A DNA stretch of 64,000 bases from Streptomyces antimicrobicus. GTDB lineage: Bacteria; Actinomycetota; Actinomycetes; Streptomycetales; Streptomycetaceae. The stretch is from contig NZ_JAJAUY010000001.1 in the NCBI RefSeq assembly GCF_020532625.1, forward strand, positions 1-64,000, in the 5' to 3' direction. Below are positions 1-64,000 of the stretch, in pieces. The notes beneath the pieces are model-generated. The model did not search any database, was not told the origin of the DNA, and was given only the letters and a program-made list of their open reading frames with translations. The first letter of the stretch is position 1; every line of letters starts with the position of its first letter. Both the position numbers and the translations under genes were made by a program.

Positions 1-151
1 GTGCAGTCGTGCGCCGCACCCGCGCCGCGCCGATCCGGGCGGCCGTGGTGGGCGTAGTGGGCGTGGCGGCCGTGGCGGGCTTGGTGCCCCCGAGGCCGCG
101 GAGGACCGGGGCGACCGGGGGCCCAGGACCCCCACCGCCACCGGCAGGGCC

Positions 152-1411
152 TCAGGCCGAGGTTCGCTTGCGGGGTGCGGCCTTCTTGGCGGTGGAGCCG
201 GCCGCGGCGGTCCCGCGTGAGGACGTCGCCTTGGCGGCGGACTTGCTCGCGGTCTTCGCGGTGGACTTCTTCGCCGAGGCCGACTTCGCCGCGGTGGACT
301 TCGCCGTGGACTTGGCGGTGGTCTTCGCCGTCGAGGTCGACTTCCTGGTGGCCGCCGCCGTGCTCTTCCTGGACGTGCCGCCGCTGGAGCCGCCCGCCCC
401 CCGGGCGGTACTCGCGGTGGACTTCTTCCCGCCCACGGCCTTGGGCGCCGCCGGCGCGCTCTTGCGACCGCTCCGCCCGCCGCGCCGGCCGATAGGCGTG
501 ACCTCGGCCTCCCGCGCCTCTCGGCCCCCGCCCACCGCTTCAGCCGCTTCAGCCGCTTCGGCTTCCCCAGCCTCCCCGCCCTGCCCGACCTCCGTGCCCT
601 CCGGCCCGTCCGTGCCCTCCGTGCCCTCCCCCCGCGACGCCTTGGCCGCCCGTACGCTCTTCTCCAGCGCCGCCATCAGGTCGATCACCTGCGCCCCGCC
701 CCCGGCCGCCGCACTCGGCATCTCCGGTTCGATCGCCTCACCCGACTTCGCCGCGATCATGGCCTCGACCGCCTCGCGGTAGTCGTCGTGCAGCGAGTCC
801 ATGTCCACCTCGCCGAGCGTCGCCATCAGCGCGTCCGCGAGGTCGAGTTCGGCGTCGCGGATGGTCACCTTGGTCTCCGGAGCCACCCCTTCCGGGGCGC
901 GGATCTCGTCGGGCCACAGCAGCCCGTGCATCGCGATCACGTCGTCGACGACCCGCAGCATCCCCAGCCGTTCCCGCCCGCGCAGCGCGAACTTCGCGAC
1001 GGCCACCCGGTCGCTGCGCTTGAGCGCCTCCCGCAGCAGCGTGTACGGCTTGGCGGCCGAGACCCCGTTGGCCGCCAGGTAGTACGCGGCGTCCATCTGG
1101 AGCGGATCGATCTCCGAGGCCGGCACGAACGAGACGATCTCGATGGTCTTCGCCGTGGGCAGCGGCAGGGTGGCCAGGTCCGCGTCCGTGATCGGGATGA
1201 TCGACCCGTCCGCCTCCTCGTACCCCTTGCCGATCTCGTCGGCGGAGAGCTCCTCGCCGTCCAGCTCGCACACCTTGCGGTAGCGGACGCGGCCGCCGTC
1301 GGAGAGGTGGATCTGGCGGAAGGAGACCGAGTGGTTCTCGGTGGCGTTGACGAGCTTGATCGGGATGCTGACCAGGCCGAAGGAAATCGCCCCGTTCCAA
1401 ATGGATCGCAC
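152..1411 (-). CDS. ku: Ku homolog, non-homologous end-joining DNA end-binding protein
   Basis: The first roughly 260 residues, beginning MRSIWNGAISFGLVSIPIKL, match the bacterial Ku core, which forms a homodimeric ring on DNA ends and recruits the LigD ligase. After about residue 260 the protein becomes a long Glu/Gly- then Lys/Ser/Thr/Ala-rich tail with repeated KSTAK-type units, like the basic C-terminal extensions of actinomycete Ku that help DNA binding. At 419 aa it is longer than a minimal Ku (about 270-300 aa). The GTG start at 1411 follows AGGAGG. The gene is divergent from the LigD-type polymerase with only 31 bp between the starts, so the two probably share a control region. Confidence 0.95.
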   Translation of the reverse strand: MRSIWNGAISFGLVSIPIKLVNATENHSVSFRQIHLSDGGRVRYRKVCELDGEELSADEIGKGYEEADGSIIPITDADLATLPLPTAKTIEIVSFVPASEIDPLQMDAAYYLAANGVSAAKPYTLLREALKRSDRVAVAKFALRGRERLGMLRVVDDVIAMHGLLWPDEIRAPEGVAPETKVTIRDAELDLADALMATLGEVDMDSLHDDYREAVEAMIAAKSGEAIEPEMPSAAAGGGAQVIDLMAALEKSVRAAKASRGEGTEGTDGPEGTEVGQGGEAGEAEAAEAAEAVGGGREAREAEVTPIGRRGGRSGRKSAPAAPKAVGGKKSTASTARGAGGSSGGTSRKSTAAATRKSTSTAKTTAKSTAKSTAAKSASAKKSTAKTASKSAAKATSSRGTAAAGSTAKKAAPRKRTSA

Positions 1412-1442
1412 GGTTCCTCCTGATTCGTGGCAATCTCATCGT

Positions 1443-2327
1443 ATGACGCCGATCACCATGGTGGAGGGGCGTCGCATCGCCCTCAGCAATCTCGACAAGG
1501 TCATCTATCCGGAGACCGGCTTCACCAAGGGCGAGGTGCTGCACTACTACGCCACCGTCGCGGGAGCCCTGCTGCCCCATGTCCAGGACCGGCCCGTGTC
1601 CTTCCTGCGCTACCCCGACGGTCCGGACGGGCAGCTGTTCTTCACCAAGAATCCGCCGCCGGGCACACCCGCATGGGTGATGACCACCCCCGTGCCGCGC
1701 TCGGAGGAACCGGCGGCCCGGCAGGTCGTGGTCGCCGACCTGCCCACGCTGATGTGGGCGGCCAACCTCGTCGTGGAGTTCCACGTACCGCAGTGGACCG
1801 CCGGCGACCCGGCCGTCGCCGACCGCCTCGTCCTCGACCTCGACCCGGGGCCGCCCGCGACGGTCGTCGAGTGCTGCCGGGTGGCGATGTGGCTGCGCGA
1901 GCGGCTGGCCGCCGACGGCCTGGAGGCGTACGCCAAGACGTCCGGGTCGAAGGGTCTGCACCTGTCGGCGCGGCTGGAGCCGGTGGCCTCGTCGGACGTG
2001 TCGGCGTACGCCAAGGAACTGGCCCAGGAAGCGGAGGCGGCCCTCCCCGACCTGGTGGTGCACCGGATGACCAAGGCGCTGCGGCCGGGCAAGGTCTTCG
2101 TGGACCACAGCCAGAACGCCGCCGCCAAGACCACGGCCGCCCCCTACACCCTGCGCGCCCGCTCCCGCCCGACCGTCTCCGCCCCGGTCACCTGGACCGA
2201 GGTCAAGGCGTGCCGGACCCCGGCGGGCCTGACGTTCCTGGCGGACGAGGCGGCGGCGCGCCTCGGGCGCGACGGCGACCTGTGGGCCCCGCTGACGGAC
2301 CCGGAACGGGCCGGGAGACTGCCGTGA
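1443..2327 (+). CDS. LigD-type NHEJ primase-polymerase (stand-alone)
   Basis: This 294-aa protein corresponds to the polymerase domain of LigD, an AEP-superfamily enzyme that fills gaps at broken ends during end joining. Visible family features are LSNLDKVIYPETGFTKGEVL near the N-terminus, FFTKNPPPG, the metal-binding VLDLDPG, KTSGSKGLHL for nucleotide binding, and FVDHSQN with the third acidic residue. Only the polymerase part is present; a ligase gene follows at 2419 and Ku diverges upstream, so the NHEJ machinery is split over three genes. I chose the ATG at 1443; a longer in-frame start at 1341 would run into ku. No clear ribosome site precedes it, so it may be translated from a leaderless transcript. 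Confidence 0.92.
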   Translation: MTPITMVEGRRIALSNLDKVIYPETGFTKGEVLHYYATVAGALLPHVQDRPVSFLRYPDGPDGQLFFTKNPPPGTPAWVMTTPVPRSEEPAARQVVVADLPTLMWAANLVVEFHVPQWTAGDPAVADRLVLDLDPGPPATVVECCRVAMWLRERLAADGLEAYAKTSGSKGLHLSARLEPVASSDVSAYAKELAQEAEAALPDLVVHRMTKALRPGKVFVDHSQNAAAKTTAAPYTLRARSRPTVSAPVTWTEVKACRTPAGLTFLADEAAARLGRDGDLWAPLTDPERAGRLP

Positions 2328-2418
2328 GCGGGCCGACACCGGCAGGGAGGCGGCCGGGTGCTGCGACCGGGGACGGGCCGCGGCCTCGGGAGGCCGCCGT
2401 GCGCGGGAGGCGGCGGCG

Positions 2419-3453
2419 ATGATCCGGGTGGCGCTCGCCGTCTCGGTCCGCACGCTGCCGGTGGGGCCGGGGCTGGCGTACGAGCCGAAGTTCGACGGCC
2501 ACCGGCTCGTCGTACGGCGCACGGCCACCGGCGTGGTCCTCCAGGCCCGCTCCGGCCGCAACGTCACCAGCGCCTTTCCGGACCTCGCCACGGCCGCCGG
2601 CCGGCTCCCCGCGGACACCACCCTCGACGGGGAGGTGGTGGTCTGGCACGACGGCCGTACGGACTTCGCCCTGGTCCAGCGCCGCGCCGCCGCCACCCCG
2701 GCCCGGGCGACGAGCCTGGCGGTGTCCCTCCCGGCGTCGTACGCCGCCTTCGACGTCCTCGAACTCGCGGGCGTGGACGTCCGCACCCGCCCCTACGAAC
2801 GCCGCCGCGCCCTCCTCGTCGACCTGCTGCTGCCCCTGGGCCCGCCGCTGCAGCCGGTCCCCATGACGACCGACCCGGAGCTGGCGCGCACGTGGTACGA
2901 GACGCTGCCGGCCAGCGGCATCGAGGGCCTGGTGATCAAACGCCTGGACCAGCCGTACCCGGCGGGCCGGCGGGCGTGGCGCAAACTGCGCCACACGGAC
3001 GTCCACGACGCGGCGGTGATCGGCTACACGGGCACGCCCCGCCGCCCGTCGGCCCTGGTCCTGATCCTCCCGGGCGCCGAGGACGAGCCCCCGGTGGTGT
3101 CGAGCCCGCTGTCGGCGCAGGTCCGGGGGGAGATGGCGGCGCTGCTGAGCGGCCCGGGGGGCGGCGGGGGCGGGGGAGAGACGGAACAGACGGGAGAGAC
3201 GGGAAAGGAGGGAGCGAAGGGAGGGAAGGGAAAGGAGGGGGCGAGCAGGGGAACGGCGAGCACGACCGCGGCCCCGGAGTCCCCGGAGTCCCCGGGGGCC
3301 CCGGAGTCCCGGGAGGGCCCGGAGATGGCGACGGCCATCGGCGTGGGTGAGGTCCCGTACACCCCCCTGCGGGTCCCTCTGTCGGCAGAAGTCCGGGCCA
3401 CGGAGGGCCGCCACCCACCCCCGGAGGTCCTCCGCCTCCGCCAGGAGCCGTAG
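2419..3453 (+). CDS. ATP-dependent DNA ligase (LigC/LigD ligase-domain type)
   Basis: This 344-aa protein has the nucleotidyltransferase motifs of ATP-dependent ligases: motif I YEPKFDGHR with the adenylated lysine (about residue 24), motif III AAFDVLEL, motif IV EGLVIKR and motif V AWRKLRH. An OB-fold starts at about residue 195, but from about residue 235 to 300 it is interrupted by a Gly/Glu/Lys/Ser/Pro low-complexity stretch before the usual end VPLSAEVRATEG...LRLRQ. It lies 91 bp after the polymerase gene and presumably seals ends held by Ku. GGGAGG lies upstream of the ATG. There is no 3'-phosphoesterase domain. Confidence 0.9.
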   Translation: MIRVALAVSVRTLPVGPGLAYEPKFDGHRLVVRRTATGVVLQARSGRNVTSAFPDLATAAGRLPADTTLDGEVVVWHDGRTDFALVQRRAAATPARATSLAVSLPASYAAFDVLELAGVDVRTRPYERRRALLVDLLLPLGPPLQPVPMTTDPELARTWYETLPASGIEGLVIKRLDQPYPAGRRAWRKLRHTDVHDAAVIGYTGTPRRPSALVLILPGAEDEPPVVSSPLSAQVRGEMAALLSGPGGGGGGGETEQTGETGKEGAKGGKGKEGASRGTASTTAAPESPESPGAPESREGPEMATAIGVGEVPYTPLRVPLSAEVRATEGRHPPPEVLRLRQEP

Positions 3454-3720
3454 GCCCTACGGCGGGCGCGCCGGGCCGGAGCCGAGACACGGGCCGGGCG
3501 TCAGCCCTTCAGCCCGCCAGGCAGCGGGCGCCGGTGCCAGGCCGCCAAAAGGGGGTCAGCTTTGCCAGCCGAGCGGCGGCGGGAGGGCGCCGGCCGGGCG
3601 GCGGCACAAGTGCCCGGTTCGCCCGGTTCGGCTTCGGACGCCGCGGGCCGGTTCGGCTTGGAACGGCGCGCGGAGGGGCCGGGAGGGGCGGGGAGAGCCC
3701 TCCCGGCGGGGGAAGACGGC

Positions 3721-4095
3721 TCAGGCGCCGTGGCCACCGCTTCCGAAGGCTCCGCTGTCGGGCTCGTTCTCCTCCCGCTCCCGACGCGCCTTCTCCTGAT
3801 CATGCGCCGTGGTGGAACCGAAATTCCCGTATCCCTGCATCTCATGCGGCCGCAGCCCGGTCTTGGGCCCCGACTTGGGGATCTCGACGTGCTCCCGTTC
3901 CTCACGTACCTCAAGCACCGCCCCGCCTTCCGGCAGGTGCGGCTGACTCTCGGCGCTCGGGGGCGCAGGCTCGCGTGCCCGGACCTTCTTCCCCAGCCAG
4001 AACATGGCGATGAGGAATCCGGCCACGGCGATCCCCACGACCAGGAACCACGCGATGTCGGTCAGGGTCGTGTCCACGCTCAGCGTCGTGTCCAT
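3721..4095 (-). CDS. DUF6479-type single-pass membrane protein
   Basis: This small protein of 124 aa starts MDTTLSVDTTLTDIAWFLVV, has one hydrophobic segment (about residues 10-30) followed by basic residues (GKKVRARE), then a Pro/Glu/Gln-rich polar tail ending in GSGGHGA. The layout fits the Streptomyces DUF6479 family, whose function is unknown. An upstream in-frame ATG at 4131 would add 12 residues (MYAGYDAGYTTG); neither start has a strong ribosome site, and I prefer 4095 because the membrane segment then sits at the N-terminus as in the family. It converges with nothing recognisable across 3454-3720. Confidence 0.6.
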   Translation of the reverse strand: MDTTLSVDTTLTDIAWFLVVGIAVAGFLIAMFWLGKKVRAREPAPPSAESQPHLPEGGAVLEVREEREHVEIPKSGPKTGLRPHEMQGYGNFGSTTAHDQEKARREREENEPDSGAFGSGGHGA

Positions 4096-4331
4096 ACCAG
4101 TCGTGTACCCCGCGTCATATCCCGCATACATGTATCAACCAACCCAATCACCCGAAAGTACGCAGATCATCACCACAAGGCGAATCGCCCCGCACCCACC
4201 GGGTAGACGCTCCGGCACCTCCCCAAACGCCGAACCCACAAAAAACTGCAAGAGGAAACGAAGCCGGAAGGCAGAAGCCGAAGCCGGAAGACGGAAAACA
4301 GAACAACGGAAGAAAGAAGGAGGCCGACCCC

Positions 4332-4658
4332 ATGCCCCGCGGATCCTCCCCCAAGCGGGAACGCCAGTACGAGCACATCAAGGAGAGCGCCCTCGACCGC
4401 GGTGAGCCCATGGACCGTGCGGAGGAGATCGCCGCCCGCACCGTCAACAAGGAACGCGCCCGGGCCGGCGAGTCCAAGACGGCCAGCAAGCTGTCCCTGG
4501 AGGACATGTCGTCCGGCCGCCGCGGCGGCCTCCGCTCCCACTCCGGCGCCAAGGGCCCGACCTACGAGCAGCTCTACGCCGAAGCCCAGCGCCGCAACAT
4601 CCACGGCCGCTCAGGGATGACGAAGTCCGAACTGGCCCGAGCCCTGGACAAGCGCTGA
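4332..4658 (+). CDS. Small basic protein with C-terminal SAP/Rho-N-like motif
   Basis: This 108-aa, highly charged protein begins MPRGSSPKRERQYEHIKESA and contains RAEEIAARTVNKERARAGE. It ends in a short helix-extended-helix segment (YEQLYAEAQRRNIHGRSGMT, then KSELARALDKR) that resembles the SAP/Rho-N DNA-binding fold. Homologs in Streptomyces are commonly labelled plasmid stabilization protein, with little evidence of function. A very strong ribosome site (AGGAGG) precedes the ATG. It ends 28 bp before the convergent XdhC-family gene. Confidence 0.75.
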   Translation: MPRGSSPKRERQYEHIKESALDRGEPMDRAEEIAARTVNKERARAGESKTASKLSLEDMSSGRRGGLRSHSGAKGPTYEQLYAEAQRRNIHGRSGMTKSELARALDKR

Positions 4659-4686
4659 CCCCGGCCCAGGCCAGCCCCGGACCGGC

Positions 4687-5712
4687 TCACCTCCGCAGCG
4701 GCCCGTCAGTGTCCCGTAGCCCCCGAAGCCCCAGATCCGCGGTCTGTCGTCCCCCGAGCTCTGCCAGGATCTCCGCGCAGATCGCCAGCGCCGTCTCCGC
4801 CGGCGTCCGGGCGCCCAGGTCCAGCCCGATCGGGCCGTGCACGCGGGCCAGCCGGTCCTCCGTCACCCCGGCGGCGATCAGCCCCTCGCGGCGCCGGGCC
4901 GTGGTGCGCCGCGAGCCGAGCGCGCCGACGTACGGGACACCGGCCGCCAGCGCCGCCCTCAGCACCGGCACGTCGAAGTCCGGCTCGTGCGTGAGCACGA
5001 CCAGGCACGCGGCGTCGCGGTGCTCGGCCAGTTCCTTCTCGGCCTCGGCCGCCGACGCGACCGTCACGGCCTCCCACTCCAGCAGCAGCGCCTGGCGCGT
5101 GATGATGTCCGCCAGTTCACCGCCGCCGCACACCACGACGTACGGCGCCGACGGGTACGCCTCGACCAGCACCAGCCCGGACTCCCCGTACAGGGCGTCC
5201 CGCCCGGCCCGGCGCGTGGCCAGCAGTTCACCGGCCCGCCGCTCGGCGTCGTTCGCGGGCGCGTCCTCCGCCCGTACGACGACGCTGGTGGCGTGCTCGG
5301 CACCCTCGTCCAGCCGGGTCACGAGCGCCGCCCCGGCGCCCCGTTCCAGGAGCTCCCACCACTCGGCGGGCACCGCCGTCAACGGCTGGAGCAGCACCTC
5401 GGCCCGCCCTCCGCAGGTCAGCCGGGCCTCGACGGCCTCACCGGCGCCCACCGACACCTCGCACACCCGCGCCGTCCGCCCGGCGGGCAGCGCCGCGGCC
5501 TCGGCAGCCAGTTCGGCGTCGAAGACGCCCCGGTACAGGCTGCCCACGCACTCACCGCGGGGGTCCACCAGCAACGCCCCGGCGGGCTCGCGCGGGCCGA
5601 AGCCCTGCTCGGCCACGGGCCGCGCCAGGAAGGCCGTACGCCCTTCGGAGATCCACTGTCGTGCCGTCTGAGCCAGCTCGCGCATCGGCGCCGCCCCCAT
5701 CCCGTCCGCCAT
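4687..5712 (-). CDS. XdhC/CoxI family protein (molybdenum hydroxylase maturation)
   Basis: This 341-aa protein has the two-part XdhC layout: an N-terminal XdhC/CoxI region (about residues 1-130) and a C-terminal Rossmann-like region starting at YVVVCGGGELADIITRQALL, with the family segments VLTHEPDFDVPVLRAAL, YVGALGSRRTTARR and GPIGLDLGARTPAE. Members insert or sulfurate the molybdenum cofactor of xanthine-dehydrogenase-type enzymes. No xdh or cox structural gene lies nearby, so the partner must be elsewhere. The frame stays open far upstream of 5712, but MADGMGAAPMREL at 5712 is the natural start. Confidence 0.85.
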   Translation of the reverse strand: MADGMGAAPMRELAQTARQWISEGRTAFLARPVAEQGFGPREPAGALLVDPRGECVGSLYRGVFDAELAAEAAALPAGRTARVCEVSVGAGEAVEARLTCGGRAEVLLQPLTAVPAEWWELLERGAGAALVTRLDEGAEHATSVVVRAEDAPANDAERRAGELLATRRAGRDALYGESGLVLVEAYPSAPYVVVCGGGELADIITRQALLLEWEAVTVASAAEAEKELAEHRDAACLVVLTHEPDFDVPVLRAALAAGVPYVGALGSRRTTARRREGLIAAGVTEDRLARVHGPIGLDLGARTPAETALAICAEILAELGGRQTADLGLRGLRDTDGPLRR

Positions 5713-5939
5713 CGATCCCCGCGCGGGCCTGGCAGGCCGCCGGCCGGTGCCGGGGCCGCGCGGTTCCTTCGGTTGCTCGGATAGTAGGCACCCCCGCGAA
5801 CCCCGCCCAAGGCCCAGATCCACCGAGCCCCCGCCCCTTCCCTCGTACGGTCCACCATCGCCACCCCGCCCCGCCGCGCAGCCACTGCGGCCCACCCTCC
5901 CTGCACGCACCGCGCCCCGGGCTACGGGGCGCTGCCGGA

Positions 5940-6355
5940 AGATGAGCTGTTCCTCGAACTCGTTGAAGGTCACCCCCGCCGTCCGGTACGGCGTCGCCGG
6001 GCAGCCGGATGATCCGCGGACGGCGGCCCTCGTGCTCCCCACGCCGAAGTTGCTGGGTGGCGTACACCCAGCACAACTGCCGCGTGTCCGGGTCGAAGAC
6101 GACGCAGAACACGGGCACGTCCCCGTTCGCCGCCGTCTCGGCGTGCTGGCGTACCGGTACTCCGTAGCCGTAGGAGCGGCGCCCCGAGGTGCCGCCCTTG
6201 ACCTGGACCTTGACGACGTCGTTGGTCACACGGCCGGCGTCGGCGAAGGTGACGAACAGGTCGCCCTCCACCCCAGCCTGCCAGCGCCCTCTGACACCGC
6301 CCCTCGACATCAGCCGGTGCGCCACCGCTCCGCGGTTGTCCCACTCGCCACCCAC
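5940..6355 (-). pseudogene. Frameshifted DUF4365-like gene remnant
   Basis: From a GTG at 6355 the minus strand reads HRLMSRGG, VEGDLFV, VVKVQVKGG, then DVPVFCVVFDPDTRQLCWVY. This is the pattern of DUF4365 proteins (a PD-(D/E)xK nuclease-like family with an Asp followed by QxK). After LPGDAVPDG the frame loses sense, while the neighbouring frame continues with TFNEFEEQLIFRQRP, so a frameshift is likely near 5985-6000. No stop codon closes it before the XdhC gene. The 727-bp stretch 5713-6439 holds only this remnant and the short divergent region (6356-6439) before the TerD gene. Confidence 0.5.
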
Positions 6356-6439
6356 GCGCGACCACCGCAGATTCGTTGTTTGCCCTACACGGATGGGCCA
6401 GAGCTACCACGATGTACGAACCACCGTGAGAGGCCACAC

Positions 6440-7702
6440 ATGACTACCCTCGCCAAGGGCGGCAACGCCGTCTTGTCCGCGGCGGTCTGCCGCGTCACCC
6501 TCACGTCGCCGACTACGGGCATCGATGTCTCTGCTGTTCTGCTCGGGCAGGGAGGCAAGGTGCGGAGCGATGAGGATCTAGTCTTCTACAACAACTCGTC
6601 AGAGAGCGGGATCGAACTGGAGGGGCAGACAATCGTGGCCGATCTGGCCGCGGTCCCTACGGCAATCGATCGCATTGCAGTCGTCGCTAGCATCGATCCC
6701 GAACTCCCCGCCACCCACTTCGATGCAAGCAATACCCCCAGAGCAGTCGTCGAGTGCGGGGATGCGCACATCACTTTTGAGCCTCCACCGCTCATGCATC
6801 GGGAGACGGCGGCCATCCTCATCGAGCTGTACCGGCGCGCGGGCAGTTGGAAGGTAAGAGCAGTAGGTCAGGGATGGGATACGGGGCTGGCGGGGCTGGC
6901 CTCGGACTTCGGCATCATCGTGGATGACCCCGGACCGTCCGCGGGGCCGGTCTCGTCCGCAGCTGACCCCGCGCCGGTTCAACGCACGCCCTCTGTGCCA
7001 CCACCTTCCTCCTGTGAACCGCGCGGCTCAGCGGCGCAAGTACCGGCCTTGCCGCCGATGTCGGTTCGCCCCCTCGTCCCGCTGGGCAAGGTCGCCCTCA
7101 CCAAGGCCGGGCAGGCGACCATCGACATGCGCAAGGACGACCCGAGCTTGATCGTCACTGCCACCCTTGAGTGGAACGGCGGAAGTACGGCCCGAAGGCA
7201 GGCCGGCGCAGACCTCGACCTGTATGCCCTCTATGTCCCTGGAAATCTTGTCACTCCGGTCGGCAGGCGCCCGAGCAAGTCGGATCAGGTCGTTTACTAC
7301 CGACAGCTCGGGTCGCTCGATGCACCGCCCTACATCGCTTTGGACGGTGACTCCCGGGTACCGGGTCGCGAAACGATCACCATCCGGCGCCCGGACCTCC
7401 AGGGTTACGTCCTTCTGTGCGCCTACAGCGCCGTGGAGAATGGGACCGGTTCGTTCAAGTCCTACGGAGCTCGGGTGGTCGTCACGGACGGGCGGGGATC
7501 CACGGTAACGGTGCCACTCTTCAACAATCGCAACTTGTCCTACTGGGTCGCCGTTTCCTTGATTGACTTCACCGTCCCCGGCGCTGCTCAGATCCGGCAC
7601 GTGGAGAAGTACAGTGGCAATCATGTCGAGGCTCGTCCAACGCTGTACTCGAATGGAAACTTCCGAATGAGCACCGGAAAGGTGGAGTTCAAAACGACAT
7701 AG
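6440..7702 (+). CDS. Two-domain TerD/TerA-family tellurium-resistance-type protein
   Basis: This 420-aa protein has a TerD-like domain at about residues 1-165 (MTTLAKGGNAVLSAAVCRVT, then VDVSAVLLGQGGKVRSDEDL-type sequence, YRRAGSWKVRAVGQGWDTGL). A Pro/Ser-rich linker follows, then a second Ter domain from about residue 210 (LTKAGQATIDMRKDD, GADLDLYALYV, RETITIRRPDLQGYVLLCAY, SYWVAVSLIDF). Ter proteins bind calcium and are linked to tellurite, phage and colicin resistance; the biochemical role is unclear. The frame is open back to 5747, but the ATG at 6440 follows GAGAGG. Its lower G+C and different codon use set it apart from the core genes, and it lies between a degraded DUF4365 gene and a degraded integrase, so it may be left from an older mobile element. 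Confidence 0.82.
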   Translation: MTTLAKGGNAVLSAAVCRVTLTSPTTGIDVSAVLLGQGGKVRSDEDLVFYNNSSESGIELEGQTIVADLAAVPTAIDRIAVVASIDPELPATHFDASNTPRAVVECGDAHITFEPPPLMHRETAAILIELYRRAGSWKVRAVGQGWDTGLAGLASDFGIIVDDPGPSAGPVSSAADPAPVQRTPSVPPPSSCEPRGSAAQVPALPPMSVRPLVPLGKVALTKAGQATIDMRKDDPSLIVTATLEWNGGSTARRQAGADLDLYALYVPGNLVTPVGRRPSKSDQVVYYRQLGSLDAPPYIALDGDSRVPGRETITIRRPDLQGYVLLCAYSAVENGTGSFKSYGARVVVTDGRGSTVTVPLFNNRNLSYWVAVSLIDFTVPGAAQIRHVEKYSGNHVEARPTLYSNGNFRMSTGKVEFKTT

Positions 7703-7887
7703 CCGACGGCGTACGCCTCTCAGTGCGGCAGCACCTGTGGGTGGTTGTGGAGCCGATGGCGCTGGCCTCGCAGGGGTGTCCCCGCCCGTCGACCCTCGCC
7801 GGTTCTTCGGCGTGCGGCCGGCCGCGGGGCCAGAGCGGGGTGCAGGCAGGAGCGCAGGACTGGCGGACGGGGCCGCACCCGCCGCGC

Positions 7888-8273
7888 CCGACAGGATCAA
7901 CGAGTGGCGGATCTCGGTCACGATGGCGCTGCTGGACGACCGGCCCGGCCGTCCGACGGATGCGGAGCTGCGGCAGCCGCTCAGGAAATGGGCCTTCGTC
8001 TTCCGGGCCCGGGGGAGCGGGAACTGTCTCCGGAGGTCGGAAACGTACTGCACTCGGTCGAGAAGGCGTCGCGTGCCTTACGTCGGCGGGTACCGCCGGG
8101 CTCAGCGAGAACGACCTGGCCCTTCCCGGTTCCGGCTGGGGACCCCTCTGCTCCACCGCACCCGCCACAGCGTCGCCAAGCAGTGGACCGACTCCGGGCA
8201 GAGCCACGACGACCGGGGCTTGAAGAACCGGCCCAGGGAGGACGTGCGCCGGGTGCCGGTCTCCCGGGGCTGA
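7888..8273 (+). pseudogene. Degraded tyrosine integrase gene of an earlier element
   Basis: Pieces of a Streptomyces AICE integrase appear in three different + frames, in the correct order. First is RINEWRISVTMALLDDRPGR with LRKWAFVFRARG, then ERELSPEVGNVLHSVEKASR, then NDLALPGSGWG, and finally HSVAKQWTDSGQSHDDRGLK with NRPREDVRRVPVS. The last two match the live integrase at about 23,850-24,000 (LPDTGWGTLTL; KKWTDSGERHDRRGLK). The central part and the whole catalytic C-terminus are gone. It has the same orientation, and the same distance to a terminator and to the tRNA-Arg fragment, as the live integrase has at the right end, which suggests an older element once used this site. Confidence 0.8.
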
Positions 8274-8363
8274 CCTGCGCCGGTGGGCCAAGGCCCTGTC
8301 CGCGAATAGTCCACTGACCCTGACGTACGGCTGCTCACGGCGACTGTCGGCTGCACATGCAAC

Positions 8364-8403
8364 AAGACCCCGTCCTCAGCATCTCTGCTGGTGGCGGGGT
8401 CTT
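8364..8403 (+). terminator. Hairpin terminator after the fossil integrase
   Basis: AAGACCCCG (8364-8372) pairs with CGGGGTCTT (8395-8403), with an inner CAGCA/TGCTG stem. It lies between the degraded integrase and the attachment-site copy, mirroring the terminator after the live integrase. Confidence 0.6.
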
Positions 8404-8418
8404 CAGGCACTTCGTGCG

Positions 8419-8463
8419 AAGTGCCCCCGGCAGGATTCGAACCTGCGCACACGGCTCCGGAGG
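8419..8463. repeat. Left attachment site (attL), 45-bp direct repeat of tRNA-Arg 3' half
   Basis: These 45 bases are identical to 24550-24594, which lie in the tRNA-Arg(CCG) gene from the anticodon loop to just past the 3' end. The copies diverge immediately on both sides. This copy keeps only the 3' half of the tRNA (minus strand) and cannot encode a functional tRNA. The two copies define the ends of the AICE. Confidence 0.93.
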
Positions 8464-8698
8464 GCATGCGGGATCAGCGGCCCAGAAGTGCCCGACCTGC
8501 GGGAACCTCGCCGTTGTATCAGGTCGCGGCCCGAGCTCACTCGCCACTCACTCGTGGACGGCAGCACTGGGCCCCGCCACTGTCGGCGACTCGCGCTAAT
8601 GTTCGATTATGGAGATCACGTGCACTGGCTCTCCCCGAGTCAGGGGTCGTCCCTCTACGCTGCCTCTCCGGGGTAGGAAGGTCAGGGGGCCTTGATTG

Positions 8699-9256
8699 GT
8701 GGACACGGACGGCAAGCCGCGTAAGCGGAACATCGAAGCCGTTGATGATCGAACTGTCACCACGATGATGGAGCAGTTGCAGGTCGGTTACGTCTCCACT
8801 GTTGCGGCCACGGCCGGTTGCTCCGTCGAGGTAGTGGGCAAGGACGTCTTCGGTGTCGATGTTCAGTTCATCCGGCCTGGACGTAACCACTTGGAGCAGG
8901 AGAGCCTGCTCTTTGCCCAGCTCAAGTGCACGACGCTGGTGGTTCCGGACCGCGACGAAAAGTCCTTCCGCTACAGGTTCTCGAAGCGTGAGTACTTTGA
9001 GGGCTTGTCTGTCGTGCGTTCGTATCCCAAGAAGATCCTCATCGTTATGACTGTGCCGCTTGTCCAGCGCGAGTGGACTGAGGTGCTGCGCGGTGGACTT
9101 CTTGTGAAGCGTGAATGCTACTGGACGCACCTGGCAGGGGCGACGTCGGAGCTGGTGAAGCCCACGATTGACATTCCGACGGAAAATGTCTTCGATGCTC
9201 AGGCTCTCGTCGACATCTTGGATAGGCAGGATAGGGGTGAGTCGCTTGCTGGGTGA
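8699..9256 (+). CDS. DUF4365-domain protein, PD-(D/E)xK nuclease-like (AICE cargo)
   Basis: This 185-aa protein starts VDTDGKPRKRN and has the DUF4365 pattern: MEQLQVGYVSTVAATAGC, then FGVDVQF and LLFAQLKCTT, i.e. an Asp followed about 30 residues later by QLK, and later PKKILIVMTVP and YWTHLAG. The family is related to PD-(D/E)xK nucleases and often occurs in mobile or defence contexts; its activity is unproven. The GTG at 8699 has AGGGGG upstream (a TTG at 8696 is also possible). It overlaps the next gene by 20 bp, so the two are probably co-translated. Codon use and G+C are clearly lower than in the core genes. Confidence 0.75.
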   Translation: MDTDGKPRKRNIEAVDDRTVTTMMEQLQVGYVSTVAATAGCSVEVVGKDVFGVDVQFIRPGRNHLEQESLLFAQLKCTTLVVPDRDEKSFRYRFSKREYFEGLSVVRSYPKKILIVMTVPLVQREWTEVLRGGLLVKRECYWTHLAGATSELVKPTIDIPTENVFDAQALVDILDRQDRGESLAG

Positions 9257-10469
9257 GGCCGAAGACTTGACCATCCCAGTCGCTGTTGATCCAGGCAGAC
9301 TGAGGGCGATCCTGGATGAGCTCGGCTGGCTCGTCGCAGGCGGGAGAACGGGAATATATGCCCGATACACCCCTCCGGTTGGAGGGGAATTCGACGGAAT
9401 GTCAAGTGTGATCATTCCTCTGGATGCCGCCGCTCCCGACTATCAGCACTTGATGAGTCACGCATTGACGCAGCTTGCCCAAAGGCGTGACTTCTGGTCT
9501 CGCTCCCTATATCCGCGCCTCGCAGTATCCGCTTCGGATGAGTTTCGATTTCAGAAAGAATCCAAGGCTCCCAGTGGTCTAATCGCGTGGCGTCATGGGG
9601 AGCGTCTGGTCGAAAGCGCGCGTCGCACCTTCTTGGCCGGAGCGAAATACTACATCGGGCCAGGGCGTCATTTCGTTAATCGGCATGGTCGATTCGCTAC
9701 CCGGTATCTGGATCAGATCCTGATGGGGCAGACCGCTGTCGGTAGCTACGTCATTACCGCCCTCGCCCCCTCGGACGCTTCGATTGAGCTGAAGCAGGCC
9801 TTTGACGGTGCGGCCCGACTCCCGGACGTAGGTGTCGCTCGTGTGCGCAGTGTGAACGAAGCCGTCGTGCATGCAGTGGGCGCAACGGTCGAGGCACTCG
9901 ATCACTACCGATCGAGTGGCTCGCTCGCGGGGTTTGAGCAAGGCGTCATCGGTGGCGTTTCCTATGAGATGACGAATGCCATCCTTGGAATCACTTCGAA
10001 TGCAGACGAAGCGCTTATTGCTGTTGAATGGGACCAGGGTCAAGCGAGGCCCGAGGGTGTCGAAAGTGAATTCTTCTTCAATGCCGAAGATGTGGCGCCC
10101 CTAGCGCAGGCGGCAGCGAAGCTGGCAGAAGATGAATCGTCCACACATTTTTCGGTCACGGGTAGGGTTCATCTCTTGGCCAAGAAGACTGCTGGAAGTC
10201 CTGGAGTCTTTGGCATTGATTCATTGCAGTCCCAAGGTCCGCGGAAAGTGCGTGTAAGGCTGGCTGATGACGAGGATTATCATGAAGCCGTGCGAGCGCA
10301 CGAAGAGGACCTTGCGATTTTGGTGGCCGGGCGGCTAGAGAAGGAAGGAAACTTGAGCTGGCTATATGACGCGACAGTGGTGCGTACCCTCGGCTCGCTG
10401 GACGAGTTTCCAACGAGTCGCCGTTCCGCGCCCCAGGAAGGCATTCCAGGCCAGCTAGACATGTTCTGA
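9237..10469 (+). CDS. Unrecognised 410-aa cargo protein ending in QLDMF
   Basis: I do not recognise this family. From the GTG at 9237 (MSRLLGEAEDLTIPVAVDPG) the protein is soluble, mixed alpha/beta in character, with no membrane segment and no nucleotide-binding motif. Notable stretches are ELGWLVAGGRTGIYARYTPP, GPGRHFVNRHGRFATRYLDQ and GVIGGVSYEMTNAILGI. It ends in GQLDMF, the form of a bacterial sliding-clamp-binding peptide (QL[SD]LF type). The start overlaps the DUF4365 gene by 20 bp, so the pair is very likely one operon and one system. The frame is open back to 9168, but that would overlap more and reads as out-of-frame DUF4365 sequence. G+C is lower than in the neighbours. Confidence 0.7.
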   Translation: MSRLLGEAEDLTIPVAVDPGRLRAILDELGWLVAGGRTGIYARYTPPVGGEFDGMSSVIIPLDAAAPDYQHLMSHALTQLAQRRDFWSRSLYPRLAVSASDEFRFQKESKAPSGLIAWRHGERLVESARRTFLAGAKYYIGPGRHFVNRHGRFATRYLDQILMGQTAVGSYVITALAPSDASIELKQAFDGAARLPDVGVARVRSVNEAVVHAVGATVEALDHYRSSGSLAGFEQGVIGGVSYEMTNAILGITSNADEALIAVEWDQGQARPEGVESEFFFNAEDVAPLAQAAAKLAEDESSTHFSVTGRVHLLAKKTAGSPGVFGIDSLQSQGPRKVRVRLADDEDYHEAVRAHEEDLAILVAGRLEKEGNLSWLYDATVVRTLGSLDEFPTSRRSAPQEGIPGQLDMF

Positions 10470-10477
10470 GGCACAGG

Positions 10478-10557
10478 CCGGACACCCCGGACAGCGTGTC
10501 GGCTAGCTGTCCGGGCCCTTTCTGCTGGTCAGCGGCCTAACAGGACAGACGGACAGC
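10478..10557. promoter_or_regulatory. TGTCCGG/CCGGACA heptamer cluster upstream of the GntR gene
   Basis: CCGGACA occurs at 10478-10484 and 10487-10493 and TGTCCGG at 10508-10514, followed by AGGACAG and CGGACAG at about 10542-10556. The second and third copies form the arms of a hairpin (10486-10515, CCCGGACAGC/GCTGTCCGGG) that may also terminate the cargo operon. The same heptamer is clustered at 22563-22688 in front of xis, so it is probably a binding site for an element-encoded protein. Confidence 0.55.
10486..10522 (+). terminator. Terminator-like hairpin after the cargo operon
   Basis: CCCGGACAGC (10486-10495) pairs perfectly with GCTGTCCGGG (10506-10515) around a 10-nt loop, and CCCTTTCTG follows. 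It lies 17 bp after the stop of the QLDMF gene. Confidence 0.55.
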
Positions 10558-10624
10558 TGGGACCCTCCGCTCCGGGTACCGGGCGTGCGAAGCTGGAGCG
10601 CGACCGGGGTTGAAGGAGGAGTGC

Positions 10625-11062
10625 GTGCCGAGCGCCAGCCCGCGTGGGACGTTTCAGGTGATCGCTCAAGCGCTTCGCGAGCGGATCGCCGCAGGGCTCT
10701 ATGAGGGAGGCGTGCCCTCCGAGGCCGAGATCGGACAGGAGTTCGGCGTGGCCCGGACCACCGTGCGGCGGGCGTTGCGGGCCCTTGAAGAGGCCGGTGA
10801 CGTGAAGGCTGTTGCGGGAGTGGGGCGTGCGGTGGCCGGCGGCGCTGATGTGGCGCCTTACGAGCGCATCATGAACGATCTGCTGGGGCAGATCCGTAGC
10901 GGCGTCCTTGCGGCCGGCGCCCAGCTGCCGAGCGAAGCGCAGTTGGCTGGGCAGTACGGGGTGGCTCGTGGCACCGTCCGTCGGGCGGTCCGGGAGCTGG
11001 AGACCGCAGGGCACGTCGAAGCCCGGCACGGCGTCGGGCGATTTGTCAGATCGCCGTCCTGA
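10625..11062 (+). CDS. GntR-family regulator made of two tandem winged-helix domains
   Basis: This 145-aa protein consists of two GntR-type DNA-binding domains and nothing else. The first (about residues 8-70) contains PSEAEIGQEFGVARTTVRRA; the second (about 78-143) contains LPSEAQLAGQYGVARGTVRR. There is no UTRA, FCD or other effector domain. GntR-type repressors (KorSA in pSAM2) control AICE replication and transfer, and this protein probably has that job here. The GTG at 10625 has AGGAGG 5 nt upstream. The promoter region carries the TGTCCGG heptamer cluster, which could be its own operator. Confidence 0.85.
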   Translation: MPSASPRGTFQVIAQALRERIAAGLYEGGVPSEAEIGQEFGVARTTVRRALRALEEAGDVKAVAGVGRAVAGGADVAPYERIMNDLLGQIRSGVLAAGAQLPSEAQLAGQYGVARGTVRRAVRELETAGHVEARHGVGRFVRSPS

Positions 11063-11088
11063 ACTCCCGATACTCGGAGGCGTCAAGT

Positions 11089-11652
11089 ATGCAGTTGGTC
11101 AGCTGGGCCTACGACCTTGCCGAGTCCCTGCTTGCTGATGACCTGCCACGGCGGTGGGCCCATTCGCGGCGGGTATACGAGCAAGCCCTGACCCTCGCTC
11201 CCGCCCTGGGGGCCGACGCCGAGCTGTTGGCCGCCGCTGCCATCGCGCACGATGTCGGGTATGCCGAGGTGGCGGTGGACACCGGGCAGCACATGATCGA
11301 TGGAGCGCGATACCTGCGGGACGTGGTGGGAGCCGATCCGCGGCTGTGCAGCATCGTCGCCTTCCACACCTCCTCACCGTGGGAGGCCTCGGAGCTGGGG
11401 CTTGCGGACGCGCTCGCCGAGTTCGGCCCGGCCGACACAGACTTGGTGGACGCCATCACCTACTGCGACCTGACCAGCAGCCCTACCGGGGAACTAGTCG
11501 ACCCCGCCCACCGACTCTCTGAGGTCCTGGAACGCTACGGGCCTGAGCACGTGGTCTTCCGTGCGGTCTCGGCGGCCCGCCCGGAGCTCCTGGAGCGCGT
11601 GGCCCGGGTACGGGAACGGCAGGCTGAGGCCGCGGCGGCGCGGATCAGCTGA
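11089..11652 (+). CDS. HD-domain phosphohydrolase-like protein
   Basis: This 187-aa protein has an HD domain: an early histidine in WAHSRRVYEQA, the HD pair in AAIAHDVGYAE, and later FHTSSPWEA and DAITYCDLTSSP supplying further ligands. HD proteins hydrolyse phosphate esters, often of nucleotides. It starts 26 bp after the GntR gene with GGAGG upstream of the ATG, so the two are probably co-transcribed. Its 3' end overlaps the convergent Nudix gene by 8 bp. HD and Nudix genes often appear together on Streptomyces AICEs; the substrate is not known. Confidence 0.82.
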   Translation: MQLVSWAYDLAESLLADDLPRRWAHSRRVYEQALTLAPALGADAELLAAAAIAHDVGYAEVAVDTGQHMIDGARYLRDVVGADPRLCSIVAFHTSSPWEASELGLADALAEFGPADTDLVDAITYCDLTSSPTGELVDPAHRLSEVLERYGPEHVVFRAVSAARPELLERVARVRERQAEAAAARIS

Positions 11653-12118
11653 TCACCGGTACCGGCGCGTTGCGGAAGCCTTCCAGGAGGCGTCGGCGTG
11701 TGGTCGGGGAGACGTCGAGGGAGTCCAGCTCTGCTTGCGGGACCCATCGCACCGCCAGTGACTCGGAGCTCACCGTGATCTCGCCGCCGACTGGCCGCGC
11801 CCGGAAGCAGAGCGAGAACTCCTGACGAACCTCTCCGTCGGCAAAGGCGATGACGTGCCCCGGGTCCGTGAAGATGCCGACCAGGCCGACCACCTCCACC
11901 TCGATCCCGGTCTCCTCCAGGACTTCGCGGACGACCGTCCCGGCGATGTCCTCTCCGATCTCCTGGACGCCGCCAGGCATGCCCCAACGGCCGTTGTCGG
12001 AGCGGCGTTCGAGCAGAACTTCACCGGCATCGTTCACGACGAAGGCAGTCACCGCCGGCACGATGCTGTTCGCCTTGGGGGCGGCGGGGTCGTTGAAGTA
12101 GTCAGTGCGGCGACTCAT
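11645..12118 (-). CDS. Nudix hydrolase, Pif-like
   Basis: This 157-aa protein has a complete Nudix box, GGVQEIGEDIAGTVVREVLE followed by ETGI (G-x5-E-x7-REVLEETGI), within a typical Nudix fold (SIVPAVTAFVVNDAGEVLLE). Nudix proteins hydrolyse nucleoside diphosphates linked to another group. In pSAM2 the Nudix protein Pif prevents transfer between cells that already carry the element, and this gene is the likely counterpart. Its ATG overlaps the stop of the upstream XRE-PLD gene (ATGA), so the two are translationally coupled on the minus strand. Confidence 0.88.
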   Translation of the reverse strand: MSRRTDYFNDPAAPKANSIVPAVTAFVVNDAGEVLLERRSDNGRWGMPGGVQEIGEDIAGTVVREVLEETGIEVEVVGLVGIFTDPGHVIAFADGEVRQEFSLCFRARPVGGEITVSSESLAVRWVPQAELDSLDVSPTTRRRLLEGFRNAPVPVIS

Positions 12119-12861
12119 GAGGGCCTCTCGATGGGTACGGCTTCTTCCCACACCTTCTCGAAGCTCTGCTGGTACGTCGAGACGAGCTCGGCTCCCGCGA
12201 CTCGACGCAGGTGCAGTACGGGGGCCATAGGGGCGCTGACGCCGTAGACCTGGGTGTTCACCAGCCACTCGTCGTCCGACCGGTACAGCGAGTTGTGCAG
12301 GGTGGATCGGTGCATCCGGAATTCGATTCCAGGCACTGAGTAGAGCGGACGGTACAGCTTCATGACCTCCCGCACCTTGTAGGCCACGCCCTCCCCGATC
12401 TCCTCCTCCTTGCCGCGCCGCTGGATCTCCTGGCTGTCCGGGTCGCCCAGAAGGATGCGGGCTCTCACGCCGGACGCTGCCTTCAGGCGGAGCAACTGGG
12501 ACCATCGCGGATTCTCGGCGAGGAACACGCCGGCGTGGACGAGCACGCCGATCTCGCGCTCCGCCCGGCCGAAGAGCTGCAGCCAGAGTTCCGGCGGGAC
12601 GTACGAGCGGTGCGGGTAGACCTTGAGGACCTCGGCGTCGGCCGCGTCCTTCCGCTGGCCGTCAGGAAGGCCGTTCGGCCAGAGGTAGGCCTCATCTTCA
12701 CGCAGGTAGGCAGCTATCGCGAGGCGGTGGCGGCGGTACGGCGAGCGCCCTTGGGTGATCCACCGTTCCACCGTCTTGGGGTCCACGCCCACATGCTCCG
12801 CCATGGCTTCGACCGTGACTCCGTGGGTCAGCATCGCCGACCGTAAGCGCTCGTTCGCCAT
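12115..12861 (-). CDS. Regulator with N-terminal HTH and C-terminal PLD-like domain
   Basis: The first roughly 70 residues of this 248-aa protein form a Cro/XRE-like helix-turn-helix (THGVTVEAMAEHVGVDPKTV, then ERWITQGRSPYRRH). From about residue 95 a phospholipase-D-like fold follows (IGVLVHAGVFLAENPRW, GVRARILLGDPDS, HRSTLHNSLYRSDDEW, SFEKVWEEA). The classical HxK(x)4D catalytic motif is not clear, so this part may sense rather than cut. Such HTH-PLD proteins are regular AICE components next to a Nudix gene. The long frame upstream of 12861 is not used, since MANERLRSAMLTHG is a natural start. Its promoter region carries the GGACGTCC/GTCCAGGGAC boxes. Confidence 0.8.
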   Translation of the reverse strand: MANERLRSAMLTHGVTVEAMAEHVGVDPKTVERWITQGRSPYRRHRLAIAAYLREDEAYLWPNGLPDGQRKDAADAEVLKVYPHRSYVPPELWLQLFGRAEREIGVLVHAGVFLAENPRWSQLLRLKAASGVRARILLGDPDSQEIQRRGKEEEIGEGVAYKVREVMKLYRPLYSVPGIEFRMHRSTLHNSLYRSDDEWLVNTQVYGVSAPMAPVLHLRRVAGAELVSTYQQSFEKVWEEAVPIERPS

Positions 12862-12868
12862 CCCACCC

Positions 12869-12936
12869 CCAGGGACGTCCAGGGACGTAATCGATCCTCC
12901 GAACGCTATCGAGGACGTCCCAAGTCGTCCAGGGAC
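12869..12936. promoter_or_regulatory. GGACGTCC / GTCCAGGGAC boxes upstream of the XRE-Nudix operon
   Basis: The palindrome GGACGTCC occurs at 12873-12880 and 12913-12920. GTCCAGGGAC occurs at 12877-12886 and 12927-12936, exactly 50 bp apart, and CCAGGGACGT is directly repeated at 12869-12888. The boxes begin 8 bp upstream of the XRE start and span its promoter region, as expected of an autoregulatory operator. The stretch 12862-13411 (550 bp) holds these boxes, a rightward promoter with an inverted repeat, and the hairpin at 13338; I see no convincing gene in it. Confidence 0.55.
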
Positions 12937-13008
12937 AGGGTGACTTCGTCCCGCCCGGCGGCGGCAATCTGGTGGCACGCCGAAGGGCGGTCCGAAGCAG
13001 CGAAGGAC

Positions 13009-13064
13009 TTGACAGCCGCGATCGGACACATCATCGTGAGATACATGTTCAACCATGTATCTCA
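13009..13064 (+). promoter_or_regulatory. Rightward promoter overlapped by an 11-bp inverted repeat
   Basis: TTGACA at 13009-13014 is followed after 17 bp by CATCGT (13032-13037), a plausible sigma-70-type promoter reading toward the transfer genes. Directly on top of and after the -10 lies TGAGATACATG (13037-13047), inverted as CATGTATCTCA (13054-13064) around the spacer TTCAAC. This placement is typical of a repressor operator. The A+T-rich repeat stands out in this high-G+C region. Confidence 0.55.
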
Positions 13065-13337
13065 TGCTTGACCGGGCGACTCCATGTGCCCTGACCTGCA
13101 CTGCCCGTCGCCCCGAGGGCCCGAGAGGGCTCGAAGGAAGCGCCGGCTCCTTGACAACTGCATGGGGATCACGCCGCCTCTCCTCGGCCAAGTAGGCGGC
13201 CACGCGGGTCTTCCGCGTGAGGTACAGCGCCATCCCAACCCTTCCGCGGCCTCGGCGGCCGCGGCCGGTTGCCTCCCTCGTCCGTCCCGTACGGGTGGGG
13301 TGCGGGGAGCCGGAGCTCCAGCAGCACACCAATGGCA

Positions 13338-13376
13338 CGGCGGCGGGACTCCCCAGCAAGGTCGCCCGCCGCCGTC
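13338..13376 (+). ncRNA. Conserved-loop hairpin, copy 1 (leader of the transfer operon)
   Basis: ACGGCGGCGGG pairs with CCCGCCGCCGT (11 bp) around the 17-nt loop actccccagcaaggtcg. The identical loop on a longer stem recurs at 20502-20546. Each copy ends 35-39 nt before the ATG of the next gene, so both probably act in an mRNA 5' leader. There is no U-tract, so it is not a simple terminator. Confidence 0.6.
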
Positions 13377-13411
13377 GCCCCTCCCTGCCCCTCCGATCCA
13401 GGAGTGCACCC

Positions 13412-13723
13412 ATGCGTACCCGTACCCGTACGTACATCGGCGGCCAGGAGGCCGTCAGCGCCGACGACTTCGTGGAACTGGCCCTCGGCACGCCGATCGA
13501 GCTGTGGCTCGGCGTGGAGGGCGAGAGCGAGGAGGAGCGCGCGGCCCGGCTCGACGCCGCCCGCGACATCCTCGCCGAGAACCCGAACCTTCCCGACGAG
13601 GTGAGCCGGGTCGCCGCCGAGGTGATCGAGGCCTACGCGCCCGAGCTGTTCAACGTCGTTCCCCTTCATCGCGTCCCCACGGCCCGCCCGCGTACCCGGT
13701 CCGGCAAGGGGGCGGCGGCATGA
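13412..13723 (+). CDS. Small acidic AICE protein of unknown function
   Basis: This 103-aa protein starts MRTRTRTYIGGQEAVSADDF and is rich in Glu and Ala (GVEGESEEERAARLDAARDI) with a basic C-terminus (RPRTRSGKG). I do not recognise a domain. It is the first gene after the hairpin at 13338 and the inverted-repeat promoter, with GGAG upstream of the ATG. It overlaps the next gene by 4 bp (ATGA), so it heads a tightly coupled five-gene run. A regulatory role is conceivable from position only. Confidence 0.7.
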   Translation: MRTRTRTYIGGQEAVSADDFVELALGTPIELWLGVEGESEEERAARLDAARDILAENPNLPDEVSRVAAEVIEAYAPELFNVVPLHRVPTARPRTRSGKGAAA

Positions 13724-14319
13724 GCCACCTGACCCCTGAGCCGGAGGACCTGCTCGACCACACCGGCCAGCGTCGACCGACGCGCGGCATGGAGCTGTCG
13801 GCACGCGACTTGCGGTTGGCTCTGGCCTTCCACGAGACCGGGCACGCGGTACTGGGCATGGCGTACGGAATGCGCGTCGAGCGGGTGGACCTCTTCACCT
13901 GGCAGGACTCGCCGAGTGAGGGCCTCTTCGCGACCGGAGCGACGACGTGGGACGCCCACGGCATCCGGCCGTGGCGGTTCGCCGCCCAGTGCGCCGCCGG
14001 TGAGGCCGCGCAAGGACGTTTCCTGCGGGAGCGGGGACTGTGGACCGCGGTGAACGCCGCCGCGTGCGAGTCCGTACACGACCGCGAGCTCGCCATCGAC
14101 GTGCTCGCTGAGGCCGGTCTGCTGCTCGGACGGAGCCACGCGCCCGCGGGCGGAAAGTCGTGGGCCACCATTCAGGCGGTCGCACGGCGATCGGTCGCCC
14201 TGCTGTGGCCGCGCATCCACCGCGTCGCCTTCGCCCTGGAGCAGCACAACACCCTGACCGGCGACGAAGTCGCGCGGCTCGCGGGACTGATCAATCCCGC
14301 GCCTGAAGGGGGCGCGTGA
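13720..14319 (+). CDS. FtsH/M41-like protein with an HEXXH motif, no AAA domain
   Basis: This 199-aa protein contains LALAFHETGHAVLGMAYGMR, i.e. the HEXXH zinc-binding signature (HETGH) set in a sequence like the M41 peptidase part of FtsH (FHEAGHA). Further on, AAQCAAGEAAQGRFL and the central Asp/Glu residues recall the later helices of that domain. No AAA ATPase and no membrane segment are present. It could be a small zinc protease acting on an element or host protein, or a peptidase relic. It is coupled by ATGA/TGATG overlaps to both neighbours. Confidence 0.7.
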   Translation: MSHLTPEPEDLLDHTGQRRPTRGMELSARDLRLALAFHETGHAVLGMAYGMRVERVDLFTWQDSPSEGLFATGATTWDAHGIRPWRFAAQCAAGEAAQGRFLRERGLWTAVNAAACESVHDRELAIDVLAEAGLLLGRSHAPAGGKSWATIQAVARRSVALLWPRIHRVAFALEQHNTLTGDEVARLAGLINPAPEGGA

Positions 14320-15362
14320 TGACCGCCCTGGCAGCGAAGGAGCGCACGGCGGTACCGCCGTTGACCCGCCCGGAGCTGGGCCTCGCCGGAACGGGCGCCC
14401 TGGCCGCGGCCGGCGTGGGGGCCCTGGGGCTGATCTCCTCGTTCGACGCGGTCTCGGCCGCGGCCGGGCGGTGGGGGTTCGGTGATCCGTGGATGCTGCC
14501 GGTAGGTATCGATACCGCGATCCCGGTGTTCACCGTGGCCAACCTGCTGCTCATCCGGATGGACATGGCGTTGGTGTGGGTCAGGTTCGTTCCCTGGGCG
14601 CTCACCCTGGTCACATGCGGGCTGAACATCGCCGCCGGTCAGGGGCTGTGGGCCAAGGTCGCCCACGGCACAATGCCGCTGCTGTGGGTGGTCTTCTCCG
14701 AGATCGGCGCTCACGTCTACGCCGTCCGCATCGGCGCGGTGACCGGCCGCCGCATGGACAAGATCCGCGCTTCACGCTGGCTCCTCGCCTTCCCCTCCAC
14801 CTTCTCGCTCTGGCGGCGGATGACCCTGTGGGAGATCACCTCGTACGCCGATGCGCTGGAGCGGGAGAAGGAGCGCCAGCTCGCCCGCGCCGAACTGCGT
14901 GAGCAGTACGGGTGGCGGTGGCGGTCGAAGACCCCGCGCCGCGAACGGGTCCTGCTCCGCCTCGGCGAACTGGCTATGGGTGGTCCGGAAGAACCCCGGG
15001 TCACGCCTGAGGCGGCGGCCGAGCCCGAGACCCCCGGCGTGTTGGAGAGCAGCAGCGCACTGCCCGAGGAGCCCCGTCCGCTGCCCAAGCGGCCGGTCCG
15101 CGGCCGGACGAAGGCGCGGGCCAGGAAGCCGTTGCGCACCGCCGAGGAGCTGCTCGCCGAGGCCCGGGAGGCCACGGCGGCGTGGCCGGACAGCGCGATC
15201 AACGCCGAGGCCCTCCGTACGCACCTGCGGTGCTCGGCCGCCAGCTCCCGGGTGCTGCGGGATCAGCTGCTCGCGGACCGTGCCGAGGCGCGCGTCCTTG
15301 CTCCGCTCGAAGCCGACACCGCAAAGACGACCGCCGCGGCGGCCGAGGAGGTCGCCGCATGA
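14319..15362 (+). CDS. DUF2637 membrane protein
   Basis: This 347-aa protein has four hydrophobic segments within the first 150 residues (including GALAAAGVGALGLISSF and MPLLWVVFSEIGAHVYAVRI), matching DUF2637, a family found on Streptomyces conjugative plasmids and AICEs. It continues as a cytoplasmic basic tail with a C-terminal HTH-like stretch (SAINAEALRTHLRCSAASSR). DUF2637 proteins may help plasmid spread or anchor DNA at the membrane, but the function is not proven. The ATG at 14319 overlaps the previous stop (TGATG); a GTG at 14316 is an alternative start. It overlaps the GGDEF gene by 4 bp. Confidence 0.8.
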   Translation: MTALAAKERTAVPPLTRPELGLAGTGALAAAGVGALGLISSFDAVSAAAGRWGFGDPWMLPVGIDTAIPVFTVANLLLIRMDMALVWVRFVPWALTLVTCGLNIAAGQGLWAKVAHGTMPLLWVVFSEIGAHVYAVRIGAVTGRRMDKIRASRWLLAFPSTFSLWRRMTLWEITSYADALEREKERQLARAELREQYGWRWRSKTPRRERVLLRLGELAMGGPEEPRVTPEAAAEPETPGVLESSSALPEEPRPLPKRPVRGRTKARARKPLRTAEELLAEAREATAAWPDSAINAEALRTHLRCSAASSRVLRDQLLADRAEARVLAPLEADTAKTTAAAAEEVAA

Positions 15363-16009
15363 ACGCCGTCATCGCTGCTCTGTCCGCCGCAGTACCTGTC
15401 GTGGCCGGATGGTCCGGGCACGTGCTTTGGCTGCGCCGCCGGTTGGACACCGCCCGCCGCGACCCGCTCACCGGTCTGCACACCCGTGACGGCTTCACCC
15501 GCCGAGCCGATGCCCTGCTGCGGGACAAGCGAGCCGTCGTCCTTCTCGCCGACGTGGACGACTTCAAGCAGATCAACGATCGGCACGGCCACGCCGCCGG
15601 AGACGCCCTCCTCAAGGCAACCGCGGACCGCCTCGCTCACTACGTCGGTCCGGCCGGGGCCGCCGGACGCCTCGGTGGGGACGAGTTCGCTGCCGTTGTC
15701 ATCGACGCCCACGGCACGGCCGAGGATCTCTTTGCCGCCCTGCACGCCGTACTGGCCCGGCCCGCCGGCTCCGATCAGCCCGACATCCGTACGACGGTCT
15801 CGCTCGGCTGGGCCAGGGTCGCCGACTTCCCCGGCGAGAGCCTCTCCCAGCTGCTCGGGCGGGCGGACGAAGCCATGTACGCGGCCAAGCAGGGCCGCGC
15901 CGGCATCAAGCGCGCCGGCCTCGGCCGCCTCTTCGCCACCGTGACCGGGCGCCGCGCCGGCCGCCGCGGCGCCCGCACCGACGCCCCCACGGTCGGGGCA
16001 GTGGCCTGA
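15359..16009 (+). CDS. GGDEF-domain protein, probable diguanylate cyclase
   Basis: This 216-aa protein has one N-terminal hydrophobic segment (about residues 3-26), then a GGDEF domain starting at RRDPLTGLHTRDGFTRRAD, with LLADVDDFKQINDRHGHAAG, the intact active-site loop GRLGGDEF (about residue 106) and SLGWAR. The RxxD inhibitory site normally five residues before GGDEF is absent. An intact GGDEF implies synthesis of c-di-GMP, which in Streptomyces controls development through BldD. The start overlaps the DUF2637 stop (ATGA), so it belongs to the transfer operon. Confidence 0.87.
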   Translation: MNAVIAALSAAVPVVAGWSGHVLWLRRRLDTARRDPLTGLHTRDGFTRRADALLRDKRAVVLLADVDDFKQINDRHGHAAGDALLKATADRLAHYVGPAGAAGRLGGDEFAAVVIDAHGTAEDLFAALHAVLARPAGSDQPDIRTTVSLGWARVADFPGESLSQLLGRADEAMYAAKQGRAGIKRAGLGRLFATVTGRRAGRRGARTDAPTVGAVA

Positions 16010-16395
16010 TGGGCACCGGCCCGATCTTTCGCTGCTTCGACCCGACCGGGACGACGTACGGGATACCGACCTACCCGTGGCGCTACGCCCCCGACGGCCT
16101 CGCGACCCGCCGTCAGCTCCGCGCCCTCGGTCTGCGGCCCGGCGGACAGCCCGTCGCCGCGCAGCTGCTCCGCCCGCGCTACCGGCGCGAGCCGCTGGTG
16201 GCCTACCTCTACCGGATCGACCGGGCCAAGCCCGTCCGGCCGATGACCTCCCGCAAGTGGGGCGCACTCGCCCTGGCGATGCTCGCCCGCCGCACCTGCC
16301 CGCAGTGCCGCACCGACGCCGGATACGTCATCCCGGCCTCGCTCGGCATGTGCGTGCGCTGTGCCTACCCGGCCGAGCGACACTCTGCCGCCTGA
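16009..16395 (+). CDS. RRQRL-motif zinc-binding protein
   Basis: This 128-aa protein contains TRRQLRALGLRPGGQPVAAQ near residue 35 and two cysteine pairs near the C-terminus (CPQC and CVRC) that would bind zinc. This corresponds to the protein family named for its RRQRL-like motif in Streptomyces mobile elements; its function is unknown. The start overlaps the GGDEF stop by one base (TGATG). The 96-bp gap that follows separates this run from the translocase gene. Confidence 0.8.
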   Translation: MGTGPIFRCFDPTGTTYGIPTYPWRYAPDGLATRRQLRALGLRPGGQPVAAQLLRPRYRREPLVAYLYRIDRAKPVRPMTSRKWGALALAMLARRTCPQCRTDAGYVIPASLGMCVRCAYPAERHSAA

Positions 16396-16491
16396 ACTCC
16401 CCTTGTCCACCGCACCGGTCGGGCCCGGCCGCTCACCTCTCACAGCGTCGGCCGGGCCCGCCCATTCCCTTCGCAACGGAAGGAAGCATCA

Positions 16492-18714
16492 GTGAATCAC
16501 CCCGACGAGGAGAACGAACTGCTCTCCCGACTCGAAGCCGACATGGGCTCCCACAGCGGCGCCGACGCCGGCGCCGACGTGGTCGACCTCGGCAAGGCCC
16601 GGTCCGCCCGGACCGAGTCGCCCGACTCGGCCGCCCGTCCCCGCCCCGACTCGTCGGACACAGGTGGTGTCGACGAGTCGGGCCAGACAACGGCCCGTCC
16701 GTTGGTCGACGGCCCGGACGTCGCCGGGCCCGGCTACCTCGGCCGACTCGCCGGGGCCAAGCGCCGGGCGATCGTCCCCGCCTGGTTGCGGTCGAAGGCC
16801 GAGCTGAAGGCGGCTGCCAGCTGGGTGGCCCGGCACTACGCGCACCTGGCCGGGTACCACGCGCTCCGCTCCCCGGTCTACGTCGGCCGCCTCGCCCTCC
16901 AGGCGCCCCGCGGGGCAGCCCGGTTCGTGGGCGGGAGCCTGCGGTGGATCGCCGACCGGGAGGGCGAGCCGGTCCGGCTGGCCGCCGTACGCCGCGAGGA
17001 CGTCGGCGACTACCTGAAGCTGTCCCGCCAGCGGGACGGGCGCGTACGGCTGCGCACGCTCGTCGTCGCGCTCGCCACGCTGGTGGGCACGATCACGGCG
17101 CTCGCGCTCTACGTCCTTGCCCCCGGCTGGTTCCAGGCCGTCTCCCTCGGCGCCCTGGTCCTCGCGCTCGGCGCGGCCGGTGGCCACGCGGACGCCCCGG
17201 TCGTCCACCGCGCGGTGGAGGTCACCAAGGCGCCCAAGCTCACATCGGACATCGTTCTTCGCGCGCTCGGGGCGCTGGGCATCGCGCCGATCAGCCAGGC
17301 ACAGGCCAAGGGGAGGGACGGCTTCACCTTCACGGCCCCCATCACCCGCGACGGGCCCGGCTGGCGCGCCGAAGGCGACCTGCCCTACGGCGTCACGGTC
17401 ACGGACGTGATCGAGCGCCGCGACAAGCTCGCCTCGGGTCTTCGCCGGCCGCTCGGATGCGTCTGGCCGGAGGCCGTGCCCGACGAGCACACCGGCCACC
17501 TGGTGCTGTGGGTGGGGGACCAGGACATGACCAAGGCCAAGAAGCCCAAGTGGCCGTTGCTGGTCAGCGGCGTGGTGGACCTGTTCCAACCCGTGGCCTA
17601 CGGCACTGACCAGCGCGGCCGTTGGGTGGAGGTCACCCTCATGTACATCGCCGGGGTGATCGGTGCGATCCCGCGCATGGGCAAGACCTTCCTGCTCCGT
17701 CTCCTGCTGCTGATCGCCGCGCTCGACCCCCGGGCCGAGCTGCACACGTACGACATGAAGGGCACCGGCGACCTGGACCCCGTCGGCAACGCGGTCTCCC
17801 ACCGGCACGCCGCCGGCGACGATGACGACTCCATCGCCTACACCCTGGCCGACTTCCGCGAACTGCGGGAGGAACTGCGGCGCCGGGTGAAGGTGATCCG
17901 CTCCCTGCCGCGCGACATCTGCCCGGAAAACAAGGTGACCAGTCTCCTGGCGGACAAGCGCTCCCTCGGCCTTCACCCGATCGTCATCGGGGTGGACGAG
18001 TGCCAGGTCCTCTTCGAGCACCCCGAGCACGGCAAGGAGTTCGAGGAGATCGCCACCGACCTCGTCAAGCGCGGCCCGGCCACCGGGATCGTGTTGCTGC
18101 TGGCCACCCAGCGGCCGGACGCCAAGTCCCTGCCCACCGGGATCTCGGCGAACGCCTCGGCACGCTGGTGCCTGAAGGTGATGGGCCAGACCGAGAACGA
18201 CATGGTGCTCGGCACGTCCTCGTACAAACGCGGGGTGCGGGCGACGATGTTCGCCTGGGGCGACAAGGGCATCCATTACTTCATGGGCGAGGGGGCCGAC
18301 GCCCGGATCGTCGCCTCCACCTACGTCGACGCCCCTGGCGCCGAGACCGTCGCCGTCCGCGCCCGCCAGGTCCGTCAGAAGGCCGGTCTGCTCACCGGGC
18401 ACGCCCTCGGCGAGGCGCCGGAGCAGGTGACCGGCCCCACGTACGACCTCCTCGCCGACATCGTCGCCGTCGTCCCGGCTGCCGAGCCCAAGGTGTGGTC
18501 CGAGACCGTGGCCGCCCGGCTCGCGGAACTGCGGCCCGAGGTCTACGACGGATGGGACCCCGAAGCCCTCGCGGCCGCGCTCAAGCCGCACGGCATCTCC
18601 ACCCTCCAGGTCGGCCGCCGCATCGACGGCAAGGTCGTCAACCGCCGCGGAATCGACCGCTCCCACATCACGACGACGATTGCGGAGCGTGATGGAAGGC
18701 GGGACGCGGGCTGA
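16492..18714 (+). CDS. FtsK/SpoIIIE-type DNA translocase, TraB-like conjugation protein
   Basis: This 740-aa protein has a polar N-terminus, two membrane helices at about residues 188-231, and a motor domain with Walker A GAIPRMGKT (about 391-399) and Walker B IVIGVDECQ (about 497-505). LLLLATQRPDAKSLPTGI is typical of FtsK-type conjugal translocases. The C-terminal 80 residues (LRPEVYDGWDPEALAAALKP, then HGISTLQVGRR) look like a winged-helix DNA-recognition domain, as used by TraB to read the clt repeats. It would move double-stranded element DNA into the recipient. GTG start with AAGGAAG upstream. The palindrome cluster at 18724-18811 begins 10 bp after its stop. Confidence 0.93.
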   Translation: MNHPDEENELLSRLEADMGSHSGADAGADVVDLGKARSARTESPDSAARPRPDSSDTGGVDESGQTTARPLVDGPDVAGPGYLGRLAGAKRRAIVPAWLRSKAELKAAASWVARHYAHLAGYHALRSPVYVGRLALQAPRGAARFVGGSLRWIADREGEPVRLAAVRREDVGDYLKLSRQRDGRVRLRTLVVALATLVGTITALALYVLAPGWFQAVSLGALVLALGAAGGHADAPVVHRAVEVTKAPKLTSDIVLRALGALGIAPISQAQAKGRDGFTFTAPITRDGPGWRAEGDLPYGVTVTDVIERRDKLASGLRRPLGCVWPEAVPDEHTGHLVLWVGDQDMTKAKKPKWPLLVSGVVDLFQPVAYGTDQRGRWVEVTLMYIAGVIGAIPRMGKTFLLRLLLLIAALDPRAELHTYDMKGTGDLDPVGNAVSHRHAAGDDDDSIAYTLADFRELREELRRRVKVIRSLPRDICPENKVTSLLADKRSLGLHPIVIGVDECQVLFEHPEHGKEFEEIATDLVKRGPATGIVLLLATQRPDAKSLPTGISANASARWCLKVMGQTENDMVLGTSSYKRGVRATMFAWGDKGIHYFMGEGADARIVASTYVDAPGAETVAVRARQVRQKAGLLTGHALGEAPEQVTGPTYDLLADIVAVVPAAEPKVWSETVAARLAELRPEVYDGWDPEALAAALKPHGISTLQVGRRIDGKVVNRRGIDRSHITTTIAERDGRRDAG

Positions 18715-18723
18715 CCGGCCGGG

Positions 18724-18811
18724 CCGCTAGCGCTAGCGGCAGGCCCCGCTAACGTTAGCGGCTCCGCTAGCGCCACGTACCCGATCTGAGCTGGCCGCTA
18801 GCGGATAGCGG
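18724..18811. repeat. CCGCTA-N4/5-TAGCGG dyad cluster, candidate clt/TRS or operator
   Basis: Perfect 16-bp palindromes CCGCTAGCGCTAGCGG (18724-18739) and CCGCTAACGTTAGCGG (18746-18761) are followed by a half site CCGCTAGCG (18764-18772) and by CCGCTAGCGGATAGCGG (18795-18811). The first two are 22 bp apart, about two helical turns. The cluster fills the 139-bp gap between the translocase gene and the small membrane genes. In pIJ101/pSVH1-type plasmids the TraB recognition repeats (clt) also lie near tra; an operator for the downstream genes is the alternative. Confidence 0.7.
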
Positions 18812-18853
18812 CCCACCTGCGGAAATCCCTGAATCCAGCCTGGGAGGGCCCCC

Positions 18854-19105
18854 ATGACCCCTGCCCTGCTCGCTCTCGCATGCCTGCTGGCAGTCACGTT
18901 CGGTTACATCGGGCTGTGTGCGGTCTCGCCCTTCGGTGACTGCCGCAAGTGCCGCGGCTTCGGCTTCGCCCTCACCCATGACCGCAAGGGCCGCCCCAAG
19001 CGCGGCAAGCACTGCCGTCGTTGCGATGGGCACGGCAAGCGCATCCGTGTCGGCCGCTGGCTCTACAACCGCGCCGTCCGCATTCACCGCGCCGGCACCC
19101 GCTGA
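18854..19105 (+). CDS. Small membrane protein with two CxxC pairs (Spd-like)
   Basis: This 83-aa protein has an N-terminal membrane segment (MTPALLALACLLAVTFGYIG), then DCRKCRGFGF and HCRRCDGHGK, two CxxCxG-like units resembling half of the DnaJ zinc domain, and a basic C-terminus. I do not recognise a named family. Its position after the translocase gene and before other tiny membrane genes fits the plasmid-spread (Spd) group. GGAGGG upstream supports the ATG. Confidence 0.7.
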   Translation: MTPALLALACLLAVTFGYIGLCAVSPFGDCRKCRGFGFALTHDRKGRPKRGKHCRRCDGHGKRIRVGRWLYNRAVRIHRAGTR

Positions 19106-19143
19106 CCGGCTCGCGCCTTCACGCCACGAAGGGACTCGCTCCG

Positions 19144-19338
19144 ATGATCTTCAGCATTTCTGCCGTCCTTCTCTTCGGGACCGCGTCGTACTTCGCCGTC
19201 CGGACCAAGTCCGCCAGCGGCGGCGCCGCACTCGTGCTGTTCCTCTTCGGGTTCTTCGCCGCCGGCACCGGCGCCTACGACCCCATCACCAACGTCGTGA
19301 GGTCCACTGCCGAGGCCCTGTCCGCCCTCGCCAACTAG
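19144..19338 (+). CDS. Small two-helix membrane protein (Spd-like)
   Basis: This 64-aa, mostly hydrophobic protein has two membrane segments (MIFSISAVLLFGTASYFAV and ALVLFLFGFFAAGTGAY). No family is recognised. It sits 38 bp after the CxxC protein and 9 bp before the next membrane gene, so all three are probably one operon for intramycelial spread. The frame is open upstream to 19021, but that would overlap the previous gene. Confidence 0.65.
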   Translation: MIFSISAVLLFGTASYFAVRTKSASGGAALVLFLFGFFAAGTGAYDPITNVVRSTAEALSALAN

Positions 19339-19347
19339 GAGTCCACC

Positions 19348-19800
19348 GTGAACGACCACGTGCTCGACGACACGCCCCAGGGTGTCCATCACCCGGTCCC
19401 ACTCACCCTGCCCGCGCCGCCGCTGGTAGCGCACCAGCCGCACGCCTTACCGGAGGTCCAGACCGTCCAGCTCCCCGACGGCCGCCTCATCACCGGCTAC
19501 GCCCTCACGCCCGCCAAGCCCCCGGAGCCGCATCGCGAGCGAATCGGCGTCAACCCGGCCGCCATGAACATCGCCCTCGCCGGCCTCGGCTTCGCCGCCG
19601 CCTGCGGCGGACTGTTCCTGCTGACCATGTTCATCACCGCGCTCGCCGCCCTGGTCCAGCAGCTGGTCCTCCTCGCCGCCGTCATCTTCGGCGGCTTCAT
19701 CGCTGTCCAGGGCCTCGGCACGCGCCCCGAGCGCGGGCACGCCAGGACGACGGTCAACATCCGCCGCGCCGTGATCAAGCGCAACCACTTCCACCACTGA
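19348..19800 (+). CDS. SpdB-like membrane protein
   Basis: This 150-aa protein has a polar N-terminal 70 residues (QTVQLPDGRLITGYALTPAK), two membrane helices at about residues 73-100 and 105-125, and a basic tail ending NIRRAVIKRNHFHH. The organisation fits small Spd proteins of Streptomyces mobile elements. The GTG start at 19348 has GGAG upstream and lies 9 bp after the previous stop. Function is inferred from position and topology only. Confidence 0.68.
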   Translation: MNDHVLDDTPQGVHHPVPLTLPAPPLVAHQPHALPEVQTVQLPDGRLITGYALTPAKPPEPHRERIGVNPAAMNIALAGLGFAAACGGLFLLTMFITALAALVQQLVLLAAVIFGGFIAVQGLGTRPERGHARTTVNIRRAVIKRNHFHH

Positions 19801-19813
19801 CCCGGAGACGCCC

Positions 19814-20497
19814 ATGACCCGCAACACCACCCCGCCGTGGTTCGAGAGCCTGACCGACAGCGTCCACGCCCTCGGCGCCGCCGCTCGGGAGGCCCAGCAC
19901 GCCCACCATGCCGCCCGCATCTCCCTCGCCCACTACGACCTCGACCGCCTGCGCGCCGTCGACGGCGAACTCATGGTTCCTGGCCGGCCGAGCGGTATGC
20001 CGTTCCGCCCCCACGACCACGCCCTCTTCACCATCGGCGACGCCCACCGCAGGCAGGCCAACACCCTGTACCGCCTCTTCTGCCAGACAGCGGACGGCTA
20101 CGCCTACGGCACCACCTGGGCCATCCGCCAGGTCCTCGACGGGCGCCAGCCCCCGGTCGTGGAACTGCGCCGGAGCGAGCAGGGCTTCTACGTCCTCCCG
20201 AGCGAAGCCCACCCCAGCACCGAGGCCTTCGAAGCCCTCGGCCGCTGGGCCGGCAAGGCGGAGTTCGACCGAGCACTCACCGAGCTGCAGCGCCGCGAGG
20301 CCGCGGCCGAGTACGCGGAGGGCCTCGACGCGTACGAGTACCTGACCGACCACGAGGCCTCGGCGATGCACGATGCCGCTCGCATCGCCGAGGGCAGGCC
20401 CGACGCGGCCTACGCCTACGGCGAGCACGCGGAGCGAGCCCTGCGCTTCGCCCTCCTCGGCGCGCGTAGCACCAGCACCAGCACCACAAGCCGGTAG
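19814..20497 (+). CDS. Hypothetical soluble AICE protein
   Basis: This 227-aa protein starts MTRNTTPPWFESLTDSVHAL, is rich in Ala, His and Glu, and is predicted mostly helical with no membrane segment. Recognisable stretches are DHALFTIGDAHRRQANTLYR and YAYGTTWAIRQVLDGRQPPV; I do not know the family. It ends in a Ser/Thr-rich tail. It starts 13 bp after the SpdB-like gene with GGAG upstream, so it ends the same operon. The second conserved hairpin begins 5 bp after its stop. Confidence 0.65.
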   Translation: MTRNTTPPWFESLTDSVHALGAAAREAQHAHHAARISLAHYDLDRLRAVDGELMVPGRPSGMPFRPHDHALFTIGDAHRRQANTLYRLFCQTADGYAYGTTWAIRQVLDGRQPPVVELRRSEQGFYVLPSEAHPSTEAFEALGRWAGKAEFDRALTELQRREAAAEYAEGLDAYEYLTDHEASAMHDAARIAEGRPDAAYAYGEHAERALRFALLGARSTSTSTTSR

Positions 20498-20501
20498 ATA
20501 C

Positions 20502-20546
20502 ACCGCGGCGGCGGGACTCCCCAGCAAGGTCGCCCGCCGCCGCGGT
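20502..20546 (+). ncRNA. Conserved-loop hairpin, copy 2 (leader of the replication operon)
   Basis: ACCGCGGCGGCGGG pairs with CCCGCCGCCGCGGT (14 bp, perfect) around the same 17-nt loop as at 13338, actccccagcaaggtcg. The outer stem bases differ from copy 1 but still pair. It ends 39 nt before the ATG of the 29-aa gene that leads the rep-xis-int run, a similar distance to copy 1. Confidence 0.62.
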
Positions 20547-20585
20547 CCTCCCCGCCCACCCGAAGGCAGACAGGAGACCTCAAGC

Positions 20586-20675
20586 ATGCCCCACCTCATG
20601 CCCGTTGCACACCATGGCGTCAACCAGCCCCCGCGCCGCCGCGCTGGCACCCTGCTCCGGCAGGTCGCCGCATGA
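20586..20675 (+). CDS. 29-aa small protein preceding the primase-polymerase gene
   Basis: A short frame encodes MPHLMPVAHHGVNQPPRRRA and nine more residues. AGGAG lies 8 nt before the ATG, and the stop overlaps the ATG of the primase-polymerase gene (ATGA). It may be a real small protein or a leader peptide that couples ribosomes into the replication genes; the hairpin at 20502 lies just upstream. Confidence 0.5.
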   Translation: MPHLMPVAHHGVNQPPRRRAGTLLRQVAA

Positions 20676-21562
20676 CCGCCTACGCCGGTCCCCTCCGCAT
20701 CGCGCTGGACCTTGCCGCACGCGGCGTGCCCGTGCTCCCACTCAGCCCGGACAAGCGGCCCGTGGCCAACTGCCCCGCCTGCCGGGAGAACGTCTGCGGC
20801 GGGCGGCCGGTCATGAAGACGCCCGGTCCCTGCCGGTGCCTCCGGCCCTGCCACGGCTGGGCCGCCTCGACCGCCGATTCCGGCGTCCTCACCTCGGGCG
20901 CCTGGGCGGCGGCGTGGCGGCAAGCGGGAGCCGTCGGCTACCACCCGGGTGCGGGCGGACTGACCGTGGTGGACCTGGACAGTCCGGAGGCCGTCGCCTG
21001 GGCCCGCAGCGCGCTGCCCGCCACGCGGACGGTGTCCAGCACCCGCGGACAACACTGGATCTACCTCGGCGCCATGACCTCTCACAACGGAGTGCGGCCC
21101 GGCGTGGACGTGAAGTCCTCCATGGCCTACGCGCGCTGGCTCGGGCCCGGCACCGGCACCATGACGCATCTGCCCGAGGCCGTCCGCGCGCTGGTCGCGA
21201 AGCAAGAGACCACCCCCGCCCGGGGGCGGGTGGTCTCTTCCGTTCCCGGACCTGCCACCTGGACTCGGGACGTGGCCACCGGCTGCCGCCACACCGATGC
21301 CTTCAACCGCGAGGGACTGGCCCGAGGGCTCGCCTTGATCGCTGCCAAGCGTGAGTCCGGAGCAGGAGGCCAGACCTTCGGCGTAGCCCGGTTCCTGGCC
21401 GCCCGGCACACCGGATGCCCCGGCCCCTGCGGCCTCCAACAGGTACGGGAACAGCTCGTGGCCGCCGCCGTCGCCGTGGGCGTCCCCGAGTCCTACGCGG
21501 AACGCGCCGTCACCCGCGGCTTTGACGAGGCGCGGGTGCTTGAGCGGAGGGCGGCCGGGTGA
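20672..21562 (+). CDS. Bifunctional DNA primase/polymerase (Prim-Pol)
   Basis: This 296-aa protein begins like AICE prim-pol proteins (RIALDLAARGVPVLPLSPDK). It carries several cysteines that could bind zinc (NCPACRENVC, CRCLRPC) and has the AEP catalytic motifs GGLTVVDLD, STRGQHWIYLG and GVDVKSS. It would prime and extend DNA for AICE replication together with the RepA-like ATPase encoded next (4-bp GTGA overlap). A terminator-like palindrome (21204-21239) lies in the linker between the catalytic part and the C-terminal 110 residues. Confidence 0.88.
   Translation: MTAYAGPLRIALDLAARGVPVLPLSPDKRPVANCPACRENVCGGRPVMKTPGPCRCLRPCHGWAASTADSGVLTSGAWAAAWRQAGAVGYHPGAGGLTVVDLDSPEAVAWARSALPATRTVSSTRGQHWIYLGAMTSHNGVRPGVDVKSSMAYARWLGPGTGTMTHLPEAVRALVAKQETTPARGRVVSSVPGPATWTRDVATGCRHTDAFNREGLARGLALIAAKRESGAGGQTFGVARFLAARHTGCPGPCGLQQVREQLVAAAVAVGVPESYAERAVTRGFDEARVLERRAAG
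21204..21239. terminator. Terminator-like palindrome inside the primase-polymerase gene
   Basis: AAGAGACCACCC (21204-21215) pairs with GGGTGGTCTCTT (21228-21239), and the interior CCGCCCGGGGGC can pair further. It encodes the linker KQETTPARGRVVSS. The flanking A and T runs give it the look of a bidirectional terminator in coding sequence. Confidence 0.4.
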
Positions 21563-22719
21563 GCGCCAACCCGATCCCGCCGCTGCACCTCTACTCCGTT
21601 CCCCGGGAGCCGCCCGGTGAGGCGGGGCCGGTCCCGCCGAAGCGGGAGCGGCCTCGTACGGCCTGGACCGCCGATCAGCTCATGGCGGCCGAGTTCCCCG
21701 AGCCCAAGTGGGCCGTCCCCGGGATCCTGGCCGAGGGGGTCAGTCTCCTCGCCGGGCCGCCCAAGGTCGGCAAGTCCTGGCTGTCTCTCGGCCTCGGCCT
21801 CTCCGTCGCCGCCGGCGGCCACGCCTTCGACACCGTGCCCGTCCAGGGCGGGCCCGTGCTCTACCTCGCCCTGGAGGACACCCCGCGGCGGCTTCAGAGC
21901 CGGATGGGGAAGATCCTCGGCGGCCGGGCCGCACCTGCCGGGCTCACGCTCGTGACCGAGTGCCCGCCCTTCCCCCAGGGCGGGACCGAGGCCGTCGCCC
22001 AGTGGCTGGAGCGGCACCCCGACGCCCGGATGGTCGTCATCGACGTCTTCGCCAAGATGCGCGGGCACGCGCCGCCCGGAGTCTCCGCGTACGACGCCGA
22101 CTACGTGGCCGTGGGCTACGCCAAACGCCTCGCCGACCACTTCGGCATCGCCGTGGTCCTCGTCCACCACGTCCGCAAGGCGGGCTCCGAGGACTTCCTC
22201 ACCGAGGTCTCGGGGACCAACGGCATCGCCGGAGCGGCGGACGCCACGCTCGTCCTCAAGCGCGCCCGCGGCCAGGCCGACGGCATCCTCCACGTCACCG
22301 GCCGCGACGTGAACGAAGCCGAGTACGCCCTCCAGTTCCAGGAAGCCTCGGGCACGTGGAAGCTCCTGGAAGGCCCGGCCTCGGACCACACCATCGGCGA
22401 CACCCGGGCGGCGATCCTCCGCTATGTCCGCGCCCACCCCGGCGCCCGCCCCAAGGACATCGCAGAGGCCCTCCCTGGCACCGACGCCGACACCGTCCGC
22501 CGGACCTGCTCGCGCATGGCCGCCGACGGCCAGCTCACCAAGGACGCCAGCGGCCGGTACTACCCGGACACCGAAACCCGGACAGCTCCCATGCGGCAGG
22601 TGTCCCAGCTGTCCGAGTGTCCGGTTATCCCACCTGACCAGCGAAAAGGACCCGGACAGTCAGAACTGGAGCTGTCCGGGCTGTCCGGTCCGACCGGAGA
22701 TGAAGGGACGTATACGTGA
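21559..22719 (+). CDS. RepA-like AAA ATPase (DNA helicase type)
   Basis: This 386-aa protein has a RecA/RepA-like ATPase core: Walker A LLAGPPKVGKSW (about residues 70-81), VLYLALEDTPRR, Walker B RMVVIDVFAKM, and VVLVHHVRKAGSEDF with the sensor histidines. A winged-helix-like segment (TRAAILRYVRAHPGARPKDI) follows at about residues 280-340. Together with the Prim-Pol it forms the replication pair of this AICE class. GTG start overlapping the previous stop. Its 3' end carries seven CCGGACA/TGTCCGG heptamers, which shape the unusual C-terminal sequence and may be the replication origin or a xis-int operator. Confidence 0.88.
   Translation: MSANPIPPLHLYSVPREPPGEAGPVPPKRERPRTAWTADQLMAAEFPEPKWAVPGILAEGVSLLAGPPKVGKSWLSLGLGLSVAAGGHAFDTVPVQGGPVLYLALEDTPRRLQSRMGKILGGRAAPAGLTLVTECPPFPQGGTEAVAQWLERHPDARMVVIDVFAKMRGHAPPGVSAYDADYVAVGYAKRLADHFGIAVVLVHHVRKAGSEDFLTEVSGTNGIAGAADATLVLKRARGQADGILHVTGRDVNEAEYALQFQEASGTWKLLEGPASDHTIGDTRAAILRYVRAHPGARPKDIAEALPGTDADTVRRTCSRMAADGQLTKDASGRYYPDTETRTAPMRQVSQLSECPVIPPDQRKGPGQSELELSGLSGPTGDEGTYT
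22563..22688. repeat. TGTCCGG heptamer cluster in the 3' end of the repA-like gene
   Basis: CCGGACA starts at 22564, 22578 and 22652, and TGTCCGG at 22618, 22674 and 22682; AGCTGTCCG at 22607-22615 is a seventh, one-base-short copy. They alternate in orientation over about 125 bp directly upstream of xis and integrase. The same heptamer lies upstream of the GntR gene. Candidate roles are replication origin iterons or a shared operator. Confidence 0.6.
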
Positions 22720-22910
22720 GTGGGCGTGCCGCGGACGACAAGCTGACCATTGCCGAGGTTCTCGCCGACCTGAAGGTGGCCCCCTCCACCTTCCACCGGT
22801 GGCGCCAGCTCGGAAAGGGACCCCGTTCGATCAAGCTCCCGAACGGCGACGTGCGAATCCGCCGCTCAGAGTACGAGCGGTGGCTCGCCGCGCGGGAGGA
22901 TGCTGCGTGA
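22716..22910 (+). CDS. Excisionase (Xis), MerR-like helix-turn-helix protein
   Basis: This 64-aa protein (DKLTIAEVLADLKVAPSTFH, then RWRQLGKGPRSIKL, ending ERWLAAREDAA) is the winged-helix form typical of AICE and plasmid excisionases. It directs the integrase toward excision. The GTG start overlaps the repA-like stop and its own stop overlaps the integrase start, so rep-xis-int is translationally coupled as in pSAM2. Confidence 0.9.
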   Translation: MSGRAADDKLTIAEVLADLKVAPSTFHRWRQLGKGPRSIKLPNGDVRIRRSEYERWLAAREDAA

Positions 22911-24379
22911 CCCACCGCAGTACCAGCGGTGACCCGGGCGTCCGCGAAAGCGGGCGCCCGGATTCCCCTGTGACCGAAGAGCTTTCGACAGATGTGCGGA
23001 TCTGGAACATCTCCCCCGTGAGGAGCAAGTCGGCCCCGTTCCAGCTGAGGTGGAAAGTAGCCGGGCGCGTGAAGACGGCCAGTTTCGCCACACACGCCCT
23101 GGCGGACAGCCGCCGTTCGCAACTTCGTCAGGCAATGAGCCGCGGTGAGTCATTCGGCGTGGATTCCGGACTCCCGGTTTCGGAACTCAGAGATCAGACA
23201 CCTAAGGAAACGAACAAGGACGATCCGAACTGGTGGACCTTTTCCCGTGAATATCTGGCCGCTCGCTGGCGGACTGCGGCGGCCAAAACACGGGAGGGCC
23301 TCGCGGACAGCCTCGCCACCGTGGCCATAGCCATGGGGGGGGAGGGCAACAGGGCCCCGAACCCTGAGGAGATACGCCTCGCGGTCCGATGGGCCGTCGT
23401 ACCGAGCCACGCGAACGAGGATCCGCCGGAGGAGCTGAGGGCCGCGGCACGCTGGCTGGCGGAGAAGTCCTTGCCGCTGTCCGCGCTTCGCGAATCCCAG
23501 GTAGCCCGTGACGTCCACTACCAGCTGGCCTTCAAGCTGGACGGGACCCCGGCCGCGGCCGAGACCTACAAGCGGCGCCGCAGGGGATTCAACACGGCTA
23601 TGGACTACGCCGTTCAAGAGGGATACCTCGATAGGAACCCCCTCGTGGGTCTGAAACGACCGGGCACGGGCGGCATCACCGGAATCGTGGACCCGCGCGT
23701 CCTGGTGAACGAATTGCAGGGTCGCCAACTGCTCACCGCCGTTTCCTATGTCGGCTCGGTCCACCGGAACAGAGGGCGTCGGCTCGTCGGATTCTTCGGG
23801 TGCATGCTCTACGCCGCGACGCGGCCGGCGGAAGCGGTCGGGCTCACCCTCGACCAGTGCCATCTACCTGATACGGGCTGGGGAACGCTGACCTTGAAAG
23901 AGACGCGCCCGGTCGCCGGAAAGAAATGGACGGATTCCGGAGAGCGCCACGACCGGCGCGGGCTCAAGTCGCGCGAGCCGGACAAGGACCGACCCGTGCC
24001 CATCCCGCCGGTCCTGGTGGCTCTGCTGCGCGAGCACCTCACCGAGTTCGGTACGGCTCCGGACGGGCGTCTCTTCGGCAACGAGCGGGGTGGGCTCTTG
24101 GGGAGCTCCAGCTACTGGCGCGTGTGGAAGGAGGCCCGGGCGCTGGCGCTCCCGCCGGACAAGGTCGCTTCGCCCCTGGCCCGCCGGCCGTACGACCTCC
24201 GGGCCACGTGCATCACCAACTGGCTCCGCGCCGGCCTGCCAGTGGCGAAGGTCGCCCGCCGCGCCGGGAACTCACCGGAGGTCATTCACCGCGACTACGC
24301 CGGCTGCCTGGACGACAGCGAGGAGGACAACAACAGGAAGATCGAAGAAGCGATGGGATGGGGGAGCGGCGGCGTCTGA
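22907..24379 (+). CDS. Tyrosine site-specific integrase
   Basis: This 490-aa tyrosine recombinase has an N-terminal arm-binding part (FQLRWKVAGRVKTASFATHA), a core-binding domain (TREGLADSLATVAIAM), and a catalytic domain with Arg at about 306 (YAATRPAEAV), the second Arg at about 432 (PYDLRATCITNWLRAG) and the nucleophile Tyr at about 464 (VIHRDYAGC). It would recombine attP with the tRNA-Arg attB. The frame is open further upstream, but the GTG at 22907 overlaps the xis stop and gives a normal length. It lies 170 bp from the attR copy with a terminator in between. The fossil at 7888-8273 is a relative. Confidence 0.95.
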   Translation: MTHRSTSGDPGVRESGRPDSPVTEELSTDVRIWNISPVRSKSAPFQLRWKVAGRVKTASFATHALADSRRSQLRQAMSRGESFGVDSGLPVSELRDQTPKETNKDDPNWWTFSREYLAARWRTAAAKTREGLADSLATVAIAMGGEGNRAPNPEEIRLAVRWAVVPSHANEDPPEELRAAARWLAEKSLPLSALRESQVARDVHYQLAFKLDGTPAAAETYKRRRRGFNTAMDYAVQEGYLDRNPLVGLKRPGTGGITGIVDPRVLVNELQGRQLLTAVSYVGSVHRNRGRRLVGFFGCMLYAATRPAEAVGLTLDQCHLPDTGWGTLTLKETRPVAGKKWTDSGERHDRRGLKSREPDKDRPVPIPPVLVALLREHLTEFGTAPDGRLFGNERGGLLGSSSYWRVWKEARALALPPDKVASPLARRPYDLRATCITNWLRAGLPVAKVARRAGNSPEVIHRDYAGCLDDSEEDNNRKIEEAMGWGSGGV

Positions 24380-24465
24380 AGCGCGGCTCCGTCCTCGTCC
24401 TGGGCCTCGCCGCTCGCCGCGTGGCCCACGCGCCCTTCACGCGCGGCCAGTGGGAGCCAACGAGA

Positions 24466-24507
24466 AAGCCCCGGACTCAGTGGGACTGAGTCCGGGGCTT
24501 CTCTTTT
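24466..24507. terminator. Rho-independent terminator after the integrase
   Basis: AAGCCCCGGACTCAGT (24466-24481) pairs with ACTGAGTCCGGGGCTT (24485-24500) around GGG, and CTCTTTT follows. It can act on both strands and separates integrase transcription from the oppositely oriented tRNA-Arg. Confidence 0.85.
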
Positions 24508-24549
24508 GGCACTCGTGCTGGTCAGCAGATGATTCCACTGATCAACACC

Positions 24550-24594
24550 AAGTGCCCCCGGCAGGATTCGAACCTGCGCACACGGCTCCGGAGG
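24550..24594. repeat. Right attachment site (attR) within tRNA-Arg
   Basis: Identical to 8419-8463 over 45 bp. It covers the tRNA from the anticodon loop through the 3' end, so integration at this side keeps the tRNA gene whole. Confidence 0.93.
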
Positions 24595-24624
24595 CCGTTG
24601 CTCTATCCCCTGAGCTACGGGGGC
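24553..24624 (-). tRNA. tRNA-Arg (anticodon CCG)
   Basis: The minus strand folds as a complete cloverleaf. The acceptor strand GCCCCCG (starting at 24624) pairs with CGGGGGC. The D arm is GCTCAGGGGATAGAGC, the anticodon arm is ACGGC-CTCCGGA-GCCGT with anticodon CCG, and the T arm is GCAGGTTCGAATCCTGC. The discriminator is A and no CCA is encoded. It reads CGG codons and serves as the AICE attB. Confidence 0.95.
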
Positions 24625-24779
24625 GGGGGTCGCGCTCTCGCGGCGACGGGTAGAACACTACCAGCTTCCGCGGGGTGATCAGGAACGGGTTTCCCCGGTG
24701 GGGCCGGGTGGGTCGCCCGGAGGGGGTGGAAGTGGCAAAAACCCGGACGCGGGGGCCGGGCTCCACCTACTGTTGAGTT

Positions 24780-25205
24780 GTGTCAGGCGCCTCAGGTCGG
24801 GTCCTCGTCGTCGACGACAACAAGGTCATCCGGCAGCTGATCAAGGTCAATCTCGAACTGGAGGGTTTCGAGGTCGTGACCGCGGCTGATGGTGCCGAGT
24901 GTCTGGACGTCGTGCACCGGGTCCGTCCCGACGTCGTCACCCTGGACGTGGTCATGCCGCGGCTCGACGGGTTCGGGACCGCCACGCGGCTGCGCGCCGA
25001 TCCGCGGACGCGGCATCTGCCGCTCGTGATCGTGAGCGCCTGTACGCAGCACGAGGTGGAGACCGGGATCGCGGCCGGGGTGGAGGCGTTCCTCGCCAAG
25101 CCCTTCGAGCCGGCCGAGCTCGTGCGGCTCGTGCGGCGGCTCACCGAGCGCAAGGGTGTTCACATGGCGAAACCGGTTCGCGTTCGGGGGGACCTTCTCC
25201 CCTAG
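24780..25205 (+). CDS. Single-domain response regulator
   Basis: This 141-aa protein is a CheY-like receiver only: acidic pair VVDDNKV, phospho-acceptor Asp at about 56 (VTLDVVMPRLDG), Ser in VIVSAC and Lys at about 107 (FLAKPFEP). No output domain follows, so it must act through a partner. TACTGT at 24768-24773 places the transcription start close to the GTG itself, so the mRNA is probably leaderless. It ends 10 bp before nrtL. Confidence 0.88.
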   Translation: MSGASGRVLVVDDNKVIRQLIKVNLELEGFEVVTAADGAECLDVVHRVRPDVVTLDVVMPRLDGFGTATRLRADPRTRHLPLVIVSACTQHEVETGIAAGVEAFLAKPFEPAELVRLVRRLTERKGVHMAKPVRVRGDLLP

Positions 25206-25215
25206 GCTGGTCCCC

Positions 25216-26430
25216 GTGACCCCCGCCGACCTCTCCCGTACCGTCGCGCACGCCGTGCGCTGCGCGGTCGAGGACGGAGAGCTGGCCGCGCGCGTCGAGG
25301 TTCCGGAGCGGGTGGTCGTCGAGCGGACCCGGCCCGGGGGAGTGGGGGACTACGCCTCCAACATCGCCCTGCGCATCGCCGGGCAGGCCGGACGCCCGCC
25401 CCGGGAGGTCGCCGAGCTGCTGCGCAGCCGGCTGACCGGCGCCGACCCCCACCTCAGGGCCTGCCCCGGCTCCGCTGCCCGCCCCACCGTCGGCCCCGGC
25501 CCCGGCCCCGGCCCCGGCCCCGGCAGCGGCATCGGCAGGGTCGACGTCACCGGGCCCGGGTTCCTGAGTTTCAGCCTCACCGGCGAGGCGTGGGCCGAGG
25601 TGCGGGCGCGTGTGATCGCCCAGCGGGAGTTCTACGGGTACGTCGGCCATGGCGCCCCGCCCGTCCACGCCGCCGACTCCGCCCAGCCCGCCTCCGCCGC
25701 CCCGCCCGCCTGGACGACCGACCCCAGCCCCCGCCCCCGCGTGGTCCGCGAGGCCGTGGCCCGGATCCTGCGCAGTCAAGGCCGCGCCGACGCGCCCGCC
25801 CCCGACCACGCCCCCGACCACGGCCCCCACCCCGCCGCCCCCGCCCCCGCCGCCCTCCGCGTCGCCCCCGTGCCGCGGGCCGAGGCAGACGTCGTGGCGC
25901 GGTTCGGGGCGGATGCCGCCGCCTGGGCCATGCTCGCCGTCCCGCCGCACGAGGTGCCCGTCTTCGCGTCCCCCCGGCTGCTGCGCCAGGACGAAAGCAA
26001 CGAGTTCTTCCGGGTGCGGTACGCCTACGCGCGCAGCCGGGCCCTCGTGCGCAACGCCTCCGTCATCGGGTTCGGCCCCGACCCCCGGCCCGCCCCCGCC
26101 CCCGCCCCTGCCCCTGCCCCCGCCGCAGAGCCTGACCCCTGCGCCCCGGCCGCCTCCGCCCCCGCCCCCGAGGCCCCCCTCCTGCGCGCCCTCGCCGACC
26201 ACCCCCTGGTCCTCGACGCCGCCGCCCACCACCGGGCGCCCGAGCGGCTGGTGCGCCAGCTCGTCGTGGTCGCCGACGCGCTGCTCGACTTCCAGCACCA
26301 CGTGCTCCCGCTCGGCGACGAGAAACCCTCGGCCGCCCACCGCTCCCGGCTGGCCCTTGCCGAAGCCGCCGGGGCGGTGCTGGCCGGCGGCCTGGCCCTG
26401 CTCGGTATCGGCGCTCCCGAGTACCTCTGA
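25216..26430 (+). CDS. nrtL: ArgS-related anticodon-binding protein NrtL
   Basis: This 404-aa protein resembles arginyl-tRNA synthetase at both ends but lacks the catalytic core. The N-terminus is like the ArgS additional domain (GVGDYASNIALRIAGQAGRP, then VTGPGFLSFSLTG). The C-terminus is a DALR anticodon-binding domain (NEFFRVRYAYARSRALVRNA, PERLVRQLVVVADALLDFQH). The HIGH and KMSKS motifs are absent, and the middle is filled by Pro/Ala-rich runs and a GPGPGPGPGPG repeat. It may bind tRNA-Arg without charging it; the nearby tRNA-Arg(CCG) gene is suggestive. GTG start at 25216. It lies 21 bp before lysA. Confidence 0.8.
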   Translation: MTPADLSRTVAHAVRCAVEDGELAARVEVPERVVVERTRPGGVGDYASNIALRIAGQAGRPPREVAELLRSRLTGADPHLRACPGSAARPTVGPGPGPGPGPGSGIGRVDVTGPGFLSFSLTGEAWAEVRARVIAQREFYGYVGHGAPPVHAADSAQPASAAPPAWTTDPSPRPRVVREAVARILRSQGRADAPAPDHAPDHGPHPAAPAPAALRVAPVPRAEADVVARFGADAAAWAMLAVPPHEVPVFASPRLLRQDESNEFFRVRYAYARSRALVRNASVIGFGPDPRPAPAPAPAPAPAAEPDPCAPAASAPAPEAPLLRALADHPLVLDAAAHHRAPERLVRQLVVVADALLDFQHHVLPLGDEKPSAAHRSRLALAEAAGAVLAGGLALLGIGAPEYL

Positions 26431-26451
26431 ATCGCGTAAGAGAGATCTGTC

Positions 26452-27843
26452 ATGAGTCGTTCCGCACACCCCGCCGGCCCCCGCCACGCAGCCGACCTGC
26501 CCGAGGGCCACTACTCGCCGCCGCCGGCCGACCTCAACCTCCTGGACGAGAAGGTCTGGTCGAGGACCGTACGCCGCGGGGACGACGGCGTCGTACGCGT
26601 CGGCGGGATGGAAGTGACGCGGCTGGCCGAGGAGTTCGGGACGCCGGCCTACTTCCTCGACGAGGAGGACTTCCGGGCCCGCTGCCGCGCCTGGGCGCAC
26701 GCCTTCGGGCCGGACGCGGACGTCTTCTACGCCGGCAAGGCGTTCCTGTCCAAGGCGATCGTGCGCTGGCTGCGCGACGAGGGCCTCAACCTCGACGTCT
26801 GCTCCGGCGGGGAGCTGGCCACCGCGCTCGCCGCCGAGATGCCGGCCGGGCGCATCGCCTTCCACGGCAACAACAAGTCCCTCGCCGAGATCCGCCGGGC
26901 CGTCGAGGCCGGCGTCGGCCGGATCGTGCTCGACTCCTACGAGGAGATCGCCCGGGTCGCGCACGTCGCCGCCGAGCTCGGCGTACGGCAGCGGGTGCAG
27001 ATCCGGGTGACCGTCGGCGTCGAGGCGCACACGCACGAGTTCATCGCGACCGCGCACGAGGACCAGAAGTTCGGCATCGCGGTCGCCGACGGGGCCGCCG
27101 CCGAGGCCGTCCGCCGGGCGCTCGGCCACGACAGCCTGGAGCTCATCGGCATCCACTCGCACATCGGCTCGCAGATCTTCGACATGGCCGGCTTCGAGGT
27201 CTCCGCCAAGCGCGTGGTGCGGCTGCTGGCCGCCGTCCGCGACGAGCACGGGGTCGAGCTGCCCGAGATCGACCTCGGCGGCGGCCTGGGCATCGCGTAC
27301 ACCTCCGACGACGACCCGCGCGAGCCGCACGAGATCGCCAAGGCGCTCACCGAGATCGTCGCCCGCGAGTGCGAGAGCGCGGGCCTGGCCACGCCCCGGA
27401 TCTCCGTGGAGCCGGGCCGGGCCATCGTCGGCCCGACCGCCTTCACCCTCTACGAGGTCGGCACGGTCAAGCCGCTGGCGGGCCTGCGGACGTACGTCAG
27501 CGTGGACGGCGGCATGAGCGACAACATCCGTACCGCCCTCTACGACGCCGAGTACTCGGTCGCGCTCGTCTCGCGCACCTCGACCGCCGAGCCGATGCTC
27601 AGCCGGGTCGTCGGCAAGCACTGCGAGAGCGGCGACATCGTCGTGCGCGACGCCTTCCTGCCGGCCGACCTGGCCCCCGGCGACCTGATCGCCGTCCCCG
27701 CCACGGGCGCGTACTGCCGCTCCATGGCCAGCAATTACAACCACGCCCTGCGTCCGCCGGTCGTCGCCGTGCGCGACGGTGCGGCGCGGGTGATCGTCCG
27801 GCGCGAGACGGAGGAAGATCTCCTGCGACTCGACCTCGGATGA
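26452..27843 (+). CDS. lysA: Diaminopimelate decarboxylase
   Basis: This 463-aa fold-type III PLP enzyme converts meso-diaminopimelate to L-lysine. The PLP lysine is in [18 protein letters not shown], followed by [13 protein letters not shown], the HSHIGSQIF loop, the glycine-rich GGGLGIAY phosphate site and the C-terminal [14 protein letters not shown] with the active-site Cys. Length is normal. It starts 21 bp after nrtL with GAGAGA upstream and precedes hom, so aspartate-family synthesis is grouped here. Confidence 0.96.
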
Positions 27844-27978
27844 TGAAATAGACGTCTCAATCCATGGACGAAGGATGGAAAGTCCGGTCCATTGCGTGAG
27901 ACTGGTGCACACACTGGTTCACACCGGCCGCAATTCGGCGGACCGGGCTGACTCGGATGATCGAAAGGCGTAGGTCGA

Positions 27979-29280
27979 ATGATGCGTACGCGTCCGCTGA
28001 AGGTGGCGCTGCTGGGCTGTGGTGTGGTCGGCTCAGAGGTGGCGCGCATCATGACGACGCACGCCGACGACCTCACGGCCCGCATCGGCGCGCCCGTCGA
28101 GCTCGCCGGTGTCGCCGTGCGCCGCCCCTCGAAGGTCCGCGCGGGCATCGACCCGGCGCTGATCACCACCGACGCCACCGCGCTGCTCAAACGCGGCGAC
28201 ATCGACGTCGCGATCGAGGTCATCGGCGGCATCGAGCCCGCCCGCACCCTGATCACCACCGCCTTCGAGCAGGGCATCTCGGTGGTCTCGGCCAACAAGG
28301 CGCTGCTCGCCCAGGACGGCGCCGCGCTGCACGCCGCCGCCGAGAGCGCCGGGCTGGACCTCTACTACGAGGCGGCCGTCGCCGGCGCCATCCCGCTGAT
28401 CCGCCCGCTGCGCGAGTCCCTCGCCGGCGACAAGATCAACCGCGTGATGGGCATCGTCAACGGCACGACCAACTTCATCCTCGACAAGATGGACTCCACC
28501 GGCGCCGGCTACCAGGAGGCCCTCGACGAGGCCACCGCCCTGGGCTACGCCGAGGCCGACCCGACCGCCGACGTCGAGGGCTACGACGCCGCCGCCAAGG
28601 CCGCGATCCTGGCCGGCATCGCCTTCCACACCCGGGTCCGGCTGGACGACGTCCACCGCGAGGGGATGACCGAGGTCAGCGCCGCCGACTTCGCCTCCGC
28701 CAAGCGCATGGGCTGCACCATCAAGCTGCTGGCGATCTGCGAGCGGGCCGCGGACGGCGGGTCGGTCACGGCCCGCGTCCACCCGGCCATGATCCCGCTG
28801 ACCCACCCGCTGGCCTCCGTCCGCGAGGCCTACAACGCGGTCTTCGTCGAGGCGGAGGCCGCCGGGCGGCTCATGTTCTACGGGCCGGGCGCGGGCGGTT
28901 CGCCGACCGCCTCCGCCGTGCTCGGCGACCTCGTCGCCGTCTGCCGCAACAAGCTCGACCGGGCAACGGGGCCCGGCGAGTCGGCGTACACCCAGCTGCC
29001 GGTCAGCCCCATGGGCGAGGTCGTCACCCGCTACCACATCAGCCTCGATGTGGCCGACAAGCCGGGTGTCCTCGCACAGGTGGCGACGGTGTTCGCCGAG
29101 CACGGTGTGTCGATCGACACCGTCCGGCAGCAGGGGCGTCCAGAAACGGGCGGCGAGGCCAGCCTCGTCGTCGTCACCCACCGGGCCCCCGACGCCGCCC
29201 TCTCCGGGACCGTCGAGGCGCTGCGGAAGCTCGACACCGTCGCCGGTGTCGCCAGCATCATGCGTGTTGAAGGGGAGTAA
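27979..29280 (+). CDS. hom: Homoserine dehydrogenase
   Basis: This 433-aa enzyme reduces aspartate semialdehyde to homoserine. It has an N-terminal Rossmann domain (KVALLGCGVVGSEVARIM), the catalytic region VMGIVNGTTNFILDKM with GYAEADPTADVEGYDAAAKA, and a C-terminal ACT domain (HISLDVADKPGVLAQVATVF, about residues 350-433) for feedback by threonine. Start at ATG 27979. The 135 bp before it probably hold a promoter, but I cannot place one with confidence. It lies 6 bp before thrC. Confidence 0.96.
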   Translation: MMRTRPLKVALLGCGVVGSEVARIMTTHADDLTARIGAPVELAGVAVRRPSKVRAGIDPALITTDATALLKRGDIDVAIEVIGGIEPARTLITTAFEQGISVVSANKALLAQDGAALHAAAESAGLDLYYEAAVAGAIPLIRPLRESLAGDKINRVMGIVNGTTNFILDKMDSTGAGYQEALDEATALGYAEADPTADVEGYDAAAKAAILAGIAFHTRVRLDDVHREGMTEVSAADFASAKRMGCTIKLLAICERAADGGSVTARVHPAMIPLTHPLASVREAYNAVFVEAEAAGRLMFYGPGAGGSPTASAVLGDLVAVCRNKLDRATGPGESAYTQLPVSPMGEVVTRYHISLDVADKPGVLAQVATVFAEHGVSIDTVRQQGRPETGGEASLVVVTHRAPDAALSGTVEALRKLDTVAGVASIMRVEGE

Positions 29281-29286
29281 GGACCC

Positions 29287-30357
<1,071 letters not shown>

Positions 30358-30648
30358 CGCCCGCCCCGGGCCGGTCCGCGGACCGGCCCGGGGACGGCCG
30401 GGCGACGGCCCGGGACGGGCCCCCGCGGCCGTACCCCGCGACACGCATCGTGCGCCTCCTGTGCGCCCTATGTCGCGACAGAACCTTCCTTCGATACGCT
30501 GTACTTACATCCGCCACTGCGCTCACGACGCGGTGCTGCCGCCTCAGGCCTTCGGGTGTCGTGCGTTCTCCAGTACATTCACAGCGAAAGATCTCCCCGC
30601 GGGCATCCCGCGAGGATCTCGCACAGTCACAAGGAGTGTCATCGAGCG
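30358..30648 (+). promoter_or_regulatory. thrC-thrB spacer with 30-bp palindrome and leader hairpin
   Basis: CCCCGGGCCGGTCCG (30364-30378) is followed directly by its complement (30379-30393), a perfect 30-bp palindrome that could end thrC transcription. A second hairpin at about 30589-30619 (ATCTCCCCGCGGG with CCCGCGAGGAT) lies upstream of the thrB ribosome site. A TACGCT box near 30500 may be a thrB -10. I see no gene here. Confidence 0.5.
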
Positions 30649-31575
30649 ATGGCCGGTCCAGCGTTCCGCGCCGCCGCCGTACGGGTGCGCGTCCCCGCCA
30701 CCAGCGCCAATCTCGGCCCGGGTTTCGACGCCCTGGGCCTGGCCCTGGGGCTCTACGACGACGTCGTCGTCCGGGTGGCCGACTCCGGCCTGACCATCGA
30801 CATCGCCGGTGAGGGCGCCGACACCCTCCCGCGCGACGAGAGCCACCTCCTCGTACGTGCCATGCGCACCGCCTTCGACCTGCTCGGCGGGCAGCCGCGC
30901 GGGCTGGAGGTCGTCTGCGCCAACCGCATCCCGCACGGCCGGGGCCTGGGCTCCTCGTCCGCCGCCATCTGCGCGGGCATCGTCGCCGCCCGCGCCGTGA
31001 CCATAGGCGGCGAGGCCCGGCTCGACGACGCCGCGCTGCTGGAACTGGCCACCGAGATCGAGGGCCACCCCGACAACGTCGCCGCCTGTCTGCTCGGCGG
31101 CTTCACCCTGGCCTGGATGGACGGCGGCAGCGCCAGGGCGATCCGGATGGACGCCGCGGATTCCATCGTTCCGGTGGTCTTCGTGCCGTCCAAGCCGGTC
31201 CTGACCGAGACCGCCCGGGGCCTGCTGCCGCGGACCGTCCCGCACGTGGACGCCGCGGCCAACGCCGGACGTGCGGCGCTGCTGGTGGAGGCCCTGACCA
31301 GGCGTCCCGAGCTGCTGCTGCCGGCCACCGAGGACCGGCTGCACCAGGACTACCGGGCTCCGGCGATGCCCGAGAGCCTGGCCCTGGTGAACCGGCTGCG
31401 GGCCGACGGCGTGCCCGCGGTCATCTCCGGCGCGGGACCCACGGTCCTGGCGCTGGCCGATCACGACGCGGCCGACAAGGTCGCGCAGCTCGCGGGCGAG
31501 GGGTGGGCGGCCAACCGGCTGGCTCTCGACGCCGCGGGCGCGAGCGTACTTCCGCTCGGTACCCAGGGCGGCTAG
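30649..31575 (+). CDS. thrB: Homoserine kinase
   Basis: This 308-aa GHMP kinase phosphorylates homoserine. Family motifs are VRVPATSANLGPGFDALGLA at the N-terminus, the ATP loop PHGRGLGSSSAAICAG (about residue 97), GHPDNVAACLLGG, and VISGAGPTVLALA near the C-terminus. AAGGAG lies 13 nt before the ATG. It completes hom-thrC-thrB, separated from thrC by a 291-bp spacer with hairpins. A GC-rich hairpin (31585-31616) follows the stop. Confidence 0.96.
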   Translation: MAGPAFRAAAVRVRVPATSANLGPGFDALGLALGLYDDVVVRVADSGLTIDIAGEGADTLPRDESHLLVRAMRTAFDLLGGQPRGLEVVCANRIPHGRGLGSSSAAICAGIVAARAVTIGGEARLDDAALLELATEIEGHPDNVAACLLGGFTLAWMDGGSARAIRMDAADSIVPVVFVPSKPVLTETARGLLPRTVPHVDAAANAGRAALLVEALTRRPELLLPATEDRLHQDYRAPAMPESLALVNRLRADGVPAVISGAGPTVLALADHDAADKVAQLAGEGWAANRLALDAAGASVLPLGTQGG

Positions 31576-31584
31576 GGCCCGGTA

Positions 31585-31616
31585 CCGGGACCGGGCCGAC
31601 AGGAGGCCCGGTCCGG
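31585..31616 (+). terminator. GC-rich hairpin after thrB
   Basis: CCGGGACCGGGCC (31585-31597) pairs with GGCCCGGTCC (31605-31614). There is no U-tract, but it lies 10 bp after the thrB stop and resembles Streptomyces terminators. Confidence 0.5.
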
Positions 31617-31699
31617 GGACCAGGAGGAACGACAGCCGGCCAGGGGCGGGCGGCCGGGGCAGGCCGCCCGCGCGGAAGGGCGCGATTGCCGGTGAGTGA

Positions 31700-32048
31700 G
31701 AGGGGGAATGTCTGTTGGATCCGGTAGTGTTAACCTCAAGTACGCATCCGAAGCCGCAACGGCTCGGTGCTCAGTGTCCCCATCAGGGACCACCTTTCTT
31801 CCGGGAGCCTCCCCAACTGCTTTGATCGCTGCCAGGCAGTTTCGAGCCCGCTCCGGAATCGGCGTGACATACCCACGCTTCCAGCTGGGGGGCAACGCGT
31901 CGAACCCCATGCACGTATCTCCCTCCGCCGTATTTCTCACCGGCGGACCACCGCCCCGACACGGTCCACACACCTAGGACCGAGGTCGGACAGCACAACC
32001 GGTCGCCGAGCCAGACAGGCCGACGTCCGCTCCAGGGAAGGACCCTTC
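31700..32048 (+). promoter_or_regulatory. rho promoter and long 5' leader
   Basis: TAGTGT at 31725-31730 is a likely -10, giving a leader of about 310 nt before the rho GTG. The leader is less G+C-rich than its surroundings and contains short open frames with no convincing ribosome site. A long untranslated leader fits autoregulation of rho by Rho-dependent attenuation. The stretch 31576-32048 (473 bp) has no gene I can support. Confidence 0.45.
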
Positions 32049-34076
<2,028 letters not shown>

Positions 34077-34103
34077 TCGGCCTCCGCGCCGACCGGCTCG
34101 ACC

Positions 34104-34141
34104 GGGAACGCCCCCGCCGCATCCGCGGCGGGGGCGTTCCC
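34104..34141 (+). terminator. Strong hairpin terminator after rho
   Basis: GGGAACGCCCCCGCCGC (34104-34120) pairs perfectly over 17 bp with 34125-34141 around the tetraloop ATCC. It lies 28 bp after the rho stop. Confidence 0.85.
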
Positions 34142-34264
34142 GTACCCGGCTGGCGACGTCACAGGGGCCCGCCGGAACCTTTGCCCGGATTCCACCGTCT
34201 GTGCTTGCGGACGATCGGGGAGGCGTCACGGGCCGTTCGGCCGCAGGACAGGACTGAGGAGACC

Positions 34265-35356
34265 ATGAGCGAGGACAGCACGGGCAGCGGTCGGCGGGCG
34301 ACGGGCCGGCGGCGCAAGCCGCGGCGCAGGGCCCTGCGGGTGGTGGCCTGGACGGCGGCCGGCGTGGTGGTCCTCGGCGGGGCGGGGCTGGGCTACCTCT
34401 ACGTGAAGTTCAACGGCAACATCAAGAGCGTCGACATCGACGCGGCGCTGGGCAAGGACCGCCCGCAGGACGTCGACAACGGATCGATGGACATCCTCGT
34501 CCTCGGCTCGGACTCCCGCGCCGGGGCGAACGCCGAGTACGGCCAGGACGACGGCGGCTCCGCCCGCTCGGACACGGCGATGATCGTGCACCTGTACGAG
34601 GGCCACAAGGCGGCCAGCATCGTCTCCATACCCCGGGACACCCTGGTCACCCGGCCCCCCTGCCAGACGGCGAACGGGAAGACCAACCCGGGCGGCACCC
34701 GCAAGATGTTCAACGAGTCGTTCACCGTCGGCGGCGCCGCCTGCGCGGTCAAGACCGTCGAGAAGATGTCGGGGATCCGCATGGACCACTACATCGAGGT
34801 CGACTTCACGGGCTTCAAGAAGATCATCGACAAGCTCGGCGGCGTCAAGGTCACCACCACCAAGCCGATCAAGGACCACGGCAGCCACCTCGACCTCCCG
34901 GCGGGCACCCACACCCTCGACGGCGAGCAGGCGCTCGGCCTGGTCCGCACCCGCAAGTCCATCGGCGACGGCAGCGACCTGGGCCGAATACAGGTGCAGC
35001 AGGCCTTCATCAAGGCGTTGATCAAGCAGGTCAAGGGCATCGGCCTGTTCGACGACCCCAAGCGCCTGCTCGACCTGGCCGACACCTCCACCAAGGCGAT
35101 CACCACCGACAGCAAGCTCGGTGACGTGAAATCGCTGATGAGCTTCGCCGCAGGGCTCAAGGGCATCGACTCCTCGAACATGCACATGATCACGCTGCCG
35201 GTGGGCGCCGACCGGATCGACCCGGACCGCGTCGCCCCGCTCCCCAAGGAGACGCAGCTGGTCTGGGACGCCCTGCTCAAGGACCAGCCCGTCCCGGCCG
35301 CGGCCACCGAGAACTCCGCCGGCGACAAGGGGGGAACCGGCTCCCTCGTCCAGTGA
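34265..35356 (+). CDS. LytR-CpsA-Psr (LCP) family cell-wall ligase
   Basis: This 363-aa protein has a short basic cytoplasmic N-terminus (GRRRKPRRRALRVV), one membrane helix (about residues 27-47) and an extracellular LCP domain. Typical motifs are SMDILVLGSDSR, ARSDTAMIVHL, SIVSIPRDTLV, the arginine-rich lipid-binding region LVRTRKSIGDGSDLGRIQVQ, and GGVKVTTTKPIKD. LCP enzymes attach anionic polymers to peptidoglycan. It stands alone between the rho terminator and rpmE. A WecA-type transferase that could start such polymers is encoded at 40645. Confidence 0.93.
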   Translation: MSEDSTGSGRRATGRRRKPRRRALRVVAWTAAGVVVLGGAGLGYLYVKFNGNIKSVDIDAALGKDRPQDVDNGSMDILVLGSDSRAGANAEYGQDDGGSARSDTAMIVHLYEGHKAASIVSIPRDTLVTRPPCQTANGKTNPGGTRKMFNESFTVGGAACAVKTVEKMSGIRMDHYIEVDFTGFKKIIDKLGGVKVTTTKPIKDHGSHLDLPAGTHTLDGEQALGLVRTRKSIGDGSDLGRIQVQQAFIKALIKQVKGIGLFDDPKRLLDLADTSTKAITTDSKLGDVKSLMSFAAGLKGIDSSNMHMITLPVGADRIDPDRVAPLPKETQLVWDALLKDQPVPAAATENSAGDKGGTGSLVQ

Positions 35357-35506
35357 GGAATAGATGCCGGCCCCGCCCCGTTGAGACGGGCGTCCTCGAA
35401 TTTTGTAAGGCGGCCCGGTCCTGGCAGACTGGTACGTCGGCCCCGGTTCACGCATGGCGCAAATCCGCGCAGGCGACCCGGCGCCCTCCCGAAACTAGGA
35501 GACACC

Positions 35507-35728
35507 TTGAAGCGCGAGATCCACCCCGAGTACGTCGAGACCCAGGTCAGCTGCACCTGCGGCGCGTCGTTCACCACCCGTAGCACCCTGACCGAGGGCA
35601 CCATCCGTGCCGAGGTCTGCTCCGAGTGCCACCCGTTCTACACGGGCAAGCAGAAGATCCTCGACACCGGTGGCCGTGTGGCCCGCTTCGAGGCCCGCTT
35701 CGGCAAGGCTGCCGGCTCCAAGAAGTAG
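35507..35728 (+). CDS. rpmE: 50S ribosomal protein L31 (zinc-binding type)
   Basis: This 73-aa protein starts [20 protein letters not shown] and keeps four cysteines (CTC at 16/18, CSEC at 37/40), so it is the zinc form used when zinc is available. It starts at TTG with AGGAG upstream. A zinc-independent paralogue would be expected elsewhere under Zur control. A long terminator follows, and prfA starts 110 bp downstream. Confidence 0.96.
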
Positions 35729-35736
35729 CGAGCCAC

Positions 35737-35791
35737 GGCGCCGGTCGTCGGCCGCCCCTGTCCACTCGGGGGCGGCCGGACCGGCGCCTTT
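35737..35791 (+). terminator. Two-part hairpin terminator between rpmE and prfA
   Basis: GGCGCCGGTC (35737-35746) pairs with GACCGGCGCC (35779-35788), and inside it GGCCGCCCC (35750-35758) pairs with GGGGCGGCC (35769-35777). TTT follows. Confidence 0.8.
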
Positions 35792-35838
35792 GTCGTCCCG
35801 CAGTCCATTGTCGTAACCGTTCACTCCAGGAGCTCCCG

Positions 35839-36918
35839 ATGTTCGAGGCGGTCGAGGAACTGGTCGGCGAGCACGCCGACCTCGAGAAGAAGCTCGCCGA
35901 CCCGTCGGTCCACTCCGATCAGGCCAACGCGCGCAAGCTCAACAAGCGCTACGCGGAGCTGACCCCGATCATCGCCACCTTCCGGGCGTGGAAGCAGACG
36001 GCGGAGGACATCGACACGGCCAAGGAGCTGGCCGCCGACGACCCCGACTTCGCGGCCGAGGTCAAGGAGCTCACCGCCCAGCGCGAGGAGCTCACCGAGA
36101 AGCTGCGCCTGCTGCTCGTCCCGCGCGACCCCAGCGACGACAAGGACGTGCTGCTGGAGATCAAGGCCGGCGCGGGCGGCGACGAGTCGGCGCTGTTCGC
36201 CGGCGACCTGCTGCGCATGTACCTGCGCTACGCCGAGCGGGTGGGCTGGAAGACCGAGATCATCGACTCCACCGAGTCCGAGCTCGGCGGCTACAAGGAC
36301 GTCCAGGTCGCCGTGAAGACCAAGGGCGGCCAGGGCGCCACCGAGCCCGGTCAGGGCGTCTGGGCCCGGCTGAAGTACGAGGGCGGCGTGCACCGCGTCC
36401 AGCGCGTGCCGGCCACCGAGTCCCAGGGCCGCATCCACACCTCCGCCGCCGGCGTGCTCGTCACCCCGGAGGCCGAGGAGGTCGAGGTGGAGATCAACCC
36501 GAACGACCTGCGCATCGACGTCTACCGCTCCTCCGGCCCCGGCGGCCAGTCCGTCAACACCACCGACTCGGCCGTGCGCATCACGCACCTGCCGACCGGT
36601 GTGGTCGCCTCCTGCCAGAACGAGAAGAGCCAGCTCCAGAACAAGGAGCAGGCCATGCGCATCCTGCGGTCGCGCCTGCTGGCCGCCGCCCAGGAGGCCG
36701 CCGAGCAGGAGGCCGCGGACGCCCGCCGCAGCCAGGTGCGCACCGTGGACCGGTCCGAGAAGATCCGTACGTACAACTTCCCGGAGAACCGGATCTCGGA
36801 CCACCGGGTCGGTTTCAAGGCGTACAACCTGGACCAGGTGCTCGACGGCGACCTCGACGCGGTCATCCAGGCGTGCGTCGACGCCGACTCCGCAGCCAAG
36901 CTCGCGGCCGCTCAGTAA
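35839..36918 (+). CDS. prfA: Peptide chain release factor 1
   Basis: This 359-aa factor recognises UAA and UAG. The codon-reading PAT tripeptide that marks RF1 is in [14 protein letters not shown], and the GGQ loop that triggers hydrolysis is in [14 protein letters not shown] at about residue 235. The ATG at 35839 has AGGAG upstream. It is followed by prmC, which methylates the GGQ glutamine. Confidence 0.97.
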
Positions 36919-36957
36919 GACGCGGTCATACCTCGTACGACCCTCGGTGGAGGAAGC

Positions 36958-37803
36958 GTGAACCTGCTGCTCGCGGAGGTGGCCCAGGCCACCCAGCGGC
37001 TGGCCGCCGCCGGCGTGCCCTCACCGCGCTTCGACGCGGAGGAGCTCGCGGCCTTCGTGCACGGCGTGAAGCGGGGCGAGCTCCACACGGTCAAGGACGC
37101 CGACTTCGACGCCCGGTACTGGGAGGCCGTCGCCCGCCGCGAGGCGCGCGAACCGCTCCAGCACATCACCGGGCGGGCCTTCTTCCGCTATCTGGAGCTC
37201 CAGGTCGGGCCCGGGGTGTTCGTCCCGCGCCCGGAGACCGAGTCGGTGGTCGACTGGGCCATACAGGCCGTGCGCGCCATGGACGTGGTCGAACCGCTGA
37301 TCGTGGACCTGTGCACCGGGTCCGGGGCGATCGCGCTGGCCATGGCGCAGGAGGTGCCGCGCTCGCGCGTGCACGCCGTCGAGCTGTCCGAGGAAGCGCT
37401 GCGCTGGACCCGTAAGAACGCCGAGGGCTCCCGGGTCGTCGTGCACCAGGGCGACGCGCTGAGCGCCCTGCCGGAGCTGGACGGCCAGGTGGACCTGGTC
37501 ATCTCCAACCCGCCGTACATCCCGCTCACCGAGTGGGAGTACGTCGCCCCGGAGGCGCGCGACCACGACCCCGAGATGGCGCTGTTCTCCGGTCAGGACG
37601 GCCTCGACACCATCCGCGGCATCGAGCGCACCGCGCACCGCCTGCTGCGGCCGGGCGGCCTCGTCGTCGTCGAGCACGCGGACACCCAGGGCGGCCAGGT
37701 GCCGTGGATCTTCGCCGAGGAGCGCGGCTGGGCGGACGCCGCCGACCACCCGGACCTGAACAACCGGCCGCGTTTCGCGACGGCCCGCAAGGCCCTGCCG
37801 TGA
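36958..37803 (+). CDS. prmC: Release-factor glutamine methyltransferase
   Basis: This 281-aa SAM-dependent enzyme methylates the GGQ glutamine of release factors. It has an N-terminal helical domain, the SAM-binding [17 protein letters not shown] (about residues 117-133) and the glutamine-binding NPPY in [14 protein letters not shown] start 39 bp after prfA, with GGAGG upstream. The gene pair prfA-prmC is conserved in bacteria. An 82-bp gap follows before the Sua5-type gene. Confidence 0.95.
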
Positions 37804-37885
37804 CCCCGGCGCCCCCGCACGGCGCGGCCCCCGCCGCCCCCCACGCCCCGACTCCCGCCCCGACCCACCCCGAGGAGGCCCGCTG

Positions 37886-38533
37886 ATGGCCCGGCGATAC
37901 GACTGCAACGACGCGACGGACCGCAAGACGGGTCTGCGCGAGGCGGCCTCCGCCGTGCGCCGTGGCGAGCTCGTCGTCCTGCCGACGGACACCCTGTACG
38001 GGATCGGGGCGGACGCCTTCAGCGCCGAGGCCGTCGGTGACCTGCTGGCGGCCAAGGGGCGCGGCCGCAGCATGCCGACCCCCGTGCTCATCGGGTCCCC
38101 GAACACCCTGCACGGGCTGGTGACCGACTTCTCCGAGCAGGCCTGGGAGCTCGTCGACGCCTTCTGGCCGGGCGCGCTCACGCTGGTCGCCAAGCACCAG
38201 CCGTCGCTGGCCTGGGACCTCGGCGAGACCCGCGGCACCGTGGCCGTGCGCATGCCGCTGCACCCGGTGGCCATCGAGCTGCTGACCGAGGTCGGCCCGA
38301 TGGCGGTGTCCTCGGCCAACCTGAGCGGCCACCCGGCGCCGGAGGACTGCGACGCCGCCCGGGCGATGCTCGGCGACTCCGTCTCGGTCTACCTCGACGC
38401 CGGCCCGACCCCGGGCATCCAGCCGTCCTCGATCGTCGACGTGACCGGCAAGGTGCCGGTGCTGCTGCGGGAAGGGGCGCTGACCGCCGACCAGCTGCGG
38501 GAGGTCGTACCCGACCTCGAGGTGGCCCCGTGA
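37886..38533 (+). CDS. L-threonylcarbamoyladenylate synthase (Sua5/YwlC/YrdC)
   Basis: This 215-aa YrdC-domain enzyme makes threonylcarbamoyl-AMP for the t6A37 modification of ANN-decoding tRNAs. Features are VVLPTDTLYGIGADAFSAEA, the KGR loop AAKGRGRSMPTPVLIG, FWPGALTLVAK, and VAVRMPLHPVA with SSANLSG. No C-terminal Sua5 domain is present, so it is the short form. Its stop overlaps the next gene's GTG (GTGA). Confidence 0.93.
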   Translation: MARRYDCNDATDRKTGLREAASAVRRGELVVLPTDTLYGIGADAFSAEAVGDLLAAKGRGRSMPTPVLIGSPNTLHGLVTDFSEQAWELVDAFWPGALTLVAKHQPSLAWDLGETRGTVAVRMPLHPVAIELLTEVGPMAVSSANLSGHPAPEDCDAARAMLGDSVSVYLDAGPTPGIQPSSIVDVTGKVPVLLREGALTADQLREVVPDLEVAP

Positions 38534-39177
38534 GCCCTGAGGGCCGTGGCATAGCAAGGGACCACCCGCCGACGGGGCACACCTTCCGCATCCTCCACGT
38601 CAGCACCGGCAACGTCTGCCGCTCGCCGATCACCGAGCGGCTGACCCGCCACGCCCTGACGCACCGCCTCGGCGGCGCCGCCGCCACCGGGCTCATCGTG
38701 GAGAGCGCCGGCACCTGGGGCCACGAGGGCGCCCCGATGGAGGCGAACGCCGCGGCCGTCCTCGCCGACTTCGGCGCGGACGCCTCGGGCTTCACCGGCC
38801 GTGAACTGCTCGACGAGCACGTCATACGCGCCGACCTGGTGCTGACCGCCACCCGCGACCACCGGGCCCAGGTCATCTCCATGGGTCACTCGGCCGGACT
38901 GCGCACGTTCACGCTCAAGGAATTCACCCGCCTGGTCCGCGCCATAGACCCGGCGACGCTGCCGCCGCTGGACGACGGCGTGGCGGCCCGGGCCCGCGCC
39001 CTGGTGCGCGCGGCCGCGGCCCTGCGCGGCTGGCTGCTGGCCCCCAGCGCCGACGCCGACGAGGTCTACGACCCGTACGGCGCCCCGATCACGTTCTTCC
39101 GCTCCATCGGCGACGAGATCCACCAGGCCCTGGACCCGGTCGTCACCGCCCTGACGGGCGTCACCGAGCCGCGCTGA
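38530..39177 (+). CDS. Low-molecular-weight protein-tyrosine-phosphatase-like protein lacking the catalytic Cys
   Basis: This 215-aa protein has the LMW-PTP fold. After an N-terminal extension of about 20 residues comes ILHVSTGNVCRSPITERLTR, then VESAGTW, the DEHVIRADLVLTAT stretch, and the late DEVYDPYGAPITFF with the DP acid loop. In active enzymes the P-loop reads VCxGNxCRS; here the first cysteine is Ser (codon AGC), although the second Cys and the Arg remain. It may be a pseudo-phosphatase that binds phosphotyrosine. It overlaps the Sua5-type gene by 4 bp, so they are coupled. Confidence 0.85.
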   Translation: MSPEGRGIARDHPPTGHTFRILHVSTGNVCRSPITERLTRHALTHRLGGAAATGLIVESAGTWGHEGAPMEANAAAVLADFGADASGFTGRELLDEHVIRADLVLTATRDHRAQVISMGHSAGLRTFTLKEFTRLVRAIDPATLPPLDDGVAARARALVRAAAALRGWLLAPSADADEVYDPYGAPITFFRSIGDEIHQALDPVVTALTGVTEPR

Positions 39178-39298
39178 CCCGCGCCGGCCCGCGCCGGCCC
39201 CCGAGCGACCCGCGCGCCGGCCGGCGCTCCGCAGCGCGCCCGGACCTGCCCCGGCCTACAGTGGCGGTACTGGAACCCCACTGCGCCGGAGTCGCGCC

Positions 39299-40531
39299 AT
39301 GACCGTTGTCACCGAGCCCGCGGAGCTGCTGCGGCAGCAGGATCCGCAGATGGCAGACGTCCTCGCGGGGGAGGCGCAGCGACAGGCCGGGTCGCTGCAG
39401 CTGAACGCCGCCGAGAACTTCACCTCGCCGGCGGTGCTCGCGGCCCTCGGGTCGGTGCTCGCCAACAAGTACGCCGAGGGCTACCCGGGCCGCCGCTACC
39501 ACGGGGGCTGCGAGTACGTCGACGTGGCCGAGCAGCTCGCCGTGGAGCGGGCCAAGGCCCTGTTCGGGGCCGAGCACGCCAACGTCCAGCCGCATTCCGG
39601 TTCCGCCGCCGTGCTGGCCGCGTACGCCGCCCTGCTGCGGCCCGGGGACACGGTGCTGGCCATGGGCCTGGCGTACGGCGGGCATCTGACGCACGGCTCC
39701 CCGGCGAACTTCTCCGGGCGCTGGTTCGAATTCGTCGGGTACGGGGTGGACGCCGAGACCGGACTGATCGACTACCGGCAGCTGCAGGAGCTGGCCCACC
39801 TGCACCGGCCCAAGGCCATCGTCTGCGGATCCATCTCCTACCCCCGCCACCCGGAGTATTCCGCTTTCCGGGAGGTCGCCGACGAGGTGGGCGCCTATCT
39901 GATCGCCGACGCGGCCCACCCGATGGGGCTGATCGCGGGTGGGGCCGCGCCCAGCCCGGTGCCGTACGCCGACGTCGTGTGCGCGACCACGCACAAGGTG
40001 CTGCGCGGGCCGCGCGGCGGGATGCTGCTGTGCGGGGCGGAGCTCGCGGAGCGGATCGACCGCGCGGTCTTCCCGTTCACCCAGGGCGGCGCCCAGATGC
40101 ACACCATCGCCGCCAAGGCCGTGGCCTTCGGGGAGGCGGCGACCCCCGCCTTCACCACGTACGCCCACCGGGTCGTGGCCAACGCGCGGACGCTGGCCGA
40201 GGCGCTCGCCCGGCACGGCTTCGCGATCACCACCGGCGGCACCGACACCCACCTCGTCACCGCCGACCCCTCGCCCCTGGGGGTGGACGGGGCGACGGCC
40301 AGGGGCCGGCTGGCGGCCGCCGGGATGGTGCTGGACACCTGCGCCCTGCCCTACGGCGACCAGCGCGGCATCCGGCTGGGGACGGCCGCGGTGACCACGC
40401 AGGGGATGGGGGAGGCGGAGATGGTGCGGATCGCGGCGCTGTTCGCCGCGGCCCTGCGCGGGGACGCCGCGCAGACCCGTACGGAGGTGTCCGATCTCGC
40501 GCTGGAATTTCCCCCTTACGGGGTGCAATAG
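39299..40531 (+). CDS. glyA: Serine hydroxymethyltransferase homolog (divergent)
   Basis: This 410-aa fold-type I PLP enzyme matches SHMT across its length: NKYAEGYPGRRY, NVQPHSGSAA, GGHLTHGSPANFSG, the PLP lysine in CATTHKVLRGPRGG, and the C-terminal IRLGTAAVTTQGM. Several normally fixed residues differ: the IASEN serine is Ala (NAAENFT), the second Tyr of RYYGG is His (RYHGG), and DMAHxAGL reads DAAHPMGL. It may therefore be a paralogue with altered activity rather than the housekeeping GlyA, and the symbol is given with caution. ATG start at 39299 with GGAG upstream. Confidence 0.82.
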   Translation: MTVVTEPAELLRQQDPQMADVLAGEAQRQAGSLQLNAAENFTSPAVLAALGSVLANKYAEGYPGRRYHGGCEYVDVAEQLAVERAKALFGAEHANVQPHSGSAAVLAAYAALLRPGDTVLAMGLAYGGHLTHGSPANFSGRWFEFVGYGVDAETGLIDYRQLQELAHLHRPKAIVCGSISYPRHPEYSAFREVADEVGAYLIADAAHPMGLIAGGAAPSPVPYADVVCATTHKVLRGPRGGMLLCGAELAERIDRAVFPFTQGGAQMHTIAAKAVAFGEAATPAFTTYAHRVVANARTLAEALARHGFAITTGGTDTHLVTADPSPLGVDGATARGRLAAAGMVLDTCALPYGDQRGIRLGTAAVTTQGMGEAEMVRIAALFAAALRGDAAQTRTEVSDLALEFPPYGVQ

Positions 40532-40644
40532 GGGCAAGAAGGACGTTCTGCAACCGGGGGAGCGTTCCCGCGCGTCCTCTCCCACGGGGACATCGCAGCT
40601 AATGTGTGGGGCTGAGATGGCCGGCGATACATCTGGGGCAGCCC

Positions 40645-42021
40645 GTGCGTGAATATCTGCTGACGCTCTGCGTCACGGCGGCGGTGACCTACCTGCTGAC
40701 CGGACCGGTGCGGAAGTTCGCCATCGCGGCCGGTGCGATGCCGGAGATCCGCGCCCGCGACGTGCACCGCGAACCGACGCCGCGGCTCGGCGGCATCGCG
40801 ATGTTCGGCGGGCTGTGCGCCGGCCTGCTGGTCGCCGACCACCTGCACAACCTCAACGGCGTCTTCGAGCTCTCCAACGAGCCGCGCGCGCTGCTCTCCG
40901 GCGCCGCCCTGATCTGGCTGATCGGCGTCCTCGACGACAAGTTCGAGATCGACGCCCTGATCAAGCTCGGCGCCCAGATGATCTCCGCCGGCGTGATGGT
41001 GATGCAGGGCCTGACCATCCTGTGGATCCCGGTCCCCGGCATCGGCACCGTCTCGCTGACCCAGTGGCAGGGCAACCTGCTCACGGTCGCCCTCGTCGTG
41101 ATCACCATCAACGCGGTGAACTTCGTCGACGGCCTCGACGGCCTCGCGGCCGGCATGGTCTGCATCGCCGCCGCCGCGTTCTTCATGTACTCGTACCGCA
41201 TCTGGTACGGCTACGGGATCGAGGCCGCCGCCCCCGCCACCCTCTTCGCGGCCATCCTGATGGGCATGTGCCTGGGCTTCCTGCCGCACAACATGCACCC
41301 CGCGCGGATCTTCATGGGCGACTCCGGCTCCATGCTGATCGGCCTGGTGCTGGCCGCGGGCGCCATCTCGATCACCGGCCAGGTGGACCCCGACGGCATG
41401 GCCCTCTTCGCCGACGGCGAGCGCAACGTCACCCACGCCATGCTGCCCGTCTTCATCCCGCTGCTGCTGCCGCTGGGCATCATCGCGCTGCCGGTGGCCG
41501 ACCTCGTGCTCGCCATCGCCCGGCGCACCTGGAACGGCAAGTCGCCGTTCGCCGCCGACCGCGGCCACCTGCACCACCGGCTGCTGGAGATCGGCCACTC
41601 GCACAGCCGGGCCGTGCTGATCATGTACTTCTGGTCCGGGCTGATCGCGTTCGGGACGGTCGCCTACTCGGTGCACTCCACCTCGATGTGGATCGTGCTG
41701 CTGATCGTCGCGCTGAGCGCGCTGGGTCTGGTCCTGCTCCTGCTGCCGCGCTTCACCCCGCGCGCCCCGCGCTGGGCCGAGCGTCTGGTGCCGCCCCGCT
41801 ACCGGCACTCCGCGCGCGCCGCGGAGCGGGCCGCCGAGGCCGCCGCGCGGGACGCCTCGGGCCGGGAACCGGAACCGGAACGCGTGGGCGCGGCCGCGGC
41901 CGCGCAGGGCTCCGTGCCGGCCGTGCCGGGGGCCGTCCGGGCGAACGGCGTCAACGGAGCGACCGCCCTCGGCGCCCGTTCGCGTTTCCCCGACCGGCGG
42001 AAGGCTGAATCGACGCGCTGA
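40645..42021 (+). CDS. WecA/TagO/MraY-family undecaprenyl-phosphate sugar-1-phosphate transferase
   Basis: This 458-aa polytopic membrane protein has about ten helices and the catalytic motifs of the WecA/MraY superfamily: PTPRLGGIAMF, LDDKFEID, NFVDGLDGLA, FMGDSGSML and the HHR-type loop GHLHHRLLEIGHS. It starts cell-wall polymer or glycan assembly by loading GlcNAc-phosphate on undecaprenyl phosphate. I chose the GTG at 40645 (VREYLLTLCV), with GGGGCA upstream, over a GTG at 40606. A cytoplasmic Ala/Glu/Arg-rich tail of about 75 residues ends it. The 263-bp gap before atpI is A+T-rich for this genome and probably holds the atp promoter. Confidence 0.9.
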   Translation: MREYLLTLCVTAAVTYLLTGPVRKFAIAAGAMPEIRARDVHREPTPRLGGIAMFGGLCAGLLVADHLHNLNGVFELSNEPRALLSGAALIWLIGVLDDKFEIDALIKLGAQMISAGVMVMQGLTILWIPVPGIGTVSLTQWQGNLLTVALVVITINAVNFVDGLDGLAAGMVCIAAAAFFMYSYRIWYGYGIEAAAPATLFAAILMGMCLGFLPHNMHPARIFMGDSGSMLIGLVLAAGAISITGQVDPDGMALFADGERNVTHAMLPVFIPLLLPLGIIALPVADLVLAIARRTWNGKSPFAADRGHLHHRLLEIGHSHSRAVLIMYFWSGLIAFGTVAYSVHSTSMWIVLLIVALSALGLVLLLLPRFTPRAPRWAERLVPPRYRHSARAAERAAEAAARDASGREPEPERVGAAAAAQGSVPAVPGAVRANGVNGATALGARSRFPDRRKAESTR

Positions 42022-42284
42022 CGATTGGGGCGGCAGGGCTCAATACCAGACATACTGAGGCCGTGTCGTGCACACACGCGCACGTTCCCTCTCATGTGTG
42101 ACAGTCGGCACACTTCACAGGTAAAGCTCTCATCAAATAGTTTGTGATACCGTTCACTAGACCCGGCGACAGAGCCGAAGGACCGTAGTGCGACGGTCCA
42201 TTGGCCCGAGGTTCTCACTCGGACCGGGCTTACGCTCGTCCTCGTACGAGTCCCGTGCCCCCACCATCAAGCGGAGCCTGCGCC

Positions 42285-42722
42285 ATGCGGTCTGATGACG
42301 CCCGATCCCTTCTGCACGCCGCTGTACCCACCGTCGCCGCCGGCGCTCTCGCCGCGGTCGTCAGTGGTGTCGTCGCGGGCGGCAAGGGGGCTGTCGGCGC
42401 CGTCGTGGCGACCGTGCTGGTCGTGCTCTTCATGGGGGCCGGATTCGCCGTCCTGCAGCGCACGGCGCGCTCGCTGCCGCATCTGTTCCAGATGATGGGC
42501 CTGATGCTCTACGCGGCCCAGATCCTGCTGCTCTTCGTCTTCGTCGCGGTGTTCAAGGACACCACGCTGTTCCACCCCAAGGCCTTCGCGATCACGCTGG
42601 TCGTCACCACGCTCGTGTGGATCGCGGCCCAGACCCGTGCTCACATGAAGGCCAAGATCCTCTACGTCGAACCGGACTCGGTGAAGGGCGACAAGCCCCA
42701 GAACTCGGGGCCGAAGTCGTGA
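42285..42722 (+). CDS. atpI: AtpI-like membrane protein of the ATP synthase operon
   Basis: This 145-aa protein has four hydrophobic helices (LLHAAVPTVAAGALAAVVSG; VATVLVVLFMGAGFAVLQRT; LFQMMGLMLYAAQILLLFVF; FAITLVVTTLVWIAAQT) and a short charged tail. It sits in the AtpI position at the head of the ATP synthase operon. AtpI proteins aid c-ring assembly. Sequence identity in this family is low, so the call rests largely on position and topology. The start at 42285 leaves a long upstream region for the operon promoter. Confidence 0.82.
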   Translation: MRSDDARSLLHAAVPTVAAGALAAVVSGVVAGGKGAVGAVVATVLVVLFMGAGFAVLQRTARSLPHLFQMMGLMLYAAQILLLFVFVAVFKDTTLFHPKAFAITLVVTTLVWIAAQTRAHMKAKILYVEPDSVKGDKPQNSGPKS

Positions 42723-42948
42723 GGGGTAGGGCCGGGATAAGGACGCGTTCGAGATCCTGCTATCGTCCGGTGCCAACTGCGGCACTGCGGGCGCGGGCAT
42801 TCGAGCTGACGCCTGTTCCATCGCGAGGCTCTGATGCCTGATCGCCGCCCCACCATCCGAAACACCAGTCCAGTGCCGAACCGCGGCTGCGCGCCGCGCC
42901 GACACAACGAGGTTGCCGTACCTATGCGCCACGCTGAAGGAGTCCGCG

Positions 42949-43767
42949 GTGAGTGACCCGACGCAGGTGCTCGCTTTCGAGACCGACTGTCACATCTTCG
43001 ACGGATGTGGCTTCCCGGGTCCGGGCCTGCACTCGTTCCTCTTCGAGCCGCTGTGGGGCGACCCCGAGGGCAACGCGTACTTCAACAAGCCGATGCTGCT
43101 GGCCCTCCTCGGCTCGCTCGTCATCGTCGGCTTCTTCTGGGCCGCCTTCCGCAAGCCCAAGGTCGTCCCGGGCAAGCTGCAGATGGTCGCCGAGGCCGGC
43201 TACGACTTCGTGCGCCGCGGCATCGTCTACGAGACGCTCGGCAAGAAGGAGGGCGAGAAGTACGTCCCCTTCATGGTCGCGCTGTTCTTCTTCGTCTGGA
43301 TGCTGAACCTCTGGTCGATCATCCCGGTCGCCCAGTTCCCGGTGACCTCGATCATCGCGTACCCGGCGATCCTCGCCGCGATCGTCTACCTGACCTGGAT
43401 GTCGGTGACCTTCAAGCGCCACGGCCTCGTCGGCGGCTTCAAGAACATCACCGGCTACGACAAGTCCCTCGGCGCCATCCTGCCGATGGTCATGGTGATC
43501 GAGTTCTTCTCGAACGTCATCGTGCGGCCCTTCACCCACGCGGTCCGACTGTTCGCGAACATGTTCGCCGGTCACACCCTGCTGCTGCTCTTCACGATCG
43601 CCAGCTGGTACCTGCTGAACGGCATCGGCATCGCCTACGCGGGCGTGTCCTTCGTGATGGTCATCGTGATGACCGCCTTCGAGCTCTTCATCCAGGCCGT
43701 CCAGGCGTACGTCTTCGTCCTCCTGGCCTGCAGCTTCATCCAGGGCGCGCTCGCCGAGCACCACTGA
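42949..43767 (+). CDS. atpB: ATP synthase subunit a (Fo)
   Basis: This 272-aa membrane protein forms the proton half-channels against the c-ring. The essential arginine is in FTHAVRLFANMFAGHTLLLL, and the last helix carries FELFIQAVQAYVFVLLACSF. GTG start with AAGGAG 6 nt upstream; an in-frame extension to 42913 is unlikely. It is separated from atpI by 226 bp. Confidence 0.97.
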   Translation: MSDPTQVLAFETDCHIFDGCGFPGPGLHSFLFEPLWGDPEGNAYFNKPMLLALLGSLVIVGFFWAAFRKPKVVPGKLQMVAEAGYDFVRRGIVYETLGKKEGEKYVPFMVALFFFVWMLNLWSIIPVAQFPVTSIIAYPAILAAIVYLTWMSVTFKRHGLVGGFKNITGYDKSLGAILPMVMVIEFFSNVIVRPFTHAVRLFANMFAGHTLLLLFTIASWYLLNGIGIAYAGVSFVMVIVMTAFELFIQAVQAYVFVLLACSFIQGALAEHH

Positions 43768-43828
43768 GCACGGTCCGCACGCTCACATCCCCCAGTCGTC
43801 CGGTGGCCAACCCCCATCGGATCCGTGA

Positions 43829-44077
<249 letters not shown>

Positions 44078-44120
44078 GACGAACTTCGCGACCTAGACCG
44101 ATCCGACGAAAGGCACTGAT

Positions 44121-44660
44121 GTGAACCTCCTGGTTCTCGCAGCCGAGCGGGAGAACCCGCTCATCCCGCCGATCCCTGAGCTGGTCATCGGCCTGATCGC
44201 CTTCGTCATCGTCTTCGGCTTCCTCGCCAAGAAGCTCCTCCCGAACATCAACAAGGTTCTGGACGAGCGCCGCGAGGCCATCGAGGGCGGTATCGAGAAG
44301 GCCGAGGCGGCTCAGACCGAGGCCCAGAGCGTGCTGGAGCAGTACAAGGCCCAGCTCGCCGAGGCCCGGCACGAGGCTGCCCGCCTGCGCCAGGAAGCGC
44401 TGGAGCAGGGCACTGCGCTCAAGGAAGAACTGCGCGCAGAGGGCCAGCGGCAGCGTGAGGAGATCATCGCTGCCGGTCACGCCCAGATCGAGGCCGACCG
44501 CAAGGCCGCCTCGCAGGCGCTGCGTCAGGACGTGGGCAAGCTCGCCACCGACCTGGCCGGCAAGCTCGTCGGTGAGTCCCTGGAGGACCACGCCCGGCAG
44601 AGCCGCACCATCGACCGGTTCCTCGACGAGCTTGAGGCGAAGGCCGAGGCCGCCCGATGA
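44121..44660 (+). CDS. atpF: ATP synthase subunit b (Fo)
   Basis: This 179-aa protein has one N-terminal membrane helix (PIPELVIGLIAFVIVFGFLA) and a long charged coiled coil (EKAEAAQTEAQSVLEQYKAQ onward) that forms the peripheral stalk. GTG start at 44121. It overlaps atpH by 4 bp (ATGA), giving tight coupling of stalk subunits. Confidence 0.96.
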   Translation: MNLLVLAAERENPLIPPIPELVIGLIAFVIVFGFLAKKLLPNINKVLDERREAIEGGIEKAEAAQTEAQSVLEQYKAQLAEARHEAARLRQEALEQGTALKEELRAEGQRQREEIIAAGHAQIEADRKAASQALRQDVGKLATDLAGKLVGESLEDHARQSRTIDRFLDELEAKAEAAR

Positions 44661-45472
44661 ACGGAGCGAGCCGCGAGGCGCTGCACGCAGCGCGCGAGCG
44701 TCTCGACGCGCTGACGGACGCCACGTCCGTCGACGCGGCGAAGCTCGCCGAGGAGCTGGCCGCCGTCACCGCGCTGCTCGACCGTGAGGTCTCGCTGCGT
44801 CGGGTCCTCACCGACCCGGCGCAGCCGGGTGAGGCCAAGGCCGAGCTGGCCGCGCGCCTGCTCGGCACGCAGGTCGGCGGGGAGACCCTCGACCTGGTGT
44901 CCGGGATGGTCCGGTCCCGCTGGTCGCAGTCCCGTGACCTGGTGGACTCGCTGGAGGAGCTGGCGAACACCGCCGACCTCACGGCGGCCCAGAAGGCGGG
45001 CGCGCTCGACGACGTCGAGGACGAGCTGTTCCGGTTCGGCCGGATCGTCGGCTCCAGCACCGAGCTGCGGGCCGCGCTGACCGACCGTGCGGCCACGGCC
45101 TCCGCCAAGGGCGAGCTGCTGCGCAGCCTGCTCGGCGGCAAGGCCAACGCCGGCACCGAGCGTCTGGTCGCCCGGCTGGTCACCGCTCCGCGGGGACGTA
45201 GCCTGGAAGCGGGACTGGAGTCCCTCTCCAAGCTCGCCGCCGAGCGCCGTGACCGCATGGTCGCCACGGTGACCACCGCGGTACCGCTCAGCGACGCGCA
45301 GAAGCAGCGTCTCGGCGCGGTGCTGGCCAAGCTGTACGGCCGCCAGATGCACCTGAACCTGGACGTGGACCCCGAGGTCCTCGGCGGGATCACGGTGCGT
45401 GTCGGTGACGAGGTCATCGACGGCAGCATCGCGGAGCGCCTCGCGCAGGCGTCCCGCCGCATGGCCGGCTGA
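44657..45472 (+). CDS. atpH: ATP synthase subunit delta (F1)
   Basis: This 271-aa protein is longer than the E. coli subunit (177 aa), as usual in actinomycetes. It joins the b stalk to the top of F1. The conserved C-terminal half is recognisable (RMVATVTTAVPLSDAQKQRL, GITVRVGDEVIDGSI). A 132-bp leader with a small hairpin (GGGGGT/GCCCCC) separates it from atpA. Confidence 0.95.
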   Translation: MNGASREALHAARERLDALTDATSVDAAKLAEELAAVTALLDREVSLRRVLTDPAQPGEAKAELAARLLGTQVGGETLDLVSGMVRSRWSQSRDLVDSLEELANTADLTAAQKAGALDDVEDELFRFGRIVGSSTELRAALTDRAATASAKGELLRSLLGGKANAGTERLVARLVTAPRGRSLEAGLESLSKLAAERRDRMVATVTTAVPLSDAQKQRLGAVLAKLYGRQMHLNLDVDPEVLGGITVRVGDEVIDGSIAERLAQASRRMAG

Positions 45473-45604
45473 CCGAGCCACCAACTCAAGAAGAAGCATT
45501 TCCAGCGGCCCGGTTGGGCCGTGCAGAACTTGCAGAAGATTCCTGGGGGTCGCCCCCAGACCCCTAAGAAGCTTCAGGCCCAACAAGGAGAGCAGGGAAC
45601 CCAG

Positions 45605-47191
45605 ATGGCGGAGCTCACGATCCGGCCGGAGGAGATCCGGGACGCGCTGGAGAACTTTGTCCAGTCGTACAAGCCGGACGCGGCCTCGCGCGAGGAGGTC
45701 GGAACGGTCAGCGTTGCCGGCGACGGCATCGCGAAGGTGGAGGGCCTGCCCTCGACCATGGCGAACGAGCTGCTGAAGTTCGAGGACGGCACCCTCGGCC
45801 TCGCCCTCAACCTCGAGGAGCGCGAGATCGGTGCGATCATCCTCGGTGAGTTCAGCGGCATCGAGGAGGGCCAGTCGGTGCAGCGCACCGGCGAGGTTCT
45901 CTCCGTCGCCGTCGGTGAGGGCTACCTCGGCCGCGTTGTCGACCCGCTCGGCAACCCGATCGACGGCCTCGGCGAGATCGAGACCGAGGGCCGCCGCGCC
46001 CTCGAGCTGCAGGCCCCGGGCGTCATGGTCCGCAAGTCGGTCCACGAGCCGATGCAGACCGGCTACAAGGCCGTCGACGCCATGGTGCCGATCGGCCGTG
46101 GCCAGCGTCAGCTGATCATCGGTGACCGTCAGACCGGCAAGACCGCCCTGGCCGTCGACACGATCATCAACCAGCGCGACAACTGGCGCTCGGGCGACGT
46201 GAACAAGCAGGTCCGCTGCATCTACGTCGCCATCGGCCAGAAGGGCTCCACCATCGCGTCCGTGCGCGGCGCCCTGGAGGAGGCCGGCGCGCTGGAGTAC
46301 ACCACCATCGTCGCCGCCCCGGCGTCCGACCCGGCCGGCTTCAAGTACCTGGCGCCGTACACCGGCTCCGCCATCGGCCAGCACTGGATGTACCAGGGCA
46401 AGCACGTCCTGATCATCTTCGACGACCTGTCGAAGCAGGCCGACGCCTACCGCGCCGTGTCGCTGCTGCTGCGCCGCCCGCCGGGCCGTGAGGCGTACCC
46501 GGGTGACGTCTTCTACCTGCACTCGCGTCTGCTGGAGCGCTGCGCCAAGCTCTCCGACGACATGGGCGCCGGCTCGATGACCGGTCTGCCGATCGTCGAG
46601 ACCAAGGCCAACGACGTCTCGGCGTTCATCCCGACCAACGTCATCTCCATCACCGACGGCCAGTGCTTCCTGGAGTCCGACCTGTTCAACGCCGGCCAGC
46701 GCCCGGCCCTGAACGTCGGTATCTCGGTCTCCCGCGTCGGTGGCTCCGCCCAGCACAAGGCGATGCGCCAGGTCTCCGGCCGTCTGCGCGTCGACCTCGC
46801 CCAGTACCGCGAGCTGGAGGCGTTCGCCGCCTTCGGTTCCGACCTGGACGCCGCGTCGAAGTCCGCGCTGGAGCGCGGCAAGCGCATGGTCGAGCTGCTG
46901 AAGCAGGCCCAGTACCAGCCGATGCCGGTCGAGGAGCAGGTCGTCTCCGTCTGGGCCGGTACCACCGGCAAGATGGACGACGTCCCGGTCGCCGACATCC
47001 GCCGCTTCGAGGCGGAGCTCCTGGAGAACCTGCGGCTGAACCGCAAGGACCTCCTGACCTCCATCCGCGAGGGCGCGAAGATGTCGGACGACACCCTGCA
47101 GTCCATCGCGGACGCCATCGCCGAGTTCAAGAAGCAGTTCGAGACCTCGGACGGCAAGCTTCTGGGCGAAGACGCGCCGGTGGCGAAGTAA
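45605..47191 (+). CDS. atpA: ATP synthase subunit alpha (F1)
   Basis: This 528-aa non-catalytic nucleotide-binding subunit has Walker A in [18 protein letters not shown] (about residues 170-187), [20 protein letters not shown], and the ATPase signature [18 protein letters not shown] use the ATG at 45605, with GGAGAGCAGGGA upstream, rather than open codons back to 45521. Confidence 0.98.
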
Positions 47192-47211
47192 CGACGGAAG
47201 GGACCTGACTC

Positions 47212-49571
<2,360 letters not shown>

Positions 49572-49575
49572 TCCC

Positions 49576-49647
49576 GGGCGCTCCTCGTGAGCGCCGTCGG
49601 ATCACTTGCCTCCGGGAGAGGGGCGGGCCCGTCCCGTCCCTCTCCCC
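49576..49647 (+). terminator. Two hairpins in the atpD-atpC spacer
   Basis: GGCGCT pairs with AGCGCC at 49577-49595, and GGAGAGGG (49615-49622) pairs with CCCTCTCC (49638-49645), with an inner CGGG/CCCG. They could attenuate or process the transcript before atpC. Confidence 0.45.
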
Positions 49648-49711
49648 ACGCCCTTTAGAATTTGACCCAACACCCGGCGGATGTGCCGGGTGGTGACCCG
49701 AGGAGCCAACC

Positions 49712-50086
49712 TTGGCTGCTGAGCTGCACGTCGAGCTGGTCGCGGCGGACCGGAGTGTCTGGTCCGGCGAGGCCACCCTGGTCGTCGCGCGCACCACGTC
49801 CGGCGACATCGGCGTCATGCCCGGTCACCAGCCGCTTCTCGGTGTGCTGGAATCGGGCCCGGTGACCATCCGTACCAGTGAGGGCAACACGGTTGTCGCC
49901 GCGGTGCACGGCGGTTTCATCTCGTTCGCGGACAACAAGCTGTCCCTGCTGGCCGAGATCGCCGAGCTCGCGGACGAGATCGACGTCCAGCGGGCGGAGC
50001 GGGCGCTGGAGCGCGCGAAGTCGGAGGCCGACGCGGCGTCCGAGCGGCGCGCCGAAGTCCGGCTGCGTGCGGTCGCGGGGCACTGA
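49712..50086 (+). CDS. atpC: ATP synthase subunit epsilon (F1)
   Basis: This 124-aa subunit has the N-terminal beta barrel (WSGEATLVVARTTSGDIGVM, then PGHQPLLGVLESG) and a short C-terminal helical hairpin (RAERALERAKSEADAASERR). It couples rotation and can inhibit ATPase activity. TTG start with AGGAG 6 nt upstream. A strong hairpin follows the operon. Confidence 0.95.
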   Translation: MAAELHVELVAADRSVWSGEATLVVARTTSGDIGVMPGHQPLLGVLESGPVTIRTSEGNTVVAAVHGGFISFADNKLSLLAEIAELADEIDVQRAERALERAKSEADAASERRAEVRLRAVAGH

Positions 50087-50112
50087 GTCCCGTAGCCGAC
50101 GAGAGCTTTACC

Positions 50113-50162
50113 CCTCAGCCGCGGTCCGAGCCGGAATTTTCCGGAGCGGGTCGCGGCTGAGG
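50113..50162 (+). terminator. Terminator after the ATP synthase operon
   Basis: CCTCAGCCGCG (50113-50123) pairs with CGCGGCTGAGG (50152-50162), with an inner CCGGAA/TTCCGG stem. Confidence 0.75.
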
Positions 50163-50232
50163 CGATGCAGGTGCGGTGTGCGTTGTGCTGTAGTCGTTGC
50201 TGTGACGTGATGGAGCGAGGAGGTCGGTAGAA

Positions 50233-50676
50233 GTGCTCCTCGCTCTGCTTGCGGGCGTGGCCGTCGCCCTTTTGGTGATCGGCCTCTTCGTGTTCGGGCT
50301 GCGGCGCCGGCTGATCCAGCGCTCCGGCGGGACCTTCGACTGCTCCCTGCGCTGGGGCGTCGCCGAGGCCCCCGACCTGTCCGGCAAGGGATGGGTGTAC
50401 GGCGTGGCCCGCTACAGCGGCGACCGCATCGAGTGGTTCCGCATCTTCTCCTACTCGCCCCGCCCGCGCCGCCTGCTGGAGCGCAGCTCCATCGAGGTCG
50501 TCTCGCGCCGCGCGCCCGAGGGCGAGGAGGAACTCGCCCTCCTCTCCGACGCCGTGGTCCTCGGCTGCCTCCACGAGGGCACCCGCCTGGAACTGGCCAT
50601 GAGCGAGGACGCCCTGACGGGCTTCCTGGCCTGGCTGGAGGCGGCCCCGCCGGGCCAGCGGGTGAACGTGGCGTAG
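50233..50676 (+). CDS. DUF2550 membrane-anchored protein
   Basis: This 147-aa protein has one N-terminal membrane helix (LLALLAGVAVALLVIGLFVF) followed by RRRLIQRSGGTFDCSLRWGV and GWVYGVARYSGDRIEWFRIF, the DUF2550 signature. The family is actinobacterial, follows atpC in many genomes, and has no known function. GTG start with GGAGG about 10 nt upstream. It converges with the chitinase gene across 190 bp with no clear terminator. Confidence 0.88.
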   Translation: MLLALLAGVAVALLVIGLFVFGLRRRLIQRSGGTFDCSLRWGVAEAPDLSGKGWVYGVARYSGDRIEWFRIFSYSPRPRRLLERSSIEVVSRRAPEGEEELALLSDAVVLGCLHEGTRLELAMSEDALTGFLAWLEAAPPGQRVNVA

Positions 50677-50866
50677 GTGTTCCGCGTACCTGCCGGGACC
50701 CGGGCGGGGGATCGGGACCGTCAGTGATCCGTTGCCGTCCCGCCCCGGTGGTGCGGCGCTGCCGGGTGGGCGGGGCCGCTGCCGGGCGGCGCGTCAGACG
50801 TGCCGGAGCCGGGGGGACGGGGGCGAACCGTCGCCCCGGCTCCGGGCGTGCGGGCGGTGCTACCGG

Positions 50867-52714
<1,848 letters not shown>

Positions 52715-52825
52715 GGGGTACTCCTCCGTAGGTCCGTCGGCATCGGTGGGGCGATGGATCGACTGGGGTGGGGACCTGCGCCGCCCGTGAGCACGCCTTC
52801 GTTGTCATGACACGCTCACCACAGT

Positions 52826-52873
52826 TGGCGCGAGCGTAGAAAGGTCTGGACCAACCGTCAAGAGGTCCAGACC
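52826..52873 (-). promoter_or_regulatory. Chitinase promoter with flanking 12-bp repeats
   Basis: On the minus strand, TTGACG (52856-52861) and TACGCT (52833-52838) are spaced by 17 bp. AGGTCTGGACCA (52842-52853) lies between them and AGGTCCAGACC (52863-52873) just upstream. These match the direct-repeat elements described for Streptomyces chitinase promoters (TGGTCCAGACCT type). The start point would be near 52826, giving a leader of about 110 nt. Confidence 0.82.
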
Positions 52874-52925
52874 GCACCGCCCGGAGGTTCGCCGCCGACC
52901 CGCCCGGTCGCGCGGCGCGCCCCGG

Positions 52926-53579
52926 CTAGAGGCCCAACTCCTGCGCCAGGACCGCCGCTTGCACCCGGCTGCGCAGCTCCAACTTGCCCAGCAGCCGGCT
53001 GACGTGCGTCTTCACCGTCGCCTCGGCCATCCGCAGGCGCACCGCGATCTCCGCGTTCGACAGCCCCTCGCCCAGGCACCCCAGCACCTCGCGCTCGCGC
53101 GGCGTCAGCGAGGCCACCGCCGCGGCCCGCTCCGGCGCGGGCGCCGGCCGGGCCGCCGTGGGCGCCGCGAACTCGGCGATCAGCCGCCGGGTCACCGCCG
53201 GGGAGATCAGCCCCTCGCCGCGGGCCACCGTGCGGACCGCCTCGATGAGGTCACGGGCGTCGGCGTTCTTCAGCAGGAAGCCGGACGCCCCGGCGCGCAG
53301 CGCCCCGAAGACGTACTCGTCGAGATCGAACGTCGTCAGCACCAGGACGTCCGCGAGACCCTCGCCGACCACCTGCCGGGTGGCCGAGACCCCGTCCAGC
53401 TTCGGCATCTGCACGTCCATCAGCACCAGGTCCGGCCGCAGCTCCCGGGCCAGCCGGACCGCCTCCTCGCCGTCCGCCGCCTCGCCCACGACCTCCATGT
53501 CGCCGGCACTGCCCAGGATCAGCACCAGTCCCGCCCGTACCGCCGACTGGTCCTCGGCCACCAGTACCCGGATCGTCAT
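52926..53579 (-). CDS. NarL/LuxR-family response regulator
   Basis: This 217-aa protein has a receiver domain (VLVAEDQSAVRAGL, phospho-acceptor Asp in LVLMDVQMPKLDG at about residue 54, Lys in FLLKNAD) and a C-terminal LuxR helix-turn-helix (SLTPREREVLGCLGEGLSNA, then AEATVKTHVSRLLGKL). Its ATG overlaps the kinase stop (ATGA), so it is coupled to the kinase gene upstream. The regulated genes are not evident here. Confidence 0.94.
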   Translation of the reverse strand: MTIRVLVAEDQSAVRAGLVLILGSAGDMEVVGEAADGEEAVRLARELRPDLVLMDVQMPKLDGVSATRQVVGEGLADVLVLTTFDLDEYVFGALRAGASGFLLKNADARDLIEAVRTVARGEGLISPAVTRRLIAEFAAPTAARPAPAPERAAAVASLTPREREVLGCLGEGLSNAEIAVRLRMAEATVKTHVSRLLGKLELRSRVQAAVLAQELGL

Positions 53580-54769
53580 GCGCCCACCGCCTCGTCCTCC
53601 GCGGGCAGCACCGCCCGCACCCGCCACACCGGTCCGTCCGCCGCCGCCCGGAACTCCCCGCCCAGCAGCTCGGTCCGCTCCCGCATCCCCACGAGCCCGG
53701 CCCCCGACCCCGGCGCCCGGGGCCCCGGCCGCTCCCCGTACGGCGAGTCCACCGCCACGGTCAGCAGCCCGTCGCTCCGGGCGACCCGTACGGTGACCGT
53801 ACCGGGCGCCGCGTGCTTGATCGCATTCGTCAGGGACTCCTGCACGATCCGGTACGCCGCCAGCTCCACGGGGGCCGGCAGCGTCTCGCCGGGGGCGCGG
53901 CCGTCGTGCAGGACGAACTCCAGTCCGCTGGCGGAGCCGTTGGTGCGGGCCTGCGCCAGCAGGCTGTCCAGCCCGTCCAGCGTCGGCACCGCGACCGCCT
54001 CCTGCTCGGCCCCCGCGTCCCGCAGCAGCCCGATCAGGCGGCGCATCTCCGCCAGCCCCTGCACGCTGTTCTCCCGGATCACCGCGAGCGCTTCCCGGCT
54101 GGTGCGCGCCGAGTCGATGGAGAGCGCGGCCGTGGAGTGGATGGCGATGGCCGACAGGTGGTTGGCCACCATGTCGTGCAGTTCCCGGGCCATCCGGGCG
54201 CGCTCGGCCACCACCGCCTGGGCCCGGTCCATCTCCGCCAGCAACGCCGTCTGCTCCGCCCGCAGCCGGGCCGCCTCGGCGGCCTCGCGGTGGTTGCGCA
54301 AGGTGGCGCCGGTCAGCGCCGGGCCGAAGCTGACGATGCCGGTGATCACACCGATGAGCAGGGACTCCGGGGTGCGGAACCAGGCCACCGCGGTGACGGT
54401 GACGGCCACCGTGATCAGGCCGGTGCTGATCGGCAGCCGCCGGGCCAGGGCGGGGGGACCGTAGACCACGGCGGCGTACATCAGGTCCGTGAACATGAGG
54501 ACCGAGCCGAGGTTGCCGACCGTGAACTGGTCCGCGACCACCGCGGCCGTGCCGACGAGCAGGTTGACGTTCGGACGGGAGCGGCGCATCAGCTCCAGCG
54601 CGGCCAGCACGAACAGCGGCACCAGGGCCGCCCAGTCCGGCAGCAGGTGCCGGCTGCCGTTGGAATGCACCCCGAAGCCCCACAGGAGCAGCCCGAGGAA
54701 CAGGCTGGCCACACAGATGATCACGTCGTCGCGATGGGGGCGGGAGAAGGTCACGGGACCATCCAACAC
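53576..54769 (-). CDS. Sensor histidine kinase, HisKA_3 (NarX/DesK-like) type
   Basis: This 397-aa protein has about five membrane helices in the first 160 residues, then the HisKA_3 dimerisation box with the phosphorylated His in ARELHDMVANHLSAIAIHST, and an HATPase domain (YRIVQESLTNAIKHAAPGTV, GAGLVGMRERTELLGG). No large extracellular sensor is present, so it probably senses the membrane. Start options are GTG 54769 or GTG 54754 (VTFSRPHRDDVI), the latter with GGATGG upstream. Confidence 0.92.
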   Translation of the reverse strand: MLDGPVTFSRPHRDDVIICVASLFLGLLLWGFGVHSNGSRHLLPDWAALVPLFVLAALELMRRSRPNVNLLVGTAAVVADQFTVGNLGSVLMFTDLMYAAVVYGPPALARRLPISTGLITVAVTVTAVAWFRTPESLLIGVITGIVSFGPALTGATLRNHREAAEAARLRAEQTALLAEMDRAQAVVAERARMARELHDMVANHLSAIAIHSTAALSIDSARTSREALAVIRENSVQGLAEMRRLIGLLRDAGAEQEAVAVPTLDGLDSLLAQARTNGSASGLEFVLHDGRAPGETLPAPVELAAYRIVQESLTNAIKHAAPGTVTVRVARSDGLLTVAVDSPYGERPGPRAPGSGAGLVGMRERTELLGGEFRAAADGPVWRVRAVLPAEDEAVGA

Positions 54770-54907
54770 GCCGGACGGCGCCCCGGCCTCGGAGGAGCAG
54801 CCGATTCGCGACTACATCGAAGGATGCAGTCGCGGTTCGTCGCCGCAGACGACGCGACGCGGCGGACCGGCGGCGAGGGTGGAAGGGAGTCGAAGAAGGA
54901 GATTCCC

Positions 54908-55501
54908 GTGGTCGTGACGCTGATCATCGCGTGCGAGGTCGGATTCTGGCTGCTGCTGGCCGGCGGCCTCGCCCTGCGCTACCTCGCCCGTATGCCCCGG
55001 CTGGGCGCGGCGGTCCTGTTGTGCGAGCCGGCACTGGAGCTGCTCCTGCTCGTCGTCACGGCGATCGACATCAAGAACGGCGCCGCGCCGTCGTGGACGC
55101 ACGGCCTGGCCGCCCTCTACCTCGGCTACACCGTCGCCTACGGCCGCTACACCGTCCGCTGGCTCGACGCCCACGCCGCGTACCGCTTCGGCGGCGGCCC
55201 CAAGCCGCCCGGCGCGGGCTACGGCAAGGCCCGTGCCGTCCACGAGTGGAAGCTGTGGACGCGCACGCTGCTGGCCGCGGCCGTGGCGATCGGCCTCCTC
55301 CAGGCCGCCATCTGGTACGTCGGCGCCGACGGGGACGTCAGCCAGCTCGAGACGATGCGGTACGTCGCCCTGCGCGTGGTCGGCGGTCACGCGATCGCCT
55401 GCGTCTGCTACACGATCTGGCCCAAGAAGCCCCCGAAGGCGGCCGACCGGCCCCTGCCGTCGCAGGAGCAGCCGGCCCCCGTCACCAGGACCGGCGCCTA
55501 G
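54908..55501 (+). CDS. Integral membrane protein of unknown function
   Basis: This 197-aa protein has about five hydrophobic segments (VTLIIACEVGFWLLLAGGLA; LGAAVLLCEPALELLLLVVT; THGLAALYLGYTVAYGRYTV; LLAAAVAIGLLQAAIWYV; VGGHAIACVCYTIW) and a short Pro-rich tail. I do not recognise a family. I chose the GTG at 54908 because AAGGAG lies 6 nt upstream; the frame is open much further back. It is divergent from the kinase gene and ends 9 bp from the convergent adenosyltransferase gene. Confidence 0.75.
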   Translation: MVVTLIIACEVGFWLLLAGGLALRYLARMPRLGAAVLLCEPALELLLLVVTAIDIKNGAAPSWTHGLAALYLGYTVAYGRYTVRWLDAHAAYRFGGGPKPPGAGYGKARAVHEWKLWTRTLLAAAVAIGLLQAAIWYVGADGDVSQLETMRYVALRVVGGHAIACVCYTIWPKKPPKAADRPLPSQEQPAPVTRTGA

Positions 55502-55510
55502 GCCGGGCTG

Positions 55511-56083
55511 TCAGCGCTCGCCGCCGGGCACCCACAGCACGTCGCCGACCTCCTTGTTGGCCGTCCGGGCCAGGATGAACAGCAGGTCCGACAGCCGGTT
55601 GAGGTAGGTGGCGGTGAGCGGGTTCATCGACTCGCCGTGCACCTCCAGCGCCGCCCAGGTGGACCGCTCGGCGCGCCGCACCACCGTGCAGGCCTGGTGC
55701 AGCAGGGCCGCGCCCGGGGTGCCGCCGGGCAGGATGAAGCTGCGCAGCTTCTCCAGCCGCTCGTTGAAGCGGTCGCAGTCCGCCTCCAGCTTGTCGACGT
55801 AGAACTGCTCCACCCGCAGCGGCGGGTACTCCGGGTCCGCCACCACGGGGGTGCACAGGTCCGCGCCCACGTCGAAGAGGTCGTTCTGCACCCGGACCAG
55901 GACCTTGACGAGCTCCTCCGGCAGCGAGCCGAGGGCGATGGCGGTGCCGATCGCCGCGTTGGCCTCGTTGGCGTCGGCGTACGCGGAGATCCGCAGGTCG
56001 GTCTTGGCCGTCCGGCTCATGTCGCCGAGCGCGGTCGTGCCCTTGTCACCGGTGCGGGTGTAGATGCGCGTGAGGTTCACCAT
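55511..56083 (-). CDS. PduO-type cob(I)yrinic acid a,c-diamide adenosyltransferase
   Basis: This 190-aa enzyme transfers the adenosyl group of ATP to cobalamin. The N-terminal ATP site is IYTRTGDKGTTALGD, followed by RISAYADANEANAAIG, QNDLFDVGADLCTP, and the C-terminal RAERSTWAALEV and YLNRLSDLLFILAR with the conserved Arg/Asn/Asp set. Length is normal. No other cobalamin gene lies nearby. Confidence 0.95.
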   Translation of the reverse strand: MVNLTRIYTRTGDKGTTALGDMSRTAKTDLRISAYADANEANAAIGTAIALGSLPEELVKVLVRVQNDLFDVGADLCTPVVADPEYPPLRVEQFYVDKLEADCDRFNERLEKLRSFILPGGTPGAALLHQACTVVRRAERSTWAALEVHGESMNPLTATYLNRLSDLLFILARTANKEVGDVLWVPGGER

Positions 56084-56264
56084 GCCGCCAGCGTAGTGCG
56101 GCCCAACTGGGCGGCCACCGGGGACCGGTGAGCGGTGCCGGTGTGATGTCCGTCATCTGAGACGTGACGCGTGTTACTTCACGGTCACAGCACCCCTCCC
56201 GGGCGCTAGTCTCCGCCGGAGAGGCTGACGAGGCCGGGTTGGACAAGAGAACGTGGGGTGTGCA

Positions 56265-57113
56265 GTGGCTGGGAAGCTCGCCGTCATCGGTGCCGGACTC
56301 ATGGGGTCCGGGATCGCTCAGGTCTCCGCTCAGGCGGGCTGGGACGTCGTCCTGCGCGACGTCACCGACGCCGCGCTGACCCGGGGGACCGACGGGATCA
56401 AGGCTTCGTACGACAAGTTCGTTTCCAAGGGCAAGCTCGCCGCCGAGGACGCCGAGGCCGCGCTGGGCCGGATCACCACGACCACCGACCTCGACGCGGT
56501 CGCCGACGCCGACATCGTCGTCGAGGCCGTGTTCGAGAAGCTGGAGGTCAAGCACGAGATCTTCCGCTCGCTCGACAAGATCGTCCGGGACGACGCGGTG
56601 CTCGCCTCGAACACCTCCGCCATCCCGATCACCAAGATCGCGGCCGTGACGGAGCGCCCGGAGCGGGTCGTGGGCACCCACTTCTTCTCGCCGGTGCCGA
56701 TGATGCAGCTGTGCGAGCTGGTCCGCGGCTACAAGACCAGCGACGAGACCCTCGCCACCGCCCGCTCCTTCGCCGAGTCCGTCGGCAAGACCTGCATCGT
56801 GGTCAACCGGGACGTGGCCGGCTTCGTGACCACCCGGCTGATCTCGGCGCTCGTCGTCGAGGCGGCCAAGCTGTACGAATCGGGCGTGGCGTCCGCCGAG
56901 GACATCGACATCGCGTGCAAGCTGGGCTTCGGGCACGCGATGGGGCCGCTGGCGACCGCCGACCTGACGGGCGTCGACATCCTGCTGCACGCCACCAGCA
57001 ACATCTACACCGAGTCGCAGGACGAGAAGTTCGCGCCGCCGGAGCTCATGCGCCGGATGGTGGACGCGGGCGACATCGGCCGCAAGAGCGGCCAGGGCTT
57101 CTACAAGCACTGA
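56265..57113 (+). CDS. 3-hydroxybutyryl-CoA dehydrogenase
   Basis: This 282-aa NAD(P)-dependent enzyme interconverts acetoacetyl-CoA and 3-hydroxybutyryl-CoA. It has the Rossmann motif KLAVIGAGLMGSGIAQVSAQ, SNTSAIPITKIAAV, the catalytic His in VGTHFFSPVPMMQLCELV, and the C-terminal dimer domain LGFGHAMGPLATADLTGVDI. I chose the GTG at 56265 (VAGKLAVIGAG), the usual family start, over the GTG at 56253. Confidence 0.94.
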   Translation: MAGKLAVIGAGLMGSGIAQVSAQAGWDVVLRDVTDAALTRGTDGIKASYDKFVSKGKLAAEDAEAALGRITTTTDLDAVADADIVVEAVFEKLEVKHEIFRSLDKIVRDDAVLASNTSAIPITKIAAVTERPERVVGTHFFSPVPMMQLCELVRGYKTSDETLATARSFAESVGKTCIVVNRDVAGFVTTRLISALVVEAAKLYESGVASAEDIDIACKLGFGHAMGPLATADLTGVDILLHATSNIYTESQDEKFAPPELMRRMVDAGDIGRKSGQGFYKH

Positions 57114-57277
57114 GCTGCCGCGCGCCGTCGCACCGTTCGAACACCTTCACCCGTCAGGGTGATTTAGGTATCGGTTCGCTCACGGTCGGCAACTTCACCG
57201 CCCGCGAGGCAGTCAGTTGCAGTGAGAGTTGCCGACCACAGCACACGCACGCGTACGCAGTATTGCCGGGAGTACAC

Positions 57278-57601
57278 ATGCACATCAGGGGCGACCACGC
57301 CGAACTGGCTGTCGGGGGCCGCCTCGACGTGCGCAGCGCGGCGGACGCCCGTACGGCCCTCCACGCCGCCCTGGACGACGGCGCCGGGGACCTGGTGCTC
57401 GACCTCACCGGGCTCGACTCCTGGGACGCGACCGGACTGGGCGTCATCATGGGCGCCCACCGGCGCGCGGGCCGCACCGGGCGCCGGCTGGTGCTGCGCG
57501 GGGTGCCGCCGCAGATGCAGCGGCTCCTGGTGGCCACCCGGCTGCACCGGATCCTCGCCATCGAGGGCGGCCTGGAGGCCGAGACCCTGCCCCGCGTGTG
57601 A
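57278..57601 (+). CDS. STAS-domain protein (anti-sigma factor antagonist type)
   Basis: This 107-aa single STAS domain (ELAVGGRLDVRSAADARTAL, LVLDLTGLDSWDATGLGVIM) resembles SpoIIAA-type antagonists. The residue normally phosphorylated is a Thr here (DATGLG). It would bind an anti-sigma kinase not encoded nearby. GGGAG lies upstream of the ATG. The gap 57114-57277 contains a small hairpin (CACCCGTCAGGGTG) and a TAGGTATC box that may be promoter sequence. Confidence 0.88.
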   Translation: MHIRGDHAELAVGGRLDVRSAADARTALHAALDDGAGDLVLDLTGLDSWDATGLGVIMGAHRRAGRTGRRLVLRGVPPQMQRLLVATRLHRILAIEGGLEAETLPRV

Positions 57602-57762
57602 GGACAGCTGGTAACGGTCTGGTGGTGATGACACCCCTGCCGTTTCGCCGTACGGGGGGCACGGTCTAGGGTTCGGGCGGAAACCGGACCAGTAGCGACC
57701 GCGGCGTGTGCGAAGGCCGGAGAAGGACATCGGCGAGCGCGACGCGATCGGGGGACCGGCAC

Positions 57763-60615
57763 ATGGACGGCACCACTCACGGCCAGGCCGGCCAGGCCGG
57801 ACCGCAGGAGCAGCCCGGGGCCCCGCTGCCGGGCACGCCCGGTGCCGCAGGGACTCCGGCCGCTCCTGGGGCTCCGGCCGCCCCCGGGACTCCGGCCACC
57901 CCCGCGACTCCGGCCGCACCAGGCGCCCAGGGCGCCCCGGCCCGGGTCGTGCGGCTGACCGCCGGCGAGTTCACCCTCACCGTCAACCCCGTCGACGGCA
58001 GCGAGATCGAGGCCCGGCGCCCCGGCGACGGCGCCGACCGCCGCCCTGCCAAGCGCGACGCCGCCTCCCGCGCCGCGCACGCCGCCGCCGGGCTGCCGCC
58101 CGTACCGCCCGGCGCTCCGCGGCCCCTGCCGCTGCTGGAGCGGGACGACGAGCGCGAGCGGCTCGTCCGGCTGCTGTCGCGCGGGCGCTCCGTACGGCTG
58201 ACCGGGCCCGCCGGGTCCGGGCGGTCGGTCCTGCTCGACGCCGTGGCCCGGGACTGCGAAGGCATCGCGCCCGACGGCGTGGTCCGGCTCAGCGGGCACC
58301 GGCGCAGCGCCGCGGAGCTGCTGCACGCCCTGTACGCCGCCGTGTACGAGGCCCCCGGCCGGCGCCCCGAGCGCATCGAACTGCTGGCCCGGGTCCGCGA
58401 GATCGGCGCGGTCGTCGTCCTCGACGACCTGGAGCTGGGCGGCCACGCCCTGGACGAGCTGCTGCGCGACACCCCTGAGTGCGCCTGGCTGCTCGCCGCC
58501 ACCCCCGACGTCCCGGCGCCCTCGGACGACTCCCACCTGGAGGAGATGTTCCTCGGCGGACTGAGCCGGGCGGGCTGCGAGGAACTGCTGGAGCGGACCG
58601 TCGGGCGGGCGCTCACCGAGGCGGAACGGGCCTGGGCGGGCGACCTGCGGTTCGCCTCCGAGGGCCTGGCGCTGCGGTTCGTCCAGGCGGGCGGGCTGCT
58701 GCGGCAGCGCGACGAGATCAACCGGCGGGCCGCCGAGGCCGAGGACGAGGACGAGCCGGGCGTCTTCGAGGAACGGCCCCGCGACCTCGACCCGGTGCCG
58801 CTGCCGAGCCTCGCCGAGGGCGCGGCGCCGGCCGAGCTGCTGGCCGCGCGGGTCAGCGAGTCCGCGCGGGCGGCGCTGCGCTTCGCGGTCGCGCTCGGCG
58901 GCGAGATGCCGCACCCCACGCACCTGCCGGCGCTGGTCGGCGACACCCACGCCGACACGGCCGTGGCCGAACTGCTGGAGTGCGGGCTGCTGACGGCGGC
59001 CGGGAGCCGGTACCGGCTGGCCGCCGGGGTGGCCCGCCAGCTGCTGGAGGCCGGGTTCGAACCGGCCGACGAGGCGCGCACGGCGGCCCGCCACTACGCC
59101 TGGTGGACCGGGCACAGCTCGGTGACCCCCGAGCGGGTCGCCGCCGAGGCGGACGCGGTGCTGGCGGCGCTCGCCGGGGCCGACGTGGTGGCCGGCGTGA
59201 TGCTGGCGCGCACGGCCGCGCCCGCGTTCGCCGCGTCGCTGGACTGGGGTGCCTGGGAGCGGGTGCTGCGGGCCGGGGCCGAGGCGGCGCGGACCGCCGG
59301 CGAGGTCGCCGAACAGGCCTACTTCCACCACGAGCTGGGCGTGCTCGCGCTGTGCCAGGGCCGGCTGGACCGGGCCCGCGCCGAGCTGGAGACCTCGATC
59401 GGCCTGCGCGGGGCGCTGGCCGACAAGCACGGAACCGTCGCGGGCCGCCGCGCCCTCGCCCTGGTGACGGACCACGAGATCACCACCACCCCCGCCCCAC
59501 CGCTGCGCCTGGAGGCCCCGGACCCGGCCACCGCGCCCGGCCGCGGCGCCCCCGAGGCGGTCACGCGGCCCACCCCGGCGGCCGGCACGGCCGGCCCCCT
59601 CGGCGGCCCCAAGGCGGCGCCGCGCGCCCTGGGTCCGGGCACCGGCGCTCCGGCCGGTGCGCCCGGCTCCGAGGCGGTCACCGAGGTGACCCCGCGCGTC
59701 GGCGGCACGGCTCCGGGTACCGGCCCGGGCAAGGGCCCCGGGGCGGCCGCTGCGCCGGCGGGCTCGGGTACGGGCGCCGCTCAGGCCGGTCCCGGCGGCT
59801 CGGCCCGCAAGGGCCTCGGGGGACCCGGCGTCGGTGCCGTTGCCGGTGCCGGGACAGGGTCCGGCACCGGGGCAGGAGGCACGGCCGCCGGACCGGCCGC
59901 AGGACCGGGCAACGGCTCCGGGAGCGCCGTGACCCAGGTGATCCGGCCCGTCGGGGGCCCCGGCCCGGATCCGCAGACCTTGTCCGAGGTGTTCGGCAGC
60001 GCCTTCCCGGCCGCGGCCGCGGCGCCCACCGCGCCCCAGCCGCGCGTCCCGGCGGCCCCCGCGCGGGCCGAGGGGCCCGCGTGGCGCCGCCGTCCCGTGC
60101 TGCTGGCCGCGGGCGGGGCCCTGGTCGCCGTCGTGCTGGGCACCGTCGCGGCCCTCGCCGTGTCCTCCGACGACGAGCCCGGCGCTCCGGCGACCTCGCC
60201 GACGCCCGGCTCGTCCCGCCCGGACGCGGTGCCCGGAGGGAACGATCCTGCACAGGACCCGGGCAGCTCCCCGGGCACCGGTACGCCCCCTGCCGCCGGC
60301 ACCGGGTCCACCGGCACGGGCGCCCCCGGCACCACCGCGCCGCCCTCGACCGCGACCGGCGGGACGGGCCCGGGCACCGGCCCGGGCACCGGTACCGGCT
60401 CCGCGGGACCCAGCCGCCGCCCGAGCACCAAGCCCACGGGCCCGACGGCGTCCTCCCCGGGCCCCAAGCCCTCGCAGTCCCCGTCGGCGCCGGATCCGAC
60501 CGGCCCCTCCTCGCCCGGCACGCCGACCGGCCCCACCGACCCCCCGACGGGCAGCGCCGGGACGAGCACCAGCCCCTCGGGCACCACGGGCGCCGACGGC
60601 GGCACCACCGGCTGA
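57763..60615 (+). CDS. Large membrane-anchored ATP-binding protein
   Basis: This 950-aa protein begins with a Pro/Gly/Ala-rich stretch. A STAND/AAA-like nucleotide-binding domain follows from about residue 125 (LLERDDERERLVRLLSRG, Walker A-like LTGPAGSGRSVLLD with Arg in place of Lys, Walker B VVVLDDLELGG), then an alpha-helical region with a TPR-like stretch (EQAYFHHELGVLALCQGRLD). After a long Gly/Ala/Pro linker comes one membrane helix (about residues 785-805, VLLAAGGALVAVVLGTVAAL) and a 145-residue Ser/Thr/Pro tail outside. It converges with nucS. Its partners and function are unknown to me. Confidence 0.8.
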   Translation: MDGTTHGQAGQAGPQEQPGAPLPGTPGAAGTPAAPGAPAAPGTPATPATPAAPGAQGAPARVVRLTAGEFTLTVNPVDGSEIEARRPGDGADRRPAKRDAASRAAHAAAGLPPVPPGAPRPLPLLERDDERERLVRLLSRGRSVRLTGPAGSGRSVLLDAVARDCEGIAPDGVVRLSGHRRSAAELLHALYAAVYEAPGRRPERIELLARVREIGAVVVLDDLELGGHALDELLRDTPECAWLLAATPDVPAPSDDSHLEEMFLGGLSRAGCEELLERTVGRALTEAERAWAGDLRFASEGLALRFVQAGGLLRQRDEINRRAAEAEDEDEPGVFEERPRDLDPVPLPSLAEGAAPAELLAARVSESARAALRFAVALGGEMPHPTHLPALVGDTHADTAVAELLECGLLTAAGSRYRLAAGVARQLLEAGFEPADEARTAARHYAWWTGHSSVTPERVAAEADAVLAALAGADVVAGVMLARTAAPAFAASLDWGAWERVLRAGAEAARTAGEVAEQAYFHHELGVLALCQGRLDRARAELETSIGLRGALADKHGTVAGRRALALVTDHEITTTPAPPLRLEAPDPATAPGRGAPEAVTRPTPAAGTAGPLGGPKAAPRALGPGTGAPAGAPGSEAVTEVTPRVGGTAPGTGPGKGPGAAAAPAGSGTGAAQAGPGGSARKGLGGPGVGAVAGAGTGSGTGAGGTAAGPAAGPGNGSGSAVTQVIRPVGGPGPDPQTLSEVFGSAFPAAAAAPTAPQPRVPAAPARAEGPAWRRRPVLLAAGGALVAVVLGTVAALAVSSDDEPGAPATSPTPGSSRPDAVPGGNDPAQDPGSSPGTGTPPAAGTGSTGTGAPGTTAPPSTATGGTGPGTGPGTGTGSAGPSRRPSTKPTGPTASSPGPKPSQSPSAPDPTGPSSPGTPTGPTDPPTGSAGTSTSPSGTTGADGGTTG

Positions 60616-60659
60616 ACCCGCTCCGGCCGCCCGGCCGGGCCGGGCCGAGGAACGCCGAC

Positions 60660-60686
60660 GGGGCCGGCCCCCGAGGGACCGGCCCC
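60660..60686. terminator. Bidirectional terminator between convergent genes
   Basis: GGGGCCGG (60660-60667) pairs with CCGGCCCC (60679-60686). It lies between the large ATPase gene and the convergent nucS gene. Confidence 0.65.
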
Positions 60687-60697
60687 GCCACCACCGG

Positions 60698-61369
60698 CTA
60701 GAACAGCCGCAGCTTGTCGTCCTCGATACCGCGCAGGGCGTCGTAGTCCAGGACCACGCACTCCATGCCCCGGTCCGTGGCCAGCACCCGCGCCTGCGGC
60801 TTGATCTCCTGGGCCGCGAAGACGCCCTTGACCGGCGCCAGGTGCGGATCGCGGTTGAGCAGCTCCAGGTAGCGGGTCAGCTGCTCGACGCCGTCGATCT
60901 CGCCGCGCCGCTTGATCTCGACCGCCACGGTCCGCCCGTCCGCGTCGCGGCACAGGATGTCGACCGGGCCGATGGCGGTCATGTACTCGCGGCGGATCAG
61001 CGTGTACCCCTCGCCGAGGGTCTCGATGCGGTCGGCCAGCAGCTCCTGCAGGTGCGCCTCGACGCCGTCCTTGATCAGGCCCGGGTCGACGCCCAGCTCG
61101 TGCGAGGAGTCGTGCAGGACTTCTTCCATCGTGATGATGAGCTTCTCGCCCGCCTTGTTGACCACCGTCCACACGCCGGCCTCGTCCCCGGTCCCCTCCT
61201 TGAGGGTGCACGGCGGGGACATCCAGTTGAGGGGCTTGTACGCCCGGTCGTCGGCGTGGATGGAGACGCTGCCGTCCGCCTTCACGAGGATCAGACGGGG
61301 GGCCGAGGGCAGATGGGCGGTGAGCCGGCCCGCGTAATCGACGGAGCAGCGGGCAATGACGAGACGCAT
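60698..61369 (-). CDS. nucS: Mismatch-specific endonuclease NucS/EndoMS
   Basis: This 223-aa protein starts [20 protein letters not shown], with an N-terminal dimerisation/DNA-binding domain ([20 protein letters not shown]) and a C-terminal RecB-like nuclease domain. The catalytic signature is [20 protein letters not shown] with [16 protein letters not shown]. NucS replaces MutS/MutL mismatch repair in most actinobacteria. The start at 61369 fits the family; open codons to 61453 are not used. The C-terminus (DDKLRLF) is the likely clamp-binding peptide. Confidence 0.95.
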
Positions 61370-61557
61370 GGTCGGCAACGCTACTCGACCGACCCCCCTC
61401 CACGCGATTCGCCCCCGAAAGCCCCGTTCGCCGATGGCGCGTTGTATGCGCATTCTCCTGGTGCGGTACCCACGGGGCGCCTACCGTGTTAGCGGGAGGT
61501 TGTCGAACGCGCACACTGCGTTGCCGCGTGTGGTGCGGCCTCCTTCCCTGCCCGTAG

Positions 61558-61584
61558 GACCCCGGTCAGCCCTTGACCGGGGTC
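61558..61584 (+). promoter_or_regulatory. Leader hairpin upstream of the SCO5389-type gene
   Basis: GACCCCGGTCA (61558-61568) pairs perfectly with TGACCGGGGTC (61574-61584) around GCCCT. The ribosome site GAGAGGAGA begins a few bases after the stem and the ATG is 15 nt from it, so the hairpin could influence translation or mRNA stability. Confidence 0.5.
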
Positions 61585-61599
61585 GCGAGAGGAGAACCC

Positions 61600-61992
61600 A
61601 TGTCGCTCGACGTCTCACCGGCCCTACTCGAACAGGCCGAGCGAGGCGAGGTCGACGAAGCCGCCTTCGTCGACTGCGTCCGGACCTCCCTGCCTTACGC
61701 CTGGGAGATGATCAGCTCTTTGGTGGCCCAGCTCAAGGTCGACGGCGGCGAGTTCGCCGACAACCAGACGCCGCCGCCGGACGAGCAGGCGCGCGGCCAG
61801 CTCCTGCGCGCGCTGGCGAGTGACGCGATCCGCGGTGCCCTGCAGCGGCACTTCGGCGTGCGCCTCGCCTTCCAGAACTGCCACCGCGTCGCGGTCTTCC
61901 CGCTGGACCCCTCCGTCGACGACCGGCTCGCCAAGTTCACCTCGATCCGGGGCCAGCTGCTGAACCAGTCCCCGGAACTGCGGGACTGCTAG
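61600..61992 (+). CDS. Small conserved Streptomyces protein next to nucS (SCO5389-like)
   Basis: This 130-aa protein (MSLDVSPALLEQAERGEVDE, TSLPYAWEMISSLVAQLKVD, FGVRLAFQNCHRVAVFPLDP) looks like the family named after SCO5389 of S. coelicolor; I recall that gene next to the nucS homolog there. It is soluble and mainly helical with no known function. GGAG precedes the ATG, and a perfect hairpin lies just upstream in the leader. Confidence 0.75.
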   Translation: MSLDVSPALLEQAERGEVDEAAFVDCVRTSLPYAWEMISSLVAQLKVDGGEFADNQTPPPDEQARGQLLRALASDAIRGALQRHFGVRLAFQNCHRVAVFPLDPSVDDRLAKFTSIRGQLLNQSPELRDC

Positions 61993-62171
61993 CGCGCTTG
62001 TCCCGGATCACCGCGCTGACCGGACGGAGAGGGCGGTGAGGCGGAGTCCTGCGAGGTAGATGGTGGCGGTCTCGGCGTGCGGGGTGGCCAGGCCGCGCCA
62101 CTGCTCCAGTCGCTCGACGACGGTGCGCCGGCGCCGGACGGTCGGTGGGTTCCGGGACGGTTCCCGGGTCG

Positions 62172-62579
62172 TCAGCCGGCTTCGTCGACGCTCCTCGGCG
62201 GGAAGGGGTGGATCGGTGCCACGTCGACGGACGCCGCCGCGATGACCTCGTCCAGCACGTCCCGGGAGCGGACGAGGTCGCCGATCATCCGGTCGATCCG
62301 GTCCCGCTCGGCGGCCAGGTCGGCCACCAGGGCGGGGGTGGCCCGCACCGACGGGCCGCCGTCCTCGTCCCGCATGCACGGCAGGATCCGGCGGATCCGG
62401 GCGCTGTTGAGTCCGGCGGCGTAGAGCTCCTGGATGCGGATCACCCGGTCGACGGCCCGTTCGGGGAAGTCGCGGTGGCCACCGGGGGTGCGGTCGGACG
62501 CCAGCAGGCCCTGCTGCTCGTAGTAGCGCAGCGAGCGCTCACCGACCCCGGTGCGTGCCGCCAGTTCACCGATCCGCAT
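62172..62579 (-). CDS. MerR-family transcriptional regulator
   Basis: This 135-aa protein starts with the MerR DNA-binding domain (MRIGELAARTGVGERSLRYY, then EQQGLLASDRTPGGHRDF), followed by a dimerisation coiled coil (DLAAERDRIDRMIGDLVRSR). No metal-binding cysteine cluster is evident, so a small-molecule or redox signal is more likely. It is divergent from the OYE gene, with a MerR-type operator in the 52-bp gap. Confidence 0.9.
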   Translation of the reverse strand: MRIGELAARTGVGERSLRYYEQQGLLASDRTPGGHRDFPERAVDRVIRIQELYAAGLNSARIRRILPCMRDEDGGPSVRATPALVADLAAERDRIDRMIGDLVRSRDVLDEVIAAASVDVAPIHPFPPRSVDEAG

Positions 62580-62591
62580 GCCCGCCTCCAC

Positions 62592-62625
62592 ACTTGAACC
62601 TGACACTGGTGTCAAGTTCTACGGT
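62592..62625 (+). promoter_or_regulatory. MerR-type promoter/operator of the OYE gene
   Basis: TTGAAC (62594-62599) and TACGGT (62620-62625) are separated by an overlong 20-bp spacer, as in MerR-controlled promoters. The spacer holds nested inverted repeats ACTTGA...TCAAGT (62592-62617) and TGACAC-TG-GTGTCA. The -10 ends 6 bp before the ATG at 62632, so the mRNA should be leaderless. Confidence 0.72.
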
Positions 62626-62631
62626 ACCGGC

Positions 62632-63750
62632 ATGACGCAGACACCGCAGTCCCCCGCCGCATCCCGCCTCTTCGAACCCGCCCGCCTCGGCGGCCTGGAA
62701 CTCCCCAACCGCCTGGTCATGGCCCCGCTCACGCGCAACCGGGCCGGGGCCGACGGGGTCCCCGGGGAGCTCATGGCCACCCACTACGCGCAGCGCGCCT
62801 CGGCCGGTCTGATCATCGCCGAGGGCACCACCCCGAACGCCGTCGGCCAGACCTACCCGCACATCCCCGGCATCCACACCCCGGCCCAGATCGCCGGCTG
62901 GCGCCGCGTCACCGACGCCGTGCGCGCCGCCGGCGGGCGCATGTTCCTCCAGCTCCAGCACGGCGGCCGGGTCGGTCACCCCGACACCAGCGGGCACGTA
63001 CCGCTCGCGCCGTCCGCCGTGCGCTTCCCGGAGCCGCTGCAGACCCCGGCCGGGCCGCGGGAGGCCGTCATGCCGCGGGTGATGACGGAGGAGGACATCC
63101 GCGACACCGTCGCCGACTTCGCGCGCGCCGCCCGCAACGCCGTCGAGGCGGGCTTCGCGGGGGTGGAGGTGCACTCCGCCAACGGCCACCTGCTGCACCA
63201 GTTCCTCGCGGGGAACACCAATCTCCGCACCGACGGGTGGGGCGGTTCCATCGAGCAGCGGATCCGGTTCCCCGTCGAGGTGGTCTGGGCCGTCGCCGAG
63301 GCCGTCGGCCCGGAGCGGGTCGGCGTACGGATCTCCCCGGGGGCACACGTCAACGGCGTGCGGGAGGACGACACCGAGCGGCTCTACCCGGCACTGGCCG
63401 CGGCCCTCGCGGACCTGCGGCCGGTCTACCTGCACCAGGTCCACGCCGACCCGGACCTGCCCCTGTTCGCGGAGCTCCGCAAGGCCTGGCCCGGCACCCT
63501 GATCGCCAACCCCCGGCTCTCCCACGAGGACCTCGCCGCCGACGCGGGCCTGCGGCAGGGTGAGCGGCTGCTGGCCGAGGGCGCCGACCTGGTGGCGCTG
63601 GGACGCGGCTTCCTGGCCAACCCCGACCTGGTGGAGCGACTGCGCACGGGCGCGCCGCTCAACCGGATCCGGCCCGAGTTCCTGATGCACGTCAGCGGGC
63701 CGGAGGGCTACAACGACTATCCGGTGCTGGCCCGTGCGCAGGCCGCCTAG
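62632..63750 (+). CDS. Old yellow enzyme-family alkene reductase
   Basis: This 372-aa FMN enzyme reduces activated C=C bonds. It has the N-terminal barrel start FEPARLGGLELPNRLVMAPL with TRNRAG, QLQHGGRVGH, the substrate-binding His/Asn in GVEVHSANGHLLHQFLAGN, RTDGWGGSIEQRIRFP, and the FMN-phosphate GRGFLANPDLVERLR. The Tyr that normally follows NG in the active site (NGYLL) is His here. Divergence from a MerR regulator suggests induction by electrophiles or oxidants. Confidence 0.93.
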   Translation: MTQTPQSPAASRLFEPARLGGLELPNRLVMAPLTRNRAGADGVPGELMATHYAQRASAGLIIAEGTTPNAVGQTYPHIPGIHTPAQIAGWRRVTDAVRAAGGRMFLQLQHGGRVGHPDTSGHVPLAPSAVRFPEPLQTPAGPREAVMPRVMTEEDIRDTVADFARAARNAVEAGFAGVEVHSANGHLLHQFLAGNTNLRTDGWGGSIEQRIRFPVEVVWAVAEAVGPERVGVRISPGAHVNGVREDDTERLYPALAAALADLRPVYLHQVHADPDLPLFAELRKAWPGTLIANPRLSHEDLAADAGLRQGERLLAEGADLVALGRGFLANPDLVERLRTGAPLNRIRPEFLMHVSGPEGYNDYPVLARAQAA

Positions 63751-63769
63751 GCCCGTCGCGGTCGGGGCG

Positions 63770-64000
63770 TCAGCCGAGGCGGGGCAGGACCTCGGCGCCC
63801 AGCCGCCGGACGTTGTCCTCGGTGGCCGCGAGATCGCCGGAGCCCTCGGTCAGCAGGGCGAAGCGGGTGATCCCGGTCCGCTCGGCGGTCGCCGCCAGCC
63901 GGTCCGCGGCCAGCCGCGGCGTCCCCACCGGGTGCAAGGAGCACAGCAGTTCCGTGTACGCGACGGGGTCCCGCATCGCCCGGTGCCGGCCGTCCACGGT
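63770..64000 (-). CDS. LLM-class flavin-dependent oxidoreductase, C-terminal part
   Basis: The minus strand is open from the window edge to 63770 and encodes MRDPVAYTELLCSLHPVGTP, then RLAADRLAATAERTGITRFA and DNVRRLGAEVLPRL. This is the typical end of bacterial luciferase-like monooxygenases. Only about 77 residues are visible; the rest lies beyond the window. Confidence 0.65.
   Translation of the reverse strand, partial: TVDGRHRAMRDPVAYTELLCSLHPVGTPRLAADRLAATAERTGITRFALLTEGSGDLAATEDNVRRLGAEVLPRLG

Follow-up and report, generated by a model that had tools for sequence, protein, structure and literature searches.

An AICE-borne gene pair of the candidate defence family PDC-M02 in Streptomyces antimicrobicus, with a sliding-clamp-binding-type motif at the C-terminal end of one protein

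The 64,000 nt stretch of Streptomyces antimicrobicus DNA analysed here (the window) carries two overlapping genes, A and B, at one end of an AICE. Both translated sequences match PDC-M02, a catalogued defence candidate. The reading that we tentatively prefer, at somewhat short of an even chance, is that the pair is an AICE-borne PDC-M02 member that functions as a two-protein nuclease system, in which B would bring A to the replicating DNA of invaders or trigger it there. The family itself was already known as a candidate. What is new in this analysis is the clamp-type tail of B in AICE clades and a diverged, near-core paralogue of the pair in the genus, together with the prediction of an OB fold in B.

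The gene pair and its family

Gene A (positions 8699–9256, + strand) runs from a GTG start to a stop codon and encodes 185 aa; gene B (9237–10469, + strand), also GTG start to stop, encodes 410 aa. The reading frames confirm the 20 bp overlap (9237–9256) that the first-pass annotation had described. In the relatives L004 and L044 the start of B likewise lies within A, the overlap being 17 bp when measured up to the final sense codon of A. The G+C of the pair was also said to be below that of the element core, and this is the case: measured in 500-base steps it is 0.57–0.61 over 8501–10500 and 0.65–0.75 over 10501–16500, and the pair is lower in G+C than the remainder of the AICE. The window A sequence and A of L044 give dN/dS = 0.20, but in comparisons of B sequences of the window type dS is mostly saturated, so that a ratio was obtained for few.

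Protein A is a DUF4365/DREN nuclease-like protein. The Pfam match (PF14280, E-value = 6.3e-13) has 49.4 bits against a cut-off of 24.3 and the DUF4365 domain covers residues 25–175 of the 185. The PADLOC profile PDLC04283 (PDC-M02A) matches residues 5–184 with an E-value = 1.7e-74. D54, Q74 and K76, whose codons lie at 8858–8926 (+ strand), form a predicted PD-(D/E)xK-type active site. D49, D54 and Q74 are present in all 29 aligned A proteins and K76 in 28 of them, so that the Asp…QLK pattern read earlier as DUF4365 is borne out both by Pfam and by conservation. An alignment located the QxK residues of TmuRE, for which a Q62A/K64A variant was prepared as the inactive mutant (PMC10810196); Q74 and K76 of the window A correspond to the residues mutated there. 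The same source describes DREN in short-Argonaute systems as degrading DNA once activated. Protein A is a putative nuclease.

A second DUF4365 match (32 bits) is found in the window at 5552–6355 (− strand), outside of the AICE, with a TerD-domain frame on the opposite strand. This match is distinct from PDC-M02A, as it gives no PADLOC match, and it apparently runs out of frame into the XdhC gene.

Protein A resembles SPARDA and the DUF4365-APAZ short-Argonaute systems in its DREN domain with a Q-x-K active site, but it consists of the DUF4365 domain alone, and B shows no Argonaute match in Pfam. B as an Argonaute/APAZ partner was thus ruled out in Pfam searches at E up to 1, in which A gave DUF4365 and a weak herpes row.

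Protein B had been reported as matching nothing, which is incorrect. It matches PDLC04326 (PDC-M02B) with an E-value = 9.4e-129 and PDLC04317 with an E-value = 9.5e-120 over residues 11–393. This rules out B as an orphan and makes the pair an already catalogued candidate. There is no NCBIfam family for B, and Pfam, searched at E up to 1, gives CysG_dimeriser (0.074) and no other row. Profiles of A and B searched against PDB sequences gave no match at E up to 1.

PDC systems were discovered by guilt-by-embedding and most are described as still candidates (PMC12988326). Both window proteins have strong matches to PDC-M02, and their genes keep its order and lie next to one another, where adjacency as a requirement is an assumption about the rule used by PADLOC (PADLOC 2.0.0). 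The window clade differs from PDC-M02 at large in its clamp-type tail, in its placement at an AICE end and in that the genus also holds a core paralogue that has diverged. In the literature searched, preprints excepted, the term PDC-M02 is absent, as are a tested mechanism and a measured activity for it.

The element and the place of the pair in it

The AICE is 16.1 kb long and is bracketed by a 45-nt perfect direct repeat. The left att copy is at 8419–8463 and is 100% identical to the right copy at 24550–24594, which lies within tRNA-Arg(CCG) (24552–24624). The pair sits 235 bp inward of the left copy. The integrase (23321–24379) gives a weak Pfam match that is under the cut-off. Pfam also identifies a Xis-like HTH protein (start position 22716), AAA_25 (21559), Prim-Pol (20672), DUF2637, which is SpdB-like (14319), HD (11089), GntR (10610) and NUDIX. 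Pfam gives no match for the 740-aa Tra candidate (16492), which shares a 74% identity with a protein in locus L100. The parts expected of an AICE (integrase, Xis, Rep, Tra/Spd and tRNA att repeats) are thus all represented, the integrase by a sub-cut-off match and Tra by a protein with no Pfam match. The earlier placement of the two genes at the cargo end of an otherwise standard AICE holds on the strength of the att repeats and these parts.

Other sequence features were seen in the element. At 15359–16009 (+ strand) there is an open reading frame for a 216-aa GGDEF protein (PF00990, E-value = 1.1e-30) which adjoins the SpdB-like gene; with its GGDEF motif intact, it is possibly a mobile c-di-GMP synthase. 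A 48-nt direct repeat (90% identity) is found at 13338–13385 and 20506–20553, 7.2 kb apart. A 26-nt inverted repeat pair (88%) has one arm at 10538–10563, beside the downstream end of the gene pair, and the other at 22602–22627 near the Rep and Xis genes, and is perhaps a regulator site.

In the genus, B sequences occur in three forms. The window type (bits >430) is found in at least eight genomes (G000, G027, G019, G584, G741, G616, G600 and, broken, G789) and a mid type in at least three (G619, G717, G044); the core type, discussed below, is the large remainder of 338 B matches, by scores among the matches listed. Direct repeats involving tRNA genes bracket four of the 11 other window- and mid-type loci tested, with four different tRNA genes: tRNA-Gly (G019), tRNA-Thr (G027), tRNA-Arg(CCT) (G600) and tRNA-Val (G619). 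The distance from the distal repeat to the pair is 3.8–5.1 kb in these four and 0.2 kb in the window. L004 shows a 29-nt repeat only, with no called tRNA, and in the remaining six loci (G616, G741, G044, G717, L006 and G584), some on short contigs, a bracketing repeat was not found. Of five large genes examined from five window- and mid-type contexts, four contain FtsK/SpoIIIE (L102, L104, L101, L043; not L044), and integrases were confirmed in L102 and L104, the two contexts tested.

In G019 (L043/L106) the tRNA-Gly att sequence is present three times downstream of the tRNA (44, 37 and 44 nt), which suggests stacked integrations.

AICEs replicate autonomously, and the pair might be regarded as part of the AICE core, an accessory of its replication or transfer; the motif at the end of B, described below, would then connect B with DnaN. 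A search with the window Tra at ≥70% identity gave 23 matches in 199 genomes, and among the matches listed the window's own Tra is the only one for which a pair of the window type lies less than 20 kb away. The pair is therefore cargo of the AICE. It is also found outside of AICEs, and we regard a core function as very improbable.

Predicted structure of B

A first AlphaFold2 model of B, from three sequences, had a mean pLDDT of 41.5 and was set aside; the model used was made from 10 sequences (mean pLDDT 76.6, pTM 0.59). Residues ~299–390 (10131–10406, + strand) form a predicted OB fold. By VIA-align this region gives Z = 9.0 to 4dam_G, the SSB of Streptomyces coelicolor (2.9 Å over 88 residues), 8.9 to PriB (1woc_C) and 10.0 to SilF, but OB folds are common and OB proteins with no relation to these reach Z-scores almost as good. 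The best Foldseek hits for B are RPA32-type chains (E-value = 1.7e-3, about 2e-3). The model thus predicts an OB fold in B, possibly of the SSB/PriB-like kind, followed by a tail that is predicted to be disordered (residues 395–410).

Residues 1–300 of B yield no PDB match and no known fold from fold libraries; this part was barely probed, and the result is no sign of a new fold. It does contain a signature, G-Q-T-x-x-G-S, at residues 164–170 (9726–9746, + strand), of which T166 and S170 are present in 25 of 25 non-core B sequences and in none of four core B sequences. The best viral match of B is an uncharacterised protein of Leptospira phage LE1 (400 columns, E-value = 1.7e-18).

The C-terminal tail of B

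B ends in QLDMF (residues 406–410; 10452–10466, + strand), within the tail that is disordered in the model. For clamp-binding motifs the consensus QL[S/D]LF has been published, with Q-phi-x-[L/M]-[F/L] as its revision (PMC13254535), and QLDMF fits the revised form given there. The complete window- and mid-type tails number 12, the B sequence of L005/G789 having been left out of the count as it is broken at the tail. They read QLDMF, QLDLF (three), QIDLF (two), QLDFF, QFSLF, QTDVF, QHPLF, QDPLF and QDSLF. All 12 agree with Q-x-[DSP]-[LMFV]-F, a pattern picked after the tails had been viewed; strictly, six fit the revised published consensus and the other six do not. Shuffled tails match the loose pattern with a probability of 0.004. 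In the last 40 residues of 565 distinct called proteins from the same loci, the loose pattern occurs once and the published consensus is absent.

Among nine window-type tails the pairwise identity is 70% in the motif, 19% in the 12 residues that precede it and 82% at the end of the folded domain. The difference between motif and linker is the contrast that a functional short motif gives. The motif is a putative sliding-clamp-binding site in these clades.

Outside of these clades the picture changes. None of the 19 outer PDC-M02B relatives has the clamp-type motif, and in core copies it is degenerate: of the core tails from 30 loci, none has the Q form and 26 show a variant that lacks the Q, e.g. 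NLDFF. Thus the family as a whole cannot work by docking on the clamp.

A parallel in manner of working is EndoMS/NucS of Actinobacteria, a nuclease that is activated by DnaN via a C-terminal motif (PMC8228993). In NucS the motif and the nuclease are on one protein and in the window they are on two, and there is no sequence match between the systems. RecBCD is reported to bind the clamp as well (PMC13254535).

Distribution, linkage and company of the pair

The coupling of A and B suggested by the first-pass annotation is borne out: linkage is found in many genomes, and the objection that the genes might not be linked elsewhere fails. Twenty-nine pairs, selected because both genes were found, were drawn from AICEs, plasmids, prophages, phage LE1 and DISARM loci. 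Across these loci the A and B distance matrices correlate with r = 0.90, host relatedness being left in, and the best of 5000 permutations gave 0.29. Over 361 distant pairs the correlation is 0.67. DUF4365 was confirmed by Pfam in all nine A proteins submitted. In the preferred reading A and B would form a complex.

Relatives of B are present on eight plasmid records. Six were opened, and A lies upstream of B in four (L115, L117, L118, L120); L116 shows a trace of it where the record ends, and in L119 it was not recognised. Among IMG/VR contigs there are six B loci, with A listed upstream in four but not in L121 or in the partial L124. In Leptospira phage LE1 a 381-aa B relative, found by tblastn independently of the structure-based match, directly follows a DUF4365 gene. 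Prophages of M. abscessus also carry relatives, with A and B as genes 1 and 2 in the record opened. A tblastn search of phage records with the window B gave no hit, LE1 and the M. abscessus prophages having been found with more distant queries, and scans of viral contigs found no relative. A phylum-wide search, in which four candidates were scored per genome, matched at least 11 of 396 genomes, nine of them in the genus of the window.

It had also been asked whether the pair adjoins known defence genes. The large neighbours of four distant pairs from the genus Streptomyces were scanned with PADLOC, and two of these contexts place the pair inside DISARM loci: L045 among DrmMI and DrmD, and L052 among DrmMI, DrmA and DrmB. 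Three of the 10 neighbours scanned gave no match, all from L049 and L050. Location within DISARM agrees with the origin of PDC systems by guilt-by-embedding as described in PMC12988326. No paper treating DISARM together with DUF4365 was found in the literature searched, preprints excepted. The AICE of the window differs from these two contexts in that no drm genes are present among its proteins scanned by Pfam. This company, together with the mobility of the pair, makes a role in defence plausible.

A core chromosomal copy in the genus

Of 392 genomes of the genus, 338 have a B match at a threshold of 1e-5 and 326 an A match at 1e-20. In all 12 core loci viewed the gene order is a divergent DEDDh exonuclease, (A), B, thrS and a HIT protein; A is called in 10, the other two, L042 and L053, having a degenerate copy. 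A core pair is also present in the genome from which the window comes, on a different contig. Given the three forms of B and a core copy across the genus, including this genome, the window pair is a mobile relative of one that is near-core.

The exonuclease gene that diverges from the core pair (e.g. L055:8068–8793, − strand) encodes a DEDDh (RNase_T) protein. DEDD diDNases have been linked to AICEs and to defence (PMC11706625).

Because of the core pair, the strongest rival to a defence system is genome maintenance, where at least the chromosomal pair would be a replication or repair nuclease complex that works like clamp-activated NucS. The copy on the AICE would then be a mobile paralogue with a part in repairing the DNA of element or host, and not in immunity. 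The genus-wide counts of A and B and the constant exonuclease and thrS neighbours point this way, and a clamp motif and an SSB-like domain would suit replication. B is moreover retained in genomes that have no A, with dN/dS of 0.31–0.48 and 0.14–0.27 in two groups of three; this purifying selection suggests that B probably has a chromosomal role of its own.

Other observations are against maintenance as the function of the window pair. Copies occur in DISARM loci, plasmids, prophages and AICEs. Both genes are cleanly absent, with the exonuclease gene retained, in G021, G087, G100, G010 and G092. In addition, the loss of the T166/S170 signature in four of four core B sequences means that core B may not represent the mobile form. 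We consider maintenance rather unlikely. The first-pass annotation had named, as a finding against its own proposal, a known family with a housekeeping role for B, and that holds in part, since a diverged pair in conserved synteny is present almost throughout the genus.

The pattern of gene loss bears on another reading, a toxin-antitoxin-like addiction module in which A would be a toxic nuclease restrained by B and would stabilise the AICE. An overlapping two-gene operon at the end of an element is what such a module would look like. Lists compared by eye show B without A in 12 of 392 genomes, A without B in none and neither gene in 54, but the two thresholds differ and B is partial in some of the 12. 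Loci of this kind that were opened, with A gone and B kept, are in G002, G089, G640, G088, G753 and G595, B being only partly aligned in several. The reverse state also appears: A is intact and B is frame-shifted into pieces in G101, G070 and G119, where sequencing error is possible. The persistence of B under selection without A also speaks against this reading, and antitoxins do not usually resemble a partner of 410 aa with an OB fold. An addiction module is thus improbable.

In G101 (L137) the core B is in two frames that overlap by four bases, which may be a frameshift or a natural split gene.

Proposed function and significance

The preferred reading, a PDC-M02 nuclease system carried by the AICE, would work as follows. 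A would be the effector, a DREN-type (DUF4365) nuclease, and B its partner, a probable sensor or loader made up of a family-specific N-terminal and middle region, the predicted OB domain of SSB/PriB-like kind and a flexible tail that in this clade carries the clamp motif. B would dock on DnaN and on single-stranded DNA at replicating DNA, and docked B would release or position A there. The DNA of an incoming phage, plasmid or rival AICE could then be cut, or the cell stopped, during early replication, and the AICE would gain by excluding competitors.

A more specific form of this proposal is a clamp-guided immune nuclease, in which the SSB-like partner would patrol replication forks via its DnaN motif and fire the DREN nuclease on replicating invaders, with a genus-wide chromosomal descendant that has passed to genome maintenance. 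This form is doubtful and is offered as a speculation.

If the clamp motif works, a nuclease could locate replicating DNA without reading sequence or modification. The near-universal diverged pair raises the question of whether a defence module has turned to housekeeping or the reverse. PADLOC counts of PDC-M02 in the genus may include a chromosomal pair of another function.
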